Below, piece by piece: positions 1-64,000 of a stretch of DNA of 64,000 nt (the first letter of the stretch is position 1; every line of letters begins with the position of its first letter). The translations under genes were made by a program, and so were the position numbers. This stretch comes from Nordella sp. HKS 07 (GTDB lineage Bacteria; Pseudomonadota; Alphaproteobacteria; Rhizobiales; Aestuariivirgaceae). The stretch spans positions 4,358,001 to 4,422,000 of the forward strand of contig NZ_CP049258.1 in assembly GCF_011046735.1 (NCBI RefSeq), given 5' to 3'. The notes below the pieces were generated by a model, which searched no databases, was not told the origin of the DNA, and saw only the letters and a list, made by a program, of their open reading frames with translations.

Positions 1-186
1 ACCAGCGATGCCGATTATAGTGCGACGCTGCTCAACCGGGCCGGTTCCGCGCTTTCCAATGTAACTGGCGTCAATCTCGACGAGGAGATGACGATCATGC
101 TGGAGCTCGAGCGTTCATATCAGGCATCGGCAAAGCTTGTCTCCACGATCGATTCGATGTTTGACACCTTGTTGGCGGCGGTCTGA
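1..186 (+). CDS. flgK: Flagellar hook-associated protein 1, C-terminal end (partial)
   Basis: This is the last 61 codons of an open frame that enters from the left edge and stops with TGA at 184-186. The translated tail contains GVNLDEEMTIMLELERSYQA followed by a short helix ending in DTLLAAV. That is the conserved C-terminal D0 helix of FlgK, which packs in the hook-filament junction and carries the export and assembly surface. FlgK connects hook and filament outside the cell. The next gene, flgL, starts four bases downstream, which is the usual flgK-flgL order. The N-terminus lies outside the window, so length and start cannot be judged. Confidence 0.9.
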   Translation, partial: TSDADYSATLLNRAGSALSNVTGVNLDEEMTIMLELERSYQASAKLVSTIDSMFDTLLAAV

Positions 187-190
187 CGAC

Positions 191-1240
191 ATGAAGACAT
201 CCTATATCTCCACGCTTTCGCTCACCGATATGCCGCGCCGCTCCATCGCCGAGTTGCAGACGCAGCTCCTCAAGGCGCAGAAGGAACTCGGCACGCGTCG
301 GCACGCCGATATCGGCCTGGAACTTGGCCACCGCACCGCGCAGACGCTCAGCTTCCGGCATGATTTCGCGAGGCTCAAAGGCAACATCGACGCCAACGGG
401 CTGGTCAAGACCCGGCTCGACATGACCCAGAACATAATGAGCAGCCTGCGTACCAACGGACAGGAACTGCTCAACTCCCTGTCCGTCGCGCATAGCGGAA
501 CATCGGATCCGAGCATTGCTCAGGGAAAGGCCGAGGCGGCGATGAATGCCCTGATTTCCGGCCTCAATACCACGGTCAATGGTGAGTATATCTTTGCTGG
601 CATCAATAATCAGGTGAAGCCGGTCGCCGATTACTATGACACGCCGCAATCGGCGGCGCGCCAGGCTGTCGCCGACGCCTTCATGACCCGCTTCGGCGTC
701 TCCCAATCGGCGCCGGCGGCGGCAAATATTACCGCCGCTGATATGCAGGACTTTCTCGACAACGAGTTCGCCGCCTTGTTCGACCAGGCGGCCTGGACGG
801 CCAACTGGTCCGAGGCCTCGAGCGAAAACGCCAAGAGTCGCATTTCGGGGACGGAGACGATCGCCACAGGCGAGAACGCCAACGCGCCGGGGATCCGTAA
901 GCTGGCGGAAGCCATCACCATGGTGGCCGATCTGGGGATCAAGAACCTCAACAAGGAGGCTGGCCGCGCGATCGTCGACACCGCGATGAAGGTTCTGGGA
1001 GAGGCTATGGGGGAGATGGCTTCGGCCCAGGGGAACCTCGGGACCGCGCAGGAGATGCTCGAGAAAGCCAATGAGCGTATGTCGCTGCAGGCCGATATCC
1101 TGAACAAGGAGATCAACGCGCTCGAGGCCGTGGATCCCTATGAGGCAGCAACCCGGGTCAATACGCTGATGTCGCAGATTGAAACCGCCTATGCACTGAC
1201 CGGGCGGATCCAGAAGCTCTCTTTGCTGAACTATCTCTAG
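191..1240 (+). CDS. flgL: Flagellar hook-associated protein 3 (FlgL)
   Basis: A 349-residue flagellin-like junction protein that sits between FlgK and the filament. The N-terminus (about residues 1-140) is helical and flagellin-like. A central stretch contains NGEYIFAGINNQVKPVADYY, the kind of loop seen in FlgL and flagellins. The C-terminus ends in a long helix (YEAATRVNTLMSQIETAYAL) typical of the D0 domain. The frame is open upstream to 137, but ATG 191 is chosen because it begins right after the flgK stop and gives the expected MKTSYIST start. The gene is followed 22 bases later by flaF. Length and order both fit alphaproteobacterial FlgL. Confidence 0.92.
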   Translation: MKTSYISTLSLTDMPRRSIAELQTQLLKAQKELGTRRHADIGLELGHRTAQTLSFRHDFARLKGNIDANGLVKTRLDMTQNIMSSLRTNGQELLNSLSVAHSGTSDPSIAQGKAEAAMNALISGLNTTVNGEYIFAGINNQVKPVADYYDTPQSAARQAVADAFMTRFGVSQSAPAAANITAADMQDFLDNEFAALFDQAAWTANWSEASSENAKSRISGTETIATGENANAPGIRKLAEAITMVADLGIKNLNKEAGRAIVDTAMKVLGEAMGEMASAQGNLGTAQEMLEKANERMSLQADILNKEINALEAVDPYEAATRVNTLMSQIETAYALTGRIQKLSLLNYL

Positions 1241-1262
1241 TGAACCGAAAAATGGGTGCGTA

Positions 1263-1610
1263 ATGTATCATTTCTCTTACGGCGAGATCATCAATGACGC
1301 CGGTTCCACGTCGCGAGACCGCGAGCGGCTGGCGCTCGACCGGTCAATCGAGCTCCTGCGCGAGGCCGATCAGCAGGGCGGCGAGTCGAGAGTGGCCCTG
1401 GAGGCCTTGCTCTATGTGCAGCGTCTGTGGTCTCTGCTGCTGGAGGACCTCGCCAGGCCCGGCAATGATCTGCCCGAAAAGCTGCGCGCCGACCTGATCT
1501 CCATTGGCTTCTGGATACTCAAGGAAGCCGATATCACCCGTGAGGACAAGGCGCGCAGCTTCAAGGGACTGATCGATATCTCATCGATCATCCGGGATGG
1601 TCTCAAGTGA
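1263..1610 (+). CDS. flaF: Flagellar biosynthesis regulator FlaF
   Basis: A 115-residue cytoplasmic protein of the FlaF family, which with FlbT controls flagellin synthesis in alphaproteobacteria. In Caulobacter, FlaF favours flagellin translation or secretion, whereas FlbT represses. Recognisable family features are the early aromatic-rich YHFSYGEI, the central [16 protein letters not shown] helix and the C-terminal [10 protein letters not shown]. Its last codons overlap the GTG start of flbT by four bases (GTGA), so the two are probably translationally coupled. The length is normal for FlaF. Confidence 0.92.
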
Positions 1611-2056
1611 GCACGTCGATCCGCATATCGCTTCAACCGGGCGAGCGGATATTCATCAATGGCGCGGCGCTCAGGGTTGATCGCCGCGTGTCGCTCGAAT
1701 TCCTCAATGCCGCAACCTTCCTTCTCGAGAACCACGTGCTGCAGGCCGAGGATGCCACCACGCCGCTCAAACAGCTCTATTTCGTGGTGCAGACGATCTT
1801 GATGGATCCGGCGACCGCGCCGCAGTCACTTTCGTTGTACAGGGAGTTTCATGCCGCATCGCTCGCGGCCTTCGAGAATGCCGCCATTCTGGCGGAGCTC
1901 AAGTTCATCGATGGTCTGGTGACAAACGGCAGAACTTTCGAGGCATTGAAGGCGTTGCGCGCCTTGTTCCCGCGCGAAAGCGAGATTCTGGCCACGAAAC
2001 TTTCGCCCGAATTTACACGGTCCAAACAGGAGCAGGAGGCACTGGCATGCAAGTGA
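1607..2056 (+). CDS. flbT: Flagellin post-transcriptional regulator FlbT
   Basis: A 149-residue protein starting at GTG 1607, which overlaps the flaF stop. FlbT proteins bind flagellin mRNA 5' regions and reduce flagellin translation when hook assembly is blocked (established for Caulobacter). Family features visible here are the N-terminal [19 protein letters not shown] strand, followed by a helical domain containing [12 protein letters not shown]. The end of the gene overlaps the start of flgD by ten bases. The stop region carries the ribosome-binding sequence of flgD (GGAGGC at about 2034). Confidence 0.93.
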
Positions 2057-2454
2057 ATGGCACGAATTCCGCAACGGGCGCGAACACGGCTCCGGCTCCC
2101 GGCTCAGCTGCTGCGGCCTCGCTGGACTACAATGCTTTCCTGCGCCTCCTCGTCGCCGAAATGAAGAACCAGGACCCGACCAAGCCCAATGACGCCACGC
2201 AATACATGGCGCAGCTCGCCTCGTTCTCGAATGTCGAGCAGGCGATCAAGACGAACAACAAGCTCGATGCCTTGCTGACGACATCGGCTCTCGGTCAGGC
2301 CGAGAGCCTGATCGGACGCACGATTACCTCGGCTGACGGTGCCATCAGCGGCAAGGTCACGGCCATCAAGATCATCTCGGGCGGCGCCGTCGCCATTCTG
2401 GAAGGCGACAAGCAGCTTCCCATCGGTCCGGGTGTGGTCGTCTCCGGCTCATGA
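2047..2454 (+). CDS. flgD: Flagellar hook-capping / hook assembly protein FlgD (short form)
   Basis: A 135-residue FlgD, the scaffold cap needed for polymerisation of hook subunits outside the cell. The conserved core is [20 protein letters not shown] followed by a [15 protein letters not shown] helix, both diagnostic of the family. A small beta domain ([15 protein letters not shown]) ends the protein. It is much shorter than enterobacterial FlgD, as is common in Hyphomicrobiales. It overlaps flbT upstream and fliQ downstream (four bases), in keeping with a single transcript. Confidence 0.92.
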
Positions 2455-2717
2455 ATGAGGCTGACGCGCTCGACATCGTCCAGGCAGCGATCTGGACGGT
2501 GATCATCGCTTCGGGTCCTGCCATTGCGGCGGCGATGGCGATTGGCATCGTGATCGCCTTGTTCCAGGCGCTGACCCAGATCCAGGAGATGACGCTGACC
2601 TTCGTCCCGAAGATCCTCATCATCTTCGTCATGATCGCCCTGACGGCGCCCTTCATCGGGGCGCAGCTCTTTACCTTCACCGAAATGATCTATGCTCGCA
2701 TAGAGACTGGCTTCTGA
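2451..2717 (+). CDS. fliQ: Flagellar type III export gate protein FliQ
   Basis: An 88-residue membrane protein with two hydrophobic segments (about residues 15-38 and 52-74) linked by a short polar loop containing FQALTQIQEMTL, the signature of the FliQ/SctS family. FliQ builds the export-gate pore with FliP and FliR. ATG 2451 overlaps the flgD stop (ATGA). The export-gate genes fliQ, flhA and fliR follow each other here; a 186-base gap containing an intergenic repeat separates fliQ from flhA. Confidence 0.93.
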   Translation: MNEADALDIVQAAIWTVIIASGPAIAAAMAIGIVIALFQALTQIQEMTLTFVPKILIIFVMIALTAPFIGAQLFTFTEMIYARIETGF

Positions 2718-2723
2718 TCCCCA

Positions 2724-2838
2724 TGGAGCAATCCCGCCAAAGTTGAAGACTTTGGCGATCAGGATTTGCTCCAAGAGATTTATGTGGCGCGAATCCTTCT
2801 CGGCGAAGTGATTCCACTTCGCCGGGATGCGCGCTAGC
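2724..2838. repeat. Interspersed palindromic intergenic repeat, copy A
   Basis: This stretch between fliQ and flhA matches, in inverted orientation, the right half of the repeat at 33436-33547. Shared segments include CCCGCCAAAGTTGAAGACTT, GCGAATCCTT and CGGCGAAGTG followed by its near inverse CACTTCGCCG. The element is made of short inverted repeats and would fold into hairpins. It lies inside the flagellar transcript, so it may act as an RNA stem-loop, but nothing in the sequence proves a role. Confidence 0.75.
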
Positions 2839-2903
2839 GGGCGGAGACACCTCCGCGCAAGGTTCACCCGCCAAGATCGTCTTCCGACTATGGAATATGA
2901 TCT

Positions 2904-4994
2904 ATGAGTGATCTGGCAGTCTCCAGCTACGCCGCGCCCGTCAAGGGAAATGGGCGGGATATCGGCTTCGCCGTCGGCATCATCTTCATCCTGACGGTGC
3001 TCTTCCTTCCTATCCCCGCCATCATTATCGACATCGGGCTGGCTTTCTCGATCGCTCTTTCCGTCCTCATCCTGATGGTGGCGCTCTGGATTCAGCGCCC
3101 CCTTGATTTCTCCGCCTTTCCGACCGTGCTGCTCATTGCGACGATGCTGCGTCTGTCGCTCAATATCGCGACGACCCGCCTCATCCTCACCCATGGCTCG
3201 GAGGGCACGACCGCTGCCGGCCACGTCATCGGCGGTTTCTCGCAGCTCGTGATGAGCAGCGACTTCGTCATCGGCGTCATCGTCTTTGTCATCCTCATCA
3301 CCGTCAATTTCCTGGTGATCACGAAAGGCGCCACACGTATCGCCGAGGTCGGCGCCCGCTTCACCTTGGACGCCATACCCGGCAAGCAGATGGCGATCGA
3401 TGCGGATCTCTCGGCCGGACTCATCGACGACAAGGAAGCCCAGCGACGGCGGCGCGAGCTCGAGCAGGAGAGCGCCTTTTTCGGTTCCATGGACGGCGCC
3501 TCCAAATTCGTGCGCGGCGACGCCATTGCCGGCCTCATCATCACGGCGGTGAACATCTTCGGCGGCATCGTCATTGGTGTGACGCGTCATGGCATGACGC
3601 TCGCGGATGCCTCCGACGTTTATACCAAGCTATCGGTCGGCGACGGCCTGGTGACCCAGGTGCCCGCCCTCATCGTCTCGCTCGCCGCCGGCCTTCTCGT
3701 GTCCAAGGGAGGCAATCACGGCTCAGCCGACAAGGCCGTCTTCGGCCAGCTCGGCAACTATCCGCGTGCCCTCATGGTCGCGGCACTGCTCATGGCGGTG
3801 CTGGCTCTGACGCCTGGTCTGCCCTTCCTGCCTTTCGCGCTGCTCGGCGCCACCATGGCCTCGATCGGCTTCGCCATTCCGCGCCGGCGCGCACAGAGCC
3901 TGGCAGCCGAGGAGGCGAAGGTAAAGGCGGCGGAACGGCATGCCGAGGAGGAGGCGCGCCAGTCGGTCAGGGAATCGCTCAAGATCGTCGAGATCGAGCT
4001 ATGCCTCGGCAAGCAACTGGCGACACAGTTCCTCGCCGCGCATGGCGAGCTCGCCAGCCGTGTGAAGAAAATGCGGCGGAAATTCGCGAGCCAATATGGT
4101 TTCGTGGTGCCGGACATCAAGCTGTCGGACGACCTGACCTCGCCGCCCAAGCGCTACCAGATCAAGATCCACGGCACGGTCTGCGCGACCTATGACCTGC
4201 GCATCGGCGAGGTGCTGGTGCTGACCGGCGATCAGCGCAAGCCCGACGTGCCGGGTGACGAGATCCGCGAGCCGTCCTTCGGAATGAAGGCCATGTGGAT
4301 CCCGGAACTGTTTGCCAGTGAGGTGAAGCGCGACGGCTTCGTGGCGATCGACAACATTTCCGTTCTCCTCACGCATATGAGCGAGGTTATCCGCAGTAAT
4401 CTGGCGCAGCTCTTGTCCTACCGCGATCTGCGCGCGCTTCTCGACCGGCTGGAGCCCGAATACAAGCGCCTCATCGAGGAGATAAGCCCGTCGCAGATCT
4501 CCCATTCGGGCCTGCAGGCCGTTCTCAAACTCCTCCTTGCCGAGCGGGTATCGGTGCGCAATCTCAATCTCATTCTCGAAGCCGTTGCCGAGATCGCGCC
4601 GCATGCGCGTCGCCCCGAGCAGATCGCCGAGCATGTCCGCATGCGTATCGCACCGCAGATATGGGGTGATCTGGTGGAGAATAGCGTGCTCAAGGTCTTG
4701 CGGCTGGGGAATCGCTGGGAGCTCGCTTTCCACCAGAGCCTCAAACGCGACGTCAAGGGAGAGGTAATCGAGTTCGACATCGATCCGCGCATGATCGAGC
4801 AGTTCGGCACCGATGCCTCGGCGGTTATTCGCAAACACCTCGACAAGGGGGAGCGTTTCGTCCTCGTCACCGCGCCCGATGCCAGACCCTATGTCCGCAT
4901 GATCGTCGAACGCTTGTTCCCGACGCTTCCCGTTCTCTCCCATGTCGAAATCGCGCGGGGCGTGCAGATCGAGTCGTTGGGCGCGCTGTCGTGA
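2904..4994 (+). CDS. flhA: Flagellar type III export gate protein FlhA
   Basis: A 696-residue FlhA/FHIPEP family protein. About the first 330 residues hold a cluster of hydrophobic segments. The cytosolic loop after the early membrane helices carries the conserved family signature ([20 protein letters not shown], then [17 protein letters not shown]). The remaining part is the large cytoplasmic domain that forms a nonameric ring and binds chaperone-substrate complexes. Length is normal. Its 3' end overlaps fliR by four bases (4991-4994). FlhA is the ion-driven core of the flagellar export gate. Confidence 0.95.
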
Positions 4995-5745
4995 CCGAGC
5001 TTGGACCTTCGACGGTCCTCGCCGTATTTGCGATCTTTTGCCGGATCGGAGGCTGTCTCATGCTCATGGTGGGCTTTTCGAGCCCGCGTGTGCCCACCCA
5101 GGTCCGGCTTTTCATCTCCTTCGCGGTTTCCCTGGCCCTGAGCCCGCTTCTGCTCGAGTCGGTTCGGCCGGTGGTCGAGGGCGCATCACCCGCTTCTCTG
5201 CTTTATCTGATAGGGACCGAGACCTTTACCGGCTCGCTCATCGGCCTTCTCGGCCGGATCTTTTTCTTGCCCTGCAATTCATGGTCATGGCCATGACCAG
5301 CTATGTCGGCTTCAGCGCGCTGCCGGGCGTTCCCATCGATGAGGCCGAGCCGATGCCGTCCTTGGTTTCGCTGGTCACCATGATTGCGACGGTCCTCTTT
5401 TTCATTACCGACCTCCATTGGGAGGTTCTGGGCGTGCTGGTGGCTTCGTACGCCACATGGCCGGTGGGGACGGCATTCAGCGTTCAGGGCGGGCTCATCC
5501 AGATCGCCGATCGCATGCAGGAGACCTTCCTGCTGGCGCTGCGCATGAGCGGTCCCTTCCTGGTCTTCGGCATCATCTTCAATCTGGCCATCGGGCTCAT
5601 CAACAAGCTCACCCCGCAGATTCCCGTATACTTCGTTTCTCTGCCCTTCATCACGATGGCCGGGCTGATCCTGCTGTATTTCACGCTCGGGGATTTCCTG
5701 ACCATCTACATCACCTCCCTTGCCGACTGGCTCAGGATGCAGTGA
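4991..5745 (+). pseudogene. fliR: Flagellar export gate protein FliR, interrupted by a single-base frameshift
   Basis: The gene begins in frame at 4991 ([20 protein letters not shown]), overlapping flhA. It keeps good FliR similarity to RIFF at about 5266, then continues as LALQFMVMAMTSYVGFSALPG in the minus-one frame to a stop at 5745. Joined, the two parts give about 251 residues with the hydrophobic segments expected of FliR/SctT, which forms the export pore with FliP and FliQ. The junction is a TTTTTC run at 5261-5266. A tRNA-Phe slip from TTC to TTT at 5264-5266 would restore the normal protein exactly, but so would one missing base in the assembly. The unshifted frame ends at 5296 after 101 residues. 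Confidence 0.88.
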
Positions 5746-5749
5746 TCCG

Positions 5750-6148
5750 ATGCAAAAGCGCCTGCGCTCTCTCTCCCGCATCCTTGAAGTCCAGGCCGAG
5801 CTCCATCGCATCGAGGAATGCAAGCTCGGAGTGCTGAAGCAGCGCGAGGCGGCGTTGGGACGGGAGAGGGGCGAGCTTCTGGACGCTCTCGACCGGCATG
5901 ACACGCTATATGCCGCCTTTATCTACCCGATGGCGAAGCGGCTGCGCGCCATCGACGAGGAGGAGGCCAATTTGAGATCCGAGCAGGACAGGGTTTCGAA
6001 GAGGCTCCTCGAGCGGGCGAAGCAGAGAAAGCGCACGGAACGCCTGCATGCCGGGATGAGCGGGAGCTGGGAGAGGGAGCAGGAGAGGCGTGAACTCGTC
6101 GACCTGATCGACCGGGCGGCGCTGCCGCCGAAGACCAGCCTCCGGTAA
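5750..6148 (+). CDS. Flagellar-operon coiled-coil protein, FliJ-like in architecture
   Basis: A 132-residue, highly charged protein predicted to be almost wholly alpha-helical, with heptad-like stretches (LSRILEVQAELHRIEECKLG, then ERERELLD-like and RAIDEEEANLRSEQDR). It starts at ATG 5750, five bases after the fliR stop; the frame is open further upstream within fliR. Position in the operon, small size and coiled-coil character suggest an export-accessory protein like FliJ, but sequence identity to FliJ is not evident by eye. It may instead be a conserved hypothetical protein of rhizobial flagellar operons. Confidence 0.7.
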   Translation: MQKRLRSLSRILEVQAELHRIEECKLGVLKQREAALGRERGELLDALDRHDTLYAAFIYPMAKRLRAIDEEEANLRSEQDRVSKRLLERAKQRKRTERLHAGMSGSWEREQERRELVDLIDRAALPPKTSLR

Positions 6149-6192
6149 GGTTCAACTGGCAGAATCGAGGCCCAATCGGGAGAATTCTGCCC

Positions 6193-6789
6193 ATGGCGAT
6201 CAAACCGCCTTCGGATATCGTGCTCGATGTCGTCAGGGCCGCCGATCCGGCGCGCCGGCAGGCGGCCATCGAAAAGCTCACCGGCCGGCCGGCGACGGAC
6301 TCGACCCGCCACGAGTTCGCGAGCTTTGTCGGCGATGTGAGGCCTGCCGCGCAACCTGCCGCATGCGGCCAGACGATGGCGCGTCCGGGGGGGCAGGACG
6401 TGCCGGACGCCTACCGGTCGTTCGAGGCCTTCTTCATCCAGAGCTTCGTCGAGAGCATGCTGCCGAAAGGCTCGGAAGCGAATTTCGGCAGCGGCACCGC
6501 GGGCGAGGTCTGGCGGTCGCAGCTGGCGGAAAAGATGGGTACCGAGATCGCGGAGAGTGGCGGCATCGGCATTGCCGACCGCCTTCTGGCGGACGAAGCC
6601 AGGAAGGCCGCGGGCGCCCAGGAAGAGGGATCGCAAGCCGGCTTCTCGCTGTCCGAGTCGATTTCGCGCGCCGTCCCTTTCTCCGGCTGGGCGAGCTATC
6701 TGCCTTTCCTCGAGGGGCAACTTGCCAGGGCCGACCAGCAATTGCCCGATGAGCCGGGCGATGTCGCAGACCTGCGTAATGAAGGATGA
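6193..6789 (+). CDS. Rod-binding protein (FlgJ N-terminal-domain type)
   Basis: A 198-residue protein whose middle matches the FlgJ rod-binding domain: FEAFFIQSFVESMLPKG, then the GSGTAGEVWRSQLAEKMGTE helix and GGIGIADRLL. FlgJ helps rod assembly in the periplasm. The muramidase domain found in enterobacterial FlgJ is absent, as is usual in alphaproteobacteria. The first about 75 residues and the C-terminal tail are less conserved. The stop overlaps the ATG of the next gene (ATGA at 6786-6789), so the two are probably co-translated. Confidence 0.85.
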   Translation: MAIKPPSDIVLDVVRAADPARRQAAIEKLTGRPATDSTRHEFASFVGDVRPAAQPAACGQTMARPGGQDVPDAYRSFEAFFIQSFVESMLPKGSEANFGSGTAGEVWRSQLAEKMGTEIAESGGIGIADRLLADEARKAAGAQEEGSQAGFSLSESISRAVPFSGWASYLPFLEGQLARADQQLPDEPGDVADLRNEG

Positions 6790-7172
6790 TGCCATTGATG
6801 CCTTCCGTTTCCCCGCTATCCGGCGCCCTCAATGAAGTGGTGGAGCGTATTGGAGCGATCATCGAAGCCGAGACCGAGGCGCTGCGGGAGCGGCGGGTCG
6901 TCGATCTGCAGGAATTCAACAACCGCAAGAGCCGGGGCCTTCTCGATCTGATGCGCGCCGTCCGTGCGCTCGACGGCGGGCGTCCGGACGCAGGGACGGC
7001 GGTGCGCCTGGAGGCGTTGCGCACCAAGCTCGCGGCCAATCAGGCTGCCCTTTCCGTGCACCTCGCCGCCGCCCGGGAGATTACCACGCTCGTCGCCCAG
7101 ACGATCAGGGACGGCGAGTCAGATGGAACCTACTCCAATAGCCTGTCGGCGCGGGACAAAAGCCCGTGGTGA
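6786..7172 (+). CDS. FlgN-like flagellar export chaperone
   Basis: A 128-residue helical protein. The stretch LNEVVERIGAIIEAETEALR followed by DLQEFNNRKSRGLLDLMRAV has the pattern of FlgN-family chaperones (long N-terminal helix, then a basic Asn-Arg-Lys segment). FlgN proteins hold FlgK and FlgL in the cytoplasm before export, and flgK and flgL are both in this operon. It overlaps its upstream and downstream neighbours. Two in-frame methionines occur early (6786, 6789), so the exact start may differ by one codon. Confidence 0.75.
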   Translation: MMPLMPSVSPLSGALNEVVERIGAIIEAETEALRERRVVDLQEFNNRKSRGLLDLMRAVRALDGGRPDAGTAVRLEALRTKLAANQAALSVHLAAAREITTLVAQTIRDGESDGTYSNSLSARDKSPW

Positions 7173-7663
7173 AACTCCTTCTGGTCGGCATATGGGCCTG
7201 CCTCGTCACACTCGCGGCGAGCTATGCCACGGTGTTGTGGCAGGCCGATGCGCCGGTTGATGGCAAGGCGGACGAGTTCTTCGGTGGGCTCGATTACGTC
7301 AAAACCAGCTCGATCAGTGTGCCCATGCTCTCTGATGGCGAGATCAAGGGCTATGTCATTGCCCAGTTCGTCTTCACCGTCGACGGCGCCACATTGCGCA
7401 AGCTCTCGGTACCGCCCGATGTCTTTCTGGTCGACGAGGCCTACCGCACGATCTTCGCCAGTGGCGAGAAGATCGATTTCAAACGGCTCGACAAATACAA
7501 TGTCGATGAGCTGACGAAGCAGATGGCGGCCAAGGTGAATGAGCGCTTCAAGACCGATCTGGTCAAGGATGTCCTGGTCGAGCAGCTGAACTATCTCGCC
7601 AAGGGCGAGGTCCGGTTCAATTCGATGGTCCAGAAGAACGAAGGTGCGGCAAGCGCGAATTGA
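7166..7663 (+). CDS. Membrane-anchored protein at the end of the flagellar operon
   Basis: A 165-residue protein with an N-terminal hydrophobic anchor or signal segment (residues about 3-22, LLLVGIWACLVTLAASYATV) and a soluble domain predicted to be periplasmic. Start is GTG 7166 or the adjacent GTG 7169; both overlap the flgN-like stop. The C-terminal KTDLVKDVLVEQLNYLAKGE resembles the helical end of FliL-like basal-body proteins, but the resemblance is weak and topological. It is the last gene of the operon: the next gene is on the opposite strand. Function not recognised. Confidence 0.72.
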   Translation: MVKLLLVGIWACLVTLAASYATVLWQADAPVDGKADEFFGGLDYVKTSSISVPMLSDGEIKGYVIAQFVFTVDGATLRKLSVPPDVFLVDEAYRTIFASGEKIDFKRLDKYNVDELTKQMAAKVNERFKTDLVKDVLVEQLNYLAKGEVRFNSMVQKNEGAASAN

Positions 7664-7695
7664 TTATTCACGGCGTCGCGCCGGCACGAAGTGGG

Positions 7696-8715
7696 CTATG
7701 CGCGGTAATAGTCGCGATACCACTCCACGAACTTCCGCACGCCTTCGCGGACTGGCGTGGCGGGCTTGTAGCCTACCGCCTGAACGAGGGATGACACATC
7801 CGCGAAGGTATCGGGCACGTCGCCCGGCTGCAGCGGCTGCAAGTTGATTATCGCCTTCTTGCCGAGGGCTTCCTCGATCGCATTGATATATTCCATCAGC
7901 GCGACCGGACTATTGTTGCCGATGTTGAATACCCGGAACGGCGCGTCGGATGTCGCGGGATCCGGCCGCATCGCGTCCCAGGCTGGATTGGGTTCGGCGA
8001 TCTGATCGGAGGCGCGAATGACGCCTTCGGCGATGTCGTCAACATAGGTGAAGTCACGTGTATGTTTGCCGTGATTGAACACGTTGATCGGTTCACCCGC
8101 CAGAATGGACTTCGTGAACAGGAAGAGCGCCATGTCGGGCCGGCCCCAGGGACCGTAAACCGTGAAGAAGCGCAATCCCGTCGTTGGTATCCGGAAGAGA
8201 TGGCTGTAGGAATGCGCCATGAGCTCGTTCGACCGCTTTGTCGCGGCATAGAGCTGCAACGGATGATCGACCCCCTCATGCTCCGAGAAAGGCATCCTGC
8301 GGTTGGCGCCGTAGACGCTGGATGTCGAGGCGTAGGTCAAATGCGGCGCGCCATTGTTCCGGCACGCCTCTAGAATATTGAGGAAGCCGAGAATGTTCGA
8401 ATGGATGTAGTCGTGCGGATGGGCGAGGCTGTGCCGCACGCCGGCCTGGGCCGCGAGATGGATCACCCGGTCGACGCCGACGCTGAAGGCTTCATTGACG
8501 GCGTCCCGGTCGGCAAGGTCGGCGCGAATGAAGCGCCAGCTTCCCTGCGCGGTGGTCGCCGATTTGGCGAGTAGTGACAGACGGGCCTCTTTCAGCGCCG
8601 GGTCATAATAGTCGTTGACCACGTCGAAGCCGACGACCTCGTCACCACGCTCGATGAGCCGTCGGGCGGTTTGGAAGCCGATGAAACCCGCAGCACCTGT
8701 GACCAGTACTCTCAT
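7696..8715 (-). CDS. lpsL: UDP-glucuronate 4-epimerase (LpsL-like SDR)
   Basis: A 339-residue extended short-chain dehydrogenase. It has the NAD-binding [14 protein letters not shown] at residues 7-20 and the catalytic YAATK motif (Tyr and Lys) after a [10 protein letters not shown] strand. The ATKRSNE context, [20 protein letters not shown] segment and [11 protein letters not shown] are typical of UDP-glucuronate 4-epimerases, which make UDP-galacturonate for rhizobial LPS or capsule. It lies two bases after a nucleotide-sugar dehydrogenase on the same strand, so the pair probably forms a uronic-acid operon. A related hexose 4-epimerase activity cannot be excluded. Confidence 0.87.
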
Positions 8716-8717
8716 GG

Positions 8718-10001
8718 TTATAGCCGACCATCGCTTTCATGTTTGGCGAATAGACCTTTGACATCGAAGAAGACCGCTCCGGGACGGCCGAAGGCACGTA
8801 TCTTCTCCGCCCCGAGCTCGGCGAACTCCCGGTGTCCGACCGCGAGAATGACGGCGTCATAACGAGCGGCCGGTGGCGGGTCCTCGAGAATGGCGAAGTC
8901 CAGCTCGGCTTTCGCCGCGCCGGTGTCGATCTGCGGATCCCAGGCTTCGACCTCGGCATTGTACTCGCGCAAGGTCGCGATCACATCCATGACCTTCGAA
9001 TTGCGCAGATCCGGACAATTCTCCTTGAAGGCGAGCCCGAGCACCAGAATGCGCGACCCGACCACTGGAAAGCTGCGGGTCATCATCATCCGCGCGACCC
9101 GGTTGGCGACATAGGGGCCCATCTGGTCGTTGATGCGCCGGCCGGCCAGGATCACTTCGGGATGGTAGCCGACCTCCTGGGCGCGATGCGTCAGATAATA
9201 GGGATCGACGCTGATGCAGTGTCCGCCGACCAGGCCGGGCCGAAAGGGTAGGAAGTTCCACTTGGAGGATGCCGCGGCCAGCACGTCGCCGGTGTCGATG
9301 TCGAGCTTGTTGAAGATGATGGCCAGCTCGTTCATCAGGGCGATATTGAGATCGCGCTGCGTGTTCTCGATGACTTTCGCGGCTTCGGCGACTTCGATCG
9401 AGGGCGCCTTGTGAGTGCCCGCGGTCACGATCGATGCATAGAGCGCATCCACCATCTGTGCGGCTTCCGGGGTCGATCCGCTGGTGACCTTGGTGATTGT
9501 CGTCAACCGGTGAAGGCGATCGCCGGGATTGATACGCTCCGGGCTGTAGCCGACGAAGAAGTCTTCGTTCATCTTGAGGCCGGAATACTGTTCCAGAATG
9601 GGCACGCAGTAATCGCGCGTGCAGCCGGGATAGACCGTGGATTCATACACCACGATCGCGCCCTTGCCCATGACCTGACCGACAGTCTTGGAAGCCTCGT
9701 GCAATAAACGCAGGTCCGGCCGGTTCGCGAGATCCACGGGCGTCGGCACCGCGACGATGAAATAACGGCATTGCGCGAGTTCGGCTGGCTCACAGGTGAA
9801 GCTCAGATGCCGGGCGTCGGTCAATTCGGCCGGATCGACTTCCTTGGTGCTGTCGCGTCCCGAGCGCAGCTCGTCGATGCGCGCCGGGCGAATGTCGAAG
9901 CCCAGTGTCGGCCGCTTCTTGCCGAACTCCACCGCGAGGGGAAGGCCGACATATCCAAGTCCGATGATGCCGATCCGCTCGTGCTCGCCGTCAACCGGCA
10001 T
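8718..10001 (-). CDS. UDP-N-acetyl-hexosamine 6-dehydrogenase (TviB/WbpO type)
   Basis: A 427-residue NAD-dependent nucleotide-sugar dehydrogenase. The N-terminal Rossmann motif [14 protein letters not shown] is at residues 10-23. The central helical domain carries [16 protein letters not shown], and the catalytic cysteine lies in [12 protein letters not shown]. The ENTQRD and [11 protein letters not shown] forms match the UDP-GlcNAc/UDP-GalNAc 6-dehydrogenase branch better than UDP-glucose dehydrogenase, whose separate homologue lies at 28652. The predicted product is a UDP-N-acetyl-hexosaminuronic acid. It is probably co-transcribed with the epimerase downstream. Confidence 0.87.
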
Positions 10002-10182
10002 GGTGAAAACGCTGGCTGGACGTTGAATGGGAAAGCAGTCGGGGAGAGCACATGATGGAAACTGGCAGGTTCATTGAATTTGAGGACAATTGGCGGTCGA
10101 TATCGCGCATCCCACGTCGGGAAGTAACAGATTTCCAACTTCGGCGCAAAGGGGCAGGGGCGACCCCATATCCGCTCTTCAA

Positions 10183-11409
10183 TCAGCCTTGCCGGGCTTC
10201 CTGAGGCACCCGTAACCTTCCCCACCAGATGGCCAGGGCGGCAGAGCTGCCGAGGATGGCGAAGCCCAGGATCAAGGGGAGGACCGATCCATCATAGGAT
10301 TGGCCGACAAGCGTCGCCAGCGGCAGCGAGATCAGCGTCGCGAGCGAGCCGACCACGGAGGCGCCTATGCCGGCAATATGCCCGAGAGGCTCCATGGCTG
10401 CCGCATAGAGATTGCCGAACAGGATACCGACGCACGAGAAGGTCACCGCCAGATAGATCATCAGCGCCCAGAGAGGCGGATGACCGTTGAGAGCGAAAGC
10501 CACCAATGCAAAGCCCGCCGACGTCATGATCATCACCGTCAACGCGGATTTGGAGAGACGAAGCATGCCATGGCGGATGACGAGCTTGCCGTTCAGGAAT
10601 GAGGCTAGCCCGAGCGAGGCCGCCAGCGTCGCGAAGTACAGCGGAAATAGAGGTCCCAGACCGTACTGACCTTGGAATATCTGCTGCGCCGTCGAGAGAT
10701 ATCCGATGAAGGCGCCGATGATGAAACCTTGCGCCAGGATATAGCCGCGCGTGACCCGAGTGGCGCAGATCGCGATCGCCGTCACGACGATCCTTCGGAT
10801 TGAAAACGGATGTCGATCCGCGGGCGCCAGCGTTTCGGGCTGGCGCAGGGCAAACCATGCCAGCGTGAGAGCACCGAGGCCCAGATAGCAGGCGAAGATC
10901 GCGCGCCAGTCGAAGAAGAGCAGCACTGCTTGTCCCATCGCCGGAGCGATCATCGGAACAAGAATGAAGATCATCGTGATGAAAGACATGATTCGCGCCA
11001 TCGCGCGCCCGGCATATTGATCCCGCACGATCGCGGTGCAGAGAACATAGGGCATCGAGGCACCGACGCCCTGCAGCACGCGTGCCCCGAGCAGCATCGG
11101 AAAGCTCAGTGCCAGCATGGCGCAGAGGGAACCCACGAGATAGATCGAAAGTCCGAGATAGGCGATTTTCTTGCGGCCGAAACTGTCGGAGAGCGGTCCA
11201 GCAAAAACTTGTCCGATCGCAAAGCCGAGGAACACCATCGACACGACGAGCTGCGTGTCGTTCTCCCGGACGACGGCGAATTCACGCCCGATATCCTGCA
11301 AGGCGGGAAGCATCGCATCGATCGACAGCGCATCGAGCGCCGATAACATCGCCATGAGGGCGATGAACTCGCGCGTCCCTATGGGGCGTCGGTGATTGTC
11401 GATGGCCAA
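10183..11409 (-). CDS. Bcr/CflA-type MFS multidrug transporter
   Basis: A 408-residue membrane protein with about twelve hydrophobic segments. The N-terminal GTREFIALMAMLSALDALSI and the following DAMLPALQDIGREF are typical of the Bcr/CflA subfamily of DHA1 drug:proton antiporters. The A-loop motif between the second and third helices is clear (GPLSDSFGRKKIAYLG). The longest frame starts at TTG 11409, with no strong ribosome-binding site, so the start is uncertain. It is separated by 181 bases from the dehydrogenase gene and has no obvious link with the polysaccharide genes. Confidence 0.88.
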   Translation of the reverse strand: MAIDNHRRPIGTREFIALMAMLSALDALSIDAMLPALQDIGREFAVVRENDTQLVVSMVFLGFAIGQVFAGPLSDSFGRKKIAYLGLSIYLVGSLCAMLALSFPMLLGARVLQGVGASMPYVLCTAIVRDQYAGRAMARIMSFITMIFILVPMIAPAMGQAVLLFFDWRAIFACYLGLGALTLAWFALRQPETLAPADRHPFSIRRIVVTAIAICATRVTRGYILAQGFIIGAFIGYLSTAQQIFQGQYGLGPLFPLYFATLAASLGLASFLNGKLVIRHGMLRLSKSALTVMIMTSAGFALVAFALNGHPPLWALMIYLAVTFSCVGILFGNLYAAAMEPLGHIAGIGASVVGSLATLISLPLATLVGQSYDGSVLPLILGFAILGSSAALAIWWGRLRVPQEARQG

Positions 11410-12212
11410 AGTGAGGAGCTTTCGGGGGAGGATAAGGTGAAGGAACTCTGCGATGGGGCGTTCGGTCTCGTTTGTGATGGCGAATCGATCGCCGGATCGA
11501 CACGCGCAACCTATAGGCGGAGTGTCCGTCAGGGCAAGATTTATGCGGATCGCGGAAGCCGTCTAGAGCAGGAAGAAATTGGGTTGAATCAATCCAAGTT
11601 CTTAGACGTGATCGATCCGTGGTGCGGGATTCTTGCGAAAGCCGGTATCTGCTTTTTCGCATCCGGATTACCTGGCCGCCTTACCAAGTTTACGTGGCGA
11701 CACCTGCCAGCGGACTTGTTGCTGGCCGACTTTGCCAATTAACTTCGCTGGACCTTTTGCAGCGAATGGCTGCGCCCTGTCCGGGCGGGGTGGTCCTTGC
11801 AGTTCCGCAATGCCCCATGACCGTCGGAATAAGGCATCGATGCTCTACGGCACGCAATCTGGCCGCATTCAATGGCCGGCCATGGACGGTCCGTACATTC
11901 GCCAGCCGTGATGGAGTCCCGGTCGATTGACTTGCAGCTCCATCGCCAGAGGCCGTGCTGGTTTGTGCGGCATTCTCGAGGCTATTACCCTCATCCTTCT
12001 TGTTCCATGCGCGCAGCAAAGCTTGCACGATTTCACGGATTATTCGGAGGCCGAGAGCCATTCGGTTGATCCTTTTATCGGAGTTCGGATGGAGACTAAA
12101 GCCTGTTCGGTCAGACTCAGGAGTTGACGTCCGAACGCAACTCCTGAACTTGATATTTCCAAAATCCTACCGTCTGGCCCACGATGTCAAGCGCCCACCG
12201 CCGCGTCGGGCT
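11410..12212. other. Gene-poor stretch of about 800 bases
   Basis: The region between the MFS transporter (start) and the response regulator (stop) holds only short overlapping frames with no recognisable domain. The longest is a minus-strand frame of 123 codons at 11690-12061 with low-complexity composition. The part next to 11410 probably carries the promoter of the transporter. A decayed gene is possible but nothing identifies it. Confidence 0.6.
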
Positions 12213-12866
12213 CTATCGGCGCCACCCCAGTGCCACCTTTGCCAATGTGGTCCGATTATTGACTTCCAGCTTTCTGTAGACGTTGTGAAGATGGATCTTC
12301 ACTGTGCCTTCCGAGAGGTTGAGTTTGCGGCCGATACTCTTGTTCGACAGTCCCTCGCAAACCAGTCGAACGACATCCGCCTCTCTAATCGTCAGCAGGT
12401 CGCTCTCGGAGCCCGGTCGTCTCGGGCGCGAGGTCTGACGCTCGAGTGCCGGATCCACGAGATCGGGCGGAAGCCATTTTTTGCCAAGTGCGACCTGCCG
12501 CATGCAGGAAAGAAGCGCTTCCGGCGCGCTTTCCTTGAGCAGAATGCCGTATACTCCGGCCTCGATCGCGTAGACGATTTCGTCGTCCGGAATTGACGCG
12601 GTCAGAAAGATCACCCGTATGGGCAGGCTCTCCATCATGATGATGTTGAGCAGCTCGAGACCGCCGATGCCCGGCATTGACAGGTCGAGCACTGCGAGAT
12701 TCGGCAGGATTTCTCGTGCCCTGGCAAGGGCCGACGTTCCGTCCGCGACGGTTGCAACAACTTCGAAATCCGGTTGGCCGGCGATGAGCTCATTCAATGC
12801 CCTGAGGACGAGCGGATGGTCGTCGGCAACGAGCACGGACGTTCTTTTGATTGCGGGATCGGTCAC
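12213..12866 (-). CDS. NarL/FixJ-family response regulator
   Basis: A 217-residue two-domain regulator. The receiver domain (residues 10-125) has the acidic pair D15-D16, the phosphorylatable aspartate D61 in AVLDLSMPG, and the conserved lysine in LLKESAPE. The LuxR-type DNA-binding helix-turn-helix (about 155-205) contains LTIREADVVRLVCEGLSNKS and LSEGTVKIHLHNVY. The GTG start at 12866 overlaps the stop of the upstream histidine kinase by four bases (GTGA), so they form a coupled pair. Target genes are not evident; the neighbouring surface-polysaccharide and RTX genes are candidates only by position. Confidence 0.92.
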   Translation of the reverse strand: MTDPAIKRTSVLVADDHPLVLRALNELIAGQPDFEVVATVADGTSALARAREILPNLAVLDLSMPGIGGLELLNIIMMESLPIRVIFLTASIPDDEIVYAIEAGVYGILLKESAPEALLSCMRQVALGKKWLPPDLVDPALERQTSRPRRPGSESDLLTIREADVVRLVCEGLSNKSIGRKLNLSEGTVKIHLHNVYRKLEVNNRTTLAKVALGWRR

Positions 12867-14572
12867 AGCGGAAATTCAATCGAAAGGTCGATCCCCCGGT
12901 TGGAACTCACCAACGACATTCGCCCGCCCAGCGCCTTGACCCGCTCCTTGAGCGAGTAGGGTTCGGACTCTATCTCCAGCTGCTTGTTTGTTTCAAAGCC
13001 ATTTCCGTTGTCGCGCACCCGCATTTGGACCTTGTCATCAAGCCGCCGGACTTCCACGGCGATCCGATTGGCGTTGCCGTGCCGGACGGCATTTGCCGTG
13101 GCTTCGGAAATAATCTGGCAGATGTCGGCCGAGACGCTGCTCTCCACCTCGAGATCGGCCGGTTTCAGGTCGAGCTCCAGGCCGCATTTCCATTGCCGTC
13201 CAAGCGTCTTCAGGAATTCTTGCAGGTGGTCTTCCAGCTTGTGCCGCGTAACGACGCGATTTGGCCTGGCGCTCTCGATGAAGCTCCGGATTCTTCGCTG
13301 TTGATTCTGCAGAAGCCAGCTTACCTCGTTCAGCTGCTGGCGCGTATCCAGCGGCAGAAGGTGCGCGACCGCCTGGATCTGCAGATTGGCAGCAGCCAGA
13401 TCCTGGAGCACGCTGTCATGCATGTCGCGCGAGAGACGGATGCGCTCGCGCGCGATCACCGCGGCGGCCAGATCGCCGATCAACGAGAATCTCTCCAGAT
13501 CCGACGCGATGCGTGCGGCGACGATCTGTGTGAGCGAGAGAATGTCTTCATTGCGATAGCGTGGGTCGAGGACGAACACGCTGCCATGATAGTGAAGGCT
13601 CCTGAAGGGGGCCGTGCAGTAGCTGGCGAATTCCCGCGAGGCTATCGGGTCGGAGGTGGCTGCCAGCGGAGGAAGGAGCGCTTCCAAAGACTGCGCCAAC
13701 GACTTGGCCTTCTTGGGATCGACCATGGTGAAGAAGGCCCGCTCGCGCTGCGCCAAGTCCAGCGGCCAGACGCTCATGTCGGGGATGTCCACGAAGCCCC
13801 AGGATGTGTCTATCCAGTAGGCCAGGCGGCCACCTTGTTCGTCATGTTCTTGCATCAGCGCCAGCACCCGGCCGGCGCCCAATACCTCGGCCGCATGCTG
13901 CAGCGAATTTGCCAGAGGCGGGTCATCCTCATGGGCGATGGCCTCGGGCGGCCACGTCGCCAGTCTGGAGAGACGGCTGCGCGTGCGTTCTCTGTACGCG
14001 CCGAAATATCCGAGCATCGCCGCCGCCACCAGGATATAGCCGACCCTGAGAATCAGGCGGTTCAGTTCGGAATCCTGGCTGAGCCACATTTCAACGTCAT
14101 CCCAGCTCACCACGATCAACTGCAGAGTCAGAATGGCGGCAGTAATCAGCGACCCGCGCCAGCTCCAGCGTATCGTCGCCGTCAGCAGGGTAAAGGTCCA
14201 GAACGCGAAGAAGGGGCTGTCAGGGCCTCCCGTGAGGTGAACCAGAATGCCGACGGTGAGGATATCCGTGGCGTGGATCAGCAGGCCGCGCGGGTCCCAG
14301 GCCAGCAGCCGCAAGGAAGTCACGGACAACAGGAGCGAATAGGCGAGATAGCCGATCAGAACGAAGTAGGTTTCATCGACATTGCGCGCCGGCTTGGTCG
14401 GATCGAGGTAAACGGCGAGAAATGCGAAGCCGGCGAAGACCAGCCTGCACAGGCTGATCAGCCGTTCCGGCTCCATCGCGAACAGGAAGTCGCCCAGGTC
14501 CTTGCGCCAGAGCAATGGGCGCCCATCTAGAAAACTTGCGAATTGCTTCCTAGCGTAGTTCAGGCGATCCAT
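12863..14572 (-). CDS. NarX-type membrane sensor histidine kinase
   Basis: A 569-residue kinase. The N-terminal part (about residues 35-200) has several hydrophobic segments forming a membrane sensor. A GAF-like linker follows, then a HisKA_3 dimerisation domain with the phospho-accepting histidine at about residue 383 in RIRLSRDMHDSVLQDLA. The HATPase domain has the N box (SEATANAVRHGN) and the G1 box DNGNGF, and the protein ends near LSIEFPL. ATG 14572 is preferred over TTG 14584 because an AGGGCGGA-like ribosome-binding site precedes it. It is the partner of the NarL-type regulator downstream. The sensed signal is unknown. Confidence 0.9.
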   Translation of the reverse strand: MDRLNYARKQFASFLDGRPLLWRKDLGDFLFAMEPERLISLCRLVFAGFAFLAVYLDPTKPARNVDETYFVLIGYLAYSLLLSVTSLRLLAWDPRGLLIHATDILTVGILVHLTGGPDSPFFAFWTFTLLTATIRWSWRGSLITAAILTLQLIVVSWDDVEMWLSQDSELNRLILRVGYILVAAAMLGYFGAYRERTRSRLSRLATWPPEAIAHEDDPPLANSLQHAAEVLGAGRVLALMQEHDEQGGRLAYWIDTSWGFVDIPDMSVWPLDLAQRERAFFTMVDPKKAKSLAQSLEALLPPLAATSDPIASREFASYCTAPFRSLHYHGSVFVLDPRYRNEDILSLTQIVAARIASDLERFSLIGDLAAAVIARERIRLSRDMHDSVLQDLAAANLQIQAVAHLLPLDTRQQLNEVSWLLQNQQRRIRSFIESARPNRVVTRHKLEDHLQEFLKTLGRQWKCGLELDLKPADLEVESSVSADICQIISEATANAVRHGNANRIAVEVRRLDDKVQMRVRDNGNGFETNKQLEIESEPYSLKERVKALGGRMSLVSSNRGIDLSIEFPL

Positions 14573-14955
14573 ATCCGCCCTCAACGTCTACCGAGGAACA
14601 TTATAGCGGGTTATCTGCCCCAGAACGAGACTTCAGAATTGTGGTCGGGCGGCGACGCTGGAGAGGTGCCCAACGCTATGATGTACCACGGAAATGCGAG
14701 TTAGAGACCGCCATGAGGCTCTATCTAAAGATATATTTCCGCGCGTGAGGGTGCGCTCTAGTGTTGGGCTCGGTAGTAGTTCTGAACGGATTCGACCAAT
14801 AAACCCTGAAATGACCCGATCCATGGCACAAATGCGGACTGATAGTGTGCCGTCGCCTTTCCGGCTCTGTCGTCAAGGCGCGACATCACTCTCGCCTGAT
14901 CGGCCTCGGCGATACCGGTCGTCCGAAAGCACGCAGCAAATGTCCAAGACGAGCG
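14573..14955. other. Divergent intergenic region
   Basis: About 380 bases between the start of the histidine kinase (minus) and the PIG-L deacetylase (plus). It should carry both promoters. The frame of the deacetylase stays open upstream to 14845, but the extension is Arg-rich and not family-like. No clear promoter, hairpin or RNA was identified. Confidence 0.5.
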
Positions 14956-15642
14956 ATGATTGAATCTCTCGAGGCGTTTGCACGCACGCTTGTCATCGCT
15001 CCCCATCCGGATGACGAAGTCCTGGGAGCAGGGGGCACGATGGCGCGCCTATCGGCCGCCGGCAAGGAGGTCACGGTCGCTATAGTCACAAAAGCCGTCC
15101 CGCCGGCCTATACTGAAGAATACTTTGCCCGCACACAAAGCGAGGCAAGCCGAGCCAATGAGCTGCTGGGCGTCAAGAAGGTCTTATGGCTCAACCAGCC
15201 TGCGGCGCAGCTGGCCGAGGTCCCGCACCGGACCCTCAATGAGGCCTTGCGTCAGGTCGTGGCCGAACTGGCCCCTACCGCCTTGCTTCTACCCTTTGTG
15301 GGCGATATTCACCTGGATCATCAACTCGCGGCTCTATCCGCAATGGTGGCGGCGCGCCCGCATCAGTCGGAATATCCAAGGACGATTTTGGCCTATGAGA
15401 CGGTATCCGAGACGCATTGGAATGCACCCTATGTGACGCCGGGCTTCGTGCCGAATGTGTTCATTGACATCGAGGCGACGCTGCCGCGAAAGCTGGAGGC
15501 GATGCAGGCCTACAAGTCTCAATTGCGCGACTTTCCGCACCAACGATCTCTCGATTCTCTGCGGGCTTTGGCCGTCACGCGTGGTACGGCTGTTCATCGT
15601 TCTGCCGCTGAGGCATTCGTTTTGATACGACAAGTATTGTGA
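14956..15642 (+). CDS. PIG-L (LmbE-type) family deacetylase
   Basis: A 228-residue zinc-dependent N-deacetylase of the PIG-L family. The metal and catalytic motif is IAPHPDDEVLGAGG (His17, Asp19, Asp20), with the later DIHLDHQ segment providing further metal ligands. Such enzymes remove acetyl groups from GlcNAc-containing lipids or sugars. ATG 14956 is chosen because it places the AHPDDE-type motif at the usual distance from the N-terminus; the frame is open upstream. It is followed on the same strand by a carbamoyltransferase, a pairing common in glycan-modification clusters. Confidence 0.88.
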   Translation: MIESLEAFARTLVIAPHPDDEVLGAGGTMARLSAAGKEVTVAIVTKAVPPAYTEEYFARTQSEASRANELLGVKKVLWLNQPAAQLAEVPHRTLNEALRQVVAELAPTALLLPFVGDIHLDHQLAALSAMVAARPHQSEYPRTILAYETVSETHWNAPYVTPGFVPNVFIDIEATLPRKLEAMQAYKSQLRDFPHQRSLDSLRALAVTRGTAVHRSAAEAFVLIRQVL

Positions 15643-15727
15643 AACGGTCGTTTATGGTGGCGCGGATCTTGCTCTCGTATGAGGGTTGAGGTGGTTGTGT
15701 TGGCTGTGATGGGCATTGAATCATAAG

Positions 15728-17459
15728 ATGGAAGAAGTATTTCTTGGAATCTTTGAAGGCGGCTATGACCCCGCGGTGGGCATTGTGCGCGGCGGCAAAC
15801 TGCTCGCCTTTGCGGAGGAAGAAAGATTCCTGCGCAACAAGCATGCGAAGGGCTGGTACCCCACCAACGCGCTGGAATTCTGTCTGGATAGCGCCAAAGT
15901 CGGGCCTGGCGACATTGCCGCCATAGGAATCAACTGGGATGTGCCATCCTATACCGATGGGAAGATGGCGCAATTTTTCAAGGGCTTGCGAGGCGAGTGG
16001 GACGTCGACGCCAGGACCCTAGGATGGCAGAACACTGTTCTTTCCTACTACAATCAGGACGCCGTTCTGCACCGTCACAGCGCCGCGTGGCGTCGTGCCT
16101 TCGGCCGTGATCATCGGCTGCGCATTTACCCCTTGCCGCATCACTATGTCCATGCTGTCCAGGCGTTTCTTCAGTCGCCGTTTGATGAGGCGCTGTGCCT
16201 TACCGTGGATGGTTCGGGTGACCAGCATTGCACCGTTCTGTGGTCCTGCCGTGGCGACGAAATCAAGCCGATCTATGAAATAACGATACCCCATTCGCTC
16301 GGCTGGTTTTATGCGGCCTGCACGGAGTATCTCGGCTTCGATGCTTATGACGGTGAATACAAGGTCATGGGGCTGGCGGCGTATGGCAAGCCTCAGGCCG
16401 CCATCCGCGACGCGATGAGCAAAATCGTCTATCCGGCCCCCCGACGGCATCGGCTACAGGATCAATCCCGCCTTTATCCACTATGGGAATCATAGCTGGT
16501 CAGACCGCTTCACGGATGATCTTCCAGAGCTGTTCGGGCGGCGCCCCCGTGGACATAAGGAGACCATCGAGGAGTGGCATTTCGACTTCGCCTATGCGGC
16601 GCAAGAGGCCCTTGAAATTGCCGCGATGCGCCTGGTTACCTGGGGGGCCGCAACCACGCAACATACCAATCTGTGCATAAGCGGCGGCGTCGGCCTCAAT
16701 GTCAAGATGAACACACAGCTGTTCGATGTCGACGGTATTCGGAGAATTTTCCCGCATCCGCTTTGCAGCGACAGCGGGGCGGCGGCCGGGGCAGCTCTGG
16801 CCGCGTGCTGGCAGCTCACAGGAAGGCGGCCCGAGAAGCTCAAGTCTCTGGACCTCGGCTATGAGGAAAGCGACGAGCAGATCGAAACGACACTACGGCG
16901 CTGCGGTATTCAGTATGAGCGGCCCGCCGACATCGCGGCAACGGTGGCGGAGGAACTTGCGAATGGGCGCGTCTGTGGCTGGTTCCAAGGAAGGATGGAG
17001 GCGGGCCCTCGAGCCCTCGGTCACCGCAGCATCCTGGCCGATCCGCGCAATATCGAATCCCGCGACCGCGTCAATGCCGTCATAAAATACCGCGAGCCCT
17101 GGCGTCCCTTCTGCCCATCCATGGCGGCCGAAGCCGCCGATCGATATCTCGATGGATGGGACGACGCGCCGTTCATGATCATCGCGTTCCGGGCTACGGA
17201 TCGGTTGAAGAACGACGCGCCGGCGATTGTGCATGTTGACGGAACGGTCCGCGTCCAACTCGTTCATGCCGATGTCGATCCTCTGTATCACCGGCTTATC
17301 AAAGCATTTGAGCAGCGCACAGGAGTACCGGTCCTCCTCAATACGTCGTTCAATGTCAAGGGCGAACCGATCGTCTGCACGTCGATCGACGCCATTCGTA
17401 CATTCCATGGAACCGGAATGGATGTACTTGCGCTAGGCAGCTTCCTGGTTCGCAAGTGA
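15728..17459 (+). pseudogene. NodU/TobZ-type carbamoyltransferase, interrupted by a +1 frameshift
   Basis: Two frames together encode a full carbamoyltransferase of about 577 residues. The first (15728-16495) has the N-terminal kinase-like domain with FAEEERFLRNKHAKGWYP, the metal-site region PLPHHYVHAVQAF and TVDGSGDQH. The second (in frame from about 16443 to 17459) has SGGVGLNVKMN, the C-terminal-domain signature FQGRMEAGPRALGHRSILAD and LLNTSFNVKGEP. The switch lies at a run of six cytosines, 16437-16442; removing one C restores reading (PAPDGIGYRIN). This family carbamoylates sugar or antibiotic hydroxyls using carbamoyl phosphate and ATP. ATG 15728 is preferred over TTG 15716. Confidence 0.88.
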
Positions 17460-17539
17460 GCCGCGCCCCTGGCAGGGTTGGCGAATAAAAATTCGTGGAG
17501 GTTCCAGACTGGACGCTGACCGGCGTAAGGAGCAGTGTC

Positions 17540-20500
17540 ATGGCAAATTTCTTCAATACATTGGGAAGTTTCACAGTCGTCGGAACGGCTCTGCAGGATA
17601 TGTTCTTTGCCTTTACCCGCGACACCGATCTTGACCATATACGGCCGGACGCGACGCTGCCCTCCCTGAACTGGGCCACGGCCATCAAGAACGCCGACGG
17701 CTCCGCTTATGTGGTCAACATGACCAATGTCCAGGTTTCCACCGATCTTATTCAGGGTGGAAACGCGTCTGACGTTCTCTTTGGCTCGAATCTCAGTGAC
17801 GCGATCCTTTACAATAACGGCACGTTCGGCAGTGGTGTCGGTGGCTTCGATTCAATCGAGCAGTTTTTCCTGGGCGGCGGCAACGATTTCCTGGACCTGA
17901 CGGGCCACGGTGCCGGCGGGGTGGACTATGCGAAGGATGTGACCATCAACGCGGGTGACGGCGATGACATCGTCATTGGCGGCGCCGGCAAGGATATTAT
18001 CGATGGCGATGCGGGCAATGACCTCATATTCGGCTATCGCGGCTCAGATACGATAAGAGGCGGCGTCGGCAACGATACGATTTATGGCGACGACCTCGGC
18101 TTCAATGGAATCTCAGGCAACGATCTGCTCCAGGGCGGTGCCGGGAATGACACGCTCTATGGTGGCGCCGGAACCGACCGTCTCGAGGGCGGCGACGACA
18201 ATGACGTGCTCTATGGCGGGCGCGGGGGCGATACCCTCTTTGGTGAAGCCGGCGATGATACGCTCTATGGCGACGATCCCGGCACCAGCGGCAACGACAA
18301 GCTGGACGGCGGATCTGGCAACGATACGATTTTTGCCGGCGCTGGTGACGACGAAACGTACGGCGGCACGGGCAACGATACCATGTACGGTGAGGCCGGA
18401 AACGATTTCATGCGCGGCGATGCCGGGGATGACTTGCTGCAGGGAGGTGCCGGCAACGATACGATCGACGGCGCAGCCGATATAGATACAGCCATATACT
18501 CCGGCAATAGAGATGACTATTCGATCGTATTGAATGCGGACGGGGTGTCATTCACCATCACGGACCTGCGCCCGTCCTCGCCGGACGGAGTCGATCTCGT
18601 GAAGAATGTGGAGTTCTTCCAGTTTGCCGATGGAACCATTCCGGCAAATCTTCTCAATCATCCTCCGGTAATCACATCCGACGGCGGTGGCGACACGGCC
18701 GCGCTGACGATCGCGGAGAACTCGACTTCAGTCACGACGGTTGTGGCGAGCGACGTGGACGCCGGCCAGACCGTGACCTATTCGATAGCCGGTGGCGACG
18801 ATGGGGCGTTGTTCACGATTGATACATCGACGGGTGCGCTTTCCTTTGCGAGCGCCCCGGATTTCGAGAATCCGACGGATTCGGACGGGAACAACATCTA
18901 CAACGTCATCGTGCGGGCTTCTGACGGAAATGGCGGCGTTGATACGCAGGTCATTTCAGTGACTGTTTCAGATGTGGCCGACGGCGCTGCTCCGGTCATC
19001 AGTTCGGATGGCGGTGGTGCCACGGCCTCGATCAGCATTGCCGAGAATACGACGGCGGTGACGACGGTGGTGGCGACGGATGCCGACGGTCCGACGCCGA
19101 GCTACGTCATCCTGGGCGGAGCGGACGCGGCGCTGTTCGCCATAGACCCGGCCACCGGAGCGCTGAGTTTCGTCTCGGCGCCTGATGCCGAAAATCCGCT
19201 GGATGTCGGGCATGACGGCACCTATGAAGTGATTGTCGGTGCAACGGATGGGGCAAATACCGACACACAGGCGCTTTCTGTGACTGTTACCAACGTGAAT
19301 GACAATGCACCTGTCATCACTTCCAATGGCGGTGGCGCCGTTGCATCACTGAGCATCGCCGAGAATGCGACCGCGGTGACGACGGTGGCGGCAACGGACG
19401 CTGATGGAACAACGCCCAGTTATGCCATAGCAGGTGGCGCCGACGCGGCGCTCTTCGGAATTGATGCCGCCACGGGAGAGCTGCAATTCCTGACCGCTCC
19501 GGACTTCGAGAACCCCGGTGATGCCGGTACTGACGGAACCTACGAGGTTATCGTTTCGGCGACCGATGGCCTCAACACCGTTATGCAGACACTCAATGTG
19601 ACAGTCACGAATGCCAATGACAACACGCCGGTCATAAGTTCGAATGGCGGCGGCGCGACGGCGACACTGAGCATCGCGGAGAATACCTCGGCGGTGACGA
19701 CGGTTGCCGCCAGCGACGCCGATGGGACAGTCCCGACTTACGTCATCACCGGGGGCGCGGACGCGGCCTTGTTCAGCATCAACGCAACGACCGGCGCTCT
19801 GCAGTTCATTGCGCCGCCTGATTTCGAGCATCCGCTGGATGCCGGAAACGACGGCACATACAATGTCATTATCGGTGCGACCGATGGCACATTCACGGCG
19901 ACCCAGGCGCTCGCGATCACTGTCACGGATGTGAGTGAGGTCGGCAGGACGATCACCGGCACCTCCGGCAACAATACGATCACGCCAACAACGGCCAATC
20001 TCGCGCTTCAGACCACGGCGCTCAACGACACGATATTCGCGCTGGCGGGCAATGACATCATCGACGGTGGTGGTGGCGCGGATCACATGGAAGGAGGAGT
20101 CGGCAACGATACATATACGGTCGATACCTATTCGGACGACGGCTTCGACGGCAATGATGACCTGGTCATCGAGGTCGCCGGGGCGGGAACCGACCTGGTC
20201 AATGCGCTGGTCAGCTACCGTCTCCCGACGGAAGTGGAAAATCTGACACTTATTGGCACCGATAATATCAATGGTACGGGCAATGAGCTCAACAACATCA
20301 TCATTGGAAACTCGGGCAACAACCTCCTATCGGGCGGGCTCGGCAATGATACGCTGACCGGCAATGCCGGCGCTGACGTGCTCGATGGTGGAGATGGTAA
20401 CGACACCCTTTCCGGTGGCGCCGATGCGGATACTCTTCGCGGTGGCGTGGGAGCGGACAAGCTGGATGGCGGAACCGGCGCCGACATCATGGAGGGCGGC

Positions 20501-21334
20501 GCGGATGATGACACATATACCGTCGACACCTTCTCCGATGACGGCAACAGCTCGAATGACGACATCGTAACCGAGCTGGCGGGCGGCGGCAACGACGTCG
20601 TGAACGCGTCCGTGAGCTACATACTGGCGGCGGAAGTGGAAACGCTCACCTTGACGGGAACGGCCGCCATTAATGGGACGGGAAATACACTCGACAATAC
20701 GATCAACGGCAACTCGGCCAACAACATTCTGTCTGGAGATCTGGGCAACGATACCCTCAACGGCAATTCCGGCTCGGATACGCTGAACGGAGGTGACGGG
20801 AATGATTCGCTGTTCGGCGGGAATGACGACGACTTTCTCTTTGGCCAGGCAGGAAGTGACACTCTCCAAGGGGGCGCCGGCGCGGATCTGCTGGATGGAG
20901 GAGCCGGAACCGACACCCTGATGGGCCAGGCTGGATCCGACCGGTTGATCGGGGGGACCGGAAAGGACACAATGACGGGCGGCACTGAAGCCGACACATT
21001 CGTCTTCAATCCCGGAGACTCTTCCCTCAACAGCGCCAATTATGATCGGATAACCGACTTCGAGACCGGAGTGGATAAGATAGATTTCTCTTTTGTCAGC
21101 AGCCCATTGGCGTCTTCGGCCTATGCCGAAGGGTCCATCACGACGAATAATTACACCACCGCGCTGGCGACCGCGAACTCTCTGATGGCGAGCGGCACGG
21201 TCGCCGTGTTTGTCGCGGGCACAACCGACGGCTGGCTGTTCTCCGACACGAACAACGACTCGATACTCGATCAGGCCACCCTCCTGCAGGGGCTGAATTC
21301 TACGGCAAAATTCGACTATCTCGACATTACGTGA
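17540..21334 (+). CDS. Large RTX protein with cadherin-like repeats, type I secreted
   Basis: A 1264-residue acidic, Gly/Asp-rich protein. After about 90 N-terminal residues comes a block of calcium-binding nonapeptide repeats (GGAGNDTLYGG type). Four cadherin-like repeats of about 106-112 residues follow (residues 373-797). A second RTX block contains two NGTGNELDN-type linker modules, and the protein ends in a serralysin-like domain (ADTFVFNPGDSS, then ITDFETGVDKIDFSF). There is no N-terminal signal peptide. These features fit a calcium-dependent adhesin or matrix protein exported by a type I system; a PrsD/PrsE-like exporter lies 2.5 kb downstream. ATG 17540 follows an AAGGAG site at 17527-17532; the frame opens upstream at 17495. 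Confidence 0.9.
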   Translation: MANFFNTLGSFTVVGTALQDMFFAFTRDTDLDHIRPDATLPSLNWATAIKNADGSAYVVNMTNVQVSTDLIQGGNASDVLFGSNLSDAILYNNGTFGSGVGGFDSIEQFFLGGGNDFLDLTGHGAGGVDYAKDVTINAGDGDDIVIGGAGKDIIDGDAGNDLIFGYRGSDTIRGGVGNDTIYGDDLGFNGISGNDLLQGGAGNDTLYGGAGTDRLEGGDDNDVLYGGRGGDTLFGEAGDDTLYGDDPGTSGNDKLDGGSGNDTIFAGAGDDETYGGTGNDTMYGEAGNDFMRGDAGDDLLQGGAGNDTIDGAADIDTAIYSGNRDDYSIVLNADGVSFTITDLRPSSPDGVDLVKNVEFFQFADGTIPANLLNHPPVITSDGGGDTAALTIAENSTSVTTVVASDVDAGQTVTYSIAGGDDGALFTIDTSTGALSFASAPDFENPTDSDGNNIYNVIVRASDGNGGVDTQVISVTVSDVADGAAPVISSDGGGATASISIAENTTAVTTVVATDADGPTPSYVILGGADAALFAIDPATGALSFVSAPDAENPLDVGHDGTYEVIVGATDGANTDTQALSVTVTNVNDNAPVITSNGGGAVASLSIAENATAVTTVAATDADGTTPSYAIAGGADAALFGIDAATGELQFLTAPDFENPGDAGTDGTYEVIVSATDGLNTVMQTLNVTVTNANDNTPVISSNGGGATATLSIAENTSAVTTVAASDADGTVPTYVITGGADAALFSINATTGALQFIAPPDFEHPLDAGNDGTYNVIIGATDGTFTATQALAITVTDVSEVGRTITGTSGNNTITPTTANLALQTTALNDTIFALAGNDIIDGGGGADHMEGGVGNDTYTVDTYSDDGFDGNDDLVIEVAGAGTDLVNALVSYRLPTEVENLTLIGTDNINGTGNELNNIIIGNSGNNLLSGGLGNDTLTGNAGADVLDGGDGNDTLSGGADADTLRGGVGADKLDGGTGADIMEGGADDDTYTVDTFSDDGNSSNDDIVTELAGGGNDVVNASVSYILAAEVETLTLTGTAAINGTGNTLDNTINGNSANNILSGDLGNDTLNGNSGSDTLNGGDGNDSLFGGNDDDFLFGQAGSDTLQGGAGADLLDGGAGTDTLMGQAGSDRLIGGTGKDTMTGGTEADTFVFNPGDSSLNSANYDRITDFETGVDKIDFSFVSSPLASSAYAEGSITTNNYTTALATANSLMASGTVAVFVAGTTDGWLFSDTNNDSILDQATLLQGLNSTAKFDYLDIT
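18655..19935 (+). repeat. Four tandem cadherin-like repeats, period about 320-335 bases
   Basis: Four direct copies begin at about 18655, 18990, 19308 and 19626 within the large RTX gene. Each encodes PVI(T/S)S(D/N)GGG at its start, a SIAENTTAVTTV strand, a GGADAALF segment, and DFENPLDAG with DGTY before the next copy. The copies are similar but not identical at the DNA level, so they arose by older duplications. The Asp-rich loops are typical calcium sites between cadherin-like domains. Confidence 0.88.
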
Positions 21335-21490
21335 GGCCGCTGAAGCGCGGCTCAAGCGAGGTGCGTGGAAGCGTTCAGGCCAATGTGCTAAAAGTTCCGA
21401 ATCGCGGTTAGGCGACATTTCGGCGAGCGAGACGCCGTTGAGTCGCGTCTATGTGCTTGTGGCGGCACGCACCCACTCAGGGAGACTAAG

Positions 21491-22681
21491 ATGAATATTA
21501 AGGGAACTCCCCTGGCCGATAAGCTTTACGGAACCGAAGCTGCCGACAATCTCTACGGGTATGATGGCAACGACTTCATCTGGGGCAATGGCGGCAACGA
21601 CTTCATCGAAGGCGGGAATGGCAGGGATTCGCTGTATGGCGGTCTTGGAAACGATTACATCCAAGGCGGTGACGGCGATGACTATCTGGAGGGCAATGAT
21701 GGCAATGACCGCCTGGATGGGGGCGACGGCGCCGACATGATGATCGGTGGTCTGGGGAACGATAGTTTCGATGGTAAGGAGGGCAATGACACCATCGATG
21801 GCGGTGATGGTCATGATCACATCATCGGCGGTCTGGGCGACGATACCATCTATGGCGGCGCCGGAGAGGAATATATCGACGCCGGCCCGGGCGATGACAT
21901 TATCTATGCCGGCCCGGGAAACGATGGGTTCATCAATCGGATCGATCCGGCGACAGGCTTGGTGACGCAGCAAGCGGTGGGTGGTGGCGCCGGCAACGAT
22001 ACGATTTATGGGGAAGGCGGCGATGACGCGCTTAAGGGGCAGGCCGGAGACGATCGGGTTTATGGCGGCGACGGCAATGACTTCGTCGATGGCGGGGATG
22101 GCAACAACTATCTCGACGGCGGTGACGGAAACGATATCATCGATGCGGAAGGCGGCACTGATGAAGCGCATGGCGGGAATGGCAATGACAGAATAGAGCT
22201 CGGCGCCGGCAATGATCTGGCCTTTGGCGACGCAGGAGCCGACACAATCGATGGCGAGGCCGGGGCCGATAAGCTCTATGGCGGGAACGGGAACGATCTC
22301 ATCTTCGGCGGGGATGGCAATGATGAGCTGCACGGTGACGCCGGCGCGGATACTCTCTCGGGAGATGCCGGCGTCGATATACTGTGGGGTGGCGCGGATG
22401 CCGACAAATTTGTCTTCAAGGGAGCCGGCGCGACAATCGGTCAGGATGTGATCATGGACTTTGAAGACGGGGTCGATCGCATCGTCCTGGAGAAGCTCGG
22501 CATAAAGAGCTACAACAGTTCGGGAGCCCCAGGCACTGTATATGCGTATGATGTGGCGGGTGGGGATGTGCTCATCAAGGGCTTTGACGCATCGGGAAAC
22601 CTGGTCTCGATACTCCTCGACGATCCGACACACAGCCTGTCGGCCGCGAATATCACGAGCGCCGATTTCGTTTTCGCCTGA
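21491..22681 (+). CDS. RTX calcium-binding protein, type I secretion substrate
   Basis: A 396-residue protein consisting largely of GGxGxDxhx nonapeptide repeats from residue about 10 to 300 (for example GGDGDDYLEGNDGNDRLDGG). A C-terminal region follows with ADKFVFKGAG and VIMDFEDGVDRIVLEKLG, the usual end of RTX proteins carrying an uncleaved type I signal. ATG 21491 is preceded by GGGAG. It resembles rhizobial ExsH/PlyA-type repeats but lacks a recognisable catalytic domain, so it is more likely a Rap/adhesin-like or structural matrix protein. It follows the large RTX gene by 156 bases on the same strand. Confidence 0.88.
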   Translation: MNIKGTPLADKLYGTEAADNLYGYDGNDFIWGNGGNDFIEGGNGRDSLYGGLGNDYIQGGDGDDYLEGNDGNDRLDGGDGADMMIGGLGNDSFDGKEGNDTIDGGDGHDHIIGGLGDDTIYGGAGEEYIDAGPGDDIIYAGPGNDGFINRIDPATGLVTQQAVGGGAGNDTIYGEGGDDALKGQAGDDRVYGGDGNDFVDGGDGNNYLDGGDGNDIIDAEGGTDEAHGGNGNDRIELGAGNDLAFGDAGADTIDGEAGADKLYGGNGNDLIFGGDGNDELHGDAGADTLSGDAGVDILWGGADADKFVFKGAGATIGQDVIMDFEDGVDRIVLEKLGIKSYNSSGAPGTVYAYDVAGGDVLIKGFDASGNLVSILLDDPTHSLSAANITSADFVFA

Positions 22682-22703
22682 CTGGAGGGCCCGCTCCAGT
22701 CAA
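22678..22703. terminator. Convergent hairpin between RTX gene and methyltransferase gene
   Basis: A 9-base inverted repeat (TGACTGGAG and CTCCAGTCA) with a six-base loop sits where the two converging genes end. It lacks a T tract on either side, so it may be a weak or factor-assisted bidirectional terminator. Confidence 0.4.
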
Positions 22704-23650
22704 TGGTGAGCCTGGGCGCCCTTGTAGTATCTGGCCATCGCCTGCGGGGGCACAGTTTCGCGTGACTTTCTGCCCAGAAAGTACACGCCACTTGCGCCAT
22801 CGACCTGATACTCGTCCGGAATGAACCTGTCGAGATATTGGGTCCAGAAGAAAGCCAGTTTCGCCAGGCTGCCGGCCCGCCGGGAGCGGAAAACGCCGCG
22901 CGCGAGGTAGTCGACCGACCACATGAACTGCAGTCCGGGGCCCCCGCTGGCACCGGATTTGATCAGATCAAATTGTCGGAACAGATATCGGTGCCCGCTA
23001 TCCGTATAGCGCGTGAAGTCGAATGCCCCTTCATGGACCTGCTGCATGAAAGGTGTTTCGGCGTAGACCAGTCCGTCGAACTTCAATACGCGCCAGATTT
23101 CGGCCACGACTTCGGCGGGCTGAAGGACATGCTCGAGAACCGCCTGCACCACGATCGCATCGAAATACTCGTCGGGCAAAGGGATCTGGTGCGCGTCGGC
23201 GATAAACTGAACATAGGGGGAAGCATAGATATCGAAGCTGTAAAGATGGATCGACGGGTCGGCATAGAGCGGGTCCATTCCCTGGCCGATGCTGCCGCCG
23301 CCGACGATCAAGACACGCGCGGGCTTGCTGACGTCTCGCAAGAGCTCGACGAGTTTTCCCACATTGCCTCGCGTGCTCTGCTTTCTCGGCGACAGCAGGT
23401 GTTTGATGAAGAGCAACGGACCACGATAGCTCTTCCGTTCAATGACGCTGCTGGCCGATTGTTGAATGGTCCTGTCTTCCTCGAGGACGGAGTGGTCGAA
23501 GTCGATCAGTACCGGAGTGCCGTCCAGGATCGGATATTCGAATTTGGTTCCATTGTGTTGGGAGACGAGCACGTCTCCCGTTCGCGAGAGAACTTCTCCT
23601 GTTCTCGGGCATCGCAAAATGGGCATGCACTCATCAATATTGACTAACAT
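22700..23650 (-). CDS. Class I SAM-dependent methyltransferase with Trm112-like N-terminus
   Basis: A 316-residue protein. The N-terminal part (CPRTGEVLSRTGDVLVS with TKFEYPILDGTPVLID) looks like the short Trm112/UPF0434 module that often precedes glycan methyltransferases. The Rossmann methyltransferase core follows: VLIVGGGSIGQGMDPLY (motif I), FDAIVVQAVLEHVLQP (motif IV region) and VLKFDGLVYAETPFMQQVHE. The substrate is unknown; neighbouring RTX and polysaccharide genes make a sugar or polysaccharide-end modification plausible. ATG 23650 is used; the frame also offers GTG at 23665, and neither has a strong ribosome-binding site. Confidence 0.82.
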   Translation of the reverse strand: MLVNIDECMPILRCPRTGEVLSRTGDVLVSQHNGTKFEYPILDGTPVLIDFDHSVLEEDRTIQQSASSVIERKSYRGPLLFIKHLLSPRKQSTRGNVGKLVELLRDVSKPARVLIVGGGSIGQGMDPLYADPSIHLYSFDIYASPYVQFIADAHQIPLPDEYFDAIVVQAVLEHVLQPAEVVAEIWRVLKFDGLVYAETPFMQQVHEGAFDFTRYTDSGHRYLFRQFDLIKSGASGGPGLQFMWSVDYLARGVFRSRRAGSLAKLAFFWTQYLDRFIPDEYQVDGASGVYFLGRKSRETVPPQAMARYYKGAQAHH

Positions 23651-23877
23651 GGCGGCACCACTCACGTGATTAGTTGCGAGCCGAGACCCAGGGCCCGCCC
23701 TCCGAGGCCGACACTTATGGAGAAAGCCGTAATCGTTAGACTACATCACGAAGCCGTGAAGGGTCAAGGTGACGAAGCTCAACATCGTGGAACACGCCGA
23801 GCAGGTTCCCGGTCGCTGGAACTTTCACCTCTTACTCACCCGCCTAAGCATGTTCCCTCCTGGCGCCACTTGTCAGT

Positions 23878-25203
23878 TCATCTTTCGCGAAATGCGCGCG
23901 CAAAGGTCTCCGTGATCGGGCCGACGAGATAGTTGAGGAAAGTCCGCTCTCCGGTTTCGACGAAGACTTCGACCGGCATTCCAGGTAGCAGCCGGATCTG
24001 GTCGAATTCCGGCGGCAGCTCCTCGGCTGGTTTCACCCGCACCGTGTAATAGGGCAGCTGGGTCGCCCTGTCGATCAGCCGGTCAGCCGACACATAGACG
24101 ATCTCGCCGGATACCGTGGGGATCACGCGCTTGCGCAGGGAGGGGAAGCGGAGTTGTGCCTTTCCGCCGGGCGCCACAATGTTGATGTCGTCTGGATTGA
24201 GCCGGGCTTCCACCTGAAGCGCCTTGTCGATCGGCAGCAGTTCGAGTACGGGCTGGCCGGGTGCGATGACCCCTCCGGGGGTATTGTAGAAGAGCTTGAC
24301 GATGACACCGCGCACCGGCGCCTTAATCTCGATGCGATCGGCAATATCACGTGCCGCCTTGACACGTTCGCCGAAGTCACCGGCCTCGACTTCGACACCG
24401 CGTAGTTGAGTGACCGTCTTTTCCATCCAGTCCTTGTGGGCATTCAAAATCCGGCTTTCGGTCTCCGCGATCTGTTGGTCGGCCTCGGCCATCTTGGCCG
24501 TGATGTCGCCTTGCACGCCGATGAGTTGCGCGGCGGTCCGTTTCAGCGCCAGCAAGCGGGTCTTCGGTGCCAGCCCTTGGTCGAAAAGCCGCTGCACGTC
24601 GGCCGTCTCTGTCTGGATCAACTCCAACTGCTGATCGGCCGACTGCTTCTGGGCCTTGAACCCGACGATCTGTTCCTTCGTGGACTCAATCTGCTTCTGA
24701 TAGATGGCCAGTTCGGAAGCGAGCGAGTCCCGACGTGCATTGAACTCGGCAACCTGGCCCTTGAGTATGCTCTGGGTCCGGGGATTATCGCTTGTCGACA
24801 GATCGGCCGGGAAGGTGACGGCCTCCAGGCCGTCGCGCTCGGCTTCCAGTCTCGTCAGCATGGCTCGCAATGTGTTGTATTGATCCACGAGCCGGTCGAG
24901 ATTGGCCTGAGCGGCGGTCAGCGACAGTCGGATCAAGACCTGGCCCTGGGTGACGATATCGCCTTCGTGTACGAGCAGCTGATCAATGATGCCGCCCTCC
25001 AGATGGGCGACGGTGTTGTTTTCACCGCTCGCGATGATGACCCCCGGCGCGATGACGGCGCCCGAAAGAGGTGCGGTCGCTGCCCATATTCCGCCACCGC
25101 CAATAAACAGCGCGATCGCCATCAGGCCAGCCACCATCGGTCGGCTGATGTCGAGATTGAGCGGACGGTGCCAGGCGGAGTAGGCCTCGAGTATCCTTGA
25201 CAT
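23878..25203 (-). CDS. prsE: Type I secretion membrane-fusion (HlyD/PrsE) protein
   Basis: A 441-residue membrane-fusion protein. One N-terminal membrane helix (about residues 23-43) is followed by the biotinyl-lipoyl half motif (VAHLEGGIIDQLLVHEGDIV), a long coiled-coil hairpin (about 100-285) and the second lipoyl half with beta-barrel (APVRGVIVKLFYNTPGGVI). It connects the inner-membrane ABC exporter to an outer-membrane TolC-like channel, which is not in this window. Its ATG overlaps the stop of the ABC protein by one base (TGATG). Rhizobial PrsD/PrsE pairs export RTX glycanases and adhesins, and two RTX substrates are nearby. Confidence 0.92.
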   Translation of the reverse strand: MSRILEAYSAWHRPLNLDISRPMVAGLMAIALFIGGGGIWAATAPLSGAVIAPGVIIASGENNTVAHLEGGIIDQLLVHEGDIVTQGQVLIRLSLTAAQANLDRLVDQYNTLRAMLTRLEAERDGLEAVTFPADLSTSDNPRTQSILKGQVAEFNARRDSLASELAIYQKQIESTKEQIVGFKAQKQSADQQLELIQTETADVQRLFDQGLAPKTRLLALKRTAAQLIGVQGDITAKMAEADQQIAETESRILNAHKDWMEKTVTQLRGVEVEAGDFGERVKAARDIADRIEIKAPVRGVIVKLFYNTPGGVIAPGQPVLELLPIDKALQVEARLNPDDINIVAPGGKAQLRFPSLRKRVIPTVSGEIVYVSADRLIDRATQLPYYTVRVKPAEELPPEFDQIRLLPGMPVEVFVETGERTFLNYLVGPITETFARAFRER

Positions 25204-26951
25204 CAGCTCGGACCTTTCGGCACCAGTCTGGTGACGTTCGAGGACACCTGCCGTGATGTGATGCGGGGCAGAATCTCGTCGCGGGCGCCGAAAGCCTCGA
25301 CCTGTCCATCCATCAGGACCAGCAGCTTGTCCACAAATCTGATGGCCGATGGCCGCTGCGCGACGATGATGATCGTCACCTTGTCGGCTTGGGCCGCGAG
25401 AAGCGCCTTGGTCAAGGCCTCATCCCCCTGGACGTCGAGATTGGCGTTCGGCTCGTCAAGAACCAGAACGCGGGGGGCGCCATAGAAGGCGCGCGCCAGG
25501 CCGATGCGCTGTTTCTGTCCCCCCGATAGTTCGAACGAGGTGTGTCCGATTTCAGTGGCATAGCCATCTTGCATATGCACGATCACCTCGTTTGCTCCCG
25601 AGATACGCGCCGCCTGAAGCACGGCCGCATCGGGCGGATTCTGCTGCATACGGGCGATGTTTTCGGCAATAGTGCCGGGGAAGAACTCCGGCTGCTGCGG
25701 CAGATAACCCATATGCTGGCCGAGAGCCTCTCGCGGCCAGTGACTGATTTCGGAGCCGTCCAGGCGTACCTTTCCGGATGTTGGCTCGATCGTGCCGACG
25801 AGGATGCGCGCCAGGGTGGATTTGCCGGCGCCCGCCGGGCCGACGATGCCCAATGATTCGCCGACTCCGAGCTCGAATGACACCCCCCTTAATACGGGCC
25901 GGCGATTTGGCGCCGGTTGATAGACCAGTTTTTCAACCGAGATAGCTCCTTCCGGAGCGGGCGGGACCAGCCGCCTGCGGGCGAGGCTTTCGTCGGCGAG
26001 AGCCGAACGGATCCGAGCGAGGTTCAGCCGTGTTTGCGCGATGTTCTTCCAGCCGGCGATGATGCTCTCGACGGGCTGCAAAGCGCGTGAGGTTATGAGC
26101 GAGGCGGCGAATATCATGCCGCCGGTGATCTCATGCTTCAGGGTCAGATACCCCCCAAGGCCAAGAATGGCGATCTGGATCAGCAACCGCACGAATTTCG
26201 AGACCGAAGCGAGAATATTATTGCGGGTGGCGACGGTGAGCCAGCCGCGCAGCGAGGCCAGGTGCTTGGCCCCCCAATGCGCTATCGCTTCGGGATAGAT
26301 GCCCATGGCATGCACGAGATCCGCCTGCCGGATAAAGGCCTGGGCCTGTTCGAGGGCGGCGAGAGAGTTCTGCGAGGCATCTTTGAACGGCCGTCTTACC
26401 GCCCAACCGGTAAGGGCGGTCAGGCTGATCAAGATGACGGCCCCGAGAGTGCACACAAAACCGAGAAGAGGGTGAATGAGAAAGACAACGACAATGAAGA
26501 TCAGGGCGAACGGCATGTCGAAGAGGGCCGTGACGCCGCCCGTCGCCAGGAAACTGCGAACTTGCGCCGCCTCGCGCAGCATATCGATGCCATAGGAGCC
26601 CTCGCGCGCCGACGCCTTTATGGAGGCGGCGAGCAGGGGGGCAGCGACGGAGGCTTCGAATCTCATGCCGATCCGCACGAGTATGGCTTGCCGGAGGCCA
26701 TCGAGAATGGCCAGCAGCGCCAATGCGCCGACCGTGATGATGGTCAGCATCAGGAGGGTCTCGAGGCTTCCGCTGCCGAGTACCCGATCATACACCTGGA
26801 CCATGTAGATGGGGACCGTGAGCAGCAGGAGGCTCATCACCAGCGAGAAGGCTCCCACCCCCAGAAGATCGCGTTTGCAATCCCTGACGGATCTTTCGAA
26901 CAGCCCAGCGAAGCTATCGGCAGAATGCCGGGTCGAGCCTGGCATGCTCAT
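25203..26951 (-). CDS. prsD: Type I secretion ABC permease/ATPase (PrsD-like)
   Basis: A 582-residue fused permease and ATPase. The membrane domain covers about residues 25-310 with six hydrophobic segments (LLTVPIYMVQVYDRVLGSGS is a typical early motif). The nucleotide-binding domain has Walker A GPAGAGKST, the ABC signature LSGGQKQRIGLARAF and Walker B VLVLDEPNANLD. ATG 26951 is chosen over the upstream start at 27011 because GGGAGGCGGAGA immediately precedes it. With the membrane-fusion protein it forms a type I exporter for C-terminal-signal proteins. Confidence 0.92.
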   Translation of the reverse strand: MSMPGSTRHSADSFAGLFERSVRDCKRDLLGVGAFSLVMSLLLLTVPIYMVQVYDRVLGSGSLETLLMLTIITVGALALLAILDGLRQAILVRIGMRFEASVAAPLLAASIKASAREGSYGIDMLREAAQVRSFLATGGVTALFDMPFALIFIVVVFLIHPLLGFVCTLGAVILISLTALTGWAVRRPFKDASQNSLAALEQAQAFIRQADLVHAMGIYPEAIAHWGAKHLASLRGWLTVATRNNILASVSKFVRLLIQIAILGLGGYLTLKHEITGGMIFAASLITSRALQPVESIIAGWKNIAQTRLNLARIRSALADESLARRRLVPPAPEGAISVEKLVYQPAPNRRPVLRGVSFELGVGESLGIVGPAGAGKSTLARILVGTIEPTSGKVRLDGSEISHWPREALGQHMGYLPQQPEFFPGTIAENIARMQQNPPDAAVLQAARISGANEVIVHMQDGYATEIGHTSFELSGGQKQRIGLARAFYGAPRVLVLDEPNANLDVQGDEALTKALLAAQADKVTIIIVAQRPSAIRFVDKLLVLMDGQVEAFGARDEILPRITSRQVSSNVTRLVPKGPS

Positions 26952-27402
26952 TCTCCGCCTCCCTGGGGCTGATGTTCGCGCGGGCGCGGGGGAATGGCAA
27001 GGCGCATCCACGTGGGCGAGATCGTCAAAAACATTAAGAATTCATGTCCCAGAGGCCGGAGTCCAGACGCACCTGCTGATCGGTAGCAGAACATGCGGCA
27101 GGCTCGCGTGCAATGGCTGTTTCGTTCGGGCCGTGCCGGCATTGTGCTTGAAAATGGGACGCCACATGCCTGGCGGCAGTCGTCTTTAGGCCAGGTAGCT
27201 CACCGGCTACAACGAAGTGTATAGGATATAATATCTATCAAGAGGAATTTGGATTCGGCGATCTGGCGAAAGAACAGTTGAGATTTAGTTTAGTTTTTCC
27301 GGCCGGATTAGATTCTCATGAACTGTTTTTTCTAGATTACGTTGCGTAGAAAGAACGACTCAACTACTGAGGCAGTATTGCAACTGCAAGTCGAGAGGGA
27401 AT
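26952..27402. other. Divergent intergenic region with AT-rich centre
   Basis: About 450 bases between the ABC exporter start (minus) and the Gly-rich repeat protein (plus). The half next to 27200-27360 is clearly AT-richer than its surroundings and includes TATAAT at 27227-27232 on the plus strand, a candidate -10 element, without a convincing -35 box. No gene is supported. Confidence 0.5.
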
Positions 27403-27699
27403 ATGTCATACAAACTGAACTTCATCCGCACGCTCCTTCTTGGAGCGATCATCACTGTCACTCCCGTTGCGGCGACCAGCGCCTGGGCCGCTGATGGCGG
27501 CAAGGCCGGTGGCGCGGGCGAAAGTGGCGGCAAGTCGGGCGGCGCCGGTGAAAGCGGCGGTAAGGCCGGCGGTGCTGGCGAAACCGGCGGCAAGTCGGGC
27601 GGCGCCCGCGAGACCGGCGGCAAGGCCGGTGGCGCTGGCGAACGCGGCGGCAAGGCTGGTGGCGCTGGCGAAACAGTGAAACCCAAGGCCGGAAAATAG
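27403..27699 (+). CDS. Small secreted protein with six 10-residue Gly-rich repeats
   Basis: A 98-residue protein with a clear Sec-type signal peptide (residues 1-30: basic start, hydrophobic core TLLLGAIITVTPVAA, cleavage near SAWA-AD). Residues 32-91 are six perfect-length repeats of the form GGKxGGAxEx, where the fourth residue alternates Ala or Ser and the last varies among Ser, Thr and Arg. It ends in VKPKAGK. The regular Lys-Glu charge pattern on Gly suggests a flexible, polyelectrolyte-binding envelope or matrix protein. No known family was recognised. A hairpin terminator follows. An alternative, longer frame in another phase is not supported. Confidence 0.75.
   Translation: MSYKLNFIRTLLLGAIITVTPVAATSAWAADGGKAGGAGESGGKSGGAGESGGKAGGAGETGGKSGGARETGGKAGGAGERGGKAGGAGETVKPKAGK
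27496..27675 (+). repeat. Six tandem 30-base repeats encoding GGKxGGAxEx
   Basis: The repeat region of the secreted protein is six consecutive 30-base units. Units differ by a few substitutions, such as GCC to TCG at the fourth codon. The in-frame period makes unit gain or loss by slippage possible without breaking the gene. Confidence 0.85.
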
Positions 27700-27715
27700 A
27701 CGACCGGCTGACCTG

Positions 27716-27756
27716 AAGCGGAGAGCCGCGGAGCGAGCCGCGCGCTCTCCGCTAAC
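27716..27756 (+). terminator. Hairpin terminator after the Gly-rich repeat gene
   Basis: AGCGGAGAG at 27717-27725 pairs with CTCTCCGCT at 27745-27753, with further GC-rich pairing inside. The T-rich tail (CATTTTC) is short, so strength is uncertain. Position 18 bases after the stop codon supports a terminator. Confidence 0.5.
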
Positions 27757-27936
27757 CCATTTTCATACCACCAGAAATTGTCCTTGGGTCATGGCCCATT
27801 CGAACAATCGGGACTTGAATTTTTCTTCGCAAAGTTTCAAGTTTATTTTCGGTGTACTATTAGGGATTTGGTGATCAGATAGCGTCACATTCCGGGTAAC
27901 CGCAATCTGTCACGAGATCCGAATCAGGGGAATGCA

Positions 27937-28200
27937 GTGGGGACCGCTCGCAAAACTACGGTTACGGGTGCGCTTACCGCGCGCGCAGTGACGGCTTATG
28001 TCATGGCATTTGCCGCTCTGTGTGTGGGAATCGCGGCGCTCCTGTTTGACCTCCCCAATGCGGTCGGATTTTTTCAATTCGCATTTGTTTCGTTCCTCGT
28101 GACCGGTGTTCTTTGGTTCGTTTGCCAGGTCGTCTATGCGGCCATGTCTGAGCGCTCCGCCAAGGCGATCTATCTCAAGGATGGCGACCACTCCGCCTGA
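27937..28200 (+). CDS. Small two-helix membrane protein, unknown function
   Basis: An 87-residue protein with two hydrophobic segments (about residues 18-38 and 45-68) separated by a short loop, and a charged C-terminal tail. It starts at GTG 27937, preceded by AGGGG at 27926-27930. No family is recognised; many alphaproteobacteria have comparable small inner-membrane proteins of unknown role. It has no close operon partner: the next gene on the strand is 450 bases away. Confidence 0.6.
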   Translation: MGTARKTTVTGALTARAVTAYVMAFAALCVGIAALLFDLPNAVGFFQFAFVSFLVTGVLWFVCQVVYAAMSERSAKAIYLKDGDHSA

Positions 28201-28651
28201 TTCTGGGCGAGGCTCCGCCGCGGCGCTCCGGGCGATCGGTCGCAGGCCGTCTTCCAACCAACTTCCGAAGTTTCTCCGCCAGCGGGTCGTCAATCCGATC
28301 GCGCGCGGCCGCATGACATTGATCTGTATGCTGATGAAGTGCGCGTGGCAGGGCCGGAGGCGCCCCGCTGAAGTGTCAGAATTTGATCCTATGCAGTTGC
28401 TTGCCGCCCGGATTTCGTGTTTGAGGATTCTGCCCCGGCCGATCATTGCCGTTGTGCAAGACGGATAAGCCATGGTATCGTCAGAGGCTGTTACGGTGCG
28501 TAAGTCTAGAATGCAGGGGGCAGTCTAAGTGTATGTTCCATAATATTAATCTAGTTCCGATCGTTGACTTTTCGTCGACTGCCAGATTGAGTTCGGCCCA
28601 GTAGTTTCGCCGGCGGTTCTTGATTGGCCGGACTGTTGTCTTGGAGTAGGC
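28201..28651. other. Intergenic region upstream of UDP-glucose dehydrogenase
   Basis: About 450 bases with no supported gene. Frames present are short, overlapping and lack domain signals. The part from about 28480 is less GC-rich and should hold the promoter of the dehydrogenase gene. GGAG at 28643-28646 is its ribosome-binding site. Confidence 0.5.
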
Positions 28652-29986
28652 ATGAAGATTACCATGATCGGCGCGGGGTATGTGGGACTTGTGTCCAGTG
28701 CAAGCTTCGCGGATTTCGGCCACGACGTTACCTGTGTCGACAAGGACCGGGCCAGAATCGACAAACTCAACTCCGGCAAAATTCCAATCTTTGAGCCCGG
28801 CCTCGACGCGCTGATCGAGCACAATATCAGCGGCGGTCGGCTCAGGTTCCAGACCGATCTGGCTTCCGCCGTCGCCGCCGCCGAGGTGGTCTTTATCGCG
28901 GTGGGCACACCGTCGCGCCGGGGCGACGGACACGCCGATCTCACCTATGTTCGGGATGCGGCTCGCGAGATCGCCAAGGCACTGGACGGCTTCACCGTCG
29001 TGGCGACCAAATCGACCGTGCCGGTCGGAACTGGCGACGAGGTCGAGCGCATCATTCGCGATGCCCGGCCGGACGCGGATTTCTCGGTTGCGTCAAACCC
29101 GGAGTTCCTGCGGGAAGGTTCGGCAATTCAGGACTTCAAGCATCCCGACCGCATTGTTGTCGGAGTGGCGGATGATCGGGCGAGAGCGGCCATGGCGGAG
29201 GTCTATCGGCCGCTTTATCTGAACGCGGCACCCATGGTCTACACCGACCGTCGCACGGCCGAACTGATCAAATATGCGGCGAATGCCTTTCTCGCTACAA
29301 AAATCACGTTTATCAATGAAATTGCCGATTTATCAGAAAAAGTCGGCGCCGACGTTCAGCAGGTCGCGAGGGCGATAGGACTCGATAACCGCATCGGCTC
29401 CAAATTCCTGCATGCTGGCCCTGGCTATGGCGGATCGTGTTTTCCGAAGGATACCGTCGCCCTGATCAAGATGGGCTTCGACAATGAGGCGCCGCTGCGC
29501 ATCGTGGAAAGCGTTGTCGCGGTGAACGAGAACCGGATGCGCGCCATGGGGCGGAAAGTTTACCAGGCTCTTGGCGGAAAGATCCGCGGAAAGACCATCG
29601 CGGTGCTCGGCCTTACGTTCAAGCCGAATACCGACGATATTCGGGAAAGCCCGGCTATACCGCTGATAACCGCCCTGCAGGACCTCGGAGCCAAAGTGAA
29701 TGTGTTCGATCCGGAAGGGATGGAGCATGCCAAGGATGTGATCTCGGATGTTAACTATCGCGACGGACCCTATGAATGCGCGGAGGGAGCCGAAGCGCTG
29801 GTTATTGCTACCGAATGGGAGCAGTTCCGCGCTCTTGATCTCGACAAGCTCAAAGCCGTCATGAGTGGTTCGACGATAGTCGACCTGCGCAATGTCTACC
29901 GGCCTGACGAGGTGGCGCGACGCGGCTTCTCGTACTTCAGCATAGGCCGTCCCCCGGCAACACCGAAAACCGACATTTCCCAATAA
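28652..29986 (+). CDS. ugd: UDP-glucose 6-dehydrogenase
   Basis: A 444-residue enzyme that oxidises UDP-glucose to UDP-glucuronate with two NAD. The Rossmann motif MIGAGYVGLVSSASFADFGH opens the protein, VATKSTVPVGTG and FLREGSAIQDF follow, and the catalytic cysteine is in GPGYGGSCFPKDT. The C-terminal domain has the usual FKPNTDDIRESPAI. This is the third nucleotide-sugar acid gene in the window. Its product would feed the UDP-glucuronate 4-epimerase at 7696 and the polysaccharide locus that follows. Confidence 0.94.
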   Translation: MKITMIGAGYVGLVSSASFADFGHDVTCVDKDRARIDKLNSGKIPIFEPGLDALIEHNISGGRLRFQTDLASAVAAAEVVFIAVGTPSRRGDGHADLTYVRDAAREIAKALDGFTVVATKSTVPVGTGDEVERIIRDARPDADFSVASNPEFLREGSAIQDFKHPDRIVVGVADDRARAAMAEVYRPLYLNAAPMVYTDRRTAELIKYAANAFLATKITFINEIADLSEKVGADVQQVARAIGLDNRIGSKFLHAGPGYGGSCFPKDTVALIKMGFDNEAPLRIVESVVAVNENRMRAMGRKVYQALGGKIRGKTIAVLGLTFKPNTDDIRESPAIPLITALQDLGAKVNVFDPEGMEHAKDVISDVNYRDGPYECAEGAEALVIATEWEQFRALDLDKLKAVMSGSTIVDLRNVYRPDEVARRGFSYFSIGRPPATPKTDISQ

Positions 29987-30146
29987 GACAACTGCAATTT
30001 GCTCGCTTTAAATTGACGAGTTATCTGGCACCTCCGTATATCCCGATCACTTCAGGAAGAATTCCGCCTGACGTGAGGAGCGTGGTCGGATGCTGGTTTT
30101 GGCGCGTAATTGGCCCGGCGCCCTGGTGCGCCTGGAAGGATTAGAG

Positions 30147-31067
30147 ATGACCTTGCCTTTAGCTTGCAGCAAGCTGACCCATCTTGAACGACTGGAAGCC
30201 GAGAGCATCCACATCATCCGCGAGGTTGCGGCTGAATGCGAGCATCCGGTGATGCTGTATTCGATCGGCAAGGATTCGGCGGTGATGCTGCATCTGGCGA
30301 TGAAGGCGTTTTATCCCTCGAAGCCGCCGTTTCCCTTGATGCATGTCGATACGACCTGGAAGTTCCGCGACATGATCGCCTTTCGCGACCAGACGGTGGC
30401 CAAGCTCGGCCTCGACCTCATCGTCCATACCAACCCGGACGGCCTCGCCAAGAAGGTCAATCCCTTCGATCACGGCTCGGCGCTGCACACCCAGATCATG
30501 AAGACCGACGCGCTCAAGCAGGCGCTCGACAAATATGGCTTCGACGCCGCCTTTGGCGGGGCCAGGCGCGATGAGGAGAAGTCGCGCGCCAAGGAGCGCA
30601 TCTTCTCCTTCCGCGACTCACGTCACCGCTGGGACCCCAAGAACCAGCGCCCGGAGCTGTGGAACATCTACAATGCCCGCAAGAACAAGGGCGAGTCGAT
30701 CCGCGTCTTCCCGCTGTCGAACTGGACCGAGCTCGACATCTGGCAATATATCTTCCTCGAGAACATCCCGATCGTGCCCTTGTATTTCGCCAAGGAGCGC
30801 CCGGTCGTCATGCGCGACGGCCAGATCATCATGGTCGACGACGAGCGCATGCCGCTGCATGTGGGAGAGAGCCCTGAGATGAAGCTGATCCGCTTCCGCA
30901 CGCTGGGCTGCTACCCCCTGACCGGGGCCATCGAATCCACCGCCGCGAGCCTGCTCGACATCATCCAGGAGATGCTGGTGACGACCTCGTCCGAGCGCCA
31001 GGGCCGGGTGATCGACAAGGACCAGGCCGCCTCGATGGAGAAGAAGAAGCAGGAGGGATATTTCTGA
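30147..31067 (+). CDS. cysD: Sulfate adenylyltransferase subunit 2 (CysD)
   Basis: A 306-residue ATP sulfurylase small subunit, which makes APS from sulfate and ATP with CysN. The PP-loop is clear ([20 protein letters not shown]). [20 protein letters not shown] and [14 protein letters not shown] are standard CysD segments, as is the C-terminal KKKQEGYF. The longer frame starts at 30090, but ATG 30147 is preceded by GGAAGGA and gives the normal length. Its stop overlaps the ATG of a small repeat-borne frame (TGATG), which in turn overlaps cysNC. Location at the head of a polysaccharide locus suggests sulfate activation for sulfation. Confidence 0.95.
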
Positions 31068-31399
31068 TGCGCGTTGCACTCCCCCATCCTTGCGCCGAGG
31101 CGCCGTTCCCCCTACTCGTCATGGCCGGGCTTGACCCGGCCATCCAGACGGGACGCCATGGAGCTGCCGTGGGGATGGGCTGGATGGCCGCCTCGAGGGC
31201 GGCCATGACGAATGAGGTAAGACGGCTACCTGGCGCCGAGACGCCATTCCCCACGCTCGTCATGGCCGGGCTTGACCCGGCCATCCAGACGGGACGCCAG
31301 AGAGCTGCCGTGGGGATGGGCTGGATGGCCGCCTCAAGGGCGGCCATGACGAGTTGGGCAAAGGTACATAAGAGCACTGAGAGAGAGATTTACCGCTGA
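31067..31399 (+). CDS. Repeat-derived small frame coupled to both cysD and cysNC
   Basis: A 110-codon open frame made almost wholly of two 120-base repeats, so its protein repeats [13 protein letters not shown] and [11 protein letters not shown]. Its ATG overlaps the cysD stop (TGATG at 31065-31069) and its TGA overlaps the cysNC start (TGATG at 31397-31401). It may therefore be translated simply to carry ribosomes across the inserted repeats. Peptides of this sort appear wherever this repeat family is translated, and no function is implied. It could also be untranslated filler. Confidence 0.4.
31092..31211 (+). repeat. Palindromic intergenic repeat, first of two tandem copies
   Basis: A 120-base unit with CGTCATGGCCGGGCTTGACC near one side and GGCCGCC then GGCGGCCATGACG near the other, so its ends can pair (CGTCATGGCC with GGCCATGACG). 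The internal GGGCTTGACCCGG is a second small palindrome. Elements of this type are widespread between genes in Hyphomicrobiales. Here it lies within the cysD-cysNC transcript. Confidence 0.85.
31233..31352 (+). repeat. Palindromic intergenic repeat, second of two tandem copies
   Basis: A second 120-base copy in the same orientation, 141 bases downstream of the first in period, with only scattered differences (for example CGAGACGCCA versus CGAGGCGCCG at the start). The near identity points to a recent tandem duplication or double insertion. Confidence 0.85.
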
Positions 31400-33333
31400 T
31401 GTCACGCTTCATCGAGTTCCAGGGCGGCGATGTCGAGGCCTATCTGCGCTCGCAGGAGGAGAGGGACCTCTTGCGCTTCATCACCTGCGGCAGCGTCGAT
31501 GACGGCAAGTCCACCCTGATCGGCCGGCTTCTCTACGAGGCCAAGATGCTGTTCGAGGACCAGCTCTCCGCTTTGGAGGCGGATTCGAAGCGGGTCGGCA
31601 CCCAGGGCGGGGCGCTGGATTTCGCGCTGCTCGTCGACGGCCTCGCCGCCGAGCGCGAGCAGGGCATCACCATCGACGTCGCCTATCGCGCCTTCACCAC
31701 CGACAAGCGCAAGTTCATCGTCGCCGATACGCCCGGCCATGAGCAATATACCCGCAACATGGCGACCGGCGCCTCGACCGCCGATCTCGCCATCATCCTG
31801 ATCGATGCCAGGAAGGGCGTGCTCACCCAGACGCGCCGGCATTCCTTCATCGCCACCTTGCTCGGCATCAGGAACATCGTGGTCGCCGTCAACAAGATGG
31901 ACCTGATGGATTATCGCCGCGACGTGTTCGAGGCGATCGAGGCGGATTACCGCGCCTTCGCCAAGAACCTCGGGCTCGAGGACTTCACCTGCATCCCGCT
32001 CTCGGCCTTGAAGGGCGACAATGTGATCGAGCCGTCCGAGGCGATGGCCTGGTATCACGGGCCGACCCTGATGGCGCATCTCGAGAGCGTGGCCATCGGC
32101 GATGGCCCGAGCGACGGCGCCTTGCGTCTGCCGGTGCAATGGGTGAACCGGCCGAACCAGGCGTTTCGCGGCTTTTCCGGCAATGTCGTGGCGGGCATGG
32201 TGAAGCCCGGCGATGAGATCCGCGCCGTACCCTCGGGGCGCACCTCGAAGGTCGAGCGCATCGTCACCTATGACGGCGATCTCGCTGAGGCGACCGCCGG
32301 CCAGGCGGTGACGGTGACGCTCGAAGACGAGATCGATATCAGCCGCGGCGATGTGATCTGTGCGGCGGCCTCGCCGCTTGCCGTCGCCGACAAGTTCGAG
32401 ACCCGCATCCTGTGGATGGACGATGAGGAGATGCTGCCGGGCCGCCCCTATCTGATCAAGGCCGGTCCCCTCACCATACCCGTCACCTTCGAGCACCCCA
32501 AGCACAAGGTCAATGTCAACACCCTCGAGCATGTGGCGGCCAAGACCCTCGGCCTCAACGAGATCGGCGTCGTCAATATCGATCTCGACCGCGCCATCCC
32601 CTTCGCGCCCTATGATGAGAACCGCCATCTCGGCAGCTTCGTCGTCATCGACCGCTTCTCCAACAACACCGTCGGCATGGGGCTGATCAACTTCGCGCTG
32701 CGCCGCGCCTCCAACATCCACTGGCAGGCGCTGGATGTGAATAAAGCTTCCCGCGCCGCCAAGGCCGGCCAGAAACCGACCATCCTGTGGTTCACCGGCC
32801 TGTCGGGCTCGGGCAAGTCGACCATCGCCAATCTGGTCGAGAAGCGCCTGCATGCCATGGGCCACATAACCTACCTGCTCGACGGCGACAATGTGCGCCA
32901 CGGCCTCAACAAGGATCTCGGCTTCACCGATGCCGACCGCGTCGAGAACATCCGCCGCGTCGCCGAAGTGGCGAGGCTAATGGTCGATGCCGGCCTCATC
33001 GTGCTGGTCTCCTTCATCTCGCCGTTCCGCTCCGAGCGTCTGATGGCGCGCGAGCTGGTGGGCGAAGGCGAGTTCGTCGAGATCTTCGTCGACACGCCGC
33101 TCGCCGTCGCCGAAAGCCGCGACGTGAAGGGCCTCTATGCCAAGGCAAGGCGGGGCGAGATCAAGAACTTCACCGGCATCGATTCCGACTATGAGGTGCC
33201 GCAGAGACCTGAGCTGCGTCTCGACACGACGACGCTCTCCTCCGAACAGGCGGCCCAGCAGATCATCAGCCATCTCACCGGCGCCGGCCGCCTCTCACCC
33301 GACAGCTCCGTCAACGGAGCGCCGGATTTCTAG
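31399..33333 (+). CDS. cysNC: Bifunctional CysNC: ATP sulfurylase GTPase subunit / APS kinase
   Basis: A 644-residue fusion. The CysN part (about residues 1-450) has GTPase motifs [26 protein letters not shown] and NKMD. The APS kinase part (about 460-640) has Walker [19 protein letters not shown] and the family segments [15 protein letters not shown] and [16 protein letters not shown]. With CysD it turns sulfate into PAPS, the universal sulfuryl donor. Related rhizobial NodPQ proteins supply PAPS for Nod factor and polysaccharide sulfation. Three sulfotransferases lie within the next 10 kb. The TAG stop is the first three bases of the repeat that follows. Confidence 0.95.
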
Positions 33334-33547
33334 AGCGCCGGACGCTCACATAGAATCGGGCCGGCGCTCTAACTCTTTGATTTGCGCATCGGATTATCCG
33401 AAAACCGCTTCGCACTTTTCGGTCCGATGCTCTAGCGCGCATCCCGGCGAAGTGGAATCACTTCGCCGAAAAGGATTCGCGCCAAATCAATATGTTGGCG
33501 CAAATCCTTATCGCCAAAGTCTTCAACTTTGGCGGGATTTGCTCTAA
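33331..33547. repeat. Interspersed palindromic intergenic repeat, copy B (complete)
   Basis: About 217 bases between cysNC and a sulfotransferase, made of three parts. The first is a hairpin pair (TAGAGCGCCGG with CCGGCGCTCTA), the second a middle part (CGCATCGGATTATCCGAAAA to CTTTTCGGTCCGATGCTCTA), and the third a right part (CGGCGAAGTGGAATCACTTC and CGCCAAAGTCTTCAACTTTG). The first two parts recur inverted at 53152-53260, and the right part recurs inverted at 2724-2838. It lies between convergent genes and could serve as a transcription end. The stop codon of cysNC is inside it. Confidence 0.85.
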
Positions 33548-33556
33548 TGAGGCCAT

Positions 33557-34402
33557 TCACGCGATATGCCAGCCAGTCGTGGCGATGAGCTCCTTTGCCC
33601 GGGCCGACAGTTCCCTGGCGCAGCGCGCTTCTATGAGCTCGGCCTGATCGCTGTTCAGGTAATCTGAGAAACCGCCCACCTTGCCCTTGCGCATGCGCAA
33701 ACTTTCATTGTCTGTCAGATCGTAATTATGGGCCGGAATGCCCTCGCTTCTCTCGCGGTCGCGCATAGCCTCAAACTGGGATGCATCGACCGCCATCTTC
33801 ACTGCTTCACGATCAACCGCATAGTTGAGGAAGGACAAGACTTTCGTCGTCGCGGCAACAGGATCGGCGCTGAGAGCCTCGTAGCTCAGAACATAATGCG
33901 GATGGCGCTGGAGACCGTCCCCCCAGCCGTTCAAATAGGCGATGAGCGGCGTCAGGCCTTGGTCGGGATGGGCAAGAAATTCCGACATGCCGCCGTTGAA
34001 TCGGTGCTTGTGCCGGGTCGCATGAAAATATGCGGATACCAGCACGTCGCGAGGATCGCGCACCATGAAGATGACCGGCCTATTGAGGAATATGGAGCGG
34101 CGATAACCATGGTGCGTGACGACAATCAGGGGAATCCGCGATTGGAACCGCGCTTGCCGAAAGGCCGGGATCCCCCGAACAGGGTCGCAATCGAAGTTGG
34201 GTACGATGGAGAATGTGCTGTGAAGGTCGACGCCGACCTTGAGATCCGCCGTCGTATTGAAATAGTTTGAGAGAATGAACCGGAACCAGGTGCGGCCGGA
34301 CTTGGGATAGGATGTCAGGAAGCTCGTGGCGGCGGCGGCGTCTGCCACGAGACGGGTGCGGTTCCTTGCCTTGCGGAGCAGTCGCAATGCCAGATTGGTC
34401 AT
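33557..34402 (-). CDS. PAPS-dependent sulfotransferase 1
   Basis: A 281-residue cytoplasmic sulfotransferase. The 5'-phosphosulfate loop is SYPKSGRTWFRFIL (about residues 31-44). The 3'-phosphate-binding region is VIFMVRDPRDVLVSAYFHAT, followed by a LSYEALSADPVA segment; all are typical of the Sulfotransfer_1 family. It overlaps the upstream glycosyltransferase gene by four bases (34399-34402), so the sugar transfer and the sulfation are probably coupled in one transcript. The acceptor is likely a glycan intermediate of this locus; the exact position is unknown. Confidence 0.88.
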   Translation of the reverse strand: MTNLALRLLRKARNRTRLVADAAAATSFLTSYPKSGRTWFRFILSNYFNTTADLKVGVDLHSTFSIVPNFDCDPVRGIPAFRQARFQSRIPLIVVTHHGYRRSIFLNRPVIFMVRDPRDVLVSAYFHATRHKHRFNGGMSEFLAHPDQGLTPLIAYLNGWGDGLQRHPHYVLSYEALSADPVAATTKVLSFLNYAVDREAVKMAVDASQFEAMRDRERSEGIPAHNYDLTDNESLRMRKGKVGGFSDYLNSDQAELIEARCARELSARAKELIATTGWHIA

Positions 34403-35532
34403 GATGGAAGCTTATGCTTCGTCTGCAATGCATCGCGGACGACGTTGTCCCATTCGGCCATTACCCGCTCCCGCGAATAGCGCTTTACAGCTTCGGCGGC
34501 TGTCGTGCCCAGTTGCCGGCGCAGTGTGTCGTCCTTCATTATTTTAACCAGAGCGCCGGAAAGCGACGCCACGTCTTCGGCCGGAACAAGCAATCCATCT
34601 ACGCCATCATTGATCATTTCACGCGGGCCCCATTCACAATCGAAGGAGACGACGGGCAATCCCGCCGCCATCGCCTCCAGCAGAACAATCCCCCAACCTT
34701 CGTAGCGCGATGACAGGACGAAGGCGTCGGCGGTCTCGATCCAGATGCCAGGGCGCTCGGTTACACCGGGGAAATGCACCCGGCCATTCAGGCCGAGCTC
34801 GTCACGCTGACGTTCGAGCTTCGCCCGGTCCGGACCTTCGCCCCAGATCGTCAGCGACCATTCCGGCGCCGCCGCCGCCGCCCGCGCAAAGGCCTGGAGC
34901 AGCAGATCGAAACCCTTTTGCGGCACGAGTCGCCCGACGGCGACTAGAGTGTGATTTCCGCGCCGCTCCTGCCAGGCCTGCGGCAATTCGACCGGGTTAG
35001 GAATGACCCATTCGCGGCGGCGCATCTTCTTTGGAAAGTATTCCAGCGCGCCCTTTGTCATCGTCACCAACCCAAATGCCCGGGGGTAGGTCAGGGCCCT
35101 AAGCCAATGCCAGGGAGCGCCAAATGGCTGAAGCGCCGGATTATTGCGCTCCGACACGACGACAGGCACCGGCAGTCCCCGTGTCGACAGCAGGGTGAGG
35201 ACATTCGTCCGCGTGAGAAACGACACGATCACGTCGGGCAGCGACTTGCGAAATGCCCGTCTGAGCGCCAAAGCGCGGTGCGTCGCAGCGCGCACGGTGC
35301 CGAGCTTCGAGGGTTGGGAGGCTGCAGAGCCCAGCTGCTGCACCGTGATAGCCGGGTTAATGGGGTAGTATGCCGCCGTTCCCGGCGCCTCGAAGGTGAG
35401 GATTGACACGCGCCAACCCCGCTTCGCCCAATGTTCCGATATCAGGCTCACTATCCGTTCGGTTCCCCCGGCGCTGAGGCCGGGTATGACAATGGTGACG
35501 GTTCTGCTCTTTTCGGGATCTCGTGCGTCCAT
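34399..35532 (-). CDS. GT4-family glycosyltransferase
   Basis: A 377-residue GT-B glycosyltransferase. The N-terminal GLSAGGTERIVSLISEHWAK is the acceptor-side motif. The C-terminal donor domain (GRLVPQKGFDLLLQAFARA, then EGWGIVLLEAMAAGLPVVSF with two conserved Glu residues) is the GT4 signature. ATG 35532 fits. It forms a two-gene operon with the sulfotransferase that follows. Such enzymes transfer a sugar from a nucleotide donor to a lipid-linked oligosaccharide at the inner membrane; the sugar cannot be predicted. Confidence 0.9.
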   Translation of the reverse strand: MDARDPEKSRTVTIVIPGLSAGGTERIVSLISEHWAKRGWRVSILTFEAPGTAAYYPINPAITVQQLGSAASQPSKLGTVRAATHRALALRRAFRKSLPDVIVSFLTRTNVLTLLSTRGLPVPVVVSERNNPALQPFGAPWHWLRALTYPRAFGLVTMTKGALEYFPKKMRRREWVIPNPVELPQAWQERRGNHTLVAVGRLVPQKGFDLLLQAFARAAAAAPEWSLTIWGEGPDRAKLERQRDELGLNGRVHFPGVTERPGIWIETADAFVLSSRYEGWGIVLLEAMAAGLPVVSFDCEWGPREMINDGVDGLLVPAEDVASLSGALVKIMKDDTLRRQLGTTAAEAVKRYSRERVMAEWDNVVRDALQTKHKLPS

Positions 35533-35872
35533 GCCAGGCTACATCCGCGCACTTTCGAAAGCACATGGGGAACTTGCGGCATCTTTTTCCTTTGCTAGGA
35601 AGAATGGCCGCAAAGCAGGTTGACCGATGTGCTGTCAATCACCCATTCGATAAAATAGCATTCGTCCGCTTCTTTTGGTAGGAGTCCTTTTGAGACTGGC
35701 ATGGACCCAGAAAGGCAACGGTCGACGCCCTTTTCGAAGCTTTGCATAGTATCCCCATTTTCTGGACCGATCCGGAGCTGATTTGCGCCATGCGCTGTCG
35801 GATGAAGCAGAATAGAGCTTGGCTCTGTGTGCGAGCCGTCGATTGGCTTATTTCGAGTCGACGCGAGCGCCA
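35533..35872. other. Divergent intergenic region
   Basis: About 340 bases between a glycosyltransferase (minus) and the flippase (plus), lacking a supported gene. A 92-codon minus frame at 35595-35873 has no recognisable domain. The two promoters of the divergent operons are expected here but no clear box was found. Confidence 0.5.
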
Positions 35873-37252
35873 ATGAACATCGCGAAGAGCCTCGCGCACC
35901 TCTTTCAGGCTAAGGAAGCGCTTGGCAAGCGCATCTTGAACGTCGCACATCTGCTGACGGGAAACCTCTTCACGTCGTTGGTTTCCCTTCTCACATTCGC
36001 ACTCACGGCGCGCGCCCTCGGGCCGAATGACTACGGCATGCTGGCGCTCGTCTACTCTTATACAAGGGCGATCGAGAGGATCGTGAGCTTTCAATCCTGG
36101 CAACCGCTCATCAAATACGGAAGTTCCCTGAGCGAGGACAAGGACCAGGCGAAATTCAGCTCGCTGATCAAGTTCGGTCTTGTGCTTGATGTAACAGGCG
36201 CGGTGATATCCTGGATCGTGGCGATCGGGCTTGTGCTCATTGCCGCGCCGCTCTTCGGCTGGAGCGATCAGACGGTCAATCTGGTCCTGATCTACTCTAC
36301 GGTTCTGTTGTTCCGGCTGACCGGCATGCCCACGGCGGTGTTGCGGATCTACGGCCGCTTTCGCACCATAGCCTATGGACAACTGGGTGGCGTCACGTTC
36401 AAGCTGATCCTCTGCGTCATCGGAATTCTGGCTGGCGGCGGCATCGTGTATTTCGCGTTCGCCTGGCTGTTCTCGCAGATCGTCAGTTCCGTGGTTACAG
36501 TCGTCTTCGCGTTTCGCCAGCTTCACCTGCGTGGCGCCAAGCGCGTATTGTTTGCTCCACTCCGGGGCACTCTTCACCAGTTCCCGGGTATCTGGAACTT
36601 TGCCTGGTCAAGCAACTTGTCGCTGACCATCCGCTCGAGCGCCCAGGAACTTGACACGCTCCTTGTAGGAGCCTTGGCTGATCCGGCATCAGCCGGCCTC
36701 TACAACATCGCGAAACGCATCGGGCGAATGGGCCAGCAAGTCGGAACACAGGTACAGGCGGTCTTGTATCCGGACTTGGCCAGGCTTTGGGCCCAGCGCG
36801 CCGTTGAAGAATTCTATCGCGCCGTCATGCAGATCGAGGTCCTTCTCACCGTCACCGGCATCGCGATCTTTGTGTTGTTCTATTTCCTTGGGGAGCCCCT
36901 CCTGCGCATTGCGGCCGGTCCCGAATTTGCGGCGGCCTCCCAGTTGCTCATTGTCCAGGCCGTGGCGATGGTCCTCATACTGTCTGGCAGCGCCATGCGT
37001 TCGGCATTGCTGGCGATGGGACAGCACCGGATAGTCCTGAAGATCGTCCTGGTCGCCACGGTGGCGTTCCATGCCACCGCGATCCTGCTCATCCCGCAAA
37101 TCGGCGCAATGGGAGCGAACATTGCCCATATTGTTCTTGGCCTCATCTGGGTCGTCGGGCTGGGGATTGCATTTCATCGGGGACGCCGGTCGACAGACAA
37201 GATCGAGGAAGTGCCGAAGGGCGCCATGATCGTCGATGACGGCGAAATATGA
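35873..37252 (+). CDS. Polysaccharide flippase (Wzx-like, MOP superfamily)
   Basis: A 459-residue membrane protein with about twelve hydrophobic segments. The N-terminal region NVAHLLTGNLFTSLVSLLTF then ALTARALGPNDYGMLALVYS matches the opening of the oligosaccharide flippase family. Wzx proteins move undecaprenyl-linked repeat units to the periplasm. The frame is open upstream to 35819, but ATG 35873 starts a typical Wzx N-terminus; a good ribosome-binding site is not evident. A polymerase gene at 39650 completes a Wzx/Wzy pair. Confidence 0.87.
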   Translation: MNIAKSLAHLFQAKEALGKRILNVAHLLTGNLFTSLVSLLTFALTARALGPNDYGMLALVYSYTRAIERIVSFQSWQPLIKYGSSLSEDKDQAKFSSLIKFGLVLDVTGAVISWIVAIGLVLIAAPLFGWSDQTVNLVLIYSTVLLFRLTGMPTAVLRIYGRFRTIAYGQLGGVTFKLILCVIGILAGGGIVYFAFAWLFSQIVSSVVTVVFAFRQLHLRGAKRVLFAPLRGTLHQFPGIWNFAWSSNLSLTIRSSAQELDTLLVGALADPASAGLYNIAKRIGRMGQQVGTQVQAVLYPDLARLWAQRAVEEFYRAVMQIEVLLTVTGIAIFVLFYFLGEPLLRIAAGPEFAAASQLLIVQAVAMVLILSGSAMRSALLAMGQHRIVLKIVLVATVAFHATAILLIPQIGAMGANIAHIVLGLIWVVGLGIAFHRGRRSTDKIEEVPKGAMIVDDGEI

Positions 37253-37300
37253 AAAAGCTTCGCTTTCCCAGGGCTGGGCGAACGGCTTACGGAGATACCC

Positions 37301-38698
37301 ATGAATATCCGTGTTCTTCTGCTAACGCTGCCCGTGCTCATCACGGCGGTGACTGAAGTCAACCTGTCTGCACAGGCCGAACCGGTCAAGGCACTCTCGC
37401 CGCAGCTCCCCGACGGTAGCCAGCGGGCATTTCCTACCGCTGAAGGGTTCGGAGCTGCCGCCAAAGGAGGCCGTGGCGGCGCCGTCATCTATGTCACCAA
37501 CACCGACGAGGCGGGACCGGGTTCTCTGAGGGAGTGTATCGAAGCAACCGGGCCTCGTACCTGCATCTTTCGGGTTGGGGGAACCATTCAACTGGACAAA
37601 GGCTCGCTGGTCATCCGTAACCCATTCATCACCATTGCGGGGGAAACGGCTCCGGGCGGTGGAATAGCCATTCGCAATGGCAGCACTCAAATCAGGCCAT
37701 CGATAGAGATCAAGACGAACGACGTCATCATCCGACATCTGCGCCTTCGCCCGGGGCCCCATACGGTCAAGGCGTGTTGCTCCGGGGCGTTGGGCATGTA
37801 TACGCCCGCCGCGCGCAATATCATGCTCGATCACATTTCCGCAAGCTGGGGGTCGGACGAGACCATCGATTCGGAAGACGCGTCGAACTTCACGTTTCAG
37901 TGGGGACTGGTGGGCGAGCCGCTGTTGAATGGCGGGCCGGGCAAGAAGAATCGCGCACGCAACATGCTCTTTACCAAGGGCGGCAATCTGACCATACACC
38001 ACACGCTTTTCACCACGGGGAAGTTCAGGAATCCCCAGGTCAAGATGAAGCTTCCGGACTCCGTCGCCGACGTCGTCAATAACGTAATGTACTCGCCCGA
38101 ATGGCAGTATGTCGTGAGCTTTGGCGATGAGTGGGTTCACATGCGTGCCAACGTGGTGGGAAATTACAAGCTCGCGGGTGTGAATGAGAAAAATGATCAC
38201 CTGGTGGCTGTGTTCGAAGAAAGTGGGCTAGGGTTTTCGATATTTCTTCAAGGCAATTTCGACGGCTCATATCGCCCGGATGCTGCGGGGCCGGAGGATC
38301 TGGTCATGGCCCCAGAACAGCGGAAATATATCGTGACGACTAGAAACCCGGCGCCGGAAGTCAGAACGACCTCTCCGCAGCAGGCTTATGATGACGTGCT
38401 CGCCAATGCCGGCGCGACCAGACCGGTGCGCGATGCGGTCGACGCGAGGCTGATCGAGGATGTCAAGAACCGCCGCGGCAAGCTGCTGAAATCGGATCCG
38501 GAAAAGGTCGGAGGCTGGCCGCAGCTGGAATCTGGCACGCCATATGCAGACAGTGATAAAGACGGCATTTCGGACCAATGGGAAGAGGCACATGGACTGA
38601 ATCCGAACGACGGCTCGGACGCACAGTTGGACAGGAATGGCGATGGCTGGACGAATCTTGAGGAATTTCTGCACAATCTCGCCGGTGATCCGCAGTAG
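37301..38698 (+). CDS. Secreted pectate-lyase-like parallel beta-helix protein
   Basis: A 465-residue exported protein. A signal peptide covers about residues 1-26. The catalytic-type region begins FPTAEGFGAAAKGGRGG and VYVTNTDEAGPGSLRE-like strands, then DVIIRHLRLRPG and NIMLDHISASWGSDET, the vWiDH-like row of pectate lyase family 1. The C-terminus has two calcium loops (DSDKDGISDQWEEAHGLNPN and DRNGDGWTNLEEF). Such enzymes cleave uronic-acid polymers by beta-elimination. In this locus it may trim or release the cell's own polymer, or degrade host pectin. It follows the flippase by 48 bases. Confidence 0.87.
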   Translation: MNIRVLLLTLPVLITAVTEVNLSAQAEPVKALSPQLPDGSQRAFPTAEGFGAAAKGGRGGAVIYVTNTDEAGPGSLRECIEATGPRTCIFRVGGTIQLDKGSLVIRNPFITIAGETAPGGGIAIRNGSTQIRPSIEIKTNDVIIRHLRLRPGPHTVKACCSGALGMYTPAARNIMLDHISASWGSDETIDSEDASNFTFQWGLVGEPLLNGGPGKKNRARNMLFTKGGNLTIHHTLFTTGKFRNPQVKMKLPDSVADVVNNVMYSPEWQYVVSFGDEWVHMRANVVGNYKLAGVNEKNDHLVAVFEESGLGFSIFLQGNFDGSYRPDAAGPEDLVMAPEQRKYIVTTRNPAPEVRTTSPQQAYDDVLANAGATRPVRDAVDARLIEDVKNRRGKLLKSDPEKVGGWPQLESGTPYADSDKDGISDQWEEAHGLNPNDGSDAQLDRNGDGWTNLEEFLHNLAGDPQ

Positions 38699-38751
38699 CG
38701 CAAGCGGGCTGAACTATGTGCTCGACAGTGAAAACGCGATGATGAGGCCTG

Positions 38752-39696
38752 ATGGAAGCTCTCAAATCTGAAGTGGCAAGTGGATTGCCGAAGCTGGTGT
38801 ATATCGCCGGCTACGGCCGCAGCGGCAGCACCGTCCTGAGCATCGCGCTCGGACAGCATAAGGAGATATTCGGGTGCGGCGAGATCATCACTCTGGGGCA
38901 TCACGTGTGGGAGAACAACGAGTACTGCTCGTGTGGCAGTCCTATTCACGATTGTGAATTCTGGCGTGAAACGGTGGCTCTTTGGGGAAAAGAGGAGAGC
39001 CCGTCGCTGGTGAGCGACTATGGGAAGCTCCAGGACCAGTTCGAGTCGTTGATCAGCATTTCCAGGATGCTACGGAAGACTTTGAGACGGGAGAGTTTCA
39101 ATACATACTCCCGCCACACACTGAGGCTGCTGGAAGTGGTTTCGAAGCGCTCCAGCAGAGGACTCGTCGTCGATTCGTCCAAGCATCCAGGCCGGGCGGC
39201 GGCGCTGGCCCTTATTCCCGGACTTGATTTATACGTCATTCACCTGGTCCGCGACGGCCGCGGCGTGGCATGGTCGCTCCTCAAAGCCTATCAACGGGAC
39301 AAACGGATCGGATTGCAGAAGGATATTGAAGCAAAGCCTGTCATGCGCACCGCCTTTCGATGGGCGACCGTAAATCTGGCGACTGAAAGTCTGGCGCGCA
39401 GGCTCGGCCCTCGGCGATTTGTGCGGATCCGCTACGAAGACTTCACGCGTGATCCAAAGGAGTGTTTGAAGAAGATCGGTGACTTGATCGGCGCGGATTT
39501 CGGCGACTTGGGCGATCAGATCAATGCGGGGATGCCGTTGGAGCCGGGGCATCAGATGGCCGGCAATCGTCTTAGAATGAATGCCACCATAGAGCTCTCG
39601 CCCGATGTCAAATGGAAGTCGCAGATGCCCGGCCGCAAGCAGGCCCTGTTCACCTGGCTCTGTGCCTGGCTGCTGCGGCGCTACGGATATCTTTGA
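38752..39696 (+). CDS. PAPS-dependent sulfotransferase 2
   Basis: A 314-residue sulfotransferase-family protein. The phosphosulfate-binding loop is IAGYGRSGSTVLSIALGQHK near residues 18-37. A cluster of cysteines (NNEYCSCGSPIHDCEFW) follows, then VVDSSKHPGRAAAL and the 3'-phosphate region VIHLVRDGRGVAWSLLKAYQ. It is distinct from the other two sulfotransferases and resembles the Sulfotransfer_3 type. It starts 53 bases after the lyase-like gene. Its 3' end overlaps the end of the convergent polymerase gene by 47 bases. Confidence 0.86.
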   Translation: MEALKSEVASGLPKLVYIAGYGRSGSTVLSIALGQHKEIFGCGEIITLGHHVWENNEYCSCGSPIHDCEFWRETVALWGKEESPSLVSDYGKLQDQFESLISISRMLRKTLRRESFNTYSRHTLRLLEVVSKRSSRGLVVDSSKHPGRAAALALIPGLDLYVIHLVRDGRGVAWSLLKAYQRDKRIGLQKDIEAKPVMRTAFRWATVNLATESLARRLGPRRFVRIRYEDFTRDPKECLKKIGDLIGADFGDLGDQINAGMPLEPGHQMAGNRLRMNATIELSPDVKWKSQMPGRKQALFTWLCAWLLRRYGYL

Positions 39697-40993
39697 TCGT
39701 CACGTAGGTTTCCTTCTTGCGCTGCTCAATCGCCCATGCGCGTAGATGCACCGCCACAATGCCGATACTGATCAGGACCGGCGTTGTCCAGTAGCGGCCG
39801 TACATGTGCGGATTCGAGAAGGCAATAAGAAGAAACACGCCGCAGGTTGCTAGCGTGCTTGCCGCTACATGGCGTTCAAGACGAAGGCGCCACGCCGAAT
39901 AGGCGAGAGTGATGCCTACGCCGGCGTAGAACAGCCAGCCGAAAAGGGCCACCAGGCCTCCTTCCACCCAGAGAAGCAGATAGATATTGTGGACGGGGGC
40001 GTTCTGCACGCTGATCGTGCGAAACTGGTCGGCGCCTATGCCAAGCAGCAGAATCTGTTTTGCCGAAATGACGCTGAGCGCTTCGAGCATCAATTGTGTC
40101 CGCGAAACGAATGAACCTGCTTCGTCAATGTCCCCTGTGGTAAGTGCCCCGAGGACGCGCTTCTGAAAAGCTGACGGCAAGAGGTCTAAGCCGCCTACAT
40201 ACAGAATGACCGCTAATATCAGCGCGAGGATGGAAAGCCGCACCAGGAGCCTGACATTTGCCACGAGGCCGATAAAGATCAGCAGGCTGAGGGTCATGGC
40301 GGCAAGGCCGCTGTTGGAGCTTGTGAGGACGACGGTCACGACGATGATCGCGAGAAGCGTGGACGCGAGCCAACGCGGAAGTCGGCCGGCGAACCACAGA
40401 TACAGCAAGCTTGGAATTACCAGGGCGTTGATGGCGCCGGCAAGATTGGGGTTTCCCAGGATGGTCGCCAGACGACGCGCGCCTGTGACGATTCCCTTGC
40501 CCTCGCCAGGGAGGGTGGGAACGTATCCGACAAGATAGAACGACAGGATACCGTGAATGTCGATGACGATCACACCTGCCAGGAAAAGCATGGCGAGCTT
40601 TTGCATCCTGTCGATGTCGCCGCGAATGACGAGGGGGACCAGCAGGACATAGGCGAAGAGATACTGCACGCAGACAAGAAGACCGCGAGCCGCATCGCCG
40701 TTAATGAGACTCGCTCCAAGCAGGCCGAGAAGAAGCAGAGCTGAGCCGAACATCCAGTACCACATCGCGGACCGCAGGGGAGAACGCGGGATGAGTCCGG
40801 CGAGGATCAGCACGCCAAAGCTTGCACAATAAAACAGGTCGCTGATCGTGAAGTTGAGCCCGAAGAACCTGAACGTCGCGAAAGGCGAGAGAAACACGGC
40901 GAGATATGTCGAGATCGTCTCCAGCCGTATCATGGTCGGGTGCTTGGAGCTCGAGTAGCTTTCGTTCCAAGCGGCGGCGGGGGTCAGTGACAT
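39650..40993 (-). CDS. O-antigen/exopolysaccharide polymerase (Wzy-like)
   Basis: A 447-residue membrane protein with about ten to twelve hydrophobic segments and a large loop (about residues 270-320, with LLGIGADQFRTISVQNAPVH) before the last helices. That loop matches the Wzy_C/O-antigen ligase region. It would join repeat units in the periplasm. ATG 40993 gives MSLTPAAAW. Wzy proteins diverge greatly, so the call rests on topology and the loop motif. The convergent overlap with the sulfotransferase gene is unusual. Confidence 0.83.
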   Translation of the reverse strand: MSLTPAAAWNESYSSSKHPTMIRLETISTYLAVFLSPFATFRFFGLNFTISDLFYCASFGVLILAGLIPRSPLRSAMWYWMFGSALLLLGLLGASLINGDAARGLLVCVQYLFAYVLLVPLVIRGDIDRMQKLAMLFLAGVIVIDIHGILSFYLVGYVPTLPGEGKGIVTGARRLATILGNPNLAGAINALVIPSLLYLWFAGRLPRWLASTLLAIIVVTVVLTSSNSGLAAMTLSLLIFIGLVANVRLLVRLSILALILAVILYVGGLDLLPSAFQKRVLGALTTGDIDEAGSFVSRTQLMLEALSVISAKQILLLGIGADQFRTISVQNAPVHNIYLLLWVEGGLVALFGWLFYAGVGITLAYSAWRLRLERHVAASTLATCGVFLLIAFSNPHMYGRYWTTPVLISIGIVAVHLRAWAIEQRKKETYVTIKDIRSAAAARHRAR

Positions 40994-41063
40994 GGCGAAA
41001 ATACCCGGCTGAGACCCGGTGCCTGGTCAAGAGGACATGGGTGTCTGGTGTTTGGTCTGTCTG

Positions 41064-42230
41064 TCATTGCGGGCGCAAGAGGTTGTCATAAGTCTGCGTC
41101 ACGGAGGTCACATGCCGCGCCGCCCCAAAGCGCTCATGCGCATCGGCCCGGGCGCGACCGACCATTGACGTGACCCGGTCCGGATGCTGAAACAGCTCCG
41201 CTATCGCGCGAGCAAAGGCAACCGGATCCTCGGGCTCGACCAGGACGCCCGTTTCATTATGCCGGATCGCTTCCGGATTTCCGCCCGAGCGGGTGGCGAT
41301 CACCGGGGTGCCGAGCAGCATCGCCTCGACGAGCGTCCGACCCAACGGCTCATTGACCGCCGGCACGAGAAGGGCGTCGAGCGCGGCCATCCAAGGCTCG
41401 CCCGGGTACCGAAAGCCCAGCAGCCTGATCTTGTCTGACACGCCCAGGCTCTCGGCACGAGCCCTGCAGAGCTCATCCAGTCCGTTGAAGGAATTTCCCA
41501 GAAGGAGGCCGATGAATTTCTCGTTTGGAGAGTGTTTCGACAGGGCTGCGAGGGTATCGACAAAGAGCAGGGGTCTCTTCCGCTCCACCAGACTGCCGAC
41601 ATATCCCAGCAGCTTCGTATCTGGAGGGCACTGGAGCTCGGCCAAAACGCGCTCCCGGCAGGCGGCTCTATCGAACTGATCCGGCATCTGCAGGTCGAAA
41701 GGACTGTGAATGACGGTGCATTTGCGGGCCGCCGACAACAGGCCGGGCCGCGGCGACGCAAACTTGGAGACGGACACGACGCTGTCGGCGAGCCAGGGAG
41801 CGAGATAGCGAAGCCCGAAGGAGTCGGGATCTCCGCGATGATGCCAGAGCAGCTTTGCGCCGGCCAGCTTGGCGGCGAGCCCCCAGATGATATGGGCTCT
41901 CCCGTCATTGGTATGGACGACGGCCACCTTGTTGTTGCGCAGGAAGCGAACGAGAGAAGGCAGCAGCCGCAGGACGCTTGCGACCGCCGCTCCGTTCCGT
42001 GGCGACATGCGCTCTGGCGTGTCGGCCATGGGCGCCGGCACGAAGGTCACATTCTCCCGCGTCAACAGTTCGGCCAGCGGACCTTCGGGTTTGTGAAGAA
42101 CGACAAGGGGTTGGAACCCGGTGGGCGCCAGATTCTTCACCAGTCCCAGCGCCGAGATATGGCTTCCGGCGAGGACATCGCCGACAAAGGGAAAGCAGAC
42201 GACAGCCTTAGGGTGTGAAATGTCTTCCAT
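41064..42230 (-). CDS. GT4-family glycosyltransferase
   Basis: A 388-residue GT-B glycosyltransferase. The N-terminal acceptor domain begins FPFVGDVLAGSHISALGLVK. The donor domain has GYVGSLVERKRPLLFVDTLA and EAMLLGTPVIATRSGGNPEA with the conserved Glu. It lies on the same strand as the polymerase, 70 bases upstream, and probably shares its transcript. The sugar donor is unknown. Confidence 0.88.
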   Translation of the reverse strand: MEDISHPKAVVCFPFVGDVLAGSHISALGLVKNLAPTGFQPLVVLHKPEGPLAELLTRENVTFVPAPMADTPERMSPRNGAAVASVLRLLPSLVRFLRNNKVAVVHTNDGRAHIIWGLAAKLAGAKLLWHHRGDPDSFGLRYLAPWLADSVVSVSKFASPRPGLLSAARKCTVIHSPFDLQMPDQFDRAACRERVLAELQCPPDTKLLGYVGSLVERKRPLLFVDTLAALSKHSPNEKFIGLLLGNSFNGLDELCRARAESLGVSDKIRLLGFRYPGEPWMAALDALLVPAVNEPLGRTLVEAMLLGTPVIATRSGGNPEAIRHNETGVLVEPEDPVAFARAIAELFQHPDRVTSMVGRARADAHERFGAARHVTSVTQTYDNLLRPQ

Positions 42231-42388
42231 TTTTCATTTTCTAGTGGAATGTATCGCTAGGGCATTATAGAGGATTTGTGGCTTTAAAGCCAACCGGCAC
42301 TCGCGGGCGCCGGTTCGCCGATGATCTGACGATCCAGCAATGATCACCGCTTGACCCTTTTCCGGTGCATAGGTTGGTTGAATTCAAA

Positions 42389-43237
42389 ATGAAAATCACG
42401 GATGTGAACTTTCTGATCATAGGCGCCACGAAGAGTGCCACGACCTGGCTGCAGCGGTCCTTGCAGAACGATCCGGACATACTCATGCCCGATCCGGAAC
42501 TGCACTATTTCAGTCGGGAGTTTCATCGTGGGCAGGATTGGTATCTGGCTCAATTCCCGGAATACAGCGGTCAACCCTTCGTGGGCGAGAAATCAAACTC
42601 CTACCTCGAGGAACCCCTGGCCGCATCGCGCATACACGCCTCGTTGGGCAATGTGAAACTACTTGCTCAGTTACGCAATCCGATTGACCGTGCCTATTCG
42701 GACTACTGCATGCTCTTTCGGCGCGGAGAGGTGAATGGCGATATCGGCCAGTATCTCGACCCGCGCACCGCCGCGGATAATCGCTTCCTCGGTGGCGGGC
42801 GATATCACAGGCAACTTGAGCGATATTATGACCTGTTTCCATCCAGCCAACTGTTTGTGATCTTCTATGAAGACCTGCTCGTTCAACCCGATGCGCAATT
42901 GCGGAAAGTAAGACACTATCTCGGGGCGCTCAACGACAGCTACGCGTCTCCGGTGTCGGGCCGCATCAAGGACAAGAATATGCCGATCGTCGGCGGCGGG
43001 CATAGCGGTTATTTGAAGTGGCTGAAGCCGATGGCGTCTCCTTTTCGATCGACCAGGGCCTACAAGGCAGCGAAGCAGTTTTTCTCGCAGCCGGTTGAAT
43101 ACAGTCCGCTTGGCACCGAGCTGCGGGCCCGCCTTGTCGACTACTATTCGGATGACACCGAGAAACTGGGCAAGATCATCGGTCGGGATCTGTCAGGCTG
43201 GCTTGGAAACGTGTCACGGGATGCCTCGCCAAGGTAG
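42389..43237 (+). CDS. PAPS-dependent sulfotransferase 3 (heparan-type)
   Basis: A 282-residue sulfotransferase. NFLIIGATKSATTWLQRSLQ is the phosphosulfate loop and VKLLAQLRNPIDRAYSDYCM the 3'-phosphate region; FYEDLLVQPDAQLRKV follows. This layout matches bacterial relatives of heparan sulfate N- and O-sulfotransferases, which act on polysaccharide chains. The frame can start at GTG 42365; ATG 42389 is preferred because it begins at the beta-strand before the loop. It is a third, different sulfotransferase in the same locus. Confidence 0.86.
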   Translation: MKITDVNFLIIGATKSATTWLQRSLQNDPDILMPDPELHYFSREFHRGQDWYLAQFPEYSGQPFVGEKSNSYLEEPLAASRIHASLGNVKLLAQLRNPIDRAYSDYCMLFRRGEVNGDIGQYLDPRTAADNRFLGGGRYHRQLERYYDLFPSSQLFVIFYEDLLVQPDAQLRKVRHYLGALNDSYASPVSGRIKDKNMPIVGGGHSGYLKWLKPMASPFRSTRAYKAAKQFFSQPVEYSPLGTELRARLVDYYSDDTEKLGKIIGRDLSGWLGNVSRDASPR

Positions 43238-43333
43238 CTACAGGAGCACAATCCGTCTGACTGACCGAGCGCGCCCGTGAGCAACACTCTGGCAATGCGA
43301 AGGCGCCGAGAGCGCTGATCCTGGCCTAAGAAT

Positions 43334-44151
43334 TCATTCGCCGCGGTCTGAGGACGGTTTCCTTCCCAAGGCGTCATTGCTATTCGCAGGGGTGAACAAG
43401 CTGCTGATTGTGGGATCCGCCAGCGAGCTGAGTATGGTTCCCTCAATGAGCGTATACGTTTTTCCCTCCAACGTGATGTGGGCTCCATTGTAGGGAGGGA
43501 ACCAGAATGCCCGAATCTTCCGGTCTATGTCGTCACCCGGCGCAATTGCCTTCATTTCTTCCATTTCCAGTCGACTGACATACCGACCACCTTCGTTGGG
43601 AAACGTCGACAACATCTGCGTGCTTGCGATGGCTTTATGGAGGATGGTCTTGATCTGGTTCAATAATTGGGATTGCGTCTGACGCTCCAGATCCCGGGCG
43701 GTGATCCTCCCGCTTTCTATCTCGAACCAGGACACATCAATGATCGGTCCGGTATCGATGTTCGCGTCAGCGTAGTGCGCTGATACTGCCCATTTGTCCA
43801 ACCCTTCCAGGATGGCGAGGTTGTATCCGGCTGTTCCCTTGTAAAGCGGCAATGGCGCAGGATGGAAATTGATGACGCCCTTTCGGGCCGCAGAAAGGAC
43901 GGGCTCCCTTATCTTCTGCCAGTACAATACGGACACGCCCAGATCAAAATCCACTGTCCCCAGTCGCACCATATTCTCGATCTCGTGCCTGGAATACAGG
44001 GGGAGGTGCAGCTTCTTTGCCAGATCGCCTGTCACGGAAACGGGCAGATGCGCATCCGTAACGACGCCGACTATTTCCTGACCATTGTCGACAAGCCATT
44101 GTAGAGCAGTCGCGGCAACATGTTCCGTCCCATGAATAAGACTTTAGTCAC
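43334..44151 (-). pseudogene. Formyltransferase (sugar N-formyltransferase-like), N-terminal frameshift
   Basis: The main frame (from 44035 down to 43334) encodes a Formyl_trans_N domain: the catalytic Asn-His-Asp set appears as GVINFHPAPLPLYKGTAG and later ANIDTGPII. The same frame reads upstream without a start codon (TEHVAATALQWLVDNGQEIV). A perfect GGAGG ribosome-binding site with GTG at 44151 lies in another frame and encodes VTKVLFMG, the missing first strand. One missing base between about 44137 and 44119 would join them into a normal protein of about 272 residues. A GTG at 44035 could give a truncated product. Sugar formyltransferases act on 4-amino-sugar nucleotides using 10-formyl-tetrahydrofolate. 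Confidence 0.82.
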
Positions 44152-44487
44152 AGTTGCCTCCGCGTTAATTCTAAATTTTAGTTAATATTGCTGACTCACA
44201 AAATCACAAGCGGGTGATTGCGTCGCCTATGAACAACGCGCTCTTCGGGCCGTTGTGCGGACGTGGCAATCGACTGGAGTGGCAGGATTTTTGCACGCCG
44301 CACAAGTTGTAGGCAGGCGACGGCGAGATATCTCCATATCCTGCGTGCAATTTAAAGTTGTAAGCCTGATTCAATTTAATGAGTGCGTCGCCCAATCTTG
44401 TGCTAATTTCCTCGTCGAGAGGGCAGCAGGGAAGGTCGTACGATCTCATCGTCGGCTTAGTGCATCAGTTGTAACCCCGGTCGAAAA
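44152..44487. other. Divergent intergenic region
   Basis: About 336 bases between the formyltransferase (minus) and the Wzz/kinase-like gene (plus). The part at 44165-44215 is AT-rich and is the likely promoter zone of the minus gene; its ribosome-binding site GGAGG lies at 44157-44161. No gene is supported. Confidence 0.5.
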
Positions 44488-46389
44488 ATGACGGCTGCAT
44501 CGATTAGAAGAGAACTCCCTCTCGCTCCTCGAATTCCTGATCCAAACCAATTCATGCCGGTCGATGAACAGCATCGCATGGTGGGATTGAGAGAGATTCT
44601 TGATCTCGTGAGGCGACGACTCGTTCTCCTCATTTCCGTTGTCGTGCTTGGAACTGCTCTCGCCGCCGCCTATGCGCACTACGCGCCCAAGTCATACAGG
44701 GCGATTTCCATGGTGGTTCTCGAAAGAACCGACACGCGGCCGTTTGCCTCTGAACCCGACTTGAAATCATTGGAACGCGACCGCTCAGCCGCCGACACCG
44801 AGCTCGACGTGCTGACGTCGCGCATCTTCCTGGGCCGCGTCGTCGATAAGCTGGACCTCATTAACGACCCCGAATTCAATACGTATCTTGATCCCGACAC
44901 GAACGCCAACGACAAGGCATCCGGAGCATCCGGAGCATCCGGAGCATCTGGAGCATCCGGAGCATCCGGCAACTTCTTTTCCAACATCGTGGCCAAGGTG
45001 AAGTCGCTCTTCGCGAGCGACCAGGGCCCGCTGCCGCCCGTGTCGAAGCAGCGCGATCGCGCAATTACGAAAGTCTTCTCGAAGATCGCTGTAGCGCGCA
45101 CCGGCGAGAGTCTCGCCGTCACCGTCACGGTTACGCATGATGACCCCGATCTGGCGGCCGCCATCGCGAATGCCATAGCCAGTCTCTATGTGGAAGCCTC
45201 CCTGGAATTCAAGCGTGACGACAGGGTGGCCGACAGCGCGCGCGCTGTCGCTACCGGCGGCGCCGTCGCGTTCCTGCGCGAGCGGGTGACGCAGCCGCTG
45301 CTCGTAACGCTGCGCGGCGAAGAGGCGCAACTGCTCCGCGAGCGCGCGGAACTCGCGCCGAGCTTGGGCAAGAACCATCCGAAAATGCTGAACGTGGAGG
45401 CCGAACTCGCCAGCGTTCAGAGAATGATCGGAACGGAGATTCAGCGAATTCTGCTTGATCTGGAGAATGAGGCGGCCAAGCCCAGCGCGCGTGTGGTGTC
45501 ACTGGCCGAGGTGCCGACAGCGCCATATTTCCCCGTGCCCAGCCTCATCATCGCGGGAGGGTTTGTCGGCTCCAGCGTGCTGGCGGCACTTCTGATGATA
45601 ATGCTGGAAGCCGCGGATACGAGAATTCGTGACAGTGGACAAATTAGAAGAATCCTGCGGACTCCCAATCTGGCATCCGTCCCGACGGTCGCAGCCAAGG
45701 ATATAAAGAACAATCTGAATATCCCTGAATACTTGATGCGCCGCCCGCAGTCGCCCTTTGCCGAGGCGATGAGGTCGATCTATGTGGCATGCCGCATACC
45801 GGGCACGGATCGCCTGCATAAAGTGATCTCCTTTACGTCCAGTCTGCCCGGCGAGGGAACGACCACCTGCGCCCTCGGCCTGGCGCTCAGCGCCGTCGCG
45901 GACGGCCAGCGCACGCTTCTCGTGGATCTGGACCTTCATCACTGTGAGGTCGCAAAGGCGCTCAAGCTCGAGGTGAACGATCTCTCGCTGGACCGTTACC
46001 TGCAGGGCGAATGCAGCGTGTCGGAGGTCCTGCACAAGGTCCCGAACTGGCACGGCCTGGATGTCATCGCGCCGTCGCAGCGGCAGAAAGAACCCGGCAT
46101 TTTGCTGAATTCCAGCCGGTTCCGCGAGCTGTTTCAGGCGGTGCGGCCGCACTATGACATCATTATCGTTGATACCCCTCCGATCCTGTCTGTCGAGGAC
46201 GCAAACTGGGTTTCACCACTTGCGGATGCGGTGATCCTGGTCGTTTCCTGGGCCAGCACTACCGAAGACGTGCTGGCGAAGGCGGCCACCCGGTTGCGAA
46301 TGACGCAGGCTCCTCTCCTTGGCACAGTCTTGAACAACGTCGTGACCAGGGCAAAGCGCCGGAAGGGAACGTCAAATGGGATTGCGTGA
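44488..46389 (+). CDS. Wzz/BY-kinase-like polysaccharide co-polymerase with altered Walker A
   Basis: A 633-residue ExoP/Wzc-like protein. A membrane helix at about residues 48-67 opens a Wzz domain that ends with a second helix at about 349-370. Between them is an (ASG)6 stretch (residues 144-161) and a coiled coil. The C-terminal kinase-like domain has SFTSSLPGEGTTTCALGLAL where Walker A should be GEGKST, so the key lysine is threonine. It then has LLVDLDLHH (Walker A prime) and IIIVDTPPIL (Walker B). No C-terminal tyrosine cluster is present. It may control chain length without normal kinase activity. Confidence 0.87.
   Translation: MTAASIRRELPLAPRIPDPNQFMPVDEQHRMVGLREILDLVRRRLVLLISVVVLGTALAAAYAHYAPKSYRAISMVVLERTDTRPFASEPDLKSLERDRSAADTELDVLTSRIFLGRVVDKLDLINDPEFNTYLDPDTNANDKASGASGASGASGASGASGNFFSNIVAKVKSLFASDQGPLPPVSKQRDRAITKVFSKIAVARTGESLAVTVTVTHDDPDLAAAIANAIASLYVEASLEFKRDDRVADSARAVATGGAVAFLRERVTQPLLVTLRGEEAQLLRERAELAPSLGKNHPKMLNVEAELASVQRMIGTEIQRILLDLENEAAKPSARVVSLAEVPTAPYFPVPSLIIAGGFVGSSVLAALLMIMLEAADTRIRDSGQIRRILRTPNLASVPTVAAKDIKNNLNIPEYLMRRPQSPFAEAMRSIYVACRIPGTDRLHKVISFTSSLPGEGTTTCALGLALSAVADGQRTLLVDLDLHHCEVAKALKLEVNDLSLDRYLQGECSVSEVLHKVPNWHGLDVIAPSQRQKEPGILLNSSRFRELFQAVRPHYDIIIVDTPPILSVEDANWVSPLADAVILVVSWASTTEDVLAKAATRLRMTQAPLLGTVLNNVVTRAKRRKGTSNGIA
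44917..44970 (+). repeat. Six tandem 9-base units encoding (Ala-Ser-Gly)6
   Basis: Six consecutive units of GCATCCGGA, one with a C-to-T change and the last ending in C. They lie in frame in the periplasmic part of the Wzz-like protein, so unit number could change without frame loss. Confidence 0.9.
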
Positions 46390-46395
46390 AGTCGT

Positions 46396-47520
46396 CTAAG
46401 ACAGCCCCATTTGGGTCAGCAATAGACGATTGACGGCATGGACGTTGAAGCGTTCACGCGCAATTTGATTTGAGCGGCGTCCCATCTCGATAGTTGCGGA
46501 TGGCGTGGCGATGAAGGACTCCATCGCCTTTGCCAGCGCGAGGGGATCTCGCGGCGGCACCAAGTAGCCGTTTTGTCCTTCAACGACGGTATCCCGGCAC
46601 CCGGGCAAATCCGTCGTTACAATCGCCCGACCCGATGCCATCGCTTCCAGAATGCTGCGTGGTATGCCTTCCCGGTAATAGGACGGCAACACGAAGACGC
46701 TGCAATTCGCGAAGTAGGGGCGCACGTCGCGCGTTTCACCGAGATACTCGACGAGCCCTTCAGCCGTCCATTTGTCGATGTCGGCTTGGCTGATCCCTGC
46801 CGCATTTGGTTCAAATGGGCCCAGCAGTTGCGCGCGAATGTCGGGGAAGCGCTGGCGCAGGTGACGGACAGCTTCGACAAACTCGCATATGCCCTTTTCC
46901 CGCAATAGTCTCGCAATCAGCAGAAAGACGGGTGGACTCGTCGGGGGAGTGGTCATCGTATAGTGGGAAAGATCGACACCGGATCCCGGGATCAGGGAAA
47001 TCAGCGAATAGTTGTCGATCAATTTGTGCTTGCGAATATCCCGGTCATCGGCGTCGTTGTAGACGAATACCCGATCGACTCCGCGCAATGCCACTCGATA
47101 GAGTGCGACGCTCAAACGCTGCAGGACGGCTTGGCGGCCCTTCGGGTTCTCCGTGGCAAATACTTGGCCAAGCCCCGTGATGAGGGCGAAGCGGCGGGAG
47201 ACGCCCGCCGCGCGAGCGGCGAGGCAGGCATAGATAACCGGCTTCATCGTGTAAGGAAGAACGATGTCGGGCTTCAGCTGTCGGAACTGACGCCATAGGG
47301 TGACCAGTGTGTGCAAGTCCTGAAGCGGGTTGAGCCCCGTGCGCGCCATCGGAATCTGAACAAACCGGATATTCTCATCTTCAAGCGCCTTTGCCACCAC
47401 GGGGTCCGGATCCGGCGCGAAGGCGATAACCTCGTGGCCGGCCTTGACCATTTCGCGTAGCAGCTGCAAACGGAAATTGGTCAGCGAATATGTAAAGCTA
47501 GCGATTACGGCGATGCGCAT
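46396..47520 (-). CDS. GT4-family glycosyltransferase
   Basis: A 374-residue GT-B glycosyltransferase. The N-terminus IAVIASFTYSLTNFRLQLLR and DIVLPYTMKPVIYACLAARA match a subgroup that often transfers N-acetyl-hexosamine or uronic acid in capsule loci. The donor domain has LLIARLLREKGICEFVEAVR and RSILEAMASGRAIVTTDLPG with the conserved Glu. It follows the Wzz-like gene convergently by six bases. Donor sugar unknown. Confidence 0.88.
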   Translation of the reverse strand: MRIAVIASFTYSLTNFRLQLLREMVKAGHEVIAFAPDPDPVVAKALEDENIRFVQIPMARTGLNPLQDLHTLVTLWRQFRQLKPDIVLPYTMKPVIYACLAARAAGVSRRFALITGLGQVFATENPKGRQAVLQRLSVALYRVALRGVDRVFVYNDADDRDIRKHKLIDNYSLISLIPGSGVDLSHYTMTTPPTSPPVFLLIARLLREKGICEFVEAVRHLRQRFPDIRAQLLGPFEPNAAGISQADIDKWTAEGLVEYLGETRDVRPYFANCSVFVLPSYYREGIPRSILEAMASGRAIVTTDLPGCRDTVVEGQNGYLVPPRDPLALAKAMESFIATPSATIEMGRRSNQIARERFNVHAVNRLLLTQMGLS

Positions 47521-47544
47521 TTGTGTTGACCCGGGTTGAGGCGC

Positions 47545-48498
47545 TCATTGAACTTTGTCATTCCAGCTGCGCTCGACGATCCATTTTTCTATCTCGGAGC
47601 CGCTCCCGACCCGCTCGACGACCTGAAACATGAGCTGGTCGTTCAGCTCGAACAGCGTGCCGGCATTGTTCGATGATGAGTCGGTCCGGGTGATGAGAAA
47701 CATCGCACCTGGCCCTCGCAGATAGGAGTGAATGTTGCTGATGGCGCGACCAAGCGATGATTCGGAGAAATAGTCGCGGTTCAGGATATTCGCCGCGCGG
47801 ACAAGATCAAAGCTCCGCGCGAAGGCGGGAGACCGGACCAGAATGTCGTCCTCTATCATCCTGATGTCGGTTCTCTTGGCCAGGCGGGGGCTGATCAGGC
47901 GGACGGCCCTGTGCTTTCCCCGACTGATCAAGTCCGCGGCCTGCTTCTGGAAGTACATTCTGGCCAATGTCCTGGGGATGAACGCCAGGGTGATGTAGTC
48001 GAGCCGGCGAATCCATGGCCGGATTACCTTGCCGCGTATGTCATATTGCATGGGCCAACCGTCGTGGTCGGTGAGTATGCGAACGCCAGGCAGCGGCTCT
48101 ACGATATAGGCGTCGATATAGAGGTCTGTCGCCACAAAGTCCGCCGCTGCTCCTGTCGACGAAAGGAAGTCCGCGAACTCGGCGGTCGTGATACCCGTGG
48201 ACACGCCGATATCGAGAATATTCCGGAAACGCGCGGCCCGTTCGGCGAGCGCGCTTCCCATCACTTTTTCGATCTCGTCGAATCGCGACGCGCGCGTGAG
48301 CTTGAAAGTGCCGTTTCGCATCTTGAGCGTGCCATAGAACCCCGCCTCGACCTTCGGGTCGACGGCAATATTGCTTGTGTTGAAGAACTCAGTCGCGGTT
48401 ATGGTCACAGGGGCGATCCGTCGAGTTGAAGGGTTACTCTTTCGTGTTTCGTCAGAGCTGGCGCGTCTTGTCGGGGAGGGGCAGGTCACGAGCGTCAA
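47545..48498 (-). CDS. Predicted SAM-dependent methyltransferase
   Basis: A protein of about 317 residues if TTG 48498 is the start. NILDIGVSTGITTAEFADFL is a plausible methyltransferase motif I (DxGxSTG), and RSFDLVRAANILNRDYFSES is a motif IV/V-like region. A later strand resembles a class I fold (GPGAMFLITRT). Start choice is uncertain: TTG 48498 overlaps the stop of the upstream glycosyltransferase, while GTG 48489 and GTG 48408 are alternatives without a strong ribosome-binding site. It is probably the second gene of an operon with that glycosyltransferase. The substrate is not known. Confidence 0.68.
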   Translation of the reverse strand: MTLVTCPSPTRRASSDETRKSNPSTRRIAPVTITATEFFNTSNIAVDPKVEAGFYGTLKMRNGTFKLTRASRFDEIEKVMGSALAERAARFRNILDIGVSTGITTAEFADFLSSTGAAADFVATDLYIDAYIVEPLPGVRILTDHDGWPMQYDIRGKVIRPWIRRLDYITLAFIPRTLARMYFQKQAADLISRGKHRAVRLISPRLAKRTDIRMIEDDILVRSPAFARSFDLVRAANILNRDYFSESSLGRAISNIHSYLRGPGAMFLITRTDSSSNNAGTLFELNDQLMFQVVERVGSGSEIEKWIVERSWNDKVQ

Positions 48499-49577
48499 AC
48501 CTGCAGGAAGCTGCGGTATTTTCTGTCGATCGCATGCAGCTCATAGTCCCTCTGCACGCGTTCTCGGGCGGCTCGCGCCATACGGCCATATTCTTCCGGT
48601 GAAAGACCGAGAACGGTTCTCATGGCGCTCGCCATGGCGGGGGGATCGCGTGCGGGAACCACCCAACCTGTGTCGCCGACAATCGTGGCCGCGTCGCCGA
48701 CGTCGGTCGTCACCGCCGGCTTTCCGTGACTCATCGCTTCCGCGACGACATTGGGAAAACCTTCGGTTCGGGAGGAAAGCACGAGTGCATCGATGCTCTG
48801 ATAGAAAGATGCCATGTCACTGACGTCTCCACAAAGATCCACGGATGTGGAAGGCAGGCGCGTCTCTGCCAGAAGGCTCGTCACGATGGGGTTGTCCGAC
48901 GTAAGTCCCACTCCGGCGACCCGAAAGCGGGCCTGTGGATGCGTCTGATGCACGAGTGCTGCGGCATGGAAGAAGGTTGCGTGATCCTTTTGCGGGTGGA
49001 GGCGCGCGGCAATGCCGAATACGGACGGAACCTTCGGAGTCGTGGCGACCGGCGGTGGCATATCAAAGCCGTTGGGGATGACGATGCTGTTGCGGTCCTT
49101 GAAGCCGCGCTCGCCATGCAGTCTGCGCGCTCTTTCCGAATTGTAGATGATGCCCTGTGGCAAACCCGATAGGAGTTTCCCAGCCGCGACGGCGATCTTG
49201 ACGCTTGTTGAGAATGCGGCGGTGTCATCGAGAGACTGCCGGACATTCCAGTAGACAGGCGCTTGATATCTGCCGAAGGACCGCGCGAGCGCGCCCACGA
49301 CGGCGGCGTGATACATCCAGCAGAGTATTACCGACGGCTTCTCCCTTTCTATTATCTTTCGGAGTTCGAACGGGGCGCCCACCATTCCAGCAAGGGAACG
49401 TATGCCGAGGGAAATATAGGACACTTGCGGATTGGCTGCTCGAGCCCGGTTGCGGTCGGATACGTCGATCAGCGAGACGACGACCGTGCGCTCGTCCCGG
49501 CTGACATTAAGCAGCCGCGCCAGCATCGATTCAGCACCGGCTGTGTTCGTGAAATTTGTGATGATGTGCATAATCAT
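48495..49577 (-). CDS. GT4-family glycosyltransferase
   Basis: A 360-residue GT-B glycosyltransferase. NFTNTAGAESMLARLLNVSR is the N-terminal acceptor loop. FGIAARLHPQKDHATFFHAA and EGFPNVVAEAMSHGKPAVTT form the GT4 donor site. It is the fourth GT4 enzyme in the locus and overlaps the possible TTG start of the methyltransferase-like gene. Its start ATG 49577 lies in the divergent intergenic region shared with the polysaccharide export gene. Confidence 0.9.
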   Translation of the reverse strand: MIMHIITNFTNTAGAESMLARLLNVSRDERTVVVSLIDVSDRNRARAANPQVSYISLGIRSLAGMVGAPFELRKIIEREKPSVILCWMYHAAVVGALARSFGRYQAPVYWNVRQSLDDTAAFSTSVKIAVAAGKLLSGLPQGIIYNSERARRLHGERGFKDRNSIVIPNGFDMPPPVATTPKVPSVFGIAARLHPQKDHATFFHAAALVHQTHPQARFRVAGVGLTSDNPIVTSLLAETRLPSTSVDLCGDVSDMASFYQSIDALVLSSRTEGFPNVVAEAMSHGKPAVTTDVGDAATIVGDTGWVVPARDPPAMASAMRTVLGLSPEEYGRMARAARERVQRDYELHAIDRKYRSFLQV

Positions 49578-49881
49578 GGAGGATCAACTCAGCAGGCGCG
49601 AACCCCAGGCACGCAGAGGAGCTCCGCGCCATGTCCGGCGCGAAGCTAGCTTTTTAAACCTAACTCTCGGGAGGGGCGTGAGGTGTCATCCGTTCGACTT
49701 TCCTGATCAGATCAATCGAGCTTGACTCTTTTCAAAGTGAATCTCGTTCGCAACTTTAGATGGCATAAACTGGAAGATCCTTAATGATTTCCATTATTTT
49801 CAATGCCTCATTTTCCCTGATCTTATGCTATAATTGACCTCTTGGTTAGCTGAAAAATGGCTCGGTAAGGGTAAGGTTCAG
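49578..49881. other. Divergent AT-rich intergenic region
   Basis: About 300 bases between a minus-strand glycosyltransferase and the plus-strand export gene. From about 49720 it is distinctly AT-rich and carries an extended -10 promoter candidate (see 49826-49834). No gene is supported here; the export frame opens at 49834, but its true start is 49882. Confidence 0.5.
49826..49834 (+). promoter_or_regulatory. Extended -10 promoter candidate for the export operon
   Basis: TGCTATAAT matches the extended -10 form (TGnTATAAT) with no good -35 box, 48 bases before ATG 49882 and within an AT-rich stretch. It would drive the export, sugar-transferase and aminotransferase genes. Confidence 0.5.
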
Positions 49882-51201
49882 ATGCACCAGTGCCTGCGTT
49901 CGTCTATTGTTCCCTTTCTACCTCTGATTAAAGCCTCGTTCTTCGCCACCATCCTTGCTCTGGGTGTTCTGGGCCCGCCGATGTCGCTAAAGACGGCGAA
50001 GGCCGATGTCGCCAGTTACACGCTCACCGAGGGTGACGTGCTGGAGTTCGACATACTCGATGATGCTGATCCTCCAAGGCAGCTGACCATCGGGAACGAC
50101 GGTCGTATCGACGTGCCACTCCTGGGAGCGGTCAGTGTGGCGAATATGACGCTGTCGGAAGCGCGCAATCAAGTGCGACAGAAGTTCATTGATCGCCAGG
50201 TGTTCGTCGATCCCCAGATTGGGCTGAACATTGTGACCTATCGCCCGATCTTTGTCTTGGGCGACGTGAAGTCGCCAGGTTCATATCCGTTTACAACCCA
50301 GCTGACCGTAGAGAAGGCTGTCGGCCTGGCAGGCGGCCCGAATACCGGCGTATCGAACACGGAGGACCGCGTATTGACCCGCGTTCGAGTGCGCGGCGAG
50401 TTGCAGAGTTACGAGTCGGATCTGACGCGCGAGGCGATCTGGGCTGCACGCCTCGTGGCGCAGCTTGATGGTCGCACCGAGATAGAGGATGACGATACGC
50501 CAAAAGCCACTCGTCCCTTCTTGGACAAACAGTTGCTCGCGTCGTTGCGGCAAGGCGAGGATAAGATACTGAGGAATGACGCCGACCAATATGCGGACCA
50601 GACCAAACTGATGAAAGAGTCGATCAATGAGATCGACAGTCGGATAGAAATTCTCGAAAAGCTCGCTGCCAATCAGAAAGAAACAATCAAATTCAGCCAG
50701 GATGAGCTTGACCGGTCGAACAAGCTTCTGGAAGGCGGCATCAAGACCGTGGTCGAAGTGTCGAGAATTCAACGCCAGTTGACGGCGGATGAAGGTCGGC
50801 TTCTGCAGATTTACTCCGACATGTCCGATGCGCGTAGACAGGGTACCGCTCTGAAGCGGGAACTATCGCAGTTTGAATCAGCGCGAACGAAGGAAGCTCT
50901 CAGCCAGTTGCAGGAGCGCCAGGTCGCGATCGAGAAGCTCCTTGCCAATCGGAGCACAACAGAGGAGCAGCTGTTGCTTGTTTCGAACTTGATCTCGGAA
51001 GATTCAAAGAGCGCGCCGAAATTCAAGATGCAGTACAAGATCCGTCACACGTCAAACGGCAATACAGAGGAAGTGCCGGCCACCGGCGTCACATACCTCA
51101 CGCCGGGCGATGTCGTCTTGGTCAGCGTTGAGAGAGTCCAGTACCCTCCCGATGCGTCCATGTCGCAGTCTACGGGTAGCAGCACATCTGTCATGCAATG
51201 A
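49882..51201 (+). CDS. Polysaccharide export protein (Wza/ExoF-like)
   Basis: A 439-residue exported protein. A signal segment (about residues 15-42) precedes the poly_export domain: YTLTEGDVLEFDILDDADPP and NDGRIDVPLLGAVSV. A SLBB-type region follows (VLGDVKSPGSYPFTTQLTVE), then a long coiled coil (about 205-365), and another strand region ending GDVVLVSVERVQ. This order is that of rhizobial ExoF, an OPX-type periplasmic or outer-membrane exporter. ATG 49882 follows AAGGGTAAGG. It leads a cluster with the sugar transferase and the aminotransferase. Confidence 0.9.
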   Translation: MHQCLRSSIVPFLPLIKASFFATILALGVLGPPMSLKTAKADVASYTLTEGDVLEFDILDDADPPRQLTIGNDGRIDVPLLGAVSVANMTLSEARNQVRQKFIDRQVFVDPQIGLNIVTYRPIFVLGDVKSPGSYPFTTQLTVEKAVGLAGGPNTGVSNTEDRVLTRVRVRGELQSYESDLTREAIWAARLVAQLDGRTEIEDDDTPKATRPFLDKQLLASLRQGEDKILRNDADQYADQTKLMKESINEIDSRIEILEKLAANQKETIKFSQDELDRSNKLLEGGIKTVVEVSRIQRQLTADEGRLLQIYSDMSDARRQGTALKRELSQFESARTKEALSQLQERQVAIEKLLANRSTTEEQLLLVSNLISEDSKSAPKFKMQYKIRHTSNGNTEEVPATGVTYLTPGDVVLVSVERVQYPPDASMSQSTGSSTSVMQ

Positions 51202-51208
51202 CGGTCCT

Positions 51209-51898
51209 ATGAGCGAGCCGGTCGTGAAGAACGAGCGTCGTGTTGAGGCATTGCCGGTCGATAGCCTTCTGATTCAGCGCTTTGGCGAGAAAGTATGTGT
51301 GCTCATCGCGCTTATCGTGGCGGCTCTTCCACTGGCGGTTACGGCTTTGGTCATATACTTCGTGCTCGGCAAACCCTTGCTGTTCACGCAGAATCGCGTC
51401 GGCCAGGGCATGCAGCTGTTCAGGATAAGCAAGTTCCGGACAATGCATGACTATCGTGATTCCAAGGGCGCGCTATTGCCTGACGCGGACCGTCAGACGC
51501 CGATCACCAAATTCCTGAGACGGTTTCGCTTGGACGAGCTGCCACAGCTGATCATGATCTGGCGCGGAGACATGGCCATCGTCGGCCCACGTCCGCTGTT
51601 GCTCGAGACCATCGAGCAGATGGGATGGCTCGGCGGCCATCGCTGCTCGGTCCGTCCGGGATTGACGGGATGGGGGCAAGTCAACGGTGGCCAGCGACTG
51701 AACAACACGCAGAAGCTGGCGCTCGACATCTGGTACGTCGATCATCGTAGTGTTTCGCTTGATTTATTCGTTCTCCTGCTGACACTGAAGACGCTGCTGG
51801 TGGGCGAGCGGATCAACAAGCAAAGGCTGGCGATTGCCATGTCCCATCTTGCCAAGGTTCACGCGGCTCACGTCGCTGATCTGGCAAATCTGGATTAG
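51209..51898 (+). CDS. Undecaprenyl-phosphate sugar transferase (ExoY/WbaP-like)
   Basis: A 229-residue initiating enzyme that transfers a sugar-1-phosphate to undecaprenyl phosphate. It has one membrane segment (about residues 27-50), then the bac_transf domain: NRVGQGMQLFRISKFRTMHD, FLRRFRLDELPQLIMIWRGD with the catalytic Asp-Glu pair, and GPRPLLLETIEQM. RPGLTGWGQVNGGQRL is the standard end motif. ATG 51209 is used; the longer frame from 51110 reads back into the export gene. It starts assembly of the polymer repeat unit. Confidence 0.92.
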   Translation: MSEPVVKNERRVEALPVDSLLIQRFGEKVCVLIALIVAALPLAVTALVIYFVLGKPLLFTQNRVGQGMQLFRISKFRTMHDYRDSKGALLPDADRQTPITKFLRRFRLDELPQLIMIWRGDMAIVGPRPLLLETIEQMGWLGGHRCSVRPGLTGWGQVNGGQRLNNTQKLALDIWYVDHRSVSLDLFVLLLTLKTLLVGERINKQRLAIAMSHLAKVHAAHVADLANLD

Positions 51899-51944
51899 AT
51901 TTCGTGCCGTTTTGCATGGGGGCTCCAGCGCAGGTAGGTCTTTG

Positions 51945-53132
51945 ATGAGTTCATGGCCAGTATATGACGAAGAGCAGATTGCCGATGTGGTGTCGGTCTT
52001 GCGGTCGGGCAAGGTAAATGCCTGGACAGGACCGCATGTCGGCAACTTCGAGCGCGCCTATGAGGCGCATGTAGGTCGAAAGCATGCGGTCGCTCTGGCG
52101 AATGGGACGCTGGCGCTTGACCTGGCGCTTCACGCCATTGGCCTCGAGGAAGGCGACGAGGTCATCGTCACGCCGAGAAGCTTCATCGCGTCGGCGTCCT
52201 GTGTGCCGCTTGCCGGCGGAATTCCGGTATTCGCCGATGTTGACCGAAACAGCCAGAATTTGACGGCCGCGACGATCGAGGAACAGATAACCCGGCGGAC
52301 CAAGGCCGTGATCGTCGTGCATCTGGCGGGATGGCCGTGCGACATGTCTTCGATCCTCGAGCTTACGCGCCGCTACGGCATCTGGCTCATCGAAGACTGC
52401 GCGCAGGCGCATGGCGCGGAATACGAGGGACGTCCAGTCGGTTCCTTCGGCGATATCGCGGCCTTCTCCTTCTGTCAGGACAAGATCATAACGACCGGTG
52501 GAGAAGGCGGGCTCGTCGCGATGGACGACGACGAGCTCTGGAAGAAATGCTGGAGCTTCAAGGACCACGGAAAATCCTACGATACCGTCTTCGCTGCCGC
52601 GCATCCGCCGGGCTTCCGATGGCTGCATGAGAGCATCGGCACGAACATGCGAATGACATCGATCCAGGCGGTACTGGGCCTGAGGCAGCTCGAGCGGCTG
52701 CCGATGTGGCACGAACAGCGTAGCCGGAACGCGGAAATCCTGCGGGCGGGCATAGGACACTGTTCGGCGCTGCGCGTCCCACGGCCGCCAAATTCGATAC
52801 GTCACGCATGGTATCGCTTCTACGCCTTTGTTCGGCCCCACGAGCTGAAGAACGGCTGGAACCGGGATCGGATCATGAGTGAGATTCAGGCCCGCGGCGT
52901 CCCTTGTTTCTCAGGAAGCTGCTCGGAGATGTATCTGGAAAAGGCCTTCACATCGCGGGGGCTCGGACCGGCGGAACGATTGTCGAATGCCCGTGAGCTG
53001 GGTGAAACCAGCCTTGCCTTCCTCATCGACCCGTCGATCGACTCAAGAACCATCGCGAAGCATGCGGATGCCATTCGGGAAGTGGTCGAGATGGCGAGCC
53101 TCGAGGCGAGCGTCGTTCAACAAACCGGTTGA
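51945..53132 (+). CDS. DegT/DnrJ/EryC1-family sugar aminotransferase
   Basis: A 395-residue PLP enzyme. It starts MSSWPVYDEEQIADVVSVLR then SGKVNAWTGPHVGNFERAYE, typical of this family, with the ANGTLALDLALHAIGL cofactor region. The PLP lysine is about residue 180 in FCQDKIITTGGEGG. It converts a keto-sugar nucleotide into an amino sugar using glutamate. A 4,6-dehydratase that would supply the keto sugar (56201) and a formyltransferase that could cap the amine (43334) are in the same locus. The longer frame upstream to 51834 overlaps the sugar transferase, so ATG 51945 is preferred. Confidence 0.9.
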   Translation: MSSWPVYDEEQIADVVSVLRSGKVNAWTGPHVGNFERAYEAHVGRKHAVALANGTLALDLALHAIGLEEGDEVIVTPRSFIASASCVPLAGGIPVFADVDRNSQNLTAATIEEQITRRTKAVIVVHLAGWPCDMSSILELTRRYGIWLIEDCAQAHGAEYEGRPVGSFGDIAAFSFCQDKIITTGGEGGLVAMDDDELWKKCWSFKDHGKSYDTVFAAAHPPGFRWLHESIGTNMRMTSIQAVLGLRQLERLPMWHEQRSRNAEILRAGIGHCSALRVPRPPNSIRHAWYRFYAFVRPHELKNGWNRDRIMSEIQARGVPCFSGSCSEMYLEKAFTSRGLGPAERLSNARELGETSLAFLIDPSIDSRTIAKHADAIREVVEMASLEASVVQQTG

Positions 53133-53151
53133 TCGCGCAAGGATCGGATGC

Positions 53152-53260
53152 GCTAGAGCATCGGACCGAAAAGTGCGAAGCGGTTTTCGGACAATCCGAT
53201 GCGCAAATCAATGAGTTAGAGCGCCGCGCCGATTCTATGTGAGCATCCGGCGCTCTAGCT
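53152..53260. repeat. Interspersed palindromic intergenic repeat, copy C
   Basis: About 109 bases running CTAGAGCATCGGACCGAAAA to GCATCCGGCGCTCTAG. It is the inverted counterpart of the left and middle parts of copy B (33331-33435) with few differences. The TAG stop of the phosphoesterase gene lies inside it. It sits between two convergent genes, as copy B does. Confidence 0.85.
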
Positions 53261-54043
53261 TGGCGACAGAATGAAATCGCAGATCTTATCTTTTGATCCG
53301 GGTGCGAGACCGCTGCCGCGGATACCGGCAAGATAGGCGTCTACGTCATAGGAATAGCGTTGATAGCTGAACTGCCACCCACCAGGTGTGGCGGTGTCAG
53401 TGAACCACAGCACATAGGGATTCGGGTCAGCGCGATCGCGTGGCTGGCCAATCGATCCGGCGTTGAACACATAATGCTTCTTAGGGTCGAGATCGCCGCT
53501 CGCGGCGGTGAAAAACCCGCTCTGATCCCTGATGTACTGAAAACATTTGACCCGATGTGTGTGGCCGAAAACCCCCGCCTGAAAGCCACGCTCCTGCAAG
53601 GCGGCGACGGCGGCAAGATGCTCCTCCTCGGTATTGAGATAATCCCAGCGTCCCGCTCCGAAAGGATTGGCGTGGCTGAGCAGCAGATTCTGCTGCACCA
53701 CTTCATCGTGAAATCTCAACTGGGACCATAGCGCCGGAGAAAGCCGCGCCTGCGTCCACTCGACGGAATCGCGTATCCAATCAGGCAGCCGGCTGAAGTA
53801 GCCGGTCTTTTGCCCGGCCAACAAATCGTCATACAGCGCATCATGATTGCCGCGCAGCAACATCGCCCGTCCCCGCGAGATGCGGGTTGCAACCAGTTCG
53901 AGGGTTTCCTCGACATCGACGCCATAAGTCAATAGATCGCCGATAAGGATCAGTTGATCGCATCCCTGCCGATCAATCTGCGCCAGGGCGCCGCGCAAGG
54001 CTCCCGCGTTGGCGTGAATATCCCCCACGATTGCCAACCGCAT
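53255..54043 (-). CDS. Calcineurin-like metallophosphoesterase
   Basis: A 262-residue two-metal phosphoesterase. The motif set is complete: GDIHAN (residues 8-13), LIGDLLTYG, LLRGNHDAL, LLSHANPFG and GVFGHTHRVK. ATG 54043 gives MRLAIVGDIHAN; a longer frame to 54109 exists but overlaps the next gene and has no motif. Unlike the common phosphodiesterases of this class, it stands four bases after an SDR epimerase and an ATP-grasp gene, suggesting a pathway role. Substrate unknown. Its stop codon TAG lies in a dispersed repeat. Confidence 0.86.
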   Translation of the reverse strand: MRLAIVGDIHANAGALRGALAQIDRQGCDQLILIGDLLTYGVDVEETLELVATRISRGRAMLLRGNHDALYDDLLAGQKTGYFSRLPDWIRDSVEWTQARLSPALWSQLRFHDEVVQQNLLLSHANPFGAGRWDYLNTEEEHLAAVAALQERGFQAGVFGHTHRVKCFQYIRDQSGFFTAASGDLDPKKHYVFNAGSIGQPRDRADPNPYVLWFTDTATPGGWQFSYQRYSYDVDAYLAGIRGSGLAPGSKDKICDFILSPS

Positions 54044-54047
54044 CAGC

Positions 54048-54938
54048 CTAGCTCCGTCTTGCCAGCCACAACTCAAGGCCCTGCTTGAGAGACACTGGTC
54101 GGAAACCAAACAAGCGCTGCGCCCGGCTGATATCGACGGCAGAAAAACCCGCAGACCCCGCGCTGTCGGTGGCGGGCTCTACGGTGATCAATCGCGGATC
54201 CGCATTCAGTACCTCGCATAGCAGCTGCGCTACCTCCAACAAGGAATGCGCCTGGCCTGAACCGAGGTTTACCTCCCCGACCTGCGCGCCTTGAAGCGCT
54301 TGCGCGACCAGACTAGCCACATCATCACGCCAGATGAAATCCGCGCGATAGCTGCCACCATTCTTCAACACGATGGGTTTGCCGGATCGCAATTGCTCGA
54401 TGAACAGTGGAAAGACGCCGCTGACCATGCCCGGCCCATAGATCGCGCTCGGACGCAGAGTCAGCGTGCGCAACGCCTGGCTCGACCAGGAACGCACATA
54501 AATCTCGCCGAGCACCTTGCTACCCAGATAATAAGGCGCATGTTCGCAGCCTATAGCGTCATCCTCATGCACCGGCCGTTCCTGCAAGCGCAGGATGTTG
54601 GCGCCGGAAATAAAAATGAACCGGGTGAGCCCGGCAGCCTCGCTGGCGCGCAGCAACTGCAAGGTGCCCAACGCGTTCACTTCCGCACAGGCCCGTGCCT
54701 CATCAGGATCCTTTTGATTGCGCGGGATGTGTGCTGCGGCGTGTACCAGCGCCGTGGCGCCACGCAGCATTTCGGCGCTTTGTTCCCAGGAGCAATCGGC
54801 ACGCCAGCGCCGTACCTCATAGTCAGCACTGCTGGCCAGGCTGCCCGACAAAACCAGCACCGGAAAACCAGCCCGCCGCAGATGATCCACGATCGCCCGC
54901 CCCAGAAGTCCACCAGCGCCGGTGACCGCTATTGTCAT
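54048..54938 (-). CDS. NAD-dependent epimerase/dehydratase (SDR)
   Basis: A 296-residue extended SDR. Its nucleotide motif is TIAVTGAGGLLGRAIVDHLR (residues 2-21) and its catalytic pair is in YYLGSKVLGE (Tyr, Lys). A TLRPSAIYGPGMVSGVFPLF segment and a DDVASL stretch are typical of nucleotide-sugar epimerases. It lies four bases from the phosphoesterase and 26 bases from the ATP-grasp gene, so the three are likely one transcript read ATP-grasp, SDR, phosphoesterase. It may act on a sugar or on an acyl derivative; specificity cannot be read. Confidence 0.86.
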   Translation of the reverse strand: MTIAVTGAGGLLGRAIVDHLRRAGFPVLVLSGSLASSADYEVRRWRADCSWEQSAEMLRGATALVHAAAHIPRNQKDPDEARACAEVNALGTLQLLRASEAAGLTRFIFISGANILRLQERPVHEDDAIGCEHAPYYLGSKVLGEIYVRSWSSQALRTLTLRPSAIYGPGMVSGVFPLFIEQLRSGKPIVLKNGGSYRADFIWRDDVASLVAQALQGAQVGEVNLGSGQAHSLLEVAQLLCEVLNADPRLITVEPATDSAGSAGFSAVDISRAQRLFGFRPVSLKQGLELWLARRS

Positions 54939-54964
54939 CTAAATGTGATCCATGGGCTGCTCGA

Positions 54965-55978
54965 CTAAATCCGCTTCACTGCATCCACTTGTTGCGGCTC
55001 AATGACGGTTTCCGACCAGTGACGCAGGATAGTGATAGGCTTGACCTCGGGCTGGACGATAGGCTCATCCCACAGCAGCTTCCTTACACACATCTCCACT
55101 TCATTGAACCCGGCATGCGCCCGCAGTGGTGTTGTACCAGAAAAGCGTCCATTGATCTCGAAGACTTTGGGCCGTCCGCGGGCGTCGATACGGAACTGAA
55201 AATTCGCCGGCCCATGGGGCTTGAGCGCTTCGGTCCAGGCTTTGACTTGTGCTTCCAACACCGCATCGAACACCGTAAATGCGCGGTAAGTGTTGCCGTC
55301 ACGCAGGTCGCGGCGCATAACGATGACAGCATGACAGTGGCCATCGAAATACAAGCCGCTGGCCGTAAATTCGCCGTCCGCATCGCTGATGCATTCCTGC
55401 ACCACCGCATTCTTCGTATGCGCGAGCGCCCATTGCAGCTGCTCCTCATTGTCGGCCCTGCTCACGCCATAGGAGCGCGCACCTATGCATGGCTTGACGA
55501 TGAGCGGGAAGCCGCATTCCGCAATCACCGCGGCAATGCCGGGCTTGTCATGCGCCAATGCCGAAGCCGGCGCTGCAAAATCATGCTGCTTGAAAAAACG
55601 GGCGGTTTGGTATTTGTCGTCCGCAATCGCCACGACCTCCGGGGAGCTGACCAGGATTTGCACATTGAACTCGCGCTCCAACTCCGCGCGCTGCGCCGCC
55701 AGCGGCACCAACTCCACATCAGTTCCAACCAGCATGACATCCGGCCGCACTTTCGCCAGCATGCGGCGTATGGCGTCCAGATAATCTGGCGCATTCGCCA
55801 AGGGGACCAGATAGGCTTCGTCGGCCCAATACAAGCCTGCAGACAGCGGACTCACATCGAGCGCAACGGTATGTAATTGCAGGCTGCTGCGCCGCAGCGC
55901 GCGCAGAATGCCCTGGCCCAGCAAGGCGCCGCCGCCGGTAACCGCAATCTTGATCGACGCTGTCGATGGAGCTTTCAC
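54965..55978 (-). CDS. ATP-grasp ligase (CarB/PylC-like)
   Basis: A 337-residue ATP-grasp protein. The N-terminal Rossmann-like part starts KIAVTGGGALLGQGILRALR, then VRPDVMLVGTDVELVPLA. The ATP-grasp core has DDKYQTARFFKQHDFAAPAS, PLIVKPCIGARSYGVSRA, and the metal-binding FEINGRFSGTTPLRAHAGF. Such enzymes form carbon-nitrogen bonds by ligating an acid (amino acid or sugar acid) to an amine with ATP. It appears to be the first gene of the three-gene group. The substrates are unknown; a locus rich in uronic acids makes an amide modification conceivable but unproven. Confidence 0.84.
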   Translation of the reverse strand: MKAPSTASIKIAVTGGGALLGQGILRALRRSSLQLHTVALDVSPLSAGLYWADEAYLVPLANAPDYLDAIRRMLAKVRPDVMLVGTDVELVPLAAQRAELEREFNVQILVSSPEVVAIADDKYQTARFFKQHDFAAPASALAHDKPGIAAVIAECGFPLIVKPCIGARSYGVSRADNEEQLQWALAHTKNAVVQECISDADGEFTASGLYFDGHCHAVIVMRRDLRDGNTYRAFTVFDAVLEAQVKAWTEALKPHGPANFQFRIDARGRPKVFEINGRFSGTTPLRAHAGFNEVEMCVRKLLWDEPIVQPEVKPITILRHWSETVIEPQQVDAVKRI

Positions 55979-56200
55979 GACGCGATCCTCAGATCAGTTT
56001 GTTCAAAGACGAGTGGTTTTTGGGGGGAGGGCGGGAGCCGGCGAAATCGGGCATGGTGACCTGATATCGGCAGGGCGCCCAGCGCTCCAATGCCGGCGCG
56101 TCTGACCACCTGCCAGCCGGTGAACGGAATCTTCAGGACCAGGCTATCCCGCACAGGGGTGCGCCGACCGAAGCGCAGGCTCCGACCTCAATCTAGCCCC

Positions 56201-58312
56201 TCAACGTGTGGCCGCACAGGGGCCGCCCAGATTGAAGCCGGCGTTGCTTTCGGAAATGCCTGCCTTGCGCGATGTCGCGCTGGCCACGCGGGCGTTGTTG
56301 GGGAGCACTTCCCCGATGATCTCGAACATACCATCGACGTCGCCTCGTTGCGCACAGGCCGCGAGGCGGGAAAAGTTCTCGCGCAGGAGCTGCGAGGGAA
56401 CCGGGTTTGGAATGGCGCCAAGAACGCCCGGGACGGGAGAGGCGACGCGCTTCTCCGAATCGTCGAACAATTCTTCGAACAGCTTTTCTCCTGGCCTGCA
56501 TCCGACGAACTCGATCCTGATATCCTTGTCCGGCGTGTAGCCGGCAAGTCTGATCATGCGGCGGGCGATGTCGATGATCTTTACCGGCTCGCCCATGTCC
56601 AGGACAAAGACCTCGCCTTGGCCGAGCTTGCGCTCGAGACCATAGGCCGAGGCCTGCAACGTGAGTTCCACGGCTTCGCGAATGGTCATGAAGTAGCGGG
56701 TCATGTCCGGATGGGTGACGGTGAGGGGCCCGCCGCGCGCGATCTGCCGCTTGAACAGAGGGATCAGCGAGCCGCTCGATCCCAGCACATTGCCGAAACG
56801 CACGGTCATGAAGCGGGGACTCGTATTCGCCGCGAGGCCATCGAGATCGAGGGCCTGGCAAAAGAGCTCGGCAAGCCTCTTCGAGATGCCCATGACGCTG
56901 GTCGAGTTCACCACCTTGTCGGTAGATACCTGCACCATGGCCAGTGCTCCGACGCGCTTAGCCATATTCGCGACATTCATCGAGCCGATGACATTCGTCA
57001 GCATTCCCTCACAAGGGTTGAGTTCCACCATGGGGACATGCTTGAGCGCTGCGGCGTGGAATACCAGTTCGGGCTGATGGAGAGAGAATATCTTCTCCAG
57101 CCGGGACGCATCGCGTACGTCGCACATATGGGCGGTGCGCTTTATCGAGCCGTGCGCCTCCGCAAGCGCCATGTCGATGGCGTACAGATTGTACTCGCAG
57201 TTCTCGATGAGAATGAGCTCCGCTGGGCGCAGCGCCGCAATCTGCTGAGTGAGTTCACTTCCGATGGATCCGCCGGCGCCGGTGATCAGCACCTTGCGGC
57301 CAGATATCAGCCTGTGCACGGCCTCCTTGTCGAGCGCCGCCTGTGGCCGTTCGAGGAGATCCGTCATTTCAATGGGACGGACCTCGAAGCGATCCTGCGA
57401 TCGCGGATTCCTGAGTTCGGTTACCGGATTCAATCGGGAATAGGCAATTCCAAGCTTCTCCGCGCGATCCACCAGTGCCTGCGCACTGCCTTCGGTGAAT
57501 GCGGAAAGCGGCTCGGTGAAGATCACGTGGCGCGGCCGCTGGCCGCGAGCACTCAACAGCTCGAGCACGCGATCAAACTCGCCAAGAGTCCCGAGAACGG
57601 GGATGCCACGGAGCATCAGACCCTGCTGGGTCGGCATATCTTCGATGAATCCGACCGGCCGATATCTCGCATTCGGATCGTGGCGCAGCGCGCGGAGATA
57701 GAGATCCGCGGCATGCCCGGCGCCGACGAGGAGAATGGGAACCGCCTCTTTGCGGACGTCTGTGCCGGAATAATAGGGTCCAAGCGGCCGCAATTCGTCA
57801 AGCCTGAATCTCAGTCTCACGAATGCCAAGAGCGGAATGAGCAGAAGCATCTCGATCGCGACGACGGATCTCGGAATTGATTCGACCCGGTTGAACAGGA
57901 ACAAGGCGAAGACGAATGTCAGGGAAGAGAATATCCCGGCATTGACGATGCTCATCAGATCGGAGATCGATGCGAACCGCCAATTGCGGTCGTAAAGCCC
58001 GGTAGCAGGGAAAATGACGGCGCAGATGACCACCAGCATGAGGACTGCCGCCGGCAACCGGTTGAACTCCTGATGCACGGAGAAGGGCGCATCGAGGCTG
58101 AACCGGAAGATCATGGCGAGCACGAGCGCCAATACACACAAGGACAGATCGGTGAGATAGAGCGTCAGATACCGTGATGGTGCTTTCACCATCGCCAATA
58201 GTCTAGCTTTGACAAGCTGGGCCAGCTTGCTGGGGCTCGATCTTAGAAAACTGGCTCGGTATAAAAGCGCTGCAGGGTACTTCTGCCAAGGCGGGAAGGG
58301 CCGTTGACTCAT
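56201..58312 (-). CDS. Membrane UDP-sugar 4,6-dehydratase (WbpM/CapD/FlaA1 type)
   Basis: A 703-residue long-form dehydratase. The N-terminus has four membrane segments (about residues 40-160) and a CoA-binding-like Rossmann region (about 175-300, ILLVGAGHAADLYLRALRHD). The C-terminal SDR part has KVLITGAGGSIGSELTQQIA, STDKVVNSTSVMGISKRLAE (the Ser-Met-Lys triad of WbpM-like enzymes instead of Ser-Tyr-Lys) and NVLGSSGSLIPLFKRQI. It turns UDP-GlcNAc into the 4-keto-6-deoxy sugar that aminotransferases of the DegT type use. ATG 58312 fits. Confidence 0.92.
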   Translation of the reverse strand: MSQRPFPPWQKYPAALLYRASFLRSSPSKLAQLVKARLLAMVKAPSRYLTLYLTDLSLCVLALVLAMIFRFSLDAPFSVHQEFNRLPAAVLMLVVICAVIFPATGLYDRNWRFASISDLMSIVNAGIFSSLTFVFALFLFNRVESIPRSVVAIEMLLLIPLLAFVRLRFRLDELRPLGPYYSGTDVRKEAVPILLVGAGHAADLYLRALRHDPNARYRPVGFIEDMPTQQGLMLRGIPVLGTLGEFDRVLELLSARGQRPRHVIFTEPLSAFTEGSAQALVDRAEKLGIAYSRLNPVTELRNPRSQDRFEVRPIEMTDLLERPQAALDKEAVHRLISGRKVLITGAGGSIGSELTQQIAALRPAELILIENCEYNLYAIDMALAEAHGSIKRTAHMCDVRDASRLEKIFSLHQPELVFHAAALKHVPMVELNPCEGMLTNVIGSMNVANMAKRVGALAMVQVSTDKVVNSTSVMGISKRLAELFCQALDLDGLAANTSPRFMTVRFGNVLGSSGSLIPLFKRQIARGGPLTVTHPDMTRYFMTIREAVELTLQASAYGLERKLGQGEVFVLDMGEPVKIIDIARRMIRLAGYTPDKDIRIEFVGCRPGEKLFEELFDDSEKRVASPVPGVLGAIPNPVPSQLLRENFSRLAACAQRGDVDGMFEIIGEVLPNNARVASATSRKAGISESNAGFNLGGPCAATR

Positions 58313-58935
58313 GACTCCTCACGGTGCCACCTATTGGGTTTTTCAATCCAACAAGCCAGCTACATCAAATAGTGGAACCCAAAAACGCCCTTCTTCTCGT
58401 TTCTGACCTTACGCTAATTCGCTTATAGTTGACAACTGATTTAAGGGCCGGGCTCGTGAAAAATTGTATCCGATAACGTAGCGAGATCTGCGCGATCGGG
58501 AACATTTTCTTGTCTCAGGCAGTGTAGCCTAACGGCCAAATTAGAATCCTGTTTGTTAGAATCCTGTTTGGTTTCAAGCTTGCCACGGGTGGCGCCGGCC
58601 GACCCCCCTTGTCAACGCGTGGACAGCGTGCCGCAGACTTGTGGTCGAGTCTGACAGACATCGCAGATTCGAGCGTTGCTACCTAACGTTGCAAGGGGGT
58701 ATTCGTTAATCAAGCTCGATCAGCTATTAAGCGGACGCGGCCTGAGGTTCGTCAGTTGAGTTTCCGTACGTAACGGCAAGATCTGGAAATATTTCAACTT
58801 TTATGTATTGGCGATTTTTTCTGCGGACGCCAAAAAAAATTTTACTTGTCGTAATTTTGTCCGATTGTTGGTCAGAGTGGTTAATGCAGGGGACGGCTCG
58901 CTGAGTCAGAGCATAATCTGACAGAGGAGAGAGTA
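58313..58935. other. Intergenic region upstream of the dehydratase and the Gly-rich gene
   Basis: About 620 bases between divergent genes. No gene is supported. It contains a perfect 15-base tandem duplication (58541-58570) and an AT-rich tract near 58795-58870 that probably holds promoter sequence for the Gly-rich gene. GAGGAGAGAG at 58923-58932 is a good ribosome-binding site for ATG 58936. Confidence 0.55.
58541..58570 (+). repeat. Perfect 15-base tandem direct repeat
   Basis: TTAGAATCCTGTTTG occurs twice without spacer. It lies in the intergenic region between the dehydratase and the Gly-rich gene and has no evident partner elsewhere in the window. Confidence 0.85.
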
Positions 58936-59469
58936 ATGAGGAAAGCGACGATTCTCGCCGGTGTGGCACTATTGGCTTTAACGGCAACGAGCCATGCATT
59001 TGCGAATCAGACACCAGCAAAGCCAATGATTCTCGCCGATAGCGGTACCGGCGGCGGCGATGGCGGCGGCAGCGGCGGCGGCACTGACGGCGGCGGCGGT
59101 GGCGGTGACAGCGGCGGCAGCGGCGGTGACGGCGGCGGCAGCGGCGGCGGCGGTGACGGCGGCGGCGGTGTCGGCGGCCACGATGGCGGCGGCGGCGGCG
59201 AAGGCGGCGGCGGCGGTGAAGGCGGCGGCGGTGGCGGTGAAGGTGGCGGCGTCGGCGGCCATGATGGCGGCGGCGGTGGCGGCGGCGGTGATGGCGGCGG
59301 CAGCGGCGGCGGCGGTGACGGCGGCGGCAGCGGCGGCGGCGGTGACGGCGGCGGCAGCGGTGGCGGCGGTGACGGCGGCAGCGGCGGCGGCGGTGACGGT
59401 GGAACACCGACACCGGTACCCGGTGATGGCGGCGGCGGCGGCACTGATGGCGGCGGCAGCGGCGGCTAA
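58936..59469 (+). CDS. Extremely Gly-rich secreted protein
   Basis: A 177-residue protein with a clear signal peptide (residues 1-23, MRKATILAGVALLALTATSH with cleavage near AFA). From residue about 37 the protein is almost only Gly with Asp, Ser, His and Glu (GGGGDGGGSGGGGDGG units), ending GGTPTPVPGDGG then a short Gly-rich tail. It is unlike its neighbours in composition and cannot fold as a normal enzyme; the Asp residues may bind calcium or it may form a flexible matrix component. ATG 58936 follows a strong ribosome-binding site and a terminator follows the stop. Antisense Pro- and Ala-rich frames of the same stretch are shadows. Confidence 0.78.
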   Translation: MRKATILAGVALLALTATSHAFANQTPAKPMILADSGTGGGDGGGSGGGTDGGGGGGDSGGSGGDGGGSGGGGDGGGGVGGHDGGGGGEGGGGGEGGGGGGEGGGVGGHDGGGGGGGGDGGGSGGGGDGGGSGGGGDGGGSGGGGDGGSGGGGDGGTPTPVPGDGGGGGTDGGGSGG

Positions 59470-59483
59470 GCGCTACATGTAAC

Positions 59484-59512
59484 AAGGCCTCCCTTAGGGG
59501 AGGCCTTTCTCA
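59484..59512 (+). terminator. Rho-independent terminator of the Gly-rich gene
   Basis: AAGGCCTCCC pairs with GGGAGGCCTT around a four-base loop, followed by a T-rich tail (TTCTCATTTCTTT). It starts 14 bases after the TAA stop. Confidence 0.85.
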
Positions 59513-59584
59513 TTTCTTTAGCTAAGGGTCCGTGGGCTGTCGGCCGGCAAGCGGCGTGGATAATGTTTTGCGCGCTGGGTGCCT

Positions 59585-59644
59585 TCTGAAACCATGTGGA
59601 TTTTCGGCGCCCGATCTGAAACCATGTGGATTTTCGGCGCCCGA
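59585..59644 (+). repeat. Perfect 30-base tandem direct repeat
   Basis: Two adjacent copies of TCTGAAACCATGTGGATTTT followed by CGGCGCCCGA, at 59585-59614 and 59615-59644. They lie between the terminator and the FecR-like gene. Two copies without spacers do not make a CRISPR. Confidence 0.88.
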
Positions 59645-59771
59645 ACCTCATCTTGAGAGGCAGGTACTTTCCAGTTCTTTAGCTGGCGGGGGGGTAAGGC
59701 CTTATTTCGGTATTGCGTATTGTCCTGGCGACTGTAACCTGATCCTTCACCGCGCAGGCATGGTGACGTTG

Positions 59772-59777
59772 TATAAT
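59772..59777 (+). promoter_or_regulatory. Candidate -10 box of the FecR-domain gene
   Basis: TATAAT at 59772-59777, 36 bases before ATG 59813. No convincing -35 box is seen. GGAAGGAG at 59800-59807 is the ribosome-binding site. Confidence 0.4.
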
Positions 59778-59812
59778 AAGAGAAGTCCGAACGCGCCGTG
59801 GAAGGAGTGTTC

Positions 59813-60439
59813 ATGAGGCGACTAGGCTTTTTGCACGCCCTCGACCGTCGGCGAGCCTTGCAGGCAATTGCAGCCGCAGCAGCATATTGTGTGGCGCTGC
59901 CCGCCATCTCCGCCGAAACGGCTGTCGGCGCGGTATCAGAAATCACCGGCTATGCTTTTGGCGAGCTCAATGACAAACGTCGCAAGCTGACGCGGAGATC
60001 ATCGATTTTTCTCAAAGACACGCTCAGAACTGCGGCCGATTCGCGGCTCGGGGCCCTGCTTGCGCGCAGAACGCGCTTACGCCTTGGGGCCGAGACCTCC
60101 GTCAGGATTGATCGTTTCATCGTCGACAGCGGCGGTGAACTCGTTTTGGATAAGGGCGCGCTTCTCATCGATACGAGAGGCAGACTTCTGAAGAGTCTCG
60201 AAGTCCAAAGCCCCTTCGCGCTTATCGCTGTGCGGGGAACGCGGTTCTTCGCGGGACCCATCGATGGCATATTCGGCGTGTTTGTCGTGAGAGGCGCAGT
60301 TGATGTGACGGGTGGTGGCAGCACGGTCCGTCTTAACGCGGGCGAAGGCACAGACATTGCTAGCCCAGGCGCCGCCCCCGGACCCATCAAAGTCTGGGGC
60401 AAGCCCAAAATCGCGAAGGCGATGGCTCTGGTTAATTAG
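59813..60439 (+). CDS. Secreted FecR-domain protein
   Basis: A 208-residue exported protein. The N-terminus has an Arg-rich start and a hydrophobic segment with likely cleavage near ALPAISA (about residue 34). The FecR-like beta domain covers about residues 65-185: RLGALLARRTRLRLGAETSV, then IDRFIVDSGGELVLDKGALL and SPFALIAVRGTRFFAGP. FecR domains sense in the periplasm, but here no sigma factor is next door. Instead it converges on a CHASE2/cyclase gene, a pairing seen in other proteobacteria, so the two may form a sensor system. ATG 59813 is set by the GGAAGGAG site; GTG 59798 is a poorer choice. Confidence 0.85.
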   Translation: MRRLGFLHALDRRRALQAIAAAAAYCVALPAISAETAVGAVSEITGYAFGELNDKRRKLTRRSSIFLKDTLRTAADSRLGALLARRTRLRLGAETSVRIDRFIVDSGGELVLDKGALLIDTRGRLLKSLEVQSPFALIAVRGTRFFAGPIDGIFGVFVVRGAVDVTGGGSTVRLNAGEGTDIASPGAAPGPIKVWGKPKIAKAMALVN

Positions 60440-60514
60440 GACGCCATTGCGTAAACCGCGCCGATCCGTGCAAGCACGTGCGCAAAAATAACGAGATCGA
60501 ACGCCAGACTGATT

Positions 60515-62413
60515 CTACGAGATCTGGGGCGATGACACGGATTCAGGTTCGAACACTTGGATCTTCTCGTCCAAGCCACTGATCTCGATCATGCCATGGT
60601 TGCGCAAGGAAATGCGGCCGCGAAGTTCGGCGACCGTGCCCGGTCCGAGCAGAACCGATGTGCCCAGGCGCTTGTTCGCGCCTTCGAGCCGGGACGCGAG
60701 ATTCACCGCCCGCCCATAGGCCGTATAATCGCGCCTGGATCCTCTTCCAACGTCGCCCAGAACGGCCAGGCCGGTTTCTATGCCGATGCGTGTTCGCCCT
60801 AGTTGTGCCGCGACCGGATTCCCGTCCTGCCGGAGGCGTTCCGTCGCCTCGACGATGGCACAGGCGCACGTTACGGCTTTCTCGGCGTGATCCGGCAGGT
60901 CGAGTGGTGCGTTGAAGAAAGCATGAAATGCATCGCCCACAATCTTGTCCACCATGCCGCCATGACTCACGATGATGCCCGCCACAGTTTCGATATAGCG
61001 GTCAAGCAGGGAAATAGTGGCCTCCGGGCCGATCCGCTCCGTCAGCGCGGTGAAGCCTTCGATATCGGTGATGAGCGCCGTGATCATGCGCGTCTCGCCC
61101 GCAAAGCCGATCTCCTTCGGATTCTCGACGATGCGCCGGATGATTTCTGGCGGAAGGTGGAGGGCGAAGCGTCTTTCTATCGCTACTCGCTGGCGATAGG
61201 TCCTGGCGAACTGAGTAAGGCCAGCGCCCTGGACGGCGATCAATGCGATGAGCACCGGGATGAGAGGATCTGTCAGGAGCAGGGACCTCGTACTGAGCAT
61301 GAGCGCTATGGCTATCCAGGCCGCGGAGAGGGCGGCCACGGCCACGAGCGCGCGCGCCGGCGAGAGATAGATCACCGACAGAATGCCGAGCACGCCGATC
61401 AGGCCACCGATCGCGATCTCTATCCAGGCCATGGCCTCCGGGCGCGTCGGAATATGTCCGCTGATCACCTGTTCGACGGCTTCCGCCTCGATCTCGACCG
61501 ACGGCATGAATGGATCCGCCGGCGTCAGCCGCAATCCGCCGGCTTCCGGCGCGCTGGCGCCGAGCATTACGATCTTACCTGCAAGTACTTGCGGTGCGAT
61601 GCGGCCGGACAGAAGCGCCTCGGCTGGGATGGTTAACCTGCTCCGATCTGCCCTTGTCGCGAAATGAAGCCGCATCGTGCCGTCGTGCGGCAGGGGGATG
61701 GTGTATCTTCCGACGCGAAGCGCCTGCGGCGGGGCGGAGGCAATCAGATTGCTGCTGCCTTCCGCCGCCTTGACGGTTTCGACGGCAAAGCCGGCAAAGA
61801 GCGTGTCTGCGCCTGCCGCCAGCAGGTACACAGAACGCACAGGCTGACCCTCCTCCGCCGGCAGCGAAGTCACACCGAGACCCCGGGCGTTGGCCACGAA
61901 GGCAGGTGCGGGCAGCACGACTCCGGGCATCTGTAGGAGGTCCGGTACCTCCACCACACCCTGTGTGGCAATGGGTGTCGACGAGGGCAGGGAGAGTGCC
62001 GAACTCGGCGCGGGGTCGAGCAGCATCGCTAGGACTGTGGGCACGCGCGCTATGGCTTGCGCGAGTTTCTCGTCCGCCGGATCGGCCTCCGTCGTCTCCC
62101 GCGGGGAGAGCACGATGTTGATAGCAACGGATTTGGGCTGCCCGTGCGCGATTCTGTCGACCAGTTCGGCCAGACGACTTCGCGGCCAGGGCCATGGTCC
62201 AAACTCTGCCAGCGCATCTCTGCCGATTTCCACGACGATCACGGGGCTCGTGGCATTCGGCCGGGGGGACCAGATGAGCATGCGGTCGAAAACATTCTCG
62301 CGCAGATTTCGCACCACATTGCCGGGGTCTAGCAGAGCCGCAGCGAGAGCCGCGAGCAGACAGAGGCCCCCGACCAAGGGGACGAGCCGAGCGCCTGCTT
62401 TAATCGGTCTCAT
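60515..62413 (-). CDS. CHASE2-domain class III adenylate/guanylate cyclase
   Basis: A 632-residue membrane receptor cyclase. After an N-terminal membrane helix comes an extracytoplasmic CHASE2 domain (about residues 35-310, with VVEIGRDALAEFGPWPWPRS). Three membrane helices (about 320-395) lead to a class III cyclase domain. It has the metal aspartates in ALITDIEGFTALTERIG and DKIVGDAFHAFFNAP and the transition-state Asn/Arg in AVNLASRLEGANK. The lysine before IVGD suggests ATP use. It would make cyclic AMP in response to an envelope signal. ATG 62413 follows GAGGTGAGG; ATG 62446 is an upstream alternative. Confidence 0.9.
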   Translation of the reverse strand: MRPIKAGARLVPLVGGLCLLAALAAALLDPGNVVRNLRENVFDRMLIWSPRPNATSPVIVVEIGRDALAEFGPWPWPRSRLAELVDRIAHGQPKSVAINIVLSPRETTEADPADEKLAQAIARVPTVLAMLLDPAPSSALSLPSSTPIATQGVVEVPDLLQMPGVVLPAPAFVANARGLGVTSLPAEEGQPVRSVYLLAAGADTLFAGFAVETVKAAEGSSNLIASAPPQALRVGRYTIPLPHDGTMRLHFATRADRSRLTIPAEALLSGRIAPQVLAGKIVMLGASAPEAGGLRLTPADPFMPSVEIEAEAVEQVISGHIPTRPEAMAWIEIAIGGLIGVLGILSVIYLSPARALVAVAALSAAWIAIALMLSTRSLLLTDPLIPVLIALIAVQGAGLTQFARTYRQRVAIERRFALHLPPEIIRRIVENPKEIGFAGETRMITALITDIEGFTALTERIGPEATISLLDRYIETVAGIIVSHGGMVDKIVGDAFHAFFNAPLDLPDHAEKAVTCACAIVEATERLRQDGNPVAAQLGRTRIGIETGLAVLGDVGRGSRRDYTAYGRAVNLASRLEGANKRLGTSVLLGPGTVAELRGRISLRNHGMIEISGLDEKIQVFEPESVSSPQIS

Positions 62414-62607
62414 GCGGCGATGCCTCACCTCGCAAGACAAAGTCATGCCCAGGCGCCGCCTCAGGTGGCATCGTCGCCCGGTATTGCGACTTTATTCCAG
62501 TTCAACATAGTCCGCGACAGTCGATCACGTAGTGGAGAAATACTTGCATACCCTTCGACTATCGCCTCGATCGGGGACTTGGATGAAGCCGCATTTCACT
62601 TGCGCGC

Positions 62608-62949
62608 TCACACCGGTTCGTTGGCCCAGCCGAGCAACTGCCATTGACCGTCGCGCCGAACGAAGAGGCGCAGGTTGTGGAACTCCCGGACGCCGGCAGT
62701 TACGATGCATTTCACGACTGCCCGACTCCCATGGATCTCGATGGGCTCGACGATGCGGGTCACCCGTGTGCCCCCTGGCGCTACTTTCTCCAGATACGCG
62801 ATCCGGTCGTCGACGGTCCGGGCCTCGTCGGCACGCTGGAACGCAAGCCGAGGGGCGAGGATCGAGGCAAGCCATTCGCGGTCGCCCCGGTTCTCGGCGT
62901 CGGCGATCTTAAGGTTCAGTTCTATCAGCGCCTGTACGTCGTCGCTCAT
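62608..62949 (-). CDS. NTF2-like (SnoaL/DUF4440 type) protein
   Basis: A 113-residue protein with the pattern of the NTF2-like cone fold: an N-terminal helix (VQALIELNLKIADAENRGDR), the LASILAPRLAFQRAD turn, and C-terminal strands (GSRAVVKCIVTAGVREFHNL, RRDGQWQLLGWANEPV). Members bind small molecules or act as minor enzymes; no catalytic residues can be assigned. It starts about 160 bases upstream of the cyclase on the same strand. No link to the cyclase is implied. Confidence 0.78.
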   Translation of the reverse strand: MSDDVQALIELNLKIADAENRGDREWLASILAPRLAFQRADEARTVDDRIAYLEKVAPGGTRVTRIVEPIEIHGSRAVVKCIVTAGVREFHNLRLFVRRDGQWQLLGWANEPV

Positions 62950-63215
62950 TTTGCGGTTCTCACTAGGGTCGCAGGACGACCGTATCCGATTGATGAGGAG
63001 TGATGCCAGATCGGAATGGGATGTGGTTCAAAACGACACGAAGGCAGCGAGCGCGCTTGTGCCAGTCCGTGCCTTCCGGGAAACCCGAACACCTGCTATG
63101 ATCATCCCCGATCCAGAACTAGCTTGGGGCGTGCTGGATCCAACTTCGCTACGTCTGTCTCTGTAGGACCCGCCGGGTCGATTCCGGCTCGAGTCGCCAT
63201 AGAGGTGCACCCTGC

Positions 63216-64000
63216 ATGGATAAGAAGCTCAGAGCGACATTGGTCGCCAAGCTCAGTGTGGACAAGAAGTTCGACAGCACGTACTCGGTCAAGAACCGCG
63301 AGTGGTTCGTTGGCGCGGTGCTTGATGCGCTGGCTGCCACGACCTCCGACTCCGGTCTCGAAGCCAAGGCGCGCGACATCGTGAACAAGGCCAATGCGCG
63401 CGTCAATCCGCCCACCAATACGGGCGCCACGGCCGGCCGTGACTTCAAGCTGCGCCTCGCGCTCGACGCCGCAATCGAAATGTTTGAGCGCAAGGACACG
63501 GCGCGGCGCGTCGAGATCATCTATGGCGCCATCGCAGGCAATCTCGCACTCGCCGAATCCTCACAGGATGCATTGTTCGAATTCATCATACGGCGCCGTT
63601 ATCGCACGGCACTGCGCATGGTCTATGACGTCAATCCGAACGAAAACGGAATATTCGTGTATCCAGGCGAGTGCACCACATTCGTGCCGACCGCCGCGCG
63701 TCCGGCCTGGCGCGTGAATTTCGATTCCAAGGATCTATGGGAGCGTTTTACTGCCGGCATGGTTCCACTGCGAGTTCGTGTCCCGCCTAACACCACGCCG
63801 GATCCGAAGAAGGCTGCGGAGACGCTCTGGAAGGCGAAAAACGACCCGTGCGATTCGAATCTCTTCGACTGCGCCCACGGGGTCTCCTGCGTGCTGATGG
63901 ATTCACTGTTCGAGGCGGACAGGGTGGATCAGTTCCTGAAGGCGATTCACGCGCGTGGTCCAAACCATTTGGCTATCATCCATCCCACCCTCTTCCCGGA
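63216..64000 (+). CDS. Unrecognised protein, 5' part (runs off the window)
   Basis: An open frame from ATG 63216 through the window edge with at least 261 codons and no stop. The protein begins MDKKLRATLVAKLSVDKKFD. It holds an Asn-Pro-Thr segment (NPPTNTGATAGRDFKLRLAL), then FVYPGECTTFVPTAARPAW and, near residue 223, SNLFDCAHGVSCVLMDSLFE. The lone Cys in DCAHG could be an active-site nucleophile, as in transglutaminase- or papain-like folds, but this is a guess and no family is recognised. There is no signal peptide. The preceding 266 bases hold no supported gene. Confidence 0.65.
   Translation, partial: MDKKLRATLVAKLSVDKKFDSTYSVKNREWFVGAVLDALAATTSDSGLEAKARDIVNKANARVNPPTNTGATAGRDFKLRLALDAAIEMFERKDTARRVEIIYGAIAGNLALAESSQDALFEFIIRRRYRTALRMVYDVNPNENGIFVYPGECTTFVPTAARPAWRVNFDSKDLWERFTAGMVPLRVRVPPNTTPDPKKAAETLWKAKNDPCDSNLFDCAHGVSCVLMDSLFEADRVDQFLKAIHARGPNHLAIIHPTLFP

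Follow-up and report, generated by a model that had tools for sequence, protein, structure and literature searches.

The locus raises the question of whether a polysaccharide gene cluster that holds PAPS synthesis genes and three sulfotransferases directs production of a sulfated surface polymer from its own PAPS supply. We analysed 64,000 nucleotides of the Nordella sp. HKS 07 genome (the window) and consider it probable, at roughly 0.7, that the locus directs Wzx/Wzy-dependent synthesis of a sulfated surface polysaccharide, with PAPS provided locally by a recent copy of cysDNC. The features concerned are listed below; percentages marked pSymB denote the match to the Sinorhizobium meliloti pSymB stretch L066.

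28652–29986, plus strand: ugd, UDP-glucose/GDP-mannose dehydrogenase family (PF03721/PF00984/PF03720), directly 5' of cysD on the same strand; 28% to an S. meliloti dehydrogenase
30147–31067, plus: cysD, sulfate adenylyltransferase small subunit (NF009214, 558 bits); second copy in genome
30167–33321, plus: duplicated segment, 3155 bp, 99.65% identical (11 mismatches) to G000:C1:1510149-1513303
31399–33333, plus: cysNC, sulfate adenylyltransferase large subunit fused to APS kinase, PAPS synthesis (NF004035, 1036 bits; PF01583)
33330–33544, no strand assigned: two adjoining copies of ~110-bp repeats, abundant and dispersed in the genome, near the 3' junction of the duplicated segment
33557–34402, minus: ST1, sulfotransferase (PKSGRTW; PF00685, 86.7 bits); 59% to the pSymB sulfotransferase at L066 11036-11878
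34399–35532, minus: glycosyltransferase family 4 (PF00534); 59% pSymB
35819–37252, plus: Wzx flippase (PF13440/PF01943); 54% pSymB
37301–38698, plus: pectate-lyase-like (PelZ-like) protein with an apparent signal peptide, a conserved locus member (NF041900, 139 bits, below the family cut-off of 840); 69% pSymB
38752–39696, plus: ST2, sulfotransferase (GRSGST; PF13469, 53.7 bits); 52% pSymB
39650–40993, minus: Wzy polymerase (PF04932); 51% pSymB
41064–42230, minus: glycosyltransferase family 4 (PF13692); 59% pSymB
42389–43237, plus: ST3, sulfotransferase (TKSATTW; PF13469, 53.0 bits; PF00685, 46.8 bits); 53% pSymB
43334–44035, minus: formyltransferase-like protein (PF00551); 26% to a pSymB formyltransferase
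44488–46389, plus: Wzc-type co-polymerase/tyrosine kinase (PF02706, PF13614); 43% pSymB
46396–47520, minus: glycosyltransferase family 4 (Pfam); 56% pSymB
47545–48498, minus: conserved locus protein without Pfam match; 52% pSymB
48495–49577, minus: glycosyltransferase family 4 (Pfam); 60% pSymB
49834–51201, plus: Wza-type export protein (PF02563); 37% pSymB
51110–51898, plus: initiating sugar transferase (PF02397); 56% pSymB
51834–53132, plus: DegT-type aminotransferase (PF01041); 71% pSymB
54048–54938, minus: NAD-dependent epimerase/dehydratase (PF01370); 32% pSymB
54965–55978, minus: ATP-grasp protein; its gene sits near the nodPQ cassette in relatives
56201–58312, minus: sugar 4,6-dehydratase of the FlmA/WbpM type (PF02719); 57% pSymB

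The sequence-only reading had described cysD and a CysNC fusion in a polysaccharide locus together with three sulfotransferases, a flippase, a polymerase and glycosyltransferases, and this gene content is borne out by Pfam and NCBI family profiles. CysD and CysNC exceed their family cut-offs (413 bits for NF009214 and 715 bits for NF004035), and an APS kinase domain (PF01583, 230 bits) lies at the C end of CysNC; the locus itself encodes both an ATP sulfurylase and an APS kinase. The extent first proposed was too small, since the Wzx/Wzy/Wzc/Wza locus spans about 28652–58312, from ugd to the FlmA-type dehydratase. It contains a full assembly and export set by Pfam (initiating transferase, Wzx, Wzy, Wzc and Wza), which makes a polymer a more probable product than a Nod factor. 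Pfam scans of the window genes, which were general and not aimed at nodABC or nodH, gave no match pointing to nod genes; the neighbours are Wzx/Wzy polymer genes. The PelZ-like protein matches 9buj and 6fi2 VexL in the PDB by sequence. A search for a Sat-type ATP sulfurylase (PF01747) gave no match, nor was cysQ matched within the window; one more gene of the PAPS reductase family, probably cysH, lies elsewhere in the genome.

All three sulfotransferase genes are intact, score above the Pfam gathering thresholds and keep PAPS-binding motifs, namely a 5'-loop (the motifs listed above) and a second motif (R...S); ST3 may start at GTG 42365 or ATG 42389. The locus makes up 0.41% of the genome and holds 3 of its 15 distinct sulfotransferase places, and two of 14 named control genomes match either family (PF00685/PF13469). 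Bacterial sulfotransferases act on many substrates, and ST1–ST3 could instead modify lipopolysaccharide, lipids or small molecules, leaving the sugar polymer without sulfate. Such substrates would suit ST1, whose closest PDB relatives are small-molecule sulfotransferases, and have a precedent in LpsS, which acts on S. meliloti lipopolysaccharide (named in PMC5498481). Among PDB entries, ST2 shows a weak likeness to sulfotransferases of polyketide synthases. Against this stand the closest solved chains to ST3, which are 3rnl and heparan sulfate 3-O-sulfotransferases, and the placement of all three genes between assembly genes, with homologues in the pSymB locus; we regard a polymer free of sulfate as very unlikely.

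A search of the genome for another cysDNC set identified a second cysD–cysNC, located at 1.51 Mb and matching the window copy at 99.65% across 3155 bp, which rules out the window cysDN as the sole copy. The genome has two cysD genes, both of native type, and the two CysNC proteins are 99.5% identical over 641 residues. Three relatives of the genus encode one CysNC each, at the site matching the 1.51 Mb copy, and because they keep their single gene there, the 1.51 Mb site is by this comparison the ancestral one. The window cysDNC is a young duplicate trimmed close to its coding ends; the genes, the duplication and its direction are established at the level of sequence, as is the homology with the other loci described below. 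The first ~7 codons of cysD are new and the remainder is copied, and the likely start is ATG 30147, with AAGGA ahead of it. That cysDNC arrived together with the locus, in the form of a NodPQ cassette, is ruled out by its 99.65% identity to the native copy, versus 57–69% protein identity to the NodPQ of homologous loci. Consistent with this, a 14-row tree pairs window and native CysNC (95/99) and separates them from every NodQ row (100/100).

The existence of an older set at 1.51 Mb leaves the window copy free for a dedicated role; since the two copies are nearly identical, the window copy could equally supply cysteine synthesis. By the latter account, cysDNC was copied beside the locus by chance and serves general sulfate assimilation through gene dosage, while the sulfotransferases draw on a common PAPS pool. 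The near identity of the copies is compatible with this, as is the distribution of their differences: nine of 11 fall within the last 343 bp, as expected if gene conversion homogenises most of both. Chance was considered as the cause of this clustering and was reached in 0 of 100,000 random draws, for a 343-bp width that was picked after the data were seen. The repeats at the 3' junction are abundant and dispersed (scoring 40 of 268 candidates gave at least 45 genomic matches), and positions no more than 5 kb from a sulfotransferase place amount to 2.1% of the genome; both points also favour chance copying. The window copy is, however, complete from its start codon to its stop codon, and a ribosome-binding site accompanies the new start; this argues against a neutral event.

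The S. meliloti pSymB stretch from nodP2 to SMb21248 was described in 2017 as a putative gene cluster for a sulfated polysaccharide, with sulfotransferases SMb21237, SMb21243 and SMb21249, and Clr raises seven of its genes, including nodP2 and nodQ2, perhaps indirectly (PMC5498481). The window locus is, by protein comparison, a divergent homologue of this cluster, the three sulfotransferases included. Of 23 locus proteins, 15 match L066 at 50–71%; matches are weak for Wzc, Wza, the epimerase, Ugd and the formyltransferase (43% down to 26%), and the metallophosphoesterase, CysD and CysNC have no match in L066, outside which the pSymB nodPQ lies. Both loci have ST1, ST2, ST3, PelZ-like, Wzx, Wzy, Wzc, Wza, DegT, FlmA, ATP-grasp and glycosyltransferase genes as well as attached PAPS genes, which in S. 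meliloti sit at the cluster border. The pSymB cluster differs in being on a megaplasmid, in its rearranged gene order and in its PAPS genes, nodP2Q2 with cysQ, which are 59–66% identical to the window copy. With regard to control by cAMP/Clr, a CHASE2-cyclase lies at 60515–62446 of the window, but it matches the cyclase beside the pSymB locus at only 24%, over 197 residues.

NodPQ-type cysD–cysNC genes lie beside or inside all nine of the fuller homologous loci (eight Sinorhizobium records and one further genome, G732). The S. meliloti-type NodPQ-CysQ cassette near the ATP-grasp gene is absent from the window, where cysQ has no match, and both genomic cysD genes are native. With a native-type copy in the window and a NodPQ-type cassette in the nine homologous loci, one kind of locus is, on this comparison, associated with PAPS genes from two different sources. 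By identity, the window falls outside the S. meliloti–G732 pair for each of the 14 core proteins compared. All three sulfotransferases occur in six of the eight Sinorhizobium loci; in the stretches examined, ST1 is missing from the NGR234 and G732 loci and ST1 and ST3 from the S. americanum locus.

A marker protein of the locus was found in none of the 68 other genomes of the family that were searched, and in a class sample of 385 genomes, too thin to establish absence, Nordella sp. HKS 07 alone matched at E 1e-90. A genome-contig search with the PelZ-like protein returned one Ruegeria locus and missed Sinorhizobium although it carries the gene; we therefore draw no distribution from that search. 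The 21-kb stretch of this partial Ruegeria relative matches the PelZ-like, wzy and wzc genes but neither the PAPS genes nor ST1–ST3, and the four of its proteins scanned with Pfam include no sulfotransferase. A relative lacking PAPS genes in 21 kb lends something to chance copying of cysDNC, but the presence of PAPS genes of other origin in 9/9 fuller loci weighs against it, and we judge it unlikely.

A sulfated polymer with local PAPS supply, our preferred reading, has a precedent in Vibrio sp. KMM 8419, in which extra PAPS genes (cysC, cysN and cysD, each in a second copy) and three sulfotransferase genes lie in the polysaccharide cluster of a sulfated capsule of solved structure, one of the three being thought to act on O-antigen (PMC11641403). 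The Vibrio capsule uses an ABC transporter, and the likeness to the window is set by description rather than gene by gene. Cobetia marina KMM 1449 likewise has a cysN/cysC fusion, cysD and a sulfotransferase in a sulfated capsule cluster, differing from the window in its ABC-transporter route and in having cysQ and a sulfate permease (PMC11766843). The Synechocystis xss (synechan) cluster, for which mutants were made and sulfate was measured, shares the Wzx/Wzy route and more than one sulfotransferase; it has two sulfotransferases, and the main text lacks the terms APS kinase and adenylyl (PMC8205485). The sulfated-polymer interpretation of the sequence-only reading gained support from the second cysDNC at an older site and from the assembly and export genes, whereas its statement that the arrangement is rarely documented beyond Nod factors and some rhizobial polysaccharides is not supported as written, given the Vibrio cluster already in print and the pSymB cluster proposed in 2017. 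Our literature search gave, among the matches listed, no chemistry or structure of the S. meliloti polymer and no study of cysNC duplication in loci of this sort. A cluster type with its own PAPS genes is known; what differs here is that the donor genes have another source than those of rhizobial relatives.

In the proposed pathway, CysD and the CysN part would convert sulfate and ATP to APS, which the CysC part would phosphorylate to PAPS, and ST1, ST2 and ST3 would use PAPS to sulfate different positions in the repeat unit. Sulfation is probably a cytoplasmic step that acts on the lipid-linked unit ahead of flipping by Wzx; Wzy would then polymerise the units, Wzc/Wza would export the chains, and the lyase-like protein may trim or clear them. 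We infer this order of steps and division of labour, as well as the sulfate on the polymer and the co-expression of cysDNC with the locus. The recent cysDNC copy sits downstream of ugd under a new start codon, in the role that a NodPQ cassette takes in homologous loci.

Little is known, to our knowledge, of sulfated bacterial polysaccharides outside marine bacteria and cyanobacteria. A homologous locus in three lineages has PAPS genes attached each time, in two separate ways, suggesting that sulfation is likely a selected trait. One tentative possibility, which we hold at somewhat under even odds, is that a high PAPS need of the polymer led separate lineages each to couple their own cassette, Sinorhizobium and G732 having NodPQ-CysQ, and the present genome a recent copy of its housekeeping cysDNC; NodP2Q2 of S. 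meliloti would then be primarily a polymer donor system, and the pSymA nodP1Q1, known from Nod factors, would derive from the polymer cassette, either as a late copy or by conversion. As a model strain, S. meliloti would allow a direct test of the roles of nodP2Q2 and the three unassigned sulfotransferases, and the paired, near-identical PAPS cassettes of two lineages offer a natural experiment, on a small scale, in duplication and gene conversion.

In the window, cysD and the cysNC fusion both score well over the NCBIfam cut-offs, and the three sulfotransferases exceed the Pfam gathering scores, each retaining a 5′ loop and a second PAPS motif. The genes discussed here are:

30147-31067: cysD
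31399-33333: cysNC fusion
33557-34402, minus strand: sulfotransferase ST1
37301-38698: pectate-lyase-like (PelZ-like) protein
38752-39696: sulfotransferase ST2
42389-43237: sulfotransferase ST3

The surrounding polysaccharide locus also encodes the assembly and export proteins Wzx, Wzy, Wzc and Wza, one initiating sugar transferase and four glycosyltransferases of family 4; its other products are DegT, an epimerase, a FlmA-type dehydratase, a formyltransferase-like protein and an ATP-grasp protein. The gene coordinates of the sequence-only reading are correct, but the locus, which it ended at 43237, extends to about 58312. Elsewhere in the window, a carbamoyltransferase is apparently split (15716-17459; N-terminal domain in one frame, C-terminal part in the next), and two RTX-repeat proteins (17495-22681), one of them 1279 aa long and also carrying cadherin repeats, adjoin HlyD and ABC secretion genes (23878-27011).

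CysDNC converts sulfate to APS and then to PAPS, after which sulfotransferases transfer the sulfate. In the Wzx/Wzy assembly of synechan, as described in the relevant part of PMC8205485, the lipid-linked unit is modified by enzymes ahead of Wzx, and by analogy the unit made by the window locus would be modified before Wzx. The PelZ-like protein, which in sequence comparison resembles a pectate lyase (PDB 9buj) and VexL (6fi2), would trim the polymer.

The single-contig genome of 7,184,314 bases has two places each for cysD and APS kinase. The second cysDNC set, for which the sequence-only reading had proposed a search, is present at 1.51 Mb (1510149-1513303) and differs from the window copy at 11 positions of an ungapped 3155-bp alignment. 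One more PAPS-reductase-family place is probably cysH, and Sat-type ATP sulfurylase has no match in the genome. Neighbors of the 1.51-Mb copy include a cupin regulator, an ornithine-cyclodeaminase-like gene and aromatic lyases, with no sulfotransferase among the 10 neighboring ORFs scanned. In both copies the stretch separating cysD from cysNC contains two units of a 124-bp repeat (window 31088-31211 and 31229-31352).

Three of the four other genomes of the genus that were searched carry a single CysNC at 90-91% identity; none was found in the fourth (87% complete). Because the DNA match of all three CysNC-bearing relatives continues into the 1.51-Mb flanks and breaks off at either end of the window copy, the 1.51-Mb site is, on this sequence evidence, ancestral and the window copy derived. 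The duplicated match starts at the end of codon 3 of native CysD and runs to three codons short of the stop in window CysNC. At its front the window copy has a new in-frame start (MTLPLAC) with AAGGA upstream, and at its back a new stop codon directly followed by abundant dispersed repeats. Polarized by the relatives, four of the 11 differences arose in the window copy and three in the native copy, the other four being mixed among relatives. The concentration of nine of the 11 in the final 343 bp suggests that gene conversion has held the front part of both copies identical.

Dispersed repeats some 110 bp long, abundant and belonging to two families, occur at window 33330-33544, 2726-2837 and 53150-53258 (at least 45 matches in the whole genome, 40 of 268 candidates having been scored). 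Two different duplicated segments have one such repeat at their end. ST3 is itself duplicated: together with the start of the adjoining glycosyltransferase it recurs elsewhere in the genome (about 2530798-2532123; 10798-12123 of stretch L018), at 90.8% identity to window 41962-43296. About 1 kb from this second copy lies a serine recombinase (8032-9723 of L018), and part of the repeat found at window 33330 starts 4 bp past the end of the segment.

Fifteen of the 23 window locus proteins match a locus on pSymB of S. meliloti strain ml47 at 50-71% identity (ST1 59%, ST2 52%, ST3 53%, PelZ-like 69%, Wzx 54%, Wzy 51%, DegT 71%, FlmA 57%); another five reach 26-43%, and the remaining three have no match within it. 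That locus, which also contains a calcium-binding protein (compare the window RTX-repeat proteins), is bordered by cysQ-nodQ-cysD; from its nodPQ position and three sulfotransferases we take it to be the published nodP2-SMb21248 cluster. The text of PMC5498481 on this cluster names sulfotransferases SMb21237, SMb21243 and SMb21249, reports that Clr raises seven of its genes, perhaps by an indirect route, and puts forward a sulfated polysaccharide as its product. A PelZ-like match occurs in 76 Sinorhizobium records and is weak in at least one. Eight records of this genus were examined: cysD and cysNC/NodQ lie beside the locus in all eight (NodQ being split over two matches in K101), and all three sulfotransferases are present in six. 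ST1 was not found in the stretch read for NGR234, nor were ST1 and ST3 in that for S. americanum.

In G732, a genome from the same order, the locus includes NodPQ (83-85% to S. meliloti), CysQ, ST2 and ST3, with no ST1 within 59 kb. A Ruegeria contig matches PelZ-like, Wzy and Wzc, and its 21 kb hold no match to the PAPS genes or to ST1-ST3; this relative shows that nearby PAPS genes are not universal for loci with PelZ-like and Wzy genes. PAPS genes accompany 9/9 of the fuller homologous loci examined; as these are mostly from one genus, they count as about two independent cases, to which the window adds another. In genome samples searched with single marker proteins at strict thresholds, PelZ-like was found in 1/69 family genomes (E 1e-60) and 1/385 class genomes (E 1e-90), each time our own, and ST2 in 2/397 order genomes (E 1e-30; our own and G732). 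The distribution looks patchy, and the locus may have been acquired by transfer.

The window locus is a divergent member of an already known kind of locus, falling outside the S. meliloti-G732 pair, by identity, in all 14 core proteins compared. In a 14-row CysNC tree (K101 left out), the window and native copies pair (95/99) inside the genus clade (100/100); the other clade comprises the NodQ rows of the homologous loci (100/100), where S. meliloti NodQ1 of pSymA groups with the locus copies of S. meliloti, S. medicae and S. kummerowiae (100/99). The nodP1Q1 (pSymA) and nodP2Q2 (pSymB) copies of S. meliloti 1021 show the same pattern as the window and native cysDNC pair: they are 99.0% identical over 2810 bp, the match is confined to about the coding span, and only one of 27 differing positions falls in the first half of the alignment, the rest lying in the second. 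What is new in Nordella is that the genome's native cysDNC was recruited to the locus, recently and independently.
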